DNA of 64,000 nt from assembly GCA_026874595.1 (NCBI GenBank), contig CM049320.1:17124988-17188987 (forward strand). The letters run 5' to 3'. Every line of letters begins with the position of its first letter. Position 1 is the stretch's first letter. A program made the position numbers and the translations under genes. The notes beneath the pieces were generated by a model. That model was given only the letters and a program-made list of their open reading frames with translations. It was not told the DNA's origin and made no database searches. Below, piece by piece: positions 1 to 64,000 of the stretch. The stretch is from Sipunculus nudus (Eukaryota > Annelida > Sipuncula > Golfingiida > Sipunculidae).

Positions 1-703
1 CATATTGCTTAAAGGGGCCTATATAGCTATATGATTTCTGATAACTAGAGATGATCCCTATAACATGGGGGGGGGGGTGGTGGCCGAAAAATAATCGAAA
101 CACATTCAACGAGGACATCTGGCGGCAAGTCAGAAGTACCAGTGTTTTGCAAATGGTATTTTGTACTAGATGACCTTTCAATTTCTTTACATATGCCACC
201 AACCACTTTAGGCTTCATGGTTTTAACCGTTGTCAATATTGCTCTGTTACTAACAAGATAAACAAGCTCATTCATCCATCAAAGATATGTTACAAGGACT
301 TTTCTTTACAGGAACTAAATAGAGTGCATTAAATGTATGCCGAGCAAGAAAGAAATTATATAAATGCTATAAACGTAGATAAATATCGGGCATTAAAATG
401 GTGAACGCATGGCTTGTTCGAGCGTTCTGTCACAGCTATTCTAAACAAGTATACATGTCTGTTTTTATTAAAACAAAATAAGAAAAAAAAATTATAACTT
501 TACTTGACCGGCACCTGCAACGTCTGGATTTTTTTTTTCAAGAAAATGGGTGAAAAGTACAAGTAGAGTACAAGTAACGTACCTTGTTAAAAGTGCTGAG
601 TACACTTGCGGACAAGTAATTATAAATTTGTACTTGAGTACAAGTACCAAATACAAGTTAATTTACTTGACCCAAGCTTGCCTTTAGGAAAGCCTTGTTT
701 TAC
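1..703. other. Left-edge sequence without a recognised exon
   Basis: No exon with convincing splice sites is visible here. The minus-strand Kunitz/crystallin gene is still open at 704 (phase-1 donor), so this is most likely intron or the approach to further exons beyond the window. It holds a G-run near 67-77, one copy of a dispersed repeat (about 105-280), and a degenerate tract at about 545-665 built from short ACAAGTA/TACTTG words. Confidence 0.6.
105..280. repeat. Dispersed repeat family, copy 1 of 3
   Basis: This stretch shares ordered blocks with about 1735-1930 (longest match) and about 2130-2215. Shared words include CATCTGGCGG followed by AAGTCAG, a TTTTGCA block, and a later GATAAACAAG block. 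The copies are diverged and differ by indels, as in an old non-coding transposon or MITE. No termini could be fixed. Confidence 0.6.
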
Positions 704-841
704 CTGGATCTCCAATGGGTCTAATGGAACCGATCCTTCCGCCTAGTTTCAGCTGAATATCAGTGATGTCCAACGCCGCCCCGGGGATAAGTGCAAACAG
801 GCTCCCTTTGTAGTTAATGTCAGAGTAGATGGCCCAGCATT
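704..841 (-). CDS. Exon: beta/gamma-crystallin-like motif
   Basis: The exon is 138 bp, phase 1-1, with an AG acceptor read at 843-842 and a GT donor at 703-702. It encodes 46 residues. A tryptophan and IY-SD open it, then NYKGSLF, a central IPG, and the closing GGRIGSIRPI. The Y-x-G bend and the S-I/L-R-P-I ending are the signature of a beta/gamma-crystallin Greek key. The calcium signature of the family (N/D-N/D-x-x-S/T-S) reads G-G-R-I-G-S here, so calcium binding looks lost. Only one motif lies in the window; its partner would be in the next exon beyond the left edge. Confidence 0.75.
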
Positions 842-3800
842 CTAAAAAGAAAAACCAAGATCTGATGCTAAAATTTTGTATTACAGTTTTCGATTTTATA
901 CATTATTTGAAAGATTCATAAACCGGGCGGAGTACAGACTGAACGCCGTGTCCACTTTGGGGAATTTTCGGTAACATTGCAAACCTCAAGGTTAATCGGG
1001 TGATTATTTCTTTTGTCTTGTAGCCGTATATCTGCGATTAAAAAAAACATAATTTTTGATACAACATATTTGTCCCGACACTAGCCAAATTGGAATGTTG
1101 TTTGGCCATTAAATTATCTTTTCGAAAATAAATGGAGGTACCAGATGTAAAATGTACCACTCTCCGTAAGAGGCAACATTATCACTTTATATGTCAGATT
1201 TTCCACAAGAATCAAAATGTTCAGTTTTTTTATTAGATTGTTCAAAAAAGGCCAAATTTTCAATTTACATGCCAGATTGTCCGAAGGAGGCAACCTTTTA
1301 AGTTTATAGGCCATACTGTTCAAGGGAGGTAAATTTTTACTTTATATATGCCAGATTGTCCAAAAGAATCAAAATGGTAATTTTATATGTCAGATTGTCC
1401 AAAAGAGGCCAAATTATCAGCGTTTATGCCAGGTTTTCCAAAAAGAGGGAACATTTTCAGTTATTTTTAGAAACACAGTAACTTTGAGACATACCAGTTC
1501 GAACACACATCTCATTAATTATTTAGGAAGATATTGTCATTTTAAAGGGGTCTATTTCGATATTTGTGGTCGATTAACTTAAAGGGGCGAAATCACCTAT
1601 CTGACCTTTATAAACTAAAGGTAATCACTTTGAGCTTCTATATAAAAAGGCCAGAAAACGTGGATATCACAGGCTCCTTGTTTTGCTGATATAAACGTGT
1701 TTATATATGTTGGGTCCCGCCAATATAAAACAATTATACAAGGGCATCTGGCGGTAAGTCAGGAAAGGCAGAGCTTTTTAATTGGCATTTTGCAACAAGT
1801 GACATTTTTACCTCTGCATATATGCAACCTACCATTTTAGGTTACATGTTTTTCCCCATTTGTCAACAATGCTGTGTTTACAAACATGTTGTTGATAAAC
1901 AAGATTATACAAACTTGGCAAAGACGGAATAAGAATTTTTCATAATCAGAATTACTCCTAGATTATTGACAATATACAGAGGAAGCTAGAAATCAAATAA
2001 ATTGTTGGTAGGTGAATGGGCAGCTTTAAGATAATCCTCTTAACCTTCTATATGTGAAATGACGACACATGTTGTGCATTTGGTTTAAATTCACATGTTT
2101 ATATAATATATTGGGGGCCCGACAAAATAATTCAAACGCATCCAACACGGGCATCTGGCAGCAAGTCAGACAAATCTTGAGAGTTTTGCAGCTAGTGACC
2201 GTTGACAGTGGCTGATCCAGGTGTTTGCTGTACAAGGGCACAGTGGTAAGAAAGAAATCAGCATATCTATAAATAGGAAATCAAATGTCTCAAGCAAATA
2301 TAACAAGACCATGTGTTCAGTTGCCCATATCCTAAATAATGCCAATTGTCAATCCGACGATATATAAAGCCAAAAAAAAAAAAAAGCGTTTGTAGGCCCA
2401 AATGAGGGCAAAAAAATAAATAAAAGAAAAATTATAAATTGCATGTATTAAAAATAAAACTAAATGCAAATAAACTGTAACAAAACTGAATGTAGTCAAA
2501 AAGATGTGAGTGGCGTCTGACAGTGCATTGACCAAGAGGTAATTCGCGTTTCCAGGCACTGGGTTGCTTTGAGTTCTCTTAAAAGGGAAATATGGCTGAA
2601 CCTTAGGTTAGGAAGAATTGGTTATATAAGAAATAGTGAGGAAGGGGATTATCTTGGTATTAGAATGATCTTTTATGTTATTAATTCCAATTTAATTGAC
2701 TGAAAGACACGTAGGAGGTATGCTGGACAAAAGAAAAACAATGAAATCTAAGGGGGGGGGGGGCACGAGCCCTGTGGTTTACATTACTGCATTGACATTA
2801 CAATCAATTACATTGAAACTGCCCACGGACGACCCGTAACAAATCAAACAACCTCTAGTTTTAATGGCCAAAAAAAAGGGTGAAAACTCTCAGAGAAAAA
2901 ATTATATAATGAGTTTGGAATACGTTAGTCTTGGTTTCAGTAATCATACTGTCCTCTGCGCCACGCATATTTTTTTTTATAAAGGAAAGGTTCATGTTTT
3001 CATAAAGAAGCCATGTAAAAGTACTTTTTTCCCACTGTCACCCTCGGCCTATCCAACAGACTTATAAACATCAATTGTTGAACTTCTTAAAGACTGGTAC
3101 CTTTCTCATAAAAAGCATACTCTCAAGAAAGTCACCTAAAATCTCCTAGCAGGCCTTCCGATGCGATGGTTACAAGTCTTATACAGTGACGTTTTGAAAT
3201 AATACAGCTGTTGTCATTTTGACTGTAGTGACTTGTTCGTCTTAAACCAACTTGAAGTGGCAAAACATATACTTACTTGATGGAAGCCTAGGCGCTGCTG
3301 GAGGGGGCTCATAGTCTGGAACAGAATTAATCAGTTATTAAATAATATACCCCTAATTATACGCTGAGATTGAATTTTATATAATCAGCTATTAATACAC
3401 AATGGAACATCGAAATTACGATCACCAACTAGACCTCGATATAGTGGTTGCATTATCGAGGGGATCGTCTAAGCGAAGTCTGATATAAAGGGAAAATCGA
3501 ATTAGGACCGTGAAAAAGTGGTCATTATACTGAGGTGGTCGCTAAACAGAAATGGTCGTTAGTAGAGGTTTTTCTGTATATACAATATTTATTAATAAAT
3601 ACTAACAGCAATGTAATGGTTCTATTCCCTGTAACATCAAACCGAGCAAATTATTTTTAGAGATAATTTACTTTAAAATAATACCTTTCAATAATGTTTT
3701 AGAAAGTTGCTTATGGAAGTGAAGACCTAATATTGCAATCACTAATGTAATACGAAATCTCCAGCTTATGTTTCTACCGTATGGACTTCATTAAATGAAT

Positions 3801-5965
3801 AAACAGGCCAGACCTGCACGGGTAGCCATTTTTGTTTTTGCTAGTCATATATGACGTCATCAAGCTATGCATGACGTCATCCAGTCATACATGACGTCAT
3901 CCAGTCAGCAGATGCATATTGAGGATGTTTTTACAGGTGATCAATGACCTAGACCGCTTTATGTGGGCTGATAATTGGTGAAATGTAGACGGATTTCTCA
4001 TATCCTTCTTAAATATATTTCTTAAATACGATTCAAGATAAATGTTTATCTTCCTTGCGTAAATTAGATCTATCGCCCATGATGCATTTTTCCAAAGAAC
4101 TATAAAAAAATATTCCCCAAAAGCAGGCAGACAGGAGGCAAGGAACAGACTATAACAGTTTTTGAAAGACACAAACAGCTATAGTCCATTTCATCCACTC
4201 ATGTCCACCTGTATTTTGCTATGAAAATTTTTAATAGTTACATTTCAAGGGATTCAATTGTAGTGTAGAGGATTAAAGGACCTAATTTTCAAAAAGGTAA
4301 ATAAATACCTACCTAACACCTTATTTTAGACACAGAATTATTTGAAAATATGAGAAATATGTCTACATTTACCACATATCAGACCCACTTATGGCGGTCA
4401 AGGTCATTGGTCACATGCAAAAACAACCTCAACTGACAGCTTCTGTTTGGATGATCTCGTGTAAACACTCTAAAAAATATAACCAGCTAAAACAAATATA
4501 GCTACTTATGGAGGGACACATCATATCTGCCAGATCAAAGTGAAGAGACTAAAATGTTGTGAAACATAAACGGGGATTTATTGTAAGATCCTTAATTGCC
4601 ATATTAGGTTGTCACTTCCATATGTTTTTTCTTGGAAAATATTGAAAAATATAAACTTTTAAGAAAATCATCCACAAAAAACAGGTGGACAGCAGGTGGT
4701 GAAACACACTATAGTATTAAAATATTTATTTTTTAAAATAAGATGTCATTGGATCAGAATCACCGATTGGTCGATCGTGAAATCGCACCCGCACCGCGCA
4801 AAAAAAAAAGAGTCTGGCATTCTGACCGCCTCGCCAGTAAAGAAAGTCTTATTTGGAACATTCGTATATTTGCATCGTGAGATGTATATATATATATATA
4901 TTCGACAAAATCTTATTGGAGTCCAGTACCTTCATTCAATGTGACCGTAGTACTAACATGTAGATAATTTACTATGGCGGAGGTCAGTAACTTTGTAACA
5001 CGTATGCGGATTTTTAGATGAAAAACATTTGAAATTCTGCTGTTACAGGGATTATAGTTTTTAGATTAAAATATGCTTAATTCAGCTGAAGGTTTCACTT
5101 TTTTTTTTAAACATACATACTGACACATCGGGCCTCGCAGTCACGAAGGAATTCGAAATTGTTTGCGTTGCCCTGGCAACCGCCGTAGGTGAACTGCTCA
5201 CACCTGCCTGAAAACCTGTTGAAGTAGTACCGCTGCAGCAGTGATCGGCAGGGACCAGTAGCTTTATCCAGTATGCAAGGATTGCCGGCAGCACCCCCGA
5301 CACCACCACCGATACCACCACCGATACCAGCATTAATACCACCACCGATACCAGCATTAATACCACCACCGATACCACCACCGATACCAGCGTTAATACC
5401 ACCTCCGATACCACCACCGATCCCAGCATTAATACCACCACCGATACCACCACCGATACCAGCATTAATACCACCTCCGATACCACCACCGATACCAGCA
5501 TTAATACCACCACCGATACCAGCATTAATACCACCCCCGATACCGCCACCGATACCAGCATTAATACCACCCCCAATACCAGCACCAACACCAGCATTAA
5601 TACCACCACCGATACCAGCATTAATACCACCACCGATACCAGCATTAATACCACCACCGATACCAGCACCAACACCAGCATTAATACCACCACCGATACC
5701 AGCACCAACACCAGCATTAATACCACCACCGATACCAGCACCAACACCAGCATTAATACCACCACCGATACCAGCATTAATACCACCTCCGATACCAGCA
5801 TTAATACCACCACCGATACCAGCATTAATACCACCACCGACACCAGCATTAACACCAACGCCAGCGCCTCCTGAAAAGAAACAGAACCAAGATTAATGTT
5901 TATCATATGACATGTATTTACTGTAAACTCTAGTATCACTATAAAATTCGCTTATTCGTTAATCC

Positions 5966-6033
<68 letters not shown>

Positions 6034-9000
6034 ATATATTTATATATACATGAATGGTAAATTGTGCGCTGACAGACTGCACAAAAGAGGGACAATTGCT
6101 CACAGGATAATGCAGCAAATATATATGGAATGGGCTGACAAGAATTTCTGCTCAGATGCGGGCCGCGGGGAGGTTTCATTTAATGTTAACTCAGATATAC
6201 TAGATATTTTAAATACAATAAGACCCGGAAAAGAAACCAGCAAGTTACAGACCATTGTCTTTTTTGACCTTTATGCTATTAGCATTTGCCTCGTGTGTAA
6301 TTGTGATGGGTTGATGGTTCACAATTTCACACACATACACACACATTTTTTTCGAAGAATTCCCCCGCATTGAGTACCAAACATTCCAGATGAGAAATAA
6401 CAATTTTATCAAGGAAAGGGATCTGGTTTATAGCGATTGGAGTTTGTCCATGGTCTGTCTGGCCGCCTGTCCGTTCGTCCGTCTATCCGCTCTTCCGTTA
6501 ACAGGGCACAAATATAACCATAAGGCTATAAAGAAATAAAAGTTATGGCCCTAAGGCACCGCCCGCAACAATTTTAAACCACCGCATCAAAATTTTTTAT
6601 TTTGATTTTCAATAGAAACTTACCAATTTGGAGGTCTAGCCGCTCGGACATTTCTTTCAAGAAGATACAAAAATACATTTTGATAAAATTTCGTTTGTTT
6701 TGTAGTTCCTTTACTTGTTGAGCAAAAAACAAATCTGTTATTATCATGATTTTCCTGATCATATGATATTTTTTTATCAAAACCCAGGAAAAAGGTTAAA
6801 AGAAAATCGCCCGCCCCCATTGATTTCTAAAAAAAGTGCCCGAGAACCAAACCTTAAAATTTTTTGGCCTAAGGCAAAGGAAATTGAAACTTCACAGTCC
6901 TAACAGATGCTGTTTATATACCAAAAATTGGCTCAATTATGTTCTAAGAGTTACGGAGCGGAATGACTTGTTTCAGCATTAACTGATGTAAGTAAAATAT
7001 TATGGAAAAAATGCCAGATTTCTCAGTAAAGGCTTGTGGGGTTGTCATGCAATTTGACATGCTAATGAATCTTGAAGAATTTGTGACCACGCCAGCAATA
7101 TTTAAACTAAAACTGGTAAGGCACAAATCTTAACCGTTAGACCAGGGAATATAAAAACCTACAGACTTACAGTTCTTGATAATTCCTATAAAGAAATTCA
7201 AATGTGATGATTTTGATGCATATAAACACGTAGGAGTATGTCAGAAGCTCATGTATCCATACAAAAAAAACCCCGAATAATCAGTAAACCTGCATGGATA
7301 TACATGAAATTCAGATAGTTAATTGCTCTAGGAAAATTTTGCCAGCTGCAACAGGCTATTGGCAACACCCAGCTTCATTCTTTCTATTTCTAGCTGCAAT
7401 CTTTTGCCGAGCAGCAATCGCATGTCCCCTTACATTGCTGAACGGACTCAAAGACACAAGGACAGCACGGGTTCGGGGATATATCATATATGACGTCATT
7501 TAGGCGGAATTCTTATGCGTTTGCCGTGCGATAAAACGCAGAAATCCAGGACTGCTTGATTCCAAAACGGACGCGTGTGTTTGTCGTGTTTATGGTAACT
7601 AAGCCTCCCATAGAAGACTTAATCAGACACGCTGACAAGACGTCATGGATTCTTTAAGAGGTCAATGTAACTTATTTTCTTTTAGTTAAAAAATCACATG
7701 CCAAATATCTTAGGAAATGCTGGACCATTTATTATGACATTTGAAGTGATAATCTGGCATGACAGTTTAACGGCTTGAGAAGACTGTAGGCGCTATATAG
7801 AACTTATCAGATTTTATGCATTTTCACTTGTATATTTTAGAACGACAGCCGGGAAAGAAAAGTCGCTTTTTAAAACAATCAGCCCACGTCAAGATACGAT
7901 GGGATTTATCAGGCGACCTGACGAGAGTTCGCTATGCCCAGTGATTTCTGAGTTAGGGTGCAATCAGTGCAATGACACCGGTTTTTATATTTCGGAGGTC
8001 TAGCCCATGGTCGGCCATAAATAGGAGCCATTAGATCTGGAAAGTGTGTTAATTTTACTCGGGACTTCTAGCTTAAGTAACTGTGACCTCTAGCAAGATG
8101 TCTCAAATGAGCGTCATGGTCCAATGGCCACTGGTGAATAGCGCCTTGTGTTAGTTTTTTGGCCCATCTTGTTTAACCCCATTTCATGATGTGGCCTACT
8201 TTGAGTTACGCGACAAAAACGGAATATATGTTTTTTTTTTTAAAACTGTCGTATATCGTAAAAGTAATTCAGCTCACATTCTGTTCAGGCAAAGAACTAA
8301 AAAAATTCATAAGCTAGCAGGAAAAAAGTCCGTCATATAAGGTATAATGTTATATAAAACTAACAGCATTTCCCATTCGAACAAGCATACACACACGTAC
8401 ACACACATGCATATTGAATGATGTATGGCATGTAGCACAGCATGGTGTTCTCGAGAATAAATATATCTTTAACAGCATATTATTTGAACGCTAATTAATG
8501 TACCATCACAACTTATTTATCATTTTAAAGGTCTTGAGGTCTTCTTTCGAATTTTGATTCTTGCAAATTTACAGATCAAGTTTATTGCAGGAAAAATAAG
8601 CACAATACAAGAAATACATGCAGAATTTACCCGTTTTCATGTTTCATCCCTTTTTAAAGGGGTGTTTACATGTGCGCGTGTATGCGTATATGCGTGAAAG
8701 ATTGCTCATATGATTTTGTAACTGGGGTGTTTCCGTGTGTCCGTTAGCGTAGGGTGTGCGTGAACTCAGGGTTCAGGTTGAATGACGTCACCTCAGGATC
8801 TAATCTGCTATGTATATTAGTGTGCCAGTTCACGCACATACGCATTTACGCGCACATGGAAACATACCTTAAGCCCTTTAATTCAAACATGCTGTAAATT
8901 TTCTAAAGCAGCATTTCCATCTGCGCGTATTTGCGTGAAAAATAGGTGTGTTTCAATGTGCGCCTATATGCGTATACGCGTGAACTGGCAAACATATATA

Positions 9001-12000
9001 AATTTTACAGTGGATCAAGCAGACCTTTTCACAAAAAGATAGTGAAAATGAAGTCATTTTACTCTGAATCCCTGAGTTCACGCAGACACTGTGCCTTAAA
9101 AAATCGGACAGAGTATCGTCTGTAGATTCCGTCCCCTCTGACTGAGAAATGACCATTTTGACATTTTTCGAAATGTTATAACGTACACAATTGTGAACTG
9201 ACATTGATGAAATCACCCAAAATTGAAGAATATATAGTGTTCTTTCAGGCAATATTAGAGCCAATAAGAGCCAATAATTACTGTCTCAATTTGAGCATTT
9301 ACTTAAAAAATGCCAACAATTGTCAAATCAATAACATTCACTATGGCAAATATATATGTTTCAATAGGAAATTTTTCCGGAAATTTTTTACATCTGAAAA
9401 TGTCAGATCCTTATTCTTCCGAAAATAAGCTTACTAATAATGTGCAGAATATTGTTGTTCAGAAAACATGAGTCCCATGAGAAACAATCAAGAACACAAC
9501 ACTGAGCCACATGCCGTATTAGATTTATCCTTACCCCCACAGTTTCTCAGGCAGTCCACCTCAGACAGGAAGTTGTTGTCGTTGCCTTTGCAGCCACCGT
9601 AGTTGAAGGTCAAGCATCGTCCAAGCTTGTGACTGAAGTAATACCGCATCTTAAGGGAACGGCAGGGGCCAGGGTCAGCGTCCAGCGTGCAGGGGTTAAC
9701 CGGACCCTTTGACTTGTGGCCAAAACCTCCCAAGATTTTCTTGCCAAAGTCCCATGCCTTTTTCGCAACACCAAAAACACCTGGAAAGTAGAAGCACAAC
9801 ACCTGGTGTCGAGATTAAAAAATAGATTTAGATGAGATTATGCCTTGAACTTTGATATTCATGAAAAATTTTTAATGTTAAAAAAAAGGAGAAAAGATTG
9901 CCGAAGCATAAATAAATATGACAATGAGTAAAAAGTGTTTGTTTATTATTTTTTTTAGATGCAAGATTCACTTTCACATATATCATGAAAAAAATCAGAA
10001 ATGACGGCCCCTGGATAGGTTCCTTCGTATCTTTAACTCGTTGCAAGTTAAAATGTACAGTTATTAATCTAGATGTAAACATAACCAGCACTTTCATGTG
10101 TAGACTTTTCCCTGTAGGTACAAATTGTCTGGAAAGGCTGTCGTAAATATAACACGCGATGTCGCCCTTGGGGGATGGGAGGGGCCTTGCATAGCCCTAT
10201 GATGCACCCCTTGGCTACCATGGTAATATAGAATCGATGGCAAAACTTTACTGTTAACAGCGTACAGCACTCGTATCTGTGAGTCCTGACACCAGATGTC
10301 GCCACGTCATTCCTCAGTTAATTGCATTTTTATATGCATGTTTATACATGGCATTTTCGTGTCAACCATTTTCAAATTGTTTGTGACAAAAAAAATGACT
10401 GTCGTCCAAGGAGGAGAATGCTGTCATGGACGGTTTTTATTCTGGGATAATGGATGGATGGAACTAATAAAATTCTTACAGATCTAGTAAAGTAGTTATT
10501 TTCGAAGCTTAAGATTTGCTGAATATTGTGTGAATGACTTTTCATTGTGAGAAATTCCGGGTTAAAGTTATATAAATAAAACCAAAGGGAGAGGGTAAAT
10601 AGAGTGTAAGCGTTTAATTAAGGTTGTTTGCTGTGTTGGAGAAAGATGATGCCATACTCGATAATCAAATAATTTTGACATAAACTGTCTGAATTATAAT
10701 TATGATTTTTTTTTTCATATGGATCATCATATTACCTAATTCTCATGAGAAACTCATAAGATCATGTGGAATTCATGTGAGAAAATATTGATGAAATATT
10801 TAGACTTACGGATTTTCTTCCTTCCGTCTAATGAATTGTAGTTGGCTGAAAGCAAATAAAGAAACAATGAAAACACATTCCGCACATACTGGTGGTAGCT
10901 GCTGCACTCTGGCGGTGAACTTCATGACTACCTCGTTGAGCTTCAAATCTTCAAGCTTCATTATCAAAAAAACTTTCAGGTATTGCAGACTACTGTGCGT
11001 GATAAATGAACAACAATGACAATATTAATAATAAAATAATCTAAATTCAGCGAATTTGATGCCCGATCCTTTTCATCGAAAAAGACAGTATTGTAAAGAC
11101 CTCAGTATACAAGTATTTTTACAAACCTCAGTGTATTTTACATGCCTATCCGACACTGTACTGATATATGATTACGATTTCTTAAAATTTGTCTGATAAC
11201 AATTGCAATTACATGAAATATTAATGTAACTGATTAAGTTTATGATGGTTTTGACAAGTAATCATGATTTCTATCACACAAAAAAACACAAATTACATGA
11301 TGTTCTTGATTTATATGTGAACAAATGGACTATGAAGTCAAGCTAAATCCATTTTATCATTACACTGATTGGATACTTAGCAGCACCTTTCTAGACGGAA
11401 GATTTTCCCGGCAACACGTAAGAAATCTGTCAATTAATGCTGGTATTCGTTACTTATATTTCCTTAAATAAGCGAATAGACTATGAATTTAAGCTAAAAT
11501 CATTGCATTTTCACAGGTTAATGTGATATGCTCGTTACTTTTAATAAACTTTAGTATTTATAACTGGAAATGTCAACCTATGTTATTAACTTAAAAGAAT
11601 GTTCCAGAAACAAGCAAATAGTTTTATCTTTGACTGTAACATTCATAACCAGATCTTATATGTATCCTTAACTACGTATAACACTAATATAACTGATATA
11701 ACTGTGATATGTAGTTGATTACGATTACAATTACTCTATTCCGACACAAAGTATAAATGATTAAGTTTATAATGACTTATAATAATCCTGAAACAATAAC
11801 TAATTAATAACGATTACAATTACTTCACTCTGAAACAATATGTAACTGATTACAATTACAATTACACTTCAAGATGTAATAAGTTGACATAACTAATGGC
11901 AATTACTGCCTACGAATACCCCTACCCTGATTCCTATAATATTAGTTGCATGTAAATTAAACGTTAAGAATAAAAAAAAATGAAAAAATAAAATGCTGTT

Positions 12001-13187
12001 ACTCACGCATGCACGTCTCCATACACTCCTCCATGGTGACGAAATTGTTTCCATTTTTGTCACACCCTCCGAAGTAGAATTGTACACATACTCCCGCGGC
12101 CTTGTTGAAGTAATACCGAGGTACCAGCGGCTTGCATGGGCTCCTCGTGTCGGGTTTTCTCGGCTGCAGACAGACTGCTTTAGTGGACACTACTTCACCC
12201 ACCACGCTGACTAGAAAAATATAGTCAATTATTTTTTTAATACAGTAAAACCTCAAAATAACGAATATAGTCAGTTTTTTTATTACAGTAAAACCTTGAA
12301 ATAACGAATATAGTCAGGTTTTTTATTACAGTAAAACCTCGAAATAACGAATATAGTCAGTTTTTTTGTTACCTTTAAACCTCGAAATAACGAATATAGT
12401 CAGTTTTTTTGTTACAGTAAAACCTCGAAATAACGAATATAGTCAGTTTTTTTATTACAGTAAAACCTCGAAATAACGAATATAGTCAGTTTTTTTATTA
12501 CAGTAAAACCTCGAAATTACGACCACCGTTGGGACCTCGATAAAGCGGTCGCGAGGTGATCGTCCAAGGGAGGTCTGATATAAAGAGCGATATAGAATCG
12601 GGTCACGTAAAAAGTGATGATTATTTTGAGGTGTTCCCTAAGCCGAGGTGGTCGCTAAGCCGAGGTTTCAGTATATTATAACAAATGTGATAACATATGA
12701 TTTACAGTGTAAAAACATTTTAGATGGTATATGTACAAGCTTTACAATAATGATTACTTTAATTACATAACAACACTATGTATCACGGCATGAATCTTAC
12801 TCTCGTCATACCCTGAGCAAGCATGTATAACAATGGTTTTACCGTCGTTGGTTTGGTTTTTGGTTAGTATTTCTGTACCCAACTTAAATAAAAGTTATGG
12901 ACGGAATTTGAAATGGGCAGGAGGGGTTTGACTACATGTATAACTCTATATATTATAAATAAATTATATTATATGTTATTTTTTTATTATTTATCATGTT
13001 TCGATGAGAACTGTATCAAACACTTACTTCCTCCGGACACAGGCATTGCGATATTTCCTGAAAAATAAAAAAAACACTGGCACCTACATTTCATAAGTAT
13101 GTCTTTGTCGTTTCTACAATATACTTCCATTCTTGTGGGACAACAGTAATTATATATTAATAATGCTTATACATGTACAACTGCTGT

Positions 13188-13234
<47 letters not shown>

Positions 13235-14091
13235 TTGCTACTTCTCTTCTACTTTTAATAATAATAATGTAACAATCATACTAATAATAATAAAAATAAA
13301 ATAATAATAAATATCAATAGCATTAATAATAATAATACTTTTTTCAACATTACCATCAGTGTTATTGTTCCTGTTGGTTGTGGTGTTTTTATAATAATTA
13401 TTATAACATGAGTGATTATAATTATCTGTTTTGTGGAAATATGTCAATTTGAATGAAATGTCATTACCGACGCATTGTCTTTGACAAGCTCCTAGATTTG
13501 GAAAATTGTTTGTGTTTCCCCCTTCTCCTGTATATCTGAAAAGCCGACAGGAACTCGAAGCGCTGTCGAAATAGTAACGGGGTACATTGTCAATGCCGGT
13601 GCCAAGGTCACGTGGGAGGTCACAGGGGTCATCCTCTTTTTGGGCCCTTGCTGAAAACGGAATAATGTCTTAGCATATGAGGAAATACCCGAATTGGTAT
13701 CATCACACACTTCCATACACAGAAAAACACCAAGACACATACACCCGAACATACAATATGCCTGCTACATTAAATGATGGAAATTAGGCAAAAAAATAAA
13801 AGGTATGTTTCTCAGGCACCGCCCGCGTCAATTTGACCCCCCGCACCAAACATTTTTATTTTGATTTTTATCTTACAAGAAGATAAACAATACAATTTTT
13901 GTTGTGCTTTTATCTGTTAAGCAAAAATTGTTATTTTCATGCCTTTCCCTGACCATATGACATTTTTATCGAAACAAAAAAAGGTAAAAAAAATATTACC
14001 GGCCACTCGCCCTGATTTCTGAAAAAAAAAATTCCTGAGAACCATACCTTTTTATGTAATATGTGTAGTGCATATAAAAATTCATATATAT

Positions 14092-14190
<99 letters not shown>

Positions 14191-17100
14191 AGAGTGGGGT
14201 ATTTTAAGAAAAGGTAAAAATATAAATTTTACGACTCATCGTCATATATTTGTCAATGACCTGTGGTTAAGATTAAGTAATTCATAAAAAAATGATATAT
14301 CCATCCTCTTTATTATCTCAGTACACTTAAATACCCTTAACACTTAATAAATATGTATTTAAATAAAAATAAACATGTATTATTCTTAATAGATATATGA
14401 ATTTTCCTAGCAGTCTAGAGCTAGAAAAGAGTCATCTATTTGATGAAAAGAAAAAAGAACCCAATGACTGTGGCATACTCTTGTTTACCACTACCACTCT
14501 TTCAATATCGGAGGGGAGGGGGGGGGGGGGGGTGATCACATTGCTAAAAAGAAGGGGGAAAGATATATATCTCATCCCCCATATTGATGCTCCTGACTCT
14601 TAATTAATATTTAAGAACTTACGGTTGCAGGCCTTGTTACAAGAGTTCATGGTCAGAAAGTTGTTGTCGTTGGCACCGCAGCCGCTGTAGCGGAAAACTT
14701 CGCAGGCGCCGGTTTTCTGGTTAAAGTAAAATCGTGAGATTTCATTCTGACACGGCCCAACGATCTTAGGCTGAAAGCAGGGGTCCTCATCCTCGTACAA
14801 TAGACCTGAAAGATAATACGCATGTTATTTATCTATATTTATATACCTAATTACTTATGATTTCCTGTCTAATTACCTATCTGAGCTAATTTTTTCTGTT
14901 TCTTTTTTTTGCAAGTGAATAGTTTATTGCTTTTGTTTATTAAAATTATGGATCTTGTTTTGCTTTCGTTGAACATAATTAAAATCGAAACAATTTTAAT
15001 GAAAATCTTTTGAAAATAAGAAAACCTAAACCTAGGAAATATTTCCTGGTATATTTTTGAAATTCGGATTAAAATTATCACTCATGCACATTTTTGATAC
15101 ACATTTACATTTACAGTTTCGAGGAATGAACTATTTTATAATTAATTTTTTTAACGTTTTATTTTAAAACCTCTTGACCGATCTAAAGGCGTATTTTCTT
15201 TTATAGATAGTATGAAAAACTACAGATATTTTAAAATTGACAATTTTGCAGCAATCGTTTTTAAACTAACACAGTTTATTGACAATCAAAAGTTCTATAA
15301 GTCTTTTGTTTTGGCCAAGGTCAAAGTTGAAGGTCATAAAAAACTTCAACATTTTATTTTCATAATAACTTTTTCAATATTGCACCTTTCTTCACAAACC
15401 TTGGCTCATTTTCTTCCTCTTCGTCCTTTTAATAACTTAACTCTAAGCTTAATTCGACTAAGCTTAGTGTCACTTTATCAGTATGTCTGTCTGTATGTCA
15501 GTTGTCCTCAATTTCCTCTGCTTGCTGGTTCTTGTCTTTGATAAATAGCATTCTACAGACTAGTTATACAGGAATCACTATATAACTTACACAAATCGTA
15601 TATCGGACATTTCCAGGAAGCTGTTTGTGTATAGATAGATCAAACTTCGAGGTCAAGGTCATCAAAACACTTATGTTTCTCATAACTTTGTCAATATTGG
15701 TCCTATCTTTACAAACTATGGCTCATTTTCCTCTTTGCCTTCTTTAGGAAATGATAGAGTTAACTGATATTCAGTCATTCTGCTGTTACTTTGGTTACAG
15801 ATTTTTAGGGAAAGCTCATGAAGTATAAAAATATATTTCTCACTTTGCCATTTGTTAAGTCATAGAGGTCTAGTTTTTGTCACTTGAAGCTCTTGATAAG
15901 TTTTCAGTGACCCAGCTGCAAATTTCTCCATATTTCGCACCGTTTCTCGTCAAACAAGAAAAAAGTGAGATTTCCCGAAAAAAGCTTACATCTCAGTTAC
16001 TCAATGTTTAAAGGTCTAGTTTTTTACATTTGGTAGCATTTGACTTGTTTGATATGATAAATATCCCGACATTTCTAAACAAACGAGAATAAACGAGATT
16101 TCACGTTTTAGCAATAGGGGCCAAGATTTCGACAGTTGGTAGTACTTAAACTGCTTGATATGAGCAAACTGCAAATCTCGCGAAATCTGGCGATATATTT
16201 TAGAAAAGAGAACAAATGAGATATCTAGGTAATGTTTATAACTCTTTCAAATTCTACGCTAGAGAGGTCTAGTTGTTGACATTGTGTATCATTTGACAAG
16301 CTTGACATGATAAATCTGCAATTAATGCGAAATCTGTCGACATTTGTGGACAAACAAGATTTCACGAAATGGCTATAATTCAGTGATTCTTTATTTACTA
16401 GAATGGTCTAGTTTTCTGCATTGGGTATTATTTGAATATTACTTAATATTTTCTCTCCCACCTTAAATTGTTTATTTTGTCTATTTCCGACCTCTGGTCG
16501 TTTAGTATTTTTAGTTGCTCAGATAACGTTGGAATTAATATTTTTTTATTAGCCAACGCCTCTGCTCAAACCATTATAATTAAAATACTGAATAATTAGT
16601 ATATTTCTTATATGTTTACGTTTGTTTTTGGAAAAATATTAATTAATGGAACAAGCAGGGACTTGTGGAGATAAAGATGTATATAATGACCACGCGGCCC
16701 TGTGTTGAATTGTTGAAACAAATGCCCTACAAGGCATGACGCTCAGCTGAATTCAAGGAACCTTGAACAATGTGTAAAATGACTCACAGAAAGCTCATAA
16801 TCATGCATTTTGCCAATAGTCCGTAGAAAGAGGGGTTATAGTTACCTTATTTAAGGATTCCAAGAAGAGTTTATCAGGAACTCCCTAGATTCAAAGTTAG
16901 AAGATTCTTCGTCCAACTGCTACAATTTGTGCCCATCTTACTAATTCATTACTAAAATCATGTTCTTTCACATAGCTCGCAAAATATAGATCACTGACAG
17001 AGTGACAGTATTTGTGTTTCCAAGATTTTTTTTTTACAGAAACCTCCATGGATCTTAATCAAATCAGAAGTTTCTAGGTCCAACTGCAACCAATCATGCA

Positions 17101-18230
17101 AATTTGTCCTATAGGTTGCTGAAATCATGTTCTTTCACATATCTTGCACAATATAGGTCACCATGACCTAAATTCAGGTTTCCATAAAGATTAATCCAAG
17201 ACTTCCCTGGATATAACCTTAGAAATTTTTAAGGTTAGCGGGTACAATTTGTGTCCCATCTGACTCACTGGGTGCTTAAAATCATGTTTTCGGCATGTTT
17301 TCGCAAAATAAGTTACAATGACCTAATTTCAAGTTTCCATTTGTCTAACCCCCCCCCCCCCCCCCCCGATGTAAAGTCAGAAGTTTTCTAGGTCTAACGG
17401 TTAGGCATTGTGCCCTGTTAAAAGGCGGACTGCTTCATTTGAAGGTCCGAAAAATAGAGAAACTTCAGGAACTGATGAAATACTCCATGGTCAATATGCA
17501 TGGAAATAATCATGTCAACCCATGCATTAGTATTTCAGATACTGGAGATTTTGTATCAAATTTCTAAATATTCTTGGAGATACTTACGTGCCCAATAGCT
17601 CAGAGGATATTGGTGGCAGGGCCTAATTTCAGGTGTCCGGGGAGATGTCAAGTTAAAGTTTTTAGGGTCAGCGGTTAAGCTTTGTGCGCTGTTAACGGAC
17701 GACCGGACGGACGACGGACAAGGAATGATCGCTATAGTTCAGATGACTCTCAGTCAGATGAGTTTAAAAAACAGTGTTTTCAGTTGTAGGAAAAGTCTCC
17801 AAAATTTTGGAGAGAACATAAGATGTTGGGGCGTCCGAAGTGGAGGGGCCCCTGTCAAATTTGAGGCATTTTGTAAAATTGTATCATATGCTTTAATATA
17901 TTACATAATTATGGTAAGATTATATATAATGTCATTATATGATTATATGAATTATGATGATAAAGGTCAGCTGTCAGTTTTTTTGTGCAGTGTTTACACA
18001 GTTTAATGATTTGAGGTGGTCGGCATGGTTTAGTGAATACTAGAAGAGCCTGTCGGTCCTACAACTAGAAACCCGCGCGTTCGATGGGAAACCCAGAACC
18101 GAGCGTCCGAAAGACATTTCTCGCGTCGCAGACGCTTGCACCCGGTTCCTAAGCCTTGATAAATGGAAATTCAAGTGAACATACCTGCGACCAGGGAGGC
18201 CAGAAGCAAGAAAAGTCCTGCCCTCAACAT
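704..18230 (-). CDS. Secreted multi-Kunitz / Gly-rich / beta-gamma-crystallin-like mosaic protein (gene level, 3' end outside window)
   Basis: Ten coding exons on the minus strand join in one frame: 18230-18185, 14805-14623, 13650-13468, 13057-13028, 12210-12007, 10845-10810, 9780-9535, 5870-5121, 3315-3277, 841-704. Together they give about 618 residues with no stop and continue off the left edge. Every internal junction is phase 1, so each exon is a movable symmetric cassette. Domain order: signal peptide (about residues 1-16), Kunitz 1, Kunitz 2 without the 14-38 disulfide, a 10-residue linker, Kunitz 3, a 12-residue linker, a basic Gly/Lys segment with Kunitz 4, about 194 residues of Gly-rich repeat with Kunitz 5, a Pro-rich linker, and a crystallin-like motif. 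Kunitz domains usually inhibit serine proteases; here only Kunitz 4 and 5 keep a typical basic P1 with a permissive P1'. Gly-rich plus Kunitz mosaics suggest an extracellular matrix, mucus or shell-type secreted protein; that role is inference. I recognise no named orthologue. Confidence 0.82.
842..3276. other. Intron of the Kunitz/crystallin gene
   Basis: No further exon is seen. The intron holds a degenerate tandem array at about 1088-1455, two copies of a dispersed repeat (about 1735-1930 and 2130-2215), and a G-run at 2751-2763. Short open frames here lack splice sites or family motifs. Confidence 0.55.
1088..1455. repeat. Degenerate tandem repeat, period roughly 50-60 bp
   Basis: The phrase GCCAGATTGTCCAAAAGAGG, followed by CAAAAT and an AT-rich TTTATA block, recurs about six times with substitutions (near 1195, 1240, 1270, 1310, 1350, 1390, 1428). 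The units are too diverged to set an exact period by eye. No ORF follows the period. Confidence 0.65.
3277..3315 (-). CDS. Micro-exon: Pro-rich linker
   Basis: The 39-bp phase 1-1 exon has acceptor AG at 3317-3316 and a consensus donor GTAAGT at 3276-3271. It encodes about 13 residues with a PPPAAP run. The split codon from the previous exon completes as Asn, and the last base plus the next exon completes Lys directly before the Cys-Trp of the crystallin-like motif. It acts as a spacer between Kunitz 5 and that motif. Frame agreement on both sides is the main support. Confidence 0.72.
3410..3592. mobile_element. Pogo/Tigger-like MITE, diverged copy
   Basis: About 180 bp align by eye with the element at 12501-12672. 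Shared words are ATTACGA, ACCTCGATA, GATCGTC, TCTGATATAAAG and a GGTGGTCGCTAA block near the right end, which closes with GAGGTTTTTCTGTA. CAGT termini and a TA target are typical of pogo-like elements. The left terminus is degraded. Confidence 0.55.
3851..3900. promoter_or_regulatory. Triple CRE palindrome, exact 20-bp spacing
   Basis: The ten-base palindrome ATGACGTCAT occurs at 3851-3860, 3871-3880 and 3891-3900, each with the full CREB/ATF core TGACGTCA. The 20-bp period is about two helical turns, so the three sites face the same side of the helix. They lie in the intron between the Gly-rich/Kunitz 5 exon and the linker micro-exon. A short tandem duplication is the likely origin; enhancer function is inference. 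Confidence 0.55.
3901..5120. other. Intron, nothing further recognised
   Basis: AT-rich DNA without convincing exon signals. Open frames at about 3897-4172 and 4696-4944 show no domain motif and no matching splice borders. A short (TA)n lies near 4886. Confidence 0.5.
5121..5870 (-). CDS. Exon: Gly-rich repeat domain plus Kunitz domain 5
   Basis: The 750-bp phase 1-1 exon has acceptor TTTCTTTTCAG ending at 5871 and donor GTATGT at 5120. The correct frame gives about 194 residues of repeats built from G-G-G-I-N-A-G-I and close variants (about 18 N-A-G units), then a Kunitz domain. Its six cysteines run from codon 5277-5275 to codon 5127-5125, 51 residues, the same span as in BPTI. The reactive loop reads GPC-R-S (P1 Arg, P1' Ser), suited to a trypsin-like protease, followed by YYFN and YGGC. 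The other minus frame (5082-5939) and a plus frame (5273-5896) are also open because the repeat is periodic in threes; splice phase and the Kunitz domain select the Gly-rich frame. Confidence 0.85.
5281..5868. repeat. Coding minisatellite, 24-bp based units
   Basis: Tandem units of 24 bp (eight codons), with 12- and 18-bp variants, encode the Gly-Ile-Asn-Ala repeat. The variants mix in a higher-order pattern, for example insertion of G-I-G-G or V-G-A-G blocks. All units keep the reading frame. Such arrays usually vary in copy number between alleles, so protein length may be polymorphic. Confidence 0.85.
5968..6049. repeat. (TA)n microsatellite
   Basis: About 82 bp of nearly pure TA repeat, interrupted twice by TTT, in the intron upstream of the Gly-rich exon. 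Confidence 0.95.
6545..6865. mobile_element. MITE family with CTCAGGCACCGCCCGC-type end, copy 1
   Basis: It shares, in order, a GGCACCGCCCGC block, a TATTTTGATTTT block, an AAGAAGATA block, a GAGCAAAAA block, a CATATGA block and a terminal GAGAACCAAACCTT with the copy at 13799-14050. About 300 bp, non-coding. The left end here is less well preserved. Confidence 0.6.
6866..8656. other. Intron, no gene recognised
   Basis: No exon with family motifs and splice borders was found. A single TGACGTCA palindrome lies at about 7491-7498. The region 7840-8110 is less AT-rich but has no supported ORF. Confidence 0.5.
8657..8870. mobile_element. MITE with about 42-bp terminal inverted repeats and TAA duplication
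   Basis: The left arm (about 8657-8698) and the right arm (about 8828-8870) are inverted copies that match at about 37 of 43 positions, sharing CATGTGCGCGT and TGCGTGAA. TAA precedes the left end and follows the right end, as expected for a PIF/Harbinger-type 3-bp TWA target duplication. There is no coding capacity. Related ends occur near 8905, 32290 and 39780-39832. Confidence 0.72.
8904..9092. mobile_element. Second, rearranged copy of the GTGCGCGT-TGCGTGAA MITE family
   Basis: It starts after TAA with AGCAGCATTTCCATCTGCGC, carries two consecutive terminal-repeat-like blocks, and ends near an internal block (CCCTGAGTTCACGCAGACAC) that recurs inverted at about 32345-32365. It looks nested or truncated next to the intact 8657-8870 element. 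Confidence 0.5.
9535..9780 (-). CDS. Exon: basic Gly/Lys segment plus Kunitz domain 4
   Basis: The 246-bp phase 1-1 exon has acceptor CTACTTTCCAG and donor GTAAGG. The first about 27 residues are Gly/Lys-rich (VFGVAKKAWDFGKK). The Kunitz domain follows with standard spacing: C1 and C2 are eight residues apart, the loop is GPC-R-S, then YYFS, YGGC-KGNDNN, and C5/C6. P1 Arg with P1' Ser predicts trypsin-like specificity. The exon ends just after C6 with a Gly codon split into the Gly-rich exon. Confidence 0.87.
9781..10809. other. Intron, nothing further recognised
   Basis: AT-rich intron between Kunitz 4 and the upstream micro-exon. Short open frames at 9828-10305 and 10296-10487 lack domain motifs and splice borders. 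Confidence 0.5.
10810..10845 (-). CDS. Micro-exon: 12-residue basic linker
   Basis: The 36-bp phase 1-1 exon has acceptor TTTGCTTTCAG and a perfect donor GTAAGT. It encodes a short hydrophilic stretch ending in GRKKI and keeps frame between Kunitz 3 and the basic start of the Kunitz 4 exon. Because it is symmetric it could be skipped without a frame change. It has no independent domain support; confidence rests on strong splice sites and frame. Confidence 0.68.
10846..12006. other. Intron with diffuse GATTACAATTAC-type repeats
   Basis: From about 11150 to 11880 the words GATTACAATTAC, AACTGATTA and TGATTAAGTTTAT(A/G)ATG recur several times with variable spacing. This resembles a decayed tandem or dispersed repeat. 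No exon was found. Confidence 0.5.
12007..12210 (-). CDS. Exon: Kunitz domain 3 (SPC-K-P loop)
   Basis: The 204-bp phase 1-1 exon has acceptor TTTTTCTAG and donor GTGAGT. All six cysteines are present with YYFN, FGGC and NGNNF. The loop between C1 and C2 is eleven residues instead of the usual eight, and the P1' residue after P1 Lys is Pro. A proline at P1' is normally unfavourable for canonical inhibition, so this domain may be structural or bind another partner. The 3' splice region lies next to the 43-bp array at 12243. Confidence 0.87.
12243..12500. repeat. 43-bp minisatellite, six exact-length units
   Basis: Units start at 12243, 12286, 12329, 12372, 12415 and 12458, each exactly 43 bp, and the next position (12501) is the left end of a pogo-like MITE. 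Each unit is about half MITE terminus (CAGTAAAACCTCGAAATAAC) and half host-like sequence (ATATAGTCAG plus a T-run). A partial related copy lies at 12217-12242, next to the Kunitz 3 acceptor. The array therefore looks like amplification of a MITE/host junction. Confidence 0.85.
12501..12672. mobile_element. Pogo/Tigger-like MITE
   Basis: About 172 bp begin CAGTAAAACCTCGAAATTAC and end near CCGAGGTTTCAGTA, next to TA. The middle carries a GGTCGCGAGGTGATCG stretch. A diverged copy is at 3410-3592. No ORF, hence non-autonomous. The superfamily call rests on the terminal CAGT(A/G)AAACCTCG motif. Confidence 0.68.
13028..13057 (-). CDS. Micro-exon: 10-residue linker
   Basis: The 30-bp phase 1-1 exon has acceptor TATTTTTCAG and donor GTAAGT. 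It encodes a neutral segment with MPVSGG. The split codons complete as Gly on the Kunitz 2 side and Ile on the Kunitz 3 side. As with the other micro-exons, splice-site quality and phase are the evidence. Confidence 0.68.
13188..13234. repeat. (TAC)n microsatellite with adjoining (AAT)n tract
   Basis: About 15 TAC units are followed, after a short break, by AAT/ATA-rich triplet tracts up to about 13340. It lies in the intron between Kunitz 2 and the micro-linker. Confidence 0.92.
13468..13650 (-). CDS. Exon: four-cysteine Kunitz domain 2
   Basis: The 183-bp phase 1-1 exon has acceptor CCGTTTTCAG and donor GTAATG. Without gaps it aligns to the Kunitz fold: DPC opening, PRYYFD, FRY, NNF and the closing C-Q-R-Q-C. 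The position of BPTI Cys14 is Gly (LGTGID) and that of Cys38 is Glu (YTGEGG). The other four cysteines, which make the 5-55 and 30-51 bridges, remain. Loss of exactly the two partners of one bridge suggests a stable but non-inhibitory domain. Confidence 0.84.
13799..14050. mobile_element. MITE family with CTCAGGCACCGCCCGC-type end, copy 2
   Basis: About 250 bp with terminal inverted repeats: AAGGTATGTTTCTCAGGCA on the left and TCCTGAGAACCATACCTT on the right. The internal blocks are shared with 6545-6865 and, inverted, with about 57225-57475. No ORF. Confidence 0.68.
14093..14188. repeat. (CA)n(TA)n compound microsatellite
   Basis: About 36 bp of CA repeat runs directly into about 60 bp of TA repeat in the intron between Kunitz 1 and Kunitz 2. 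Confidence 0.95.
14510..14594. mobile_element. Fragment of G-rich hAT-type MITE
   Basis: A G-run of about 16 bp, TGATCACATTG, ATATATATCTCATCCCCC and a terminal ATTGATGCTCCTG match the right half of the element at 23550-23988. The left end is missing. Confidence 0.55.
14623..14805 (-). CDS. Exon: Kunitz domain 1
   Basis: The 183-bp phase 1-1 exon has acceptor TTATCTTTCAG and donor GTAAGT. Six cysteines are present with standard spacing, a GPC-Q-N loop, FYFN, YSGC and NDNNF. P1 is Gln, not Lys or Arg, so trypsin inhibition is unlikely. The exon opens with an acidic stretch (LLYEDEDP) right after the predicted signal peptide. Confidence 0.88.
15850..16460. repeat. Degenerate tandem repeat, period about 130-150 bp
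   Basis: The phrase AGAGGTCTAGTTTTTGACAT, followed by TTGGTA...TTTGACTTGTTTGATATG and a CGAGATTTCACG-type end, recurs about four times with heavy divergence. No ORF follows the period. Confidence 0.6.
16660..17725. repeat. Dispersed repeat of about 1 kb with GGACGGACGACGGACAAGGA tail
   Basis: It contains internal tandem segments of about 170 bp (AAATCATGTTCTTTCACATA ... GCAAAATATAG) and a tail with ACGGACGACCGGACGGACGA, then GATCGCTATAGTTCAGATGA. The tail recurs inverted at about 48545-48640, and an internal block (GAAATACTCCATGGTCAATA) recurs at about 51265-51320. It looks like an old non-LTR or MITE-like family; class undetermined. Confidence 0.6.
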
Positions 18231-18277
18231 GGTGGTCACGTGACTGACAGACAATCAGAAGATATTTGTAAAGAAAC
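18185..18277 (-). CDS. Exon 2: 5' UTR end, start codon and signal peptide
   Basis: The acceptor TTTATTTCAG ends at 18278. The leader continues to an ATG at 18230-18228, then MLRAGLFLLLASLVA, a basic residue followed by a hydrophobic core typical of a secretory signal peptide. The donor GTATGT is at 18184 in phase 1, and the split codon completes as Gly on the Kunitz 1 exon. A TCACGTGA E-box-like palindrome lies in the leader just upstream of the ATG. Coding part: 18185-18230. Confidence 0.83.
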
Positions 18278-18979
18278 CTGAAATAAATAAACAAATCATT
18301 CAATCAGTACTGTCATCAATCAAATTTGCTTTATTTTCTATAAGCTATATATTGTGTCCGAATAACAGTGTCTTAAACCAAATATAATCTTCAGACGAAC
18401 AAGACAGTGTTTTTACATATGCGTATGTGCCTTAAGTTTAAACTTAACTTAAAACATAAGCTCGAAAAAAGTTTGAAATTCCAGATTAACACGCGTGTTC
18501 GGGTCTTATTTGTATAGTCCACGATGGAGCTGTAAATTCACATTAGACCCTTTAAAGTACACATCATTTAAAAATTGGCACTTTGTTCTTTAACCTTTCA
18601 TTTATTTCAACATGATTTTGTAACATTTAAAAAATATTTAAAAAGCTAACTTATTTAAGCACCGAGTAACAGAAAGCCACTTTTTAGTTAACTACTATCA
18701 AAATTTATGACAATATCTCGGAAGCGTTTTTTTTTCCTATTTATAATACCCATATTATGTTGAGCAGCTTCGCTCTATCATAATACTGTATTTTGGTCTG
18801 ACAAAAGGCCTTAATTATATAGAGTTCTTAAGGTTTCATCATATAATTTATATTTTACTGAGCTCTCTTATTACCCCATTATTCACGTGATCTTACAGTG
18901 ATAAAATAATTAATAAAGATTAGTGAACAACATTAATATTTAGTAAAATTTGGTTGAAGCCGAACAAGACGATACTTAC
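18278..18979. other. First (5' UTR) intron
   Basis: AT-rich, about 700 bp. It is bounded by the donor GTAAGT (18979-18974, minus) and the acceptor before 18277. Nothing else was recognised. Confidence 0.5.
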
Positions 18980-19060
18980 CGCTTAGCCCGTTGCCGCGGT
19001 GTCCAGTGTCGTCTGCTGAGGCTGCTGGCAAATGATCACCTGACACAGCTGGTTGCACGT
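18980..19060 (-). other. Probable 5' UTR exon 1 of the Kunitz/crystallin gene
   Basis: A GC-richer segment ends in AAGCG followed by a perfect GTAAGTATC donor on the minus strand. It has no in-frame coding contribution. The upstream limit (transcription start) is not determined and is set here approximately. Confidence 0.5.
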
Positions 19061-19062
19061 GG

Positions 19063-19076
19063 GTTGCCACGGAAAC
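19063..19076. promoter_or_regulatory. RFX X-box-like palindrome
   Basis: GTTGCCACGGAAAC matches the canonical palindromic X-box GTTGCCATGGCAAC at 12 of 14 positions. It lies about 85 bp upstream of the 5' UTR donor, so it is promoter-proximal. RFX factors often act in ciliated-cell programmes; such control is inference only. Confidence 0.45.
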
Positions 19077-19107
19077 GCCCAATGATCTCGCACAAAAGAA
19101 ACTACGG

Positions 19108-19156
19108 TTCATATGTCTCTATGCTTTCGCATAAAGAGCGCATAGAGACATATGAA
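19108..19156. repeat. Perfect 17-bp inverted repeat with 15-bp loop
   Basis: The left arm TTCATATGTCTCTATGC (19108-19124) and the right arm GCATAGAGACATATGAA (19140-19156) are exact reverse complements. It lies just upstream of the probable promoter of the Kunitz/crystallin gene. Confidence 0.85.
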
Positions 19157-20879
19157 TCGGGCAAATAGCATAGAAACCGTCACGTCTCACTTATCAAGTT
19201 ACCCTTCCCTCCAACGAAGACAAGTGAATAAGTTTGGTTAAACATCTGTTTATAATACAGATTTTACTGTCTCAAAGTTAAACAAAACATAGAAAACTTG
19301 ACAGAGGAATCTGGGCAACACCAAGAAATATACGGGAAACATTTTCACGTTTGTTAAAAGGCAAAAGGGCAATTTATACGTTTAACTAAGAAATTCTATA
19401 ATTTCCTACAAGATAGAGCCTCAACTTCAAGTCTTTGTAAATGAACTTATGTTAGCAACTATCAATTCTTTGTTGGGACATCCCGATTAAAAATTACTAT
19501 TCCATTAAAATATGTCGCAGTACCATAAGGAAAACTAAAAAAAAACTTCAAACCCTCTTCAAACCAGACTGAAATCTATTGTGGGTTCAGAAAATTAATA
19601 TTAACTTTGATTTTTTAATGTGAACGTACAAATGTGGACAAATGTGGTCAGACTTAGATTGACTTGATGTCTTCTATATGTTAGATACTGACAAATTCAT
19701 TATTTAAATACATAATATCATGCATTTTTCTATATATTATAAGTATATTAAAAATAAGTTGCATGGCGCTGATAGATTTTCTTCATGTTTATATATTTTT
19801 ATGTCGCCTTGTCCATAAATTTTCTATTTTTGTATGTTATTGTGTATATACATGTATGAATGTATATGTGTTTCTGTGTATTAAAACATTGGAACATTGC
19901 TAATGTGCTGTCGGATTACTGTATTTAAAACATCCCACACGTGGATTTACTACTCTCGAGTAATCTGAGGCCTGAAAATAAAAGCTTATGGTGTGCTTAT
20001 ATGTAAGTATCCGTTATCTGTGTTTTTCATCTCAACCGCTGCCAGTTCAGATAAAAAGATGTTTGGTTTCTAGGAAATTTTAATTTTTATAAATTATCGG
20101 TATTTATACCATTAGACTCATCTTTATAGACCATTAACATATACATTTAAAAATATTGTCAAATTTGCAGACAATGTTTATGCTAGTAAAGTGTGTTTTA
20201 CTTAACGAAACCGATCCAGAAGAAATTAATTCAAATTGTATAACTGAGGACTCTTAAAGGGACCCAATCACCTAAAAAGCATGTTGAATTAACACGAAAA
20301 ATAGCTTCTTTCCTTTAAAATAAAAAGTGTTAAAAACAATGGCCTGGGCGCGATCACAGGTGTCAACCTAAACACAGCGGATGGAACTCTGTGCATTGCA
20401 AGGGCACAACACCCGCCAATCCTGAGATGCCCGGACTGACTTATTTCCTAAAACGTTATACATGTTCCCGCAGGCTGAAATATCGGTGTTATGGCTCACA
20501 ATCGGACCTACGGCCAAACGGCCTTGTTATAGTAAACAAACACGTGGACTGTGTTTACAAACACCCAGGGCCATAACAAGGTGTTAAATAGCCGAATACT
20601 GTGTGCTGGGATGGTTTTGCTGGGAAACGTTTGTAAAAAGCAAAACTGAACTGAAAGTGTGAAAGAATAGGTATAATATTGCTCCAGATTATGTCCCTTT
20701 GAAGTAACTAATGGACTAAAGTTCAGTAAAGTGCCTTATGTCATTTATTTAAATTTTTTTATTTTTTGTGTGTGCAAAATTGTGCATACCTTTAATCTCA
20801 TAAGGTAAAACGCAGTAGCTATTCTACTTCGCAAAAACACATTATCTGTGATCTATTTTGAAAGATACCACATAATATT

Positions 20880-21215
20880 TGCATAAAGACAGCTATGACT
20901 ATATGCATGCAATAACGTGTGTATGTATGTATGCGTTTTATATGTACGTATACATGCATTTATGTGCGCGGTATGTATGTATGTCCTTTATATACAAGTA
21001 TTTAAGTAATATGTATATACGAATGTACATAGTTATGTATGTATGTATGTATGTATATATGACATTGTATATTAAAGTATTTATGTACGTATGTACAGGT
21101 ATATAAATGTATGTATGTATATTTTGAAGCACAAAACATGTTTACAATTCTCTGATTTGTATAAATATTTATTTTAGTATATATGTACGTATGCATGTAT
21201 GTGTGTATGTATATG
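20880..21215. repeat. ATGT/GTAT-rich simple repeat
   Basis: An irregular tract of ATGT, GTAT and TATG words with short pure (ATGT)n runs, for example at 21034-21057. The open frames on both strands here only mirror the repeat. Confidence 0.85.
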
Positions 21216-22252
21216 TGTATGTTAAAGTTGACCGGGTGACTGCACAGAGACCGTTACAGTTGAAAGGTCAGCCCTTACACGTCGACAGCCCACGACATTT
21301 AACGACTTTAGTATAGAGAAGTGAGACCATGACCTCTGACCAAGTAACGACCCATCTAACAAGATTTCTCGAGAGTTCATCCGTGAATACCTTCTGTAGG
21401 TAATGTCTTCGTCAATTCTCAGAATGTTAAGGTTCACTTGCCCATAACGGAATGAAATTTGTGAAAGCACACGATGGACTCCAGTGCACATATACTGAAA
21501 AATCACGTCACGGTAAAAGTAGGCCTGAACACTTGTGAGAAGGGCGGAGTCATAAATAACACAAAATTATATCATGCCTACAGTATTGCTTCTACGCATA
21601 ATGTTAGAAAATATGGTTTTATAATTGGGAACATTTTAATATTAACATTAATAAAAATTAGTTATCGTCGCCATGACAATCGAAGCATTGAATCGTGGGC
21701 AGTCACTGATAGGACCAAACTGGGAACCAAATAGTTGATCCATTTAAAATATTCACGGTCATTTTTATACCATTTATACCCATAGCTCATATATAAAGAA
21801 AGATACACCATATACATGATACATTTAGCACAGTAACAAGTAAAGTCATACAGGGCAAAGCAAGGGAGGCCCCTTTCCTGCAAACACATATAAGTGATGA
21901 TACCTTAGTTTTATATATCTGAGTGGTTGTTGTAACATACACCATGAAAATGTTTATGTTTAACGTACTTTAGTCAACTATTTATACAAAATATATGATG
22001 ATGCATCATTAATTTGAAATCAAACTTTAAAACAACTGCTCTTAGCAGTGACAGCTGGGCATAACTTTAAAAAGGTGGTCTGGCCTGATGTTGTGTATAG
22101 ACTGTAATCTCTGTACTTGTGACAGATTTCACATATTATATGATACACCTGGAAGTGAATAGATACATGATTGCCTTCGATCTTGTAACAGACAATGTGC
22201 GGCTACAGCTGCCTCTAATGGGAATAAATCGACCTAGAACTGAAAAAAGCTT

Positions 22253-22482
22253 TTGACGTGCTTATTATGCATGGATGGACGGAAGCAGATTGAGAGATGG
22301 TGGGGGTCCAATGGGTCCGGACCTCCCTTTTTCGGCCGCCGCAACCTTTTCAATAGGTTTCCGACCAATTTTTGCGGCCGGGACCCCCTCCCCCCTCTCC
22401 CCCGTTTCCAGATTTGGAGACCGTATTGTTATTAGTCTAACTGGGTTGGAACTTTCTTTTTCATAAATCCTGGGTCCGCCCC
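22253..22482. mobile_element. CAGGGGCGGACCCAGGATTT-type MITE fragment
   Basis: The right end reads AAATCCTGGGTCCGCCCCTA, the reverse complement of a terminus similar to the left end at about 42035 (CAGTGGCAGATCCAGGATTT). The interior carries GGGTCCAATGGGTCCGGACC and C-rich runs. It is consistent with a hAT-like non-autonomous family. Confidence 0.5.
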
Positions 22483-23171
22483 TAATGGGCCATCATGACA
22501 TAATCCACCAGGTGGTCATAAGGTCTGCTTGGGCAAAGTATAATGTGATCATGTCGGCTATAAGAAAATTCCTGCTCTCTTCATGTCTGTTTCAGTGTAT
22601 AACTTGGAGCTAGAACCACATCAATCAGATTACCACTTATTCTCCTGACCCTATAACTGATCTCTTTTTCAGCTAATTGGCAGATTATGACAAAAAAATG
22701 GACCTAGCAAACGCATCCCAGCAGTTGTGTAGGATATGGTTCGCCAATACTAATTTTAGGGTTCACATTGAAGGCTTCACATTTAGGGGTAACTTTAGGT
22801 ACACATACCCTGAAGAAATCTGATGTTTTTTCTTTTTACTTTTTATTAATTTATATGATCATTTCAAGAATACAAAAGGGCCTGCTTATTCCCTTGTAAA
22901 TTTTGAAAACATGTTTCAAAATGTGTTGAATGCATGCTTATATTAAATCCATGTAAGCAACCTAACATGCATTTTAAAATATTTTATGAACTATGGTTAA
23001 TATCTTCGCTAAAACATGTATTATAATTCATTTTTAATTCCAATGATCAGACGTCTCATACAATTTTAATAAAAAAGCATGACTGATCCATGTTGGATTT
23101 GTTGATGGTCCTTTGGATCAGCTTTTAAATCTTTCAAATATTTTATTTTTGTGTGCATCTTGATTGCGGAC

Positions 23172-23404
23172 CTGAAGCTTGGAACATGCGGGACGGGGCA
23201 TTTTTTTTTTTTTTTTTTTGGGGGGGGGGGGGACGGATTCGGACCAGAGAGAATCATAGTACCAGCGGCTAAATTTTTTTCTTCGATTGCGGGGTGGGCT
23301 GAATTGTTTTTCTTTGATTGAAGGGCGGGCTGCGGGCTAACAGTGCGTAAAACGAGGCTGGTGCGGGTTCAATTTTTTTGGTTCGCGCAGGGCCCTAGAG
23401 TCTG
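23172..23404. mobile_element. GC-rich MITE with GCGCAGGGCCCTA end
   Basis: The right end GGTTCGCGCAGGGCCCTAG and internal GCGGGCTG blocks resemble, in opposite orientation, the element at about 61360-61560 (AGGGCCATGCGCGGGCC, CAGCCCGC). A 19-base T-run and an adjoining G-run interrupt the left part. Confidence 0.45.
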
Positions 23405-23549
23405 CCTTGCTGTTGATCCTGGGATCCGGCATAATCATATTATTCATATTGGTATAGGACTGCCATAACATTATTACCAACGTCTGTTCATGCAGGCAAC
23501 AGCCAAGGTGTTGTCAGTTGATTCCGATGTTTAAATATAGGGCAGTCCG

Positions 23550-23661
23550 CAGTGGCGTCAATTTATCTTCAAGGGTGGGGGGGATGGCTCGCAATGGTTG
23601 GGGGGGGGGGGGGGGGTGGATGACTGGTTTGGAGGGTAGTCAAAATTGGGATAAAACAGAC

Positions 23662-23708
<47 letters not shown>

Positions 23709-23988
23709 TTTCATTGTCCGTGTGACATATAGAATATATATATCAATTAAGCATAAGGTTTTAAAAAATAAGGTATATAGATATAGATATTACTATTTCA
23801 TAGAAAACTTATAAATGGAACCAAAGTCTATAATTCTATTTATTTATATATTTCAATTGAAATATATAAATATTATTCTCTGAAAAGTGGGGGGGGGGGG
23901 GGGAGGATGATTACATTGACCATCCCCCCTTGCCAAAAAGTGGGGGGGGGATATATACCCCCCATCCCCCCCTTTATTGACGCTCCTG
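23550..23988. mobile_element. hAT-type MITE with perfect 8-bp target duplication
   Basis: The 439-bp element begins CAGTGGCGTCAATTTA and ends TTATTGACGCTCCTG; the two termini are imperfect inverted repeats. Both sides carry GCAGTCCG (23542-23549 and 23989-23996), an exact 8-bp duplication as made by hAT transposases. The interior has several G-runs and a (TA)n tract at 23662-23705. No transposase ORF. Confidence 0.85.
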
Positions 23989-24987
23989 GCAGTCCGGTCA
24001 TGCAGCGCTGTACGTATGTTTCAATAGAATGCGACAAAGCTTTAAGACTGGTGGACCGGAGGCCGGATTACTCGGTTAGCTGCCTACGTGTTAGCCGTTT
24101 TATTCGTAGGTTTTATTGGACCTCATGTCAACCGGCCTTGTGATGGTAAAAATACACGTGGACCGTGTTTACTCACACGCAAAACTATGTAATATATGAA
24201 ATTGACTGTATATATGAGCAAACATACTTGGAAATTAATGTTTTGTAAATACATTTCTGAACGCATTTTTGGCTGACGAAATGCCAAAGCAAATGATCCA
24301 AATGAGCTGAATCCTCAAAACCTGTATGCACTTGTGTTTTAGCTAAACTTAAAGTGAGCCATTACTTGGGTTTTATTTACGCAGGATGACAGGTATTGAC
24401 AAAACACGAATAAAAGCCTGTCTATAATTTCATTTATACTGTTCAAATGTATAAAAGCTCCCTAACATCACCCTTTGTTTTAATCGACCAAGCCATGCCT
24501 TGTCCTGTTATTATTGTTCTGACAGTTATGCATTCCATTAAATCGATTTGATATTTACCGTTAAAAGGGCATTAAATATAAAAGTGCCAATATAAAAGAA
24601 AATTGACATTAACGTGCCTAATAACTATATGAGCAGTGTGCTTATACTGGGGTTTAGCCTATGTTCTACAGAACATACGTCAGTTGTTCCTTTCTTATTT
24701 TAAAGTTTCCATAGCTGCTGTATAGTTGTCTTTACTTGACAGAAAAAAAAAGAGAAAATTCATCAATAGTGAACACATCACTGATATTTTCCGCAAATCT
24801 ACTTTACTTTGAACACAGCAGCAATCGACAAGCCATACTGTTGACTGTTGTTCAACGGTATCTACGGAAATGTAGTGCTACAAAATGTGCCTGATTTCTT
24901 CATTCCTCATTTAATGTGCCATCAAGGCCATTGTCCGGAGATGCCGGGATGTGTAGAGCAGGCGGCTTGATCGCTGGTCCATTTTGT

Positions 24988-24994
24988 TATAAAA
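24988..24994 (+). promoter_or_regulatory. TATA box of the lectin gene
   Basis: TATAAAA lies 57 bp upstream of the predicted start codon at 25045. A start site about 30 bp downstream would give a leader of about 25 nt. Confidence 0.6.
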
Positions 24995-25044
24995 TTTGAA
25001 ACTAGTATTTGGGGACGCAGAATATCCGGGCAACATCTACTGGG

Positions 25045-25096
25045 ATGTCCCTATTTTTGTTTATAACGACCCTTTTTTCATTGTTGGCCGGAACAG
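25045..25096 (+). CDS. Lectin exon 1: signal peptide
   Basis: The ATG at 25045 opens a 17-codon signal peptide with a hydrophobic core (SLFLFITTLFSLLAG). The donor GTACGT is at 25097, phase 1. The TATA box 57 bp upstream supports this start. Confidence 0.78.
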
Positions 25097-25871
25097 GTAC
25101 GTACAAACCCAGAAACAAACAAAAATACTAATCTTTTGTGAAAGATGCATTTTATTTATTGTTTTTAGTGTATTTTAAGGCCTTGATTATTATCAAAGCT
25201 GAATATTCGGAGATCATCGGCACGCTATTATTTATAAGATTAATATTATTTTAGAATAAAGAACGGCTGTAGAATTTCATCAAAGGGCTACTGTGCACCA
25301 TGCATTCTATTGAGTAATTTTTAATTCATTTGGGACCTCTGAAATCATTGAATGTGAGAAATGTAATGATTTTATAGTATACGATCCTATGGTCTGCTCA
25401 AACGTCGACAAAATATAGACCCAATACTTTCTATTAGGTACTATTTATATTGAGAACTGGTTTATATTTATATTGTTTGTGACTAATACTTGAAAGTGAC
25501 CAATTCTTAAGAAAAAAAGAAATGCGCATAAATAATTAGTTTGAATACATTGTAAAATCCTTTATTCATGTCTAATTCTTTTAAGATTGTGTTACATGTG
25601 TAAACGTCTGTAGTTTCCCATGGGCGCCGTTATCTTTTGTACCCGCGTTCCCGTATGGAATCAACGGTTGCCATGACTACTGCTGTAAGACATGTTACCG
25701 GCCATTATTGTATGTTTACGTGCAATCTATACCCGGGCTGCCGGGCGGTCAATCATGGACAAGCTGGTCAGTGTGAGCTGGCCATGACGTCACCAGTTGC
25801 CAGGACAGTGACACCAGCGTGGACAGCTTACATCGTATTAAGTGAAAATGCAAGTACTCTGCAGGACTTTG

Positions 25872-25942
<71 letters not shown>

Positions 25943-28900
25943 TTACAGCTACAGCCGGCTACATCTTTACTCCGTACGTTTTTATGTTTCCATCGTGCCT
26001 GGCTGATTATTTGGTTTGTCTGTTAGTTATTTTTGTCTCGGAGTTACCCCTCTTCTATATTAGGAATCGTACTCTAGGGATGACGAGCTCTGGTAATTGA
26101 TTATAACAAACAAGACAAGACTGGCTTTTAGGGAATATATTTTGGCTCCTGATTGTTGCCTTTATTCAACTTTTGTCCAAGTAGACAAAATATCGTTTCT
26201 TACAATGTAACACTAAATAAAAAATTAAATAAACCAAATAAATGATAATCAGCAAAGGTTGTAACAGGCCTGAGAACAATTTCCGAGACTGTTCTCTTGG
26301 TAAGTTGTCGATGGTCAGATGAGTTCATCCGGAAAGACCTTCAGTGAAGGCGGAGCCTGCCACGTTACCTTGCAGTCGCTTTTCCATTGGCTCGTCCGTA
26401 GCCAATTAATTGGGTCAGCTATATCTGGCGGGAATCCCCCTCTGTGACCTATTAGTCAGTTTGAGGAGACCCCTTTCTATGCAAAGAAGCTAATTCGTGG
26501 AATTTATGTCCTACGCTACCGCCTCTTGTTATTTTAGCTTCCTATAATCTTAATGCTTGCCTTCTCAATATGTTTTAAGTTTTTATTTTCTCCTTAGGCT
26601 GTTTCCACATGTCATAGTGCCTGTGTTTTAGTTTTCATTGTCTCCTGAAGATGTCTCCACATGTCATAATTTGTTGTGAATTGGAAACTAAAGGGACATT
26701 TTTATTTGTTTTTGAGCTGGTGAAAAAAAATTTCAGAAAGACACTCCAAACCAATTCCGACCAGGGTATGCATGAGAGCAATCACTGACCCAAATTTGAA
26801 TATCATCAGGTAATATTTAGGAAAGTTATCGCACGGAAACGAAAACCTGACAGATGGATGGACAGACAAACCCAAATCAATGCCCCCCGTACCGAGGAAG
26901 CGGGGGCAATTAACTCAATAGAGCAACCCGAGACAAAGCGCTTTTGCCTCTAGAAATTGGTATTTAAAAAAGCCTTCAACAGACTGTGCGAGAATTAGAG
27001 TAACGCCCAAGGAACAATCCATGACGTGTTTGAGGTAATCCTGATCACCATGATATGTTTTTAATTAAGGGTGCCTATATTATCAATTACAGGTATTAGG
27101 GCCACCCACAAGAGCTCACCTCTGAATCAACCTTGTAGTTTGCGAACGGTTAAACACATATTTATGTGAAGCCCACAGGAAAGACGTTGCCGTTCACCTT
27201 CATTCAGACTGATCACGTTTTTACTTATATACATTCATGGTGATAAGAGACTCTTCATTTAAATGTAATCGGACATTACATGGAAATAATGAAAATCCTT
27301 AGATAGAATTCGAATCGATAGGATATTTCATTTTGTATCGTGATAAATCAAGGGACGGGTATCGTTGAACCGTATGCAGACAATTATTTTTGAAAAGTTA
27401 TTTTTACTGGTATCGGGCTTATGGTATAATGTGGCTCCGGTATCACATTACGGGTGGAAAGGGGGTGGGGTGATCATGACAGTCTGTGTGAAATCTATGC
27501 TTGATCAAATTATTAAGAAATGTTACAAAAATAAAAAAATACGGCCAGCATTACAAACGTGATAATTTGTTTGACCATACCTCTCATTCGCATGCCGATC
27601 ACGATCGAACGGACGGACACGGATGAATAGAGTTGAAAACAATCTTCTTTTAACATGGGTAATCGGACGTCGGTAATCTCAAAGATAATCTAAAAGTCTC
27701 CATAAGGACTCTGTGAAATTTGATTAAACCTTGATTGTTACTATGAAGAAATAATTCAAATTTAATAAGATGTATGTAACAAGTATAAAAAACAATGTAT
27801 CATGTCACAGATATATCATGAAATCTTTGATTTTCATACTCTAGGTGTCGCTACGTGTCCGTTTGGATATGGTCATGTATTTATGGACACGCAATCTTGC
27901 TACAAAGTTGTCCACAGTACGATGACGTGGCCACAGTCCCGCGCTGAGTGTAAGCGAACCGGGTCCGACCTGGTGGCTGTCGAAAACGAAAGGGAACAGA
28001 AACACGTAGAACATGTCGTTTCAAAAGAAATTAACGGTAAGAAAATTTATTTATTACAGATACAAAACTAGAAATGTGCCCAGAGAGTGCAGACCTCCGC
28101 CAAGGCAGCTCATCACTAGTGGTGAGAGTCGGTTCTTTTTTCATAATCGATCATCGGTTTGAGCAAACTGATCGATGATCGATTATTAATCGGTTCGGAC
28201 AAATATAAAGAAATATTCAATTATCTGTGAAACTGTACTTTCTTAACCTAACCCTCATGTCTTAGAAATTCTACATTAAGAAAAGAAGTTTTTGCCTTTT
28301 TTTTATATTTTCCTATTATTAGTAAGATATGATTTTCAAAGTTTCATTTGAATTATTTATAATAATCAAGAATTAAGCCACCATCCAGGACATCTACTTG
28401 CTGGCCCTCATGAATACTCCCGCGTATTATTTTAACTTCACCGCCACCAAGGACTCTCGTTTTATAACATTTATGATGACTGCCGTCATGCACACTGGTT
28501 TCACAGGCCCGCTAGAAAAATTTAAAGCCCATACATCTAAAATACTCGACCGGCCGGGTAAGCCCCAACAAAGATTTTTTCAAATGGCCTAAACAGCGGC
28601 ATCTGGCATCAGTTGACGAGATTATTTCTAAGAGAATCTTGCAAGATTGGCATAGACCTGGAGAATGAAGCATTTTAACGCCATACCGCTCGTATTGTGC
28701 AATGTACATCTCGTTACAAAAGTCTCCGCTGATTCTGCAGCTCCCTGTCAGTTTACAGGTTTATTAAGTCCTCCGTTCTCGCATCTACCGTGTTATACTC
28801 AGTTACAAACGGAAGTTATTTGGAAACACAGACTCATTATATGAAGCGCGGAATGTTGTGAAAAAAGGAAGAATAATTTTAGCCTTTAACATAAAGGCAT

Positions 28901-29828
28901 TCTTGAAAAAAATCTTGATTATGATGTAATCGATTGTTGCCTTTGGTAATCGAGCGCTTGGAACTGACAGCAAACCGACTGAATTTCGATAAATCTCGAT
29001 GATCGGCCCTCCACTACTCATTACCCCTATATGACATTGTCAGATATGCAGCATTTTCCCTTAATAATACCTGAATCTAGATGAAGAAGAGCCACATTGA
29101 AAGCATACACACTCAGGATAAATGTGCTGCCATGTGGCGTGAGTCAGTAAACAAGGCAGCCCATCATTTTTATAAGAGCTGCCTTGTTTACTGATTTCAC
29201 ACTAGGTGGCAGAATATGACAAAAATAAATTTAAATCATTTTTGGATCCGGATTGTGATATAGATCACCCTCAAATTTAATCAATTGTTCCTTGCATCAA
29301 TGCCGAGCTATCCTAAAATTTTCATGAAAATTTTCGTTTCTAATCTTTTGAGTAATGTTGCAAACAGACAAACAAATACTCAAACAAACAAACAAACAAA
29401 TAAACGCCCTCAGAAACATAACCCTCGCCGCTTTGCGGAGGTAATTAACATGTGAATGTTAAATATCATGAACTTTAAATGAAGTCAATTTAATGATTAA
29501 AAGATATTAAGATATTATTATTATTTTTATAATTATATCATATATATTATATGTTATTATGATCATTATTATTATTACTATTTCAGATTATGAAAAGAAT
29601 TTCTGGATTTCCGGAAGAAAAGTCGGAGGCCAGTGGATATGGAATTCGACAGGAGAGCCAATGGGTTATACATCTTGGATGAACGGACAGCCGGATGAGG
29701 TCCTGGGGCCGTCTGAATGTGTCCGGATGCTGTACCTCGGCGTCATCAATGGGTGGGATGATACTAAATGTCACTTCAAGCAAAAGACTATGTGTGAGAT
29801 ACAGGCCCAGCGCTACGTTCTGGTGTGA
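25045..29828 (+). CDS. Secreted PAN/apple-like plus C-type lectin protein (gene level, complete)
   Basis: Four coding exons (25045-25096, 25614-25874, 27845-28036, 29587-29828) join through three phase-1 introns into about 248 residues. Domain order: signal peptide (MSLFLFITTLFSLLAG), a cysteine-containing segment resembling PAN/apple folds (about residues 19-105), and a long-form C-type lectin domain (about 107-240) split over the last two exons. The lectin domain has six cysteines, QPD at the calcium/sugar site and WDD where WND is usual. QPD is generally linked to galactose-type binding. Secreted lectins of this kind often act in immune recognition or mucus; that role is inference. A TATA box and a downstream poly(A) signal frame the gene. 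Confidence 0.84.
25097..25613. other. Lectin intron 1
   Basis: AT-rich, about 517 bp, phase 1. No other feature seen. Confidence 0.6.
25614..25874 (+). CDS. Lectin exon 2: PAN/apple-like segment
   Basis: The 261-bp phase 1-1 exon starts after TCTGTAG and ends before GTATAT. It encodes 87 residues with the pattern HYCMFTCNLYPGCRAVNH then GQCELA, that is C-x3-C-x4-GC-x-A-V-N...C-x-L. This is the core of PAN/apple-like domains, which bind proteins or sugars. The donor lies directly against a (TA)n tract. Confidence 0.72.
25875..25939. repeat. (TA)n microsatellite at splice donor
   Basis: About 62 bp of TA repeat starts immediately at the exon 2 donor, so the donor GTATAT is formed by the first repeat units. 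Confidence 0.92.
25940..27844. other. Lectin intron 2
   Basis: About 1.9 kb with no exon recognised. It holds a dispersed-repeat tail near 26850-26912 (GGATGGACAGACAAACCCAA then CCGTACCGAGGAAGCGGGGG) and otherwise AT-rich DNA. The plus frame 27365-27562 lacks motifs. Confidence 0.55.
27845..28036 (+). CDS. Lectin exon 3: N-terminal half of C-type lectin domain
   Basis: The 192-bp phase 1-1 exon has acceptor CATACTCTAG and donor GTAAGA. It begins CPFGYGHVF, gives the extra N-terminal cysteine pair of long-form domains, then CYKV, TWPQSRAEC and SDLVAVENEREQ, the classical first-helix and W/LA region. Confidence 0.86.
28088..29445. mobile_element. Transposable-element-derived intron between lectin-domain exons
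   Basis: The block opens with GCAGACCTCCGCCAAGGCAG and closes with GCCGCTTTGCGGAGGTAA; the two ends share an inverted ACCTCCGC-AA-G core. The right part has GGATCCGGATTGTGATATAG and a (CAAA)n tract before the end, a layout common to an old repeat family of aquatic animals. An inverted AATCGATCATCG / CGATGATCGATT pair lies at about 28143-28188. Further repeats may be nested. Confidence 0.45.
29587..29828 (+). CDS. Lectin exon 4: C-terminal half of C-type lectin domain and stop
   Basis: The acceptor TATTTCAG ends at 29586; the TGA stop is at 29826-29828. It encodes FWISGRK, WIWNSTGEPM, SWMNGQPDE, SEC, NGWDDTKC and TMCEI. QPD is followed by Glu, and the second calcium motif reads W-D-D rather than W-N-D. 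All C-terminal cysteines are present. A short tail (QRYVLV) follows the domain. Confidence 0.88.
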
Positions 29829-30166
29829 AGCACTCTTCCTTCAGAAGCCGTAAATTCACGACTCTGGAGGCATTTATATTGCACTGAAAGGTCCTGCTTT
29901 GTCTGTCATGTCTTAATTTTGCAGGAGGGACATAATTTGCGTTCGTTCTTCAAGCTAATGGAAATATAGACAAATTTCAGAACCACAAACATTCAGTCGT
30001 ACATGTTTTGCTTTAAATTGTTGCAGGACACATTCGTGTATCAATATTATGATTGACGGTGGTGGCCCTGATTATTTGTCACGGAACTCCTGCATGTTTT
30101 TTGGTCTTGACCTGTCGATAATGATAGAGAAAGTATGTCCTAAAGAGGATAGTTTTCTCATTTCCT

Positions 30167-30172
30167 AATAAA
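30167..30172 (+). terminator. Poly(A) signal of the lectin gene
   Basis: AATAAA lies 339 bp after the stop codon, the first canonical hexamer seen downstream. Confidence 0.5.
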
Positions 30173-31407
30173 TCCAGAGAGATTTTAAATAACTTCTCGT
30201 AGGGACTATCGCTGCGCCATCTGCCGGTATCTACGCTCGTGTTGCAAGAAAGAAAGCAGTTAGTTACTCTGAATCAAGGCCTAAGGCCCTCTGACCGGTA
30301 TGTGACGCGGCTATTTTGTTCCGCTAAAAGTAGTACCAGACGATGACTAAGAGTTCCAGGTGATGTTTTCCCAAGAAACAAGACCTGTATACACAGAAAT
30401 TGCATCAAATGACGAATAACCTTTCTTAGATGCACTTTCGAACTTTAAAAAATGTATATTTACAATAATTGAAACGGACCCTGAAAACGTCCATGGATCG
30501 CTGTCAACCCGTATGTCATTGTTAAACCATTTTATCCAAATCAATGTTTCGCAGTCTTGAAGCCACATGTTTGTTTTATTGTGTTTGCTAAAAATATACA
30601 GGTCTACTGCTTCACACATGTAATGTTATAGATTAATGATATATAAAATGTTCTGTTGTTCCTACAGCATCAACAAACAAGAGATTGATTCTATTAAAAT
30701 ACATGTGGTAAGTAGGGTTTGAAATAAACTTTGCCTTAACTATTGCTCATTTATTTCATATGGATTTCTGTTACTTTTTTTTGTTTCGAAAGCTTTCATA
30801 ACGGATCTGAAGTAGGAACTATAGTCGCAGGTAAATGATTTCCATCTGATATTGAATTGTGACCATGGCCCAAATTTCGAGGTCATATGCCCTGATTCCT
30901 TTTCCGTATTTGTTGCGTTAGGGGCTGCAGACTGCAGACCTCTTATATTCGGCTGTATCACCACCGTAAGTAAGGCGACAAGACAATTTAGTGGCGTTTG
31001 CTTGGTACGTTATAATTATTTCCTCTTATCATAACCGAAATGTTCGACTTTCACGATACCTTAGGGTTTAGAGATGAGACTGGCGCCACAAGACTACATT
31101 AAACGTCGTCGCGGATCTGGATTAGGGATCGGGTAATGTATATGGTTATTTTGTTTGGCAACAGGGGTGTCAATAAAGGAAAAATGGGGGGGGGGGGGTT
31201 ATATATCCCCCTCCATATATTAATAAATTAAATTATACATTTTGGTCTCATTTATGAGTTTACTATAAAATATAATATATAGACCTGGTTTATAATTAAC
31301 TTTTACTTAAACAATAAGAAATAATAAAACCTAATACTTAATTATTTGGAATGTGATTACCTGTTTTTATTTAAAAAGTGTAATACATACTCTAAAACAG
31401 TATATTT

Positions 31408-31458
31408 GTATATATATATATATATATACACACACAATGTGTGTGTGTGTGTGTGTGT
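31408..31458. repeat. (TA)n(CA)n-AA-(TG)n palindromic microsatellite
   Basis: A TA run is followed by ACACACACA, a short AATG junction and GTGTGTGTGTGTGTGTG, so the CA and TG parts are reverse complements able to pair. Confidence 0.85.
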
Positions 31459-32284
31459 AGGACTCATCCCCCTGCCCTGGAAGATGAATTGATGGCACTG
31501 TTGGCAGAGGTAAGCGCTCTACTGGGTAGCATTCTATTGTGTACATAATCTCGAGACATATTTACAAAGGTTAAATAATATTGCAATATCTGCCTGTACA
31601 CAGTTGCAAAAGCAACATATGACAAGGTGTTAAGCTTATACATTTGTGCCGTTAACATGCTCAAACTGACTCGGCAATACAGACAACTATAGAGATAACG
31701 GTAAAAAGTATTGGTTTTTTTCTGGTATAACCTGTCAAGGTTGCCACACTTGATCATGGCCTGGATTTGCAAATTACACGATATTTTATTGACAGACTGT
31801 GACAGTTATAAGTGAGCCGAGCAGAGCGATCAAAGCTGACATTGTCCTGGTACGGTTCTTTATAGACACAACGATCATATCGATTGCCATTTCTTAAAAA
31901 AAAAAAAAAGTGAGAAAACATATATTTGTATTCAGTATGTGTTTCTTGCATACTAGAAGAAGAAGAAGATATATTTACTTTATATGAAATCTGACTATAC
32001 GACTGACGGCTTTGAAGATCACATGAAAAACAGCCTAAATGCCTTAAGCGGCATGTCCACGTGGAATACCCGAGGTATAAATTCGGTCTCGCCATCTCGT
32101 TCTCGACCAACTGAAGTCTCGACGTAGTTCACGGTATCACACAAGGCTATGTTAGGCATGCGCATGTGCGAGTGAATATATTTTCTGTTTGATTGATATT
32201 AAATTTTTATTTAAAAAATTTCATTGAGAAATAAGCCCAGAGGGCGGAGACAGATGACTGAAGAATGGCCGTAACTGAAGTGTT

Positions 32285-32560
32285 TCCATGTGTATGTGCG
32301 TATACGCGTGAAAACCTCAACAAGACCGATTTTCAGGCACAGGGTTTGCGTGAACTCAGGGATTCAGGGTAAAATGACGTCACTGTGCCATATTTTTTTG
32401 TGCTATGGTAAGAGTAATAATATGGTACAGGTTTTCAGGCGATATTGATGTTTATTTTTATTCATCAATGAATAAACCTTCCTTCAAAAACTCTCCAAAA
32501 ATTCTCCGATGATTCTCCGGCACTCCGCAGATTCACCTACTTTTGGAGAGACCCGTTAGA
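32285..32560. mobile_element. Copy of GTGTTTCCATGTG-type MITE with attached repeat
   Basis: It opens with AGTGTTTCCATGTGTATGTG and TATACGCGTGAAAA, continues with the internal block TTGCGTGAACTCAGGGATTC and a TGACGTCA site (about 32374). It then joins a CTTCAAAAACTCTCC...GATTCTCCG block. The last block and the preceding AATATGGTACA...TTATTTTT block recur at about 39190-39360. Confidence 0.5.
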
Positions 32561-32714
32561 CTACTTGTCGGTAATGGACAGTGAATACCACAAGAGATTA
32601 CTCTGATTCTATCGTTCTAACGGCCAGAAAACTTGCAAGTCCGGTCGCACGCCTGAAGCCCAAGAACCGAGCGTCCAGGTGAGATTTCGAGCATCACAGA
32701 CGCTAACCGCCGTG

Positions 32715-33189
32715 TTCCTGAAAGGCCCTTAAAGCCATGAATACAAGAGTAGTTGAGCAAGCTATATCGCCAAAAATACGTTCTCACTGCTAATGTCATA
32801 GACGTATGTGTAGTATGGTATGTGTGTCTCTGGACCAAAATACAGAATATCTGAGGAAAAAATTACTGCATGTTGTCAATATGTTGCAGTGGGAACTAAA
32901 CATTGATAATATGCTTCAAAATGTTGCAATGTTTTCTAAAAATATAATACAATTTCTCTTTTAAAAGTAAGTGGTCGTGTCTCTAACAATAGCACATATT
33001 TCAGTACATGGATATTGGATGGAACAGTCGACTGTCATTGGGCATGGTATGTTATTCCCAACCCGTCGTACACAATGTGGTAATATAAACATATTTATTC
33101 AAATAAACTGAACAAAAATACAAAATATACAACAATATACAGTGCTCTATATTTAACAACTGAGATGCGTATAACCACCAAAACTACCA
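32715..33189. repeat. Segment A1 of recent local duplication
   Basis: 475 bp match 35933-36407 with the same length and, by eye, a single substitution (ACATATTTC versus ACTTATTTC). The segment starts TTCCTGAAAGGCCC and ends AAACTACCA. It contains part of the roughly 660-bp tandem unit. No supported gene. Confidence 0.85.
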
Positions 33190-34292
33190 TTCATTATTAA
33201 AAAGCTACCATTTATTATACATTTTGATAACTTAAAGGTACATATTCTGAAATTTGCAATAATATGTGGTTTTTCTCATGCAGTTAGTTCTTTCTGACCA
33301 AATGCACAATTTTTCCTCGAAAAACCATCCCGGCCCATCTGTCTCTTATTCGCTTGTTTTATACATTGTTGTGATTTTGTATATGAGTAAATAAAGACCA
33401 CGTGTATCCGGCTTGAAGCTTGGAAATCTTGATTTTGTGAAGTTTTGGCGTACGGTCACCAGGTGGCGTGAGCGGAATGTCTATGTTTTGCATCATCGAT
33501 GGCTCCCCGTGCCATCTTATCTTCGATCGTATGCAGGTGTAAGCACTCGGTTTGGGAATGAAATATGGGCAGATACCATTATATCTTTAGGAAATAAATA
33601 TTATATTGTGTATCACTTATTCACAAGTCATTGTGTCTCTGACAATAGCTCTCACTCTAGTACATGGATATTGGATGGAACAGTCGATCGTCATTGGGCA
33701 TGGTATGTTATTCCCAACCCGTCGTACACAATGTAGTAATATAAACATATTTATTCAAATGAACTGAACAAAAAAAAAAAAAAATTAACAACGATACACA
33801 ACAATATACAGTGCTCTATATTTAACAACTGAGATGCGTATAACCAGCTTAGCTACCATTCATTATTAAAAAGCTAATATTTATTATACATTTTGATAAC
33901 TTAAAGGTACATATTCTGAAATTTGCAATAATATGTGGTTTTTCTCACGCAGTTAGTTCTTTCTGACCAAATGCACAATTTTTCCTCGAAAAAAAAACCA
34001 TCCCGGCCCATCTGTCTCTTATTCGCTTGTTTTATACATTGTTGTGATTTTATATGTGAGTAAATAAAGACCACGTGTATCCGGCTTGGAGCTTGGAATC
34101 TTGATTTTGTGAAGTTTTGGCGTACGGTCACCAGGTGGCGTGAGCGGAATGTCTATGTTTTGCATCATCGATGGCTCCCCGTGCCATCTTATCTTCGATC
34201 GTATGCAGGTGTAAGCACTCGGTTTGGGAATGAAATATGGGCAGATACCATTATATCTTTAGGAAATAAATATTATATTGTGTATCACTTAT
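32981..34292. repeat. Tandem repeat of about 656-672 bp, two full copies
   Basis: Copy 1 is about 32981-33620, copy 2 about 33637-34292. Differences are mainly the length of an A-run and scattered substitutions. A third, partial copy lies at about 36198-36407. The identical plus-strand open frames near 33413 and 34109 are duplicated together with the repeat and have no domain motif. Confidence 0.8.
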
Positions 34293-34878
34293 ACATTATA
34301 CGTATATTTATCACACCTGGAATATGAATAGATCTCTTTAATTTTATAAGAGTCACACATTATTAATACGAGTATTTTAATTTCCTCAGCATTCCAAAAC
34401 TTATGTTAAATGTATTTTTAGGTGATAAGTTCAGCTTCCAACTAACATTATAGATGACTCACAATAACAAAGAGATATGTAGAAGCCCTGTCGAATATTA
34501 TATATCTTTTGTCAAGATGGCAGTTTTCTGTATCTCAGTGCGCGGATGCACGGTGGTAGGCTGTTTGGGTGCCTATGCTGCCATGGATGTAATATTCAGG
34601 ATTCATGGATCACGTATATGGCGATAGATTAGGCCTAATAATCAGAATAATACAAGAAAGTTTAGTAATAATCTCTCGGGTAGTATTTCATGGTACTGTC
34701 TTTTTCTTTAGGTCATTTATTAAATGATGATCATTTTCTTTTTTTGCAATGTAAAACTCAAATTCACGATTATAATTGTACCTGTAAAAGTCATCCTTTT
34801 TGTCAAGCTTCAATCTGTGTGTACACGTTATTAAAATCATGTATTTATTTTTGAACTATAAGAATGCATTTTTATCCT
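34293..34878. other. Spacer, nothing recognised
   Basis: AT-rich DNA between the tandem repeat and duplicated segment B1, without a supported gene. Confidence 0.5.
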
Positions 34879-35935
34879 GTTTTCCAATCTCCGATCACAA
34901 TGTTCAGAATACAAAAAAAAATTCCTCATTTTCGTTCTGAAGTTAATACACATGCTAACTGAACAAGCAGAGTCTTATAATGTTGCTAAAAACGACTTGT
35001 TATCATCCTGTTGTGTCTGCTGAGAGTCGTTCATTACACCTTGGCCACGTTTCACTGAGCGCCCACTTTATAAAGTCAATCTTCTTTCTAGCATCACTTT
35101 CCTCTCTGTTGATGCTCGGCGTGTTTGTCGTATTTTGTGAAACTGTCGGATTTTCTGAACCGTTATCTGTGGATGACCAGCAAGATGACAATCCAATCAC
35201 GCTTTTTGATCGCTGTTTTCTCGTCCGCTCCGGGGTGTCTTTTATAAGAAAACATGCATCAGCGCTTAGTATATTGGGTCTTTGGGTACATTTTTTAGGG
35301 CTCTCTTGAATCCACGTTTGTGGGGATGAGGCCTGGTGACATCTCACGGTTAATTTTGTTGATGAAGGAACGCTATTTTTCTTATTGAACAGAATTTGAG
35401 AATATCGACTCGAAGCACGGGCACTTGAAGGACAACTGATCGTAGAGGCCGTTTCTTGTGTTGGCGATGATCTTGACACAAATGATGACGCGGGGCGGAC
35501 TTTCGGAAAAGGTCGATTGTTAACTTGGTTAAACTTTTGCAATGACAGGGAAATTGGTTCAGCATATTTCCAGTTCGGGTCCATGGATTTCCTACGGGGA
35601 GTGCGTCTTTGCGATAATGTGAGCATTTCATCATCTGTTTCTGTGCAATTGTCCTTGATGACAGTATCATCTGAATGGTTTCCTGATAAATCCTGCCTTG
35701 CATCTTCATGTTCTGTTGGAGACATTACAACTAACAAGGATGTCGCTTGTCTTTTACTTTCGGATCCTGTGTCGTTCTTTGATGGAATAATCTGATTATT
35801 TATGCGACTTGTCTTAATTTCACGATTTAACGTTTCTTCTCGGTCTTTTACGCGGACATTTCTTGCAGAAAGTAAGTGAGAAATCCGACGTTCTAAAGCC
35901 AAACGCTCTTTGGCAAAATACGCAAGACACCTTTC
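34879..35935. repeat. Segment B1 of recent local duplication
   Basis: About 1,055 bp are colinear, without indels, with 36408-37463. The one difference I noticed in the coding part is Lys versus Asn in an NK-K/N-NSVPS stretch. The right border is at CACCTTT, where B1 switches to segment A2 and B2 continues into the full ORF. Confidence 0.85.
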
Positions 35936-35956
35936 CTGAAAGGCCCTTAAAGCCAT
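35003..35956 (-). pseudogene. N-terminally truncated copy of the orphan ORF with borrowed start
   Basis: A 317-codon frame on the minus strand. From RCLAYFAKERL onward it is the same as the full copy (36532-37593), ending SADTTG-stop. The first eight residues, MALRAFQE, come from the neighbouring A2 segment, and its ATG falls in frame by chance. About 97 N-terminal residues of the full copy, including part of the predicted helical region, are missing, as is its upstream sequence. Whether it is transcribed is unknown; a decaying duplicate is the simplest reading. Confidence 0.6.
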
Positions 35957-36407
35957 GAATACAAGAGTAGTTGAGCAAGCTATATCGCCAAAAATACGTT
36001 CTCACTGCTAATGTCATAGACGTATGTGTAGTATGGTATGTGTGTCTCTGGACCAAAATACAGAATATCTGAGGAAAAAATTACTGCATGTTGTCAATAT
36101 GTTGCAGTGGGAACTAAACATTGATAATATGCTTCAAAATGTTGCAATGTTTTCTAAAAATATAATACAATTTCTCTTTTAAAAGTAAGTGGTCGTGTCT
36201 CTAACAATAGCACTTATTTCAGTACATGGATATTGGATGGAACAGTCGACTGTCATTGGGCATGGTATGTTATTCCCAACCCGTCGTACACAATGTGGTA
36301 ATATAAACATATTTATTCAAATAAACTGAACAAAAATACAAAATATACAACAATATACAGTGCTCTATATTTAACAACTGAGATGCGTATAACCACCAAA
36401 ACTACCA
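35933..36407. repeat. Segment A2 of recent local duplication
   Basis: Near-identical to 32715-33189. Here it is joined directly to segment B2 at 36408, without the roughly 1.7-kb spacer present between A1 and B1. Confidence 0.85.
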
Positions 36408-36531
36408 GTTTTCCAATCTCCGATCACAATGTTCAGAATACAAAAAAAAATTCCTCATTTTCGTTCTGAAGTTAATACACATGCTAACTGAACAAGCAGA
36501 GTCTTATAATGTTGCTAAAAACGACTTGTTA

Positions 36532-37593
36532 TCATCCTGTTGTGTCTGCTGAGAGTCGTTCATTACACCTTGGCCACGTTTCACTGAGCGCCCACTTTAT
36601 AAAGTCAATCTTCTTTCTAGCATCACTTTCCTCTCTGTTGATGCTCGGCGTGTTTGTCGTATTTTGTGAAACTGTCGGATTTTCTGAACCGTTATCTGTG
36701 GATGACCAGCAAGATGACAATCCAATCACGCTTTTTGATCGCTGTTTTCTCGTCCGCTCCGGGGTGTCTTTTATAAGAAAACATGCATCAGCGCTTAGTA
36801 TATTGGGTCTTTGGGTACATTTTTTAGGGCTCTCTTGAATCCACGTTTGTGGGGATGAGGCCTGGTGACATCTCACGGTTAATTTTGTTGATGAAGGAAC
36901 GCTATTATTCTTATTGAACAGAATTTGAGAATATCGACTCGAAGCACGGGCACTTGAAGGACAACTGATCGTAGAGGCCGTTTCTTGTGTTGGCGATGAT
37001 CTTGACACAAATGATGACGCGGGGCGGACTTTCGGAAAAGGTCGATTGTTAACTTGGTTAAACTTTTGCAATGACAGGGAAATTGGTTCAGCATATTTCC
37101 AGTTCGGGTCCATGGATTTCCTACGGGGAGTGCGTCTTTGCGATAATGTGAGCATTTCATCATCTGTTTCTGTGCAATTGTCCTTGATGACAGTATCATC
37201 TGAATGGTTTCCTGATAAATCCTGCCTTGCATCTTCATGTTCTGTTGGAGACATTACAACTAACAAGGATGTCGCTTGTCTTTTACTTTCGGATCCTGTG
37301 TCGTTCTTTGATGGAATAATCTGATTATTTATGCGACTTGTCTTAATTTCACGATTTAACGTTTCTTCTCGGTCTTTTACGCGGACATTTCTTGCAGAAA
37401 GTAAGTGAGAAATCCGACGTTCTAAAGCCAAACGCTCTTTGGCAAAATACGCAAGACACCTTTTTCGCTCAGATGCTATACCGTTAACTTGCTTTTTCAG
37501 TTCAATTGTGTCAGCTCTTACCTTTGCTGATAGTTGTTTCTTGATTCTTAGTTCGTCTAATTCTTGTGTACTCCATTGGTCCAGAGGTTTCAT
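36532..37593 (-). CDS. Orphan intronless ORF, full copy, 353 residues
   Basis: The ATG at 37593 (MKPLDQWSTQELDELRIKKQ) is preferred because the region upstream in the same frame, to 37761, looks non-coding; a start at 37761 would give 409 residues. Residues about 1-100 are rich in charged and Leu/Ile residues and look helical, possibly coiled coil (DTIELKKQV, LALERRISHLL). The rest is Ser/Thr/Arg/Lys-rich and probably disordered (RRTPRRKS, PSSARASSRYS), with a short hydrophobic IDFIKWALSETW near the end. There is no signal peptide, membrane segment or recognised domain. The lack of introns would fit a retrogene, but no poly(A) tract follows the stop. A recent duplication of its C-terminal 75 percent lies directly downstream. 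Function unknown. Confidence 0.55.
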   Translation of the reverse strand: MKPLDQWSTQELDELRIKKQLSAKVRADTIELKKQVNGIASERKRCLAYFAKERLALERRISHLLSARNVRVKDREETLNREIKTSRINNQIIPSKNDTGSESKRQATSLLVVMSPTEHEDARQDLSGNHSDDTVIKDNCTETDDEMLTLSQRRTPRRKSMDPNWKYAEPISLSLQKFNQVNNRPFPKVRPASSFVSRSSPTQETASTISCPSSARASSRYSQILFNKNNSVPSSTKLTVRCHQASSPQTWIQESPKKCTQRPNILSADACFLIKDTPERTRKQRSKSVIGLSSCWSSTDNGSENPTVSQNTTNTPSINREESDARKKIDFIKWALSETWPRCNERLSADTTG

Positions 37594-38865
37594 TTTGTTA
37601 TGTCTTTTTCGGGTACTATGCCAGACTTGTATATAAAAAGACTTGAGTGATGACGAACAAGGGGGGGGGACATCAACGTACCCCAATCTGTTATATTCAA
37701 GCGTATTTCCACTGCCTTGAGTGAAACGTTCTTGGAGCTGGAAATATCTGAAAGGTAACAACCTCTATTACCTGCAGACCCTGGGAAAAATATCCTTATA
37801 TACACATATACGGATAAGAATTGGCTAGCTATGTCGCCAAGTTTTATAATCCTTAACATATTCAGTGTTAACGAACAGGCTTTTCTTTGTGCCGAGAGAC
37901 CTGTTGATTGCCCTCACATGAGACCCCCCGCTTACGCACGTATTAGTGCGATTGACGCTGCCCAGTTTAATGATTGTAAGAAGCTAAAGCGACATTTGTC
38001 TGGTACTAACAACTATTATACGCCATGAATTTAGGATTTCAGACGTCTGAATTAGGAATGCATCAGAGATTTCATTAGTGACCACGTTGAATGGTGTAAT
38101 TGTCAAGACGGAGAACACCAAGTGCTTGATTCATGAACAATCAACTTATGAAAATAAAACCAACTGGCTAATCGTAGGTATGACCGATATGACTCTACGG
38201 CAATAATATAACGAACTCGTGCCCGATTATCGGCACATGATGATAACGTATCTTCAGGTTTGTCGCCTTAATAATACAAAATTCCCTAAAAGACATATAC
38301 ATGTAGATTAAATGGGAACTTTCGGAGGGGAGCAATTTTATATATAAAAAAAAATGATTTGTACGCTTACCTCTTTAAAAACCCTCTGATATCAGTTTAA
38401 ATACCCTTTAAAAACCATGTGCATTATTTACAGCTGAATTAAATTATACGAAAAGTGATTCCAGTGTTCCATACCATGCTACATGAAGACTTAAAACAAG
38501 AGCCCCAGAGGTCTTAATGTTCACTCTGTGCCATACCATAAAATACGGTCATGAAATTAAAGAGTGAATTGAGAATACAATTTCAGCAGTAAACATAAAC
38601 TAGGTTGCGCTGTCTAACGCCAAAATCTACTAACAAGTCAGACAATCAACAGTTGATGCCATTCCTGTGATATTTGCCGACAGTCAAAACAACATTAACG
38701 TATTATCACATCATATCGTAAAATTAATATTTCCACAAAAATTGAATTTTTCAATTATTATATTGAATTCTTGCTCTTTCAATTTCATTTGCTCTACAGA
38801 GCTGCTTACATAATATGGAGCAAGAATTTTTTTTCTGGTTTATTCAGGAAAAAATTGGAAATATA

Positions 38866-38945
38866 TTATTATGTTATACAAAATCTTATTAAAATCACTC
38901 ATATAAAATACAAAATTGTGCCTAAGATTTTGTATAACATAATAA
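38866..38945. repeat. Perfect 23-bp inverted repeat, 34-bp spacer
   Basis: The left arm (38866-38888) and right arm (38923-38945) are exact reverse complements with core ATGTTATACAAAATC. The AT-rich hairpin may be the termini of a tiny MITE or a fold-back. Confidence 0.85.
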
Positions 38946-39189
38946 GGGTTGATATCATGTCATTGTGAGAGCTGAAATGTGCTGAATCTGGGCTTCAAAC
39001 GTGGTGTACACCATGATGGGCCGTGCAGTTTGAGTAGACAGACGTACACTAAGACAGGACAGAATATGCTCCCGGGATACATATATACATTTCAGAATTT
39101 ACGGACATTAGCGAAGTAAACGGAGGTGGTCATGGCGGGGGGTACTTAATTATGCAAGAATTGTTATTTATAACGGTCTTTTAACAGTG

Positions 39190-39840
39190 GAAACACATGC
39201 TAAGAGTAATATGGTACATGTTTTCTGGCAATATTAATGTTTATTTTTTTAAGTTTCAATTGTATAAACCACGGAATGTTTTATTTTTAACTATCAACTG
39301 TATAAACCATCCTTCAAAAACTCTCCGAACCTTCTCCGTGGATTCTCCGCTGATTCTCCGACTTGTAAACAGAGCTGTTAACTGGAACTTTCTGGATGTG
39401 CACTGTGAACTTACCTCTGCAATTAGCTAATCAAAGAGAGGATTTTGGGGTATTCACCATTTCATCACCCATAAATTATGATCATGTCAGGTACTTTCAC
39501 TAGGTACACACACTCGGTTTCGGAATATGTAAGCTTTATCTTTGCGTTGTTCTATGATAATGGGCTATAATTTTAATTAATATTTTGGTTCTCGATTGAT
39601 TCATTTTGTTAACATACTTATGAGGTACAAATTTTTGGTAATAAATATCCAAAGTTTCATTTCTGTTAGCCCATTTGTGACGATCTTTGTAAATATTAGC
39701 TTTGTGCCGGCCGGTAGAAGCCCGTTCCGGCCGGCTACCCCGGACCGTTGCCGACCGGCGTATGCGCGCATATAGAAACACACCGTTTTTTACGCATATA
39801 GGCACACACGCATATACGCGCACCTGGAAACACTGCTTTA
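39190..39840. mobile_element. MITE/repeat cluster with GCGCACCTGGAAACACTGCT end
   Basis: The left part repeats blocks of 32405-32550 (AATATGGTACATG, CTTCAAAAACTCTCCG, GATTCTCCG). The right end (about 39770-39832) has CGCATATACGCGCACCTGGAAACACTGCT before TTA, the inverted terminus of the 8657-8870 family. A CCGGCCGG-rich block lies at 39710-39760. Confidence 0.5.
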
Positions 39841-40839
39841 AATTTGGAAGTCCGGGTATAAAGATTGTTAAGTAATGCCCTCTCCTATTGGTCTTCAGTG
39901 CGATATAGCGGAGGCATATGCGCTCTACTTCTGCGTTTCAGTTCAATATTAACCGGTCACTCCTGTATTACGATTTACATGTGACATATCTTTGCTTACA
40001 AAAGAACAACACAGACTAAAGAAAGAAAAATATTTATATATTCACAAAACCTGATACAAAATTTTTAATCTGAATACAAATCTTTGCATCCTATGGTACT
40101 TATGCGTCTTTTTCCTTGGAAATATTTATATCAACAGACCAAGAGTTAATTTGCATCACGATTTATACGAACTGCGACCTTGACTGATGACTATACACTG
40201 TATATTCTTTTATATCAATAATTTATATATTTTATAATTACATGTATTTATAAGTAAAATAAATGCTTGAATTGTTGTTCACACACATGTATATATGTGT
40301 GTGTGCGGAATGAAACTTGATGAATATAAATGGCAACATCATTCTATTTTGATTTAAAGAATAAGTACTGAAATACTGTATCATTGATAACTAGTTATGT
40401 ATCAATACAATTTGGTTGTATGCACAATATGATTGGTGGTATACATATGTATATGCTAATGTTGTTTTCAAACTTCATAAATATTTAATAACGTTTTTTA
40501 CTAAAAAAATCGGTTCAAGTTTTGGCTGGATGAAAACACATTAAAAATGTGCAGTGGTTGTGTCTGGCACGCTGTTTCAGAAGCAGTCTTATTAAGTTCC
40601 GAGTTGGAACCACACATTCCTCCAATAACCTGTTGTTAAATAACCCAGTAGATAACAGTTTGTCTTGGTCTGGTAGGAGCAAGTGAATCGCCATCTTCCT
40701 CCATGCATATAGCCGAACTACAGTTTTTTCTCTAATGACTGCATTTAAATGAATGTGGTTAGAACGTATCCTGAGTCATATGTAATATCTCTTTTAAGTG
40801 GCAAGTAAAATACCTCACGAACGACGTTACACGCTTGAA

Positions 40840-59339
<18,500 letters not shown>

Positions 59340-59690
59340 CTGAAAATAAAAGGAAACATAAAGGTACGGTCAGACCTGTCAGCTTTAACCCATTTTCATT
59401 TTCTGTCGTCCGTAAACAACGAGTCAATGTAACATCCATAGTGCCTACACACTGACCCAGGTATGCATCCGCACCAGTTTCATCTTCCGCACAATTGTTC
59501 AAAATTTTGGCGGGAGCGGGCTAAGGGAGCCGAAGGCGAATCCTTAAGGTGATGTCAAATGCTAGGTGATTTTCTGAACATTGTGTTTATACATGTGCTT
59601 TCGGTGTTCATGCAATGGCAATCAATCATGTTTAGATATACAAAAGTAACAAACCCATTGATTCTCAAAATGGAAAATTAGTTAAGCAAA
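59340..59690. other. Receptor intron or unresolved region
   Basis: About 350 bp. The missing part of the amino-terminal domain (about 70-100 residues between the flanking candidates) is not visible here. Confidence 0.4.
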
Positions 59691-59834
59691 TGTGTCCCGA
59701 ACATGACCCGTGTAGGAAGGATCTTGTCACGGTCAAAGATAAATGATGTAAAGTTGAGCATGGTGAGAATACCGACAACTTTCATGAGAGATAACAGAGG
59801 GCCAAAATGTGAACCATCTGTTATGGTAAAACCT
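59691..59834 (-). CDS. Candidate receptor exon, amino-terminal domain
   Basis: After a TATTTTAG acceptor (59835) a phase-1 frame reads FTITDGSHFGPLLSLMKVVG, then MLNFTSFIFDRDK and a stop at about 59684-59686. The pattern (helix, then L-N-x-T-S-x-x-F-x-x-D) resembles the start of lobe 2 in receptor amino-terminal domains. No good donor is seen and the intron phase does not fit the next exon cleanly, so this may be a decayed or unrelated segment. Confidence 0.3.
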
Positions 59835-59877
59835 AAAATATAAATAAAAATATAATTTTTAAATAAATCAATGAGAT

Positions 59878-60125
59878 AATGGGACCTAGACAGCTGAGTG
59901 GTAAAACGCTCGGCCTTCTCCCCTGGCGACCTGGGTTCGATTCCCGGCGTGGCTATGAGAACGGGTTGTAGTTGCCCGTCCAAGTAGGGTGGTTTTCTCC
60001 GGGTCCTCCGGTTTCCTCCACCGTTACCAACTACCCAGCGCCAACATCCGAGCCATGGAGAGTGCCTCGTATTAGTCATTATAACTAGTTGTACAATCCA
60101 TGTAAAATAAATAAAGTTTTTAACA
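59878..60125 (+). mobile_element. tRNA-derived SINE with Nin-DC-like central domain
   Basis: A tRNA-like head carries an A-box-like CAGCTGAGTGGTAAAACGCT and an exact B box GGTTCGATTCC (59934-59944). A central block with GGTTTTCTCCGGGTCCTCCG and GTTTCCTCCACC follows; as I recall, this resembles the conserved Nin-DC SINE domain. The 3' part ends ACTAGTTGTACAATCCATGT and an AAATAAATAAAG tail. A second tail fragment lies at about 60232-60290. Confidence 0.75.
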
Positions 60126-60231
60126 ATGTAACATACCAGAGCAATCTGGCTTTTTTTGGTCCATGTTTTATTTAATTCCAATATAACGCTTTTCAGTAAC
60201 TATTTAACAACTGAGAAAATGAAGTTATATA

Positions 60232-60290
60232 TGGAGAGTGCTTCGTTTTAGTTATGATAACTAGTTGCATAATCCATGTTTATAGTTTAT
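60232..60290 (+). repeat. SINE 3' tail fragment
   Basis: TATGGAGAGTGCTTCGTTTT and GATAACTAGTTGCATAATCC repeat the tail of the SINE at about 60053-60105 with small changes. Confidence 0.65.
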
Positions 60291-60299
60291 ACTTCATCA

Positions 60300-61100
60300 G
60301 GCTGCTTACACTCTCAAAACTTACCTGAACATATAACACGGATTGTTTTTGAAGTCGGATTCATTGTGTTTTAGAGAGACCGCTCTCCTAATATCGTTAT
60401 CGCTTCAGTTTTACGCTCGTCGAGCAGCTACAGGTTGCTGTGGTCAAGACCTCAGCCCTGTGCGCTCCTTAAGCACGTTCTCATGAGCCAACAGACGCAA
60501 TGCAACACCAAGCTAAGCAAGAGCCGCGAGAGGCCGCCACCGTACATCCCGAGCCGGTGACTTTTGGAAAGCTGCAGCACCCAAAGCCGCAAAGGCAGAA
60601 GAAGCAACCCCCATTCTCTCCACCGATCCCAGCAGCGGGGACCCAGCCATGCCATTGGAGAGCCGAACTCGATCTTGAGAACGACACTGTTTCGAGACCC
60701 ATCGCCATTGTACTTGCAGTTTCGGCCATTTGGACCATATTAACCGGGTTACCCAGTTATGCAAGTTTTAGCAAGTTTTTTCGTCATCAGCATATCGCTT
60801 CAATGAGGAGGCAGTTTGTACATGAACCCGCTTGTCGTATCACGTTACCGTGTCCCACACGTCACGGGTGCTCGGTCAATCAGATGACCGCCTGTGATGT
60901 AACCACGAGTGATGGTCGACAGGCAGGGCGCTCCGGCAGGTATAGGTCGGTTCATGAGTATTGGTAGAACTGCTGTAACTATCCAATGAACCGCACCACA
61001 AACGCGGGACTGCAGGCATAATATAAGAACGGTCTCAAGACTGCAGTCAGGATGAAGTGGGCCCATTTTTTTCTGGATGTCCTTATTACACCTCTGTTTT
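60300..61100. other. GC-richer island with unidentified open frames
   Basis: The composition is visibly richer in G and C than the flanks. The longest frame is on the plus strand (60500-60967, 155 residues, Gln/Pro-rich start, one hydrophobic stretch IAIVLAVSAIWTILTGL). Minus frames of 67-85 residues overlap it. No splice, domain or promoter evidence decides a strand. It could be a promoter-proximal exon or a repeat. Confidence 0.35.
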
Positions 61101-61115
61101 TATATAACCACTGCA

Positions 61116-61116
<1 letters not shown>

Positions 61117-61167
<51 letters not shown>
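61117..61167. repeat. (TA)n microsatellite
   Basis: About 50 bp of TA repeat. Confidence 0.95.
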
Positions 61168-61170
<3 letters not shown>

Positions 61171-61359
61171 CCCTCTCTTTCTCTCACACACAAAGACGCG
61201 CACACAATAAAGGTATACTCAATTTACACAGGGTATGTATGTGAGTGGTTCGGACTTCAATCTCTACCCTTAATTATTTTACAGTGACGTTTTAGGGGCG
61301 TTTACACAACAAAGCTGTAGGTGTCCATCAGTAGATGTTACAACATAAAAATAGCATTA

Positions 61360-61560
61360 GGGCCATGCGCGGGCCAGAAAATTGAACCAGTTCACGCCCC
61401 GCATCATGCACAGTCAGCCCGCAGCCCGCCGCCCCACAATAAAAATAATAATAAAAAAATCAGCCCGCCCCGCAGTTATACAATGATTTTTGTCAATTTG
61501 CACCCGCCCCGCCAAATTTTCCTAAGCGGGGCCCCGCGTGCTGCGTCTTTATCACAAAGA
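61360..61560. mobile_element. GC-rich MITE (AGGGCCATGCGCGGGCC end)
   Basis: It has repeated CAGCCCGC and CCCGCCCCGC blocks around an (AAT)-rich centre, and ends near GCGGGGCCCCGCGTGCTGC. It resembles, inverted, the element at 23172-23404. Confidence 0.5.
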
Positions 61561-62165
61561 CAAAAATAGTTTGTTCCATATCGAGCATCAGACGTCTCTA
61601 CCTTACTTGTCTTGCAAGTCTTGGGACACACCACGCGGCAATAAATCTTCCCTTTGCATCGGGAACCTATGTGTCCTATTTTCTGGTATATGATCTAGAT
61701 GCCTTTGCTCTACTGCGCAACTCTGCACTATGAAACATTTTTTTTTTAAATTGGCATGATCGCGGCAAAACTTTGAGCCGGTTTAACTTTGGGTCACGAT
61801 CATTAAGATGTCTCACGATCATGGAGAGACCTCAAGATCATCATGCACGATTTTGATCTACGCTCTGTTACGCGCTATAAGATATATTGAGATCTTAACA
61901 CGATTTAAACATCATGATCAAACGTGGTAATCGTGGTCTAGTGTAAACGCAGCATTAGACCAGTTGAAGTTTTGATCTTGCTTGACAGACAGACAGATTT
62001 CAAACACAATTTCAAATTTCAGATTTCAAAAATCGTTGGGCCCTTTCTTATGAATGCAACAGAAATGACTGGCAAACTATAACATTGTTAGTTGATGAGC
62101 AAAAGAGTGACAGACCTGACATTTCATTTACGGTTTAAAAAAAAATCTTTACCGTTTAATATATG
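61561..62165. other. Nothing recognised
   Basis: Mixed sequence with repeated GATCA words (TCACGATCATGGAGAGACCT, AAGATCATCATGCACGATTT) at about 61790-61930. No supported gene. Confidence 0.45.
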
Positions 62166-62324
62166 TGGGCTGGCACGAAATTCATACCTGGTACACAAAA
62201 ACAAAAAGGATGCAGGGACCAAGGAACCCAAACAAGTAAGTTATTCTGCAATAAAACCCAGCAGGTGAAAACTTTAAAATTTCAAGTAAAAATGTGAAAT
62301 GTATCTGAAGGGCAGATCACACTC

Positions 62325-62364
<40 letters not shown>

Positions 62365-63095
62365 TAATAATAATAATGCATTGAGCTAAAATTTTATTAA
62401 CGATTATAACAAGTCTGTAAGCATTTTCATTTTTTTCAATATTCTTACTCATACAGTCATTTGCAGTTTAAGTAACCATAGTCCTAGTTTTGGATTCACC
62501 AGTATGTTATAGTTTATTCTTTTCACTTGGAGAATATATAGAGGTCTGAAAGTGTAAATTTACATTATAACAGATGCTAATATATCTTTAGATTGTTGCA
62601 ATAGCAGTCGGAAATGACTATCGATTATACTCGTTTCCTAAACGTGCTACCAGTTTTTGCGCTCGAATCAGTGTTTATGAGATCACATGCACCCACTCCA
62701 TTTCATACATCAATTTTTAGATGGCGTATTATATGTAAAAAGTAGTTTACGGATGAAATGTTAAAAGCCTTGAATCGTTTCACACTTTGTACATTAATTT
62801 TATTGTTAATACTCTTATTAAATTGTATTCTTTAGATCCATGTTTTTTTTTATAAATTTTTATTTATAGAGTAATATATAATACATAAATATATAAAGCA
62901 ACATTATGCATTGTTGTATTGTTAATATATGTGGGCCTGCGCAGAAATTCATACCTGATACAAAAAACAAAAAGCATACAGGTACCTAGTAACCAAAGAA
63001 AGTTATTCTTCAATAAAAATCCAGCCGGTGGAAACCATAAAATTTCAAGTAAAAATATAATCTGCATATGGGCAGATCTCACACTGAATATATCA
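62166..63095. repeat. Pair of diverged direct repeats, about 165 bp each
   Basis: Copies at about 62166-62325 and 62925-63090 share TATATGTGGGC, GAAATTCATACCTG, AAAAACAAAAAG, AAAATTTCAAGTAAAAAT and GGGCAGATC in order. An (AAT)n tract at 62328-62378 follows copy 1. The minus frame 62864-63100 lies inside copy 2 and is not a gene. Confidence 0.75.
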
Positions 63096-63368
63096 CTCAA
63101 TCAACCTCAAGCGCAGTATTAACGTGTATTGTGCATATGATTAAGGGAAAAAATCATAATCCTCCCATGGGTAAGGTAAATTCTTAATTGACTATAGTAT
63201 TTTCCATGAGTTAGACATCAGTTCTGAAAGATATTTTTTAACTTCCATCAAGAAAACATGTTTATAAACATGATCTATAAAATGTAATTTGATTTTTATG
63301 AAATCCATGCAACATATATGACCCCCTCAATATGGAACTATTTCTTCCTTACATTAAAACAAGAAAAT

Positions 63369-63381
63369 TATATATATATAT

Positions 63382-63440
<59 letters not shown>
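63369..63440. repeat. (TA)n microsatellite
   Basis: About 70 bp of TA repeat with one CATA interruption, directly bordering the CGACA-rich segment. Confidence 0.95.
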
Positions 63441-63443
<3 letters not shown>

Positions 63444-64000
63444 GACCAGGTTGTCGCCTAACGGTCGCCGAAAAACAGGCGACAGGACCTCCTCTACGAC
63501 AATAGTCTACGGCAAGCTACAACAGGTTGACAACTCTGTGACGACAAGCTACGACAAGCTGCCGACAACCGGCGACACAATCGCCGCGACAAAGGACAAT
63601 CACCTAACACAACCTACGACCACATCTACGACAACTTACGACTACACTTGCGACAACCTACGACACCAGAATTAAGTTTCGACGAGTCTCTATCCTGTGC
63701 TATGTGAAGAGCCGGAGACAAGGATGGGCTCTGTATCAAGTACACCAGTCCAGGACCTACGACAACCCCCGTCACCTCGCGACAGCCTGCGACAGGACCT
63801 ACGACAACCCACGTCACCTGGCAACAACCTACTACAGGACCTTCGACAACCCGCGTCACCTGGCGACAGCCTACGACATGACCTACGCCATTAGAAGAAT
63901 GGCTACGCTCACTGGCGTTAAAAAAGCTGTCGCCTGAGAATTTTGAACATGTTAAAATCCAGCGGCGACAGGTAAGAGACCATGCGTCTTTGGGCGACTT
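63441..64000. repeat. CGACAA-rich segment with 42-bp tandem repeat
   Basis: The whole edge is rich in CTACGACAA and GCGACAG words. Within it, three exact-length 42-bp units start at 63754, 63796 and 63838, with a partial fourth at 63880. The units are a multiple of three and open in two plus frames (for example DLRQPPSPRDSLRQ). Nothing else shows whether it is coding. It continues past the window. Confidence 0.7.

Follow-up and report, generated by a model that had tools for sequence, protein, structure and literature searches.

What kind of protein would join a series of Kunitz domains, a glycine-rich, silk-like repeat and a crystallin-like motif in one chain, and does one gene in fact encode it? 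The question arises from the minus strand of a 64,000-nucleotide stretch of the Sipunculus nudus genome (contig CM049320.1, positions 17,124,988 to 17,188,987; hereafter the window), where a first-pass annotation had described ten coding exons as a secreted mosaic built of symmetric exons. Read from the DNA, this is apparently one secreted, single-copy animal gene, larger than first described.

Gene architecture

Direct reading confirmed all ten exons at their positions, in one frame, with phase-1 introns and in the order first proposed. AG precedes nine of them (all but the first), GT follows all ten, and the joined frame runs without a stop to give 618 amino acids, every intron being in phase 1. 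At the 5' end, the start exon (SP, 18185..18230) carries an ATG and a hydrophobic, signal-peptide-like MLRAGLFLLLASLVA(G); this start is the evidence for the predicted secretion. Its putative 5' UTR extends to 18277. A putative intron in the 5' UTR was also read directly (18278..18979, with an AAGCG/GTAAGT donor after 18980 and a TTATTTCAG/GTTTC acceptor before 18277), as was a probable non-coding first exon with its 3' end at 18980. Downstream of SP lie the Kunitz exons K1 (14623..14805) and K2 (13468..13650), a 30-nt linker exon (L1, 13028..13057), K3 (12007..12210), a 36-nt linker exon (L2, 10810..10845) and K4 (9535..9780), in which a basic lead-in precedes the Kunitz domain. The next exon (Gly+K5, 5121..5870) opens with a 196-residue repeat of G, I, A, N and V and ends with a further Kunitz domain. 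A 39-nt Pro-rich linker exon (3277..3315; NYEPPPAAPRLPS) then leads to CRY1 (704..841), which encodes a candidate beta/gamma-crystallin-like Greek-key motif and whose frame continues to the left of the window.

All ten exons are thus present, but they are not the whole gene, since the window cuts it. The left flank was covered as six 10-kb stretches of the same genome, with open reading frames listed in the nearest 20 kb, splice sites read for three of these frames, and a pattern scan alone in the farther 40 kb. Extension to the left, which the first-pass annotation had proposed as a check, carried the frame through three more phase-1 coding exons, 0.76-7.97 kb beyond the window on the same strand, to a TGA stop. 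The first of these, CRY2 (contig positions 17124070-17124231; 162 nt, 0.76-0.92 kb left of the window), encodes a possible second Greek key; a 318-nt exon (17118856-17119173) encodes a 106-residue module; and the Cys-rich last exon (17117021-17117127) ends in the TGA, with ATTAAA about 150 nt further on. The complete model comprises 13 coding exons and 12 phase-1 introns, encodes 813 amino acids with 43 cysteines, and adds the non-coding first exon; introns of the gene measure 410 to 4896 nt. One gene assembled out of phase-1 modules would accordingly yield, in order, a signal peptide, K1-K4, the 196-residue repeat, K5, the Pro-rich linker, a Greek key with a possible partner motif, the 106-residue module with its five cysteines and a short tail with seven.

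Also on the minus strand, about 1414 bases left of window position 1, stands a 33-nt phase-1 exon candidate (TVAGNFDLNL) that may be a further linker. It was left out of the model although its splice scores match those of the Pro-rich linker.

The confidence due to each exon was gauged by scoring phase-1 exon candidates on both strands of 124 kb, with generic splice-site weights taken from general knowledge rather than trained on this genome. CRY2 has the top summed score of all candidates of 90-400 nt. The score of the 318-nt exon is not exclusive, being reached by 27 minus-strand entries (many of them nested) and three plus-strand entries in the same 124 kb. When acceptor and donor thresholds were set just under each linker's own values, no plus-strand candidate appeared in the 124 kb, and the minus strand returned, apart from the linkers themselves, just a truncated form of CRY2 and the 33-nt candidate mentioned above. 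Relaxing the criterion to a summed score at the level of the Pro-rich linker admits 12 minus-strand candidates, seven of them inside the gene, and one on the plus strand; the linker exons are therefore likely to be real, though less certain than the domain exons. Low generic scores are found at K1, K2 and K3, at the Gly+K5 donor (-1.8, the lowest of the model) and at the last acceptor. Because the scores are modest at K1, K2, K3 and the Gly+K5 donor even though the domains there are beyond doubt, a splice score is to be taken as a rough guide.

Kunitz domains

In a Pfam scan of the 618-residue protein, Kunitz_BPTI (PF00014) matched five stretches with 271.5 bits against a cut-off of 21 (E 2.2e-82), and all five exons recur among the at least 150 Kunitz matches listed for the genome. 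Individually, K1 scored 64.5 bits (with one wrong flanking letter in the query) and K2 62.1 bits. The original count of five domains is borne out by these matches, with the reservation that K2 is incomplete: the full set of six cysteines occurs in four of the five (K1, K3, K4 and K5), while Gly and Glu stand at the Cys2 and Cys4 positions of K2. In K3, the first loop is longer by three residues. K4 and K5 form the closest pair, with 58% identity, compared to 35-43% for the nine other pairs.

Kunitz domains are known as inhibitors of serine proteases, as the first-pass annotation noted. An inhibitory Kunitz site combines a basic P1 with a small P1' residue, and Arg-Ser is a usual form in trypsin inhibitors. 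As read from the sequence, P1-P1' is Arg-Ser in K4 and K5, Lys-Pro in K3, Gln-Asn in K1 and Ile-Asp in K2. Only K4 and K5 have Arg-Ser, and these two are the candidate inhibitors of trypsin-like proteases.

Conkunitzin-S1 lacks the Cys2-Cys4 pair, and the same loss in K2 would fit a protein in which some Kunitz domains target ion channels like conkunitzins and dendrotoxins. Such a function is very improbable here: in the PDB, SmCI and boophilin match K2 ahead of conkunitzin-S1, which comes third (1e-12), and a large mosaic containing a silk-like block is hardly what a channel-acting protein would look like.

The glycine-rich block

The block of 196 residues consists of five residue types only (105 G, 40 I, 25 A, 18 N and 8 V), arranged in units that are mostly 8 and 12 residues long and of the IGGGINAG and IGGGIGGG type. 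In its DNA the units recur in tandem, at periods of 24, 36 and 60 nt. Between 5228 and 5896 the array is open in other frames as well, as expected of a repeat that contains no stops: two lie on the plus strand (222 aa, Pro-rich, and 209 aa), and one of 289 aa, rich in Val and Leu, lies on the minus strand.

A Gly-rich low-complexity block is also found in the silk-like structural protein abductin. Kinship with abductin was considered and dropped: its repeat is slightly similar, and a nine-letter piece of that repeat was not found in the open-licence papers examined.

A tandem DNA repeat of this kind is what one would expect if the block were a spacer grown by slippage in a soluble inhibitor with several Kunitz domains, active in body fluids or immunity, to which the crystallin part would add stability. 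Five tandem Kunitz domains suit such an inhibitor, as does the abundance of Kunitz matches in the genome (at least 150). K5, moreover, matches 139 PDB sequences at E <=0.001, and the best of these are the multi-Kunitz inhibitors SmCI, TFPI, boophilin and bikunin. With Arg-Ser reactive sites in only two of the five domains, however, and with a 196-residue run built of just five kinds of amino acid and terminal Cys-containing modules that would be unusual for proteins of this class, we consider a soluble inhibitor possible but rather unlikely.

The crystallin-like part and the C-terminal modules

CRY1 aligns with positions 42-82 of the Pfam model Crystall (PF00030), that is, with its second half. 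The match amounts to 21.3 bits for the exon alone, 17.6 bits within the 618-residue protein and 19.6 bits for CRY1 and CRY2 together, under the cut-off of 25 in each case. The domain-HMM search that had been suggested as a check was therefore conclusive for Kunitz_BPTI but sub-threshold for Crystall. Against the PDB, CRY1 matches gamma-D crystallin with an E of 0.0025.

A more specific comparison used a Greek-key profile made from 13 further motifs in this genome, which were drawn from 20 Crystall-match loci after omission of CRY1's own locus, two wrong-strand loci (L026, L028), three near-copies (L029, L033, L038) and L036. Against this profile the CRY1 open reading frame ranks first of 2310, with 15.3 bits and a runner-up at 6.0, and none of 2000 shuffled exon peptides equals the true score of 17.7 bits. 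A beta/gamma-crystallin-like Greek key, as first suggested for CRY1, is thus supported by sequence comparison as better than chance, although it falls short of the Pfam cut-off. Taken together, the exon, frame and domain evidence supports the original picture of a mosaic of symmetric exons, in which Kunitz domains, a Gly-rich block and a crystallin-like motif follow a signal-peptide-like start.

CRY2 scores 1.0 bit against the same profile, a value reached by 30 of 2000 shuffles, and a Pfam scan of the C-terminal part at E <=10 gave no match to it. A PDB alignment to gamma-S crystallin extends from CRY1 into CRY2, at a weak E of 0.043. As the match of CRY2 is weak, we infer only tentatively that CRY1 and CRY2 may pair as one Greek-key domain. 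The calcium motif of crystallins, (N/D)(N/D)xx(S/T)S, is absent from both, the corresponding residues being GGRIGS in CRY1 and GAVIKS in CRY2.

Beyond them, the 106-residue module (five Cys) and the C-terminal tail (seven Cys) have no Pfam match at E <=10, a search in which HMMER filters drop most weak matches, and their best PDB match reaches only 0.12. By eye, CRGFIQAPNGKCRF had hinted at a PAN/apple identity for the module; on these Pfam and PDB results that identity was not adopted.

One gene or two

An in-frame stop follows both K5 (SMYV stop, with AATAAA at 4730) and CRY1 (GKTRLS stop, with AATAAA at 469) when either exon is read through, so shorter transcripts are possible. The first of these stops lies only a few codons beyond the K5 donor, the weakest-scoring donor of the model, and would be compatible with two genes or alternative products, in which case a Kunitz-Gly-Kunitz protein would stop after K5 and the crystallin part would be a protein of its own. 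A second gene would need a start of its own. Only one signal-peptide-like start exon was detected in the 27.5 kb scanned at the thresholds used, and this is the SP exon itself; none occurs between K5 and CRY1. The scan required a donor score of 3.5, and because six of the 12 model donors score below this value it supports one gene without proving it. The CRY1 open frame has no ATG ahead of the motif, and all exons have phase 1 in common. Two products are, on balance, improbable, and we infer that a single gene is expressed as one transcript.

Occurrence elsewhere in the genome

The genome searched amounts to 1.43 Gb in 153 contigs. In protein searches against it, the sole match to the CRY1 exon was the exon itself (one of one candidate), and the 106-residue module found itself and one match of E 6.7 that holds two stops. 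Neither the CRY1 exon nor the module has a credible second copy in this genome. The Pfam search for Crystall gave one match at E <=0.001, which lies elsewhere than this locus; at E <=10 there were at least 34, and CRY1 was 20th of the 34 listed (E 0.33). Among the 34 Crystall and 150 Kunitz matches listed, only seven Crystall matches share their contig with a Kunitz match. The spacing between Kunitz and Crystall is 4.4 kb here, and 583 kb in the closest other pair among the matches listed. In four stretches near other long-frame Kunitz exons (contigs C1 and C3), no open reading frame exceeded 25% Gly as a mean over the whole frame, a measure that can miss a short block. To judge from the matches listed, the combination of Kunitz and crystallin domains seems to occur once in this genome.

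Both domain types have their own distribution. The at least 150 Kunitz matches, which are accompanied by at least 141 C1q matches (PF00386), include several clusters on contig C3. The beta-sandwich domain of mollusc haemocyanin (PF14830) had no match in this genome, a result of little weight given that 14 control genomes yielded none either. The C1q and haemocyanin results would suit a bivalve, large C1q sets being a bivalve trait and haemocyanin being absent from many bivalves. Exons with beta/gamma-crystallin motifs are clustered at C9:14761431-14824845, and others occur on C8 and C5.

Other features of the window

Several features of the window lie outside the mosaic gene. Candidate lectin exons occupy 25604-29828 (+), where a PAN-like stretch, which falls short of the 21.4-bit cut-off with 16.9 bits, possibly belongs to a separate gene; farther on, a C-type lectin domain scores 53.4 bits once two exons are joined by hand. 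At 33395-37764 there is a tandem duplication in which 34959-35309 and 36488-36838 are identical at 351 of 351 bases. Its open reading frames at 35003-36001 and 36532-37764 appear near-identical by eye across their common part, and a 410-aa frame within the duplication has no Pfam match at E <=0.1. Minus-strand open reading frames at 44908-51784 were judged by eye to resemble an ionotropic glutamate receptor. Of the two that were scanned with Pfam, 50079-50504 (-) reaches 44.2 bits against Lig_chan-Glu_bd, and 44908-45324 (-) gives nothing at E <=0.1.

Relation to known proteins

The tandem Kunitz arrangement is shared with the multi-Kunitz inhibitors SmCI (4bd9), TFPI, boophilin and bikunin, which supply the best PDB matches of K5. 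To our knowledge, these proteins lack a Gly-rich block, a crystallin motif and C-terminal modules rich in Cys. Papilin carries TSP1, Ig and PLAC domains beside its Kunitz domains. It resembles the present protein in placing Kunitz domains within an extracellular mosaic, and has been reported from the Perna shell proteome (available part of PMC6641155); the mosaic described here differs in having no Ig, PLAC or TSP1 match (Pfam, E <=10, 618-residue protein and C-terminal parts).

Closer parallels in setting come from mollusc shells. KCP of Haliotis, whose entry in PMC6003135 also lists R/C/G/L, and Tcr_824966 of Tridacna are Kunitz-containing shell proteins thought to protect the matrix (PMC6003135, PMC8217771), and their descriptions, in the portions of these papers available, include no crystallin motif. 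More broadly, protease inhibitor domains including Kunitz are reported in mollusc shell proteins and believed to protect the matrix (parts of PMC8217771 and PMC8382897). Kunitz proteins are not general in shells, since the shell proteome of the pearl oyster Pinctada fucata contains neither a Kunitz nor a WAP protein according to the accessible part of PMC4660305. A crystallin motif in an extracellular mosaic is known from a Perna shell protein that combines XTALbg with ETX_MTX2 (PMC6641155, in part); its partner domain is ETX_MTX2, whereas the present protein has Kunitz domains and Gly repeats and no Pfam match to ETX_MTX2. Kunitz and crystallin domains sit on different proteins in the Perna shell, as far as the available text of PMC6641155 goes. 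In the corresponding parts of PMC6003135, PMC8382897, PMC8217771 and PMC4660305, the term crystallin turned out to stand for 'crystalline'.

Gly-rich low-complexity blocks recur in Cara7LA (PMC4944945) and the shematrins (PMC8217771, PMC4660305), again going by the parts of these papers available. Fusions of Gly-rich blocks to globular domains are described from biological materials, and silk-like proteins sometimes have a globular domain attached (PMC4944945, in part); the present protein differs by its IGGGINAG unit and by having Kunitz domains at both ends of the block.

The first-pass annotation knew of no described protein with this combination, and a search of the open-licence literature agrees in that no single protein with both Kunitz and beta/gamma-crystallin domains was found there. 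Papers retrieved for Gly-rich Kunitz proteins dealt in general with shells, byssus and ticks. The mosaic is thus a variant of secreted extracellular mosaics already known as a kind, in a combination that is undescribed in the open-licence literature. Since lineage-restricted domain combinations are frequent in mollusc secretomes (PMC8382897, in the part available), the surprise is a moderate one.

Proposed role and significance

From the reports of Kunitz domains in shells and of Gly-rich blocks joined to globular domains, the protein may be read as a secreted structural component of an extracellular material, with K4 and K5 as its protection. The material might be shell, periostracum, byssus, mucus or egg coat, and we give this role about an even chance. 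The Gly-rich block would serve as a flexible or elastic spacer and lend the material compliance; K4 and K5, which flank it, would inhibit trypsin-like proteases and so shield the material; and K1-K3 together with the C-terminal part would act in packing or binding. A bolder version, which we hold to be doubtful, is that of a new material protein, with an elastic silk-like spacer, protease-inhibiting heads at both ends, a crystallin-based C-terminal anchor and an undescribed family represented by the 106-residue module. If it were true, mechanical support and protease defence would be built into one chain.

Should transcripts confirm the model, the gene would be a clear example of exon shuffling in phase 1, by which protease inhibitors, a silk-like repeat and a crystallin fold are brought together in one secreted protein. 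The 106-residue module would offer an unassigned target for structural work, and the gene as a whole could serve to test the idea that Kunitz domains act as built-in protease shields of animal biomaterials.
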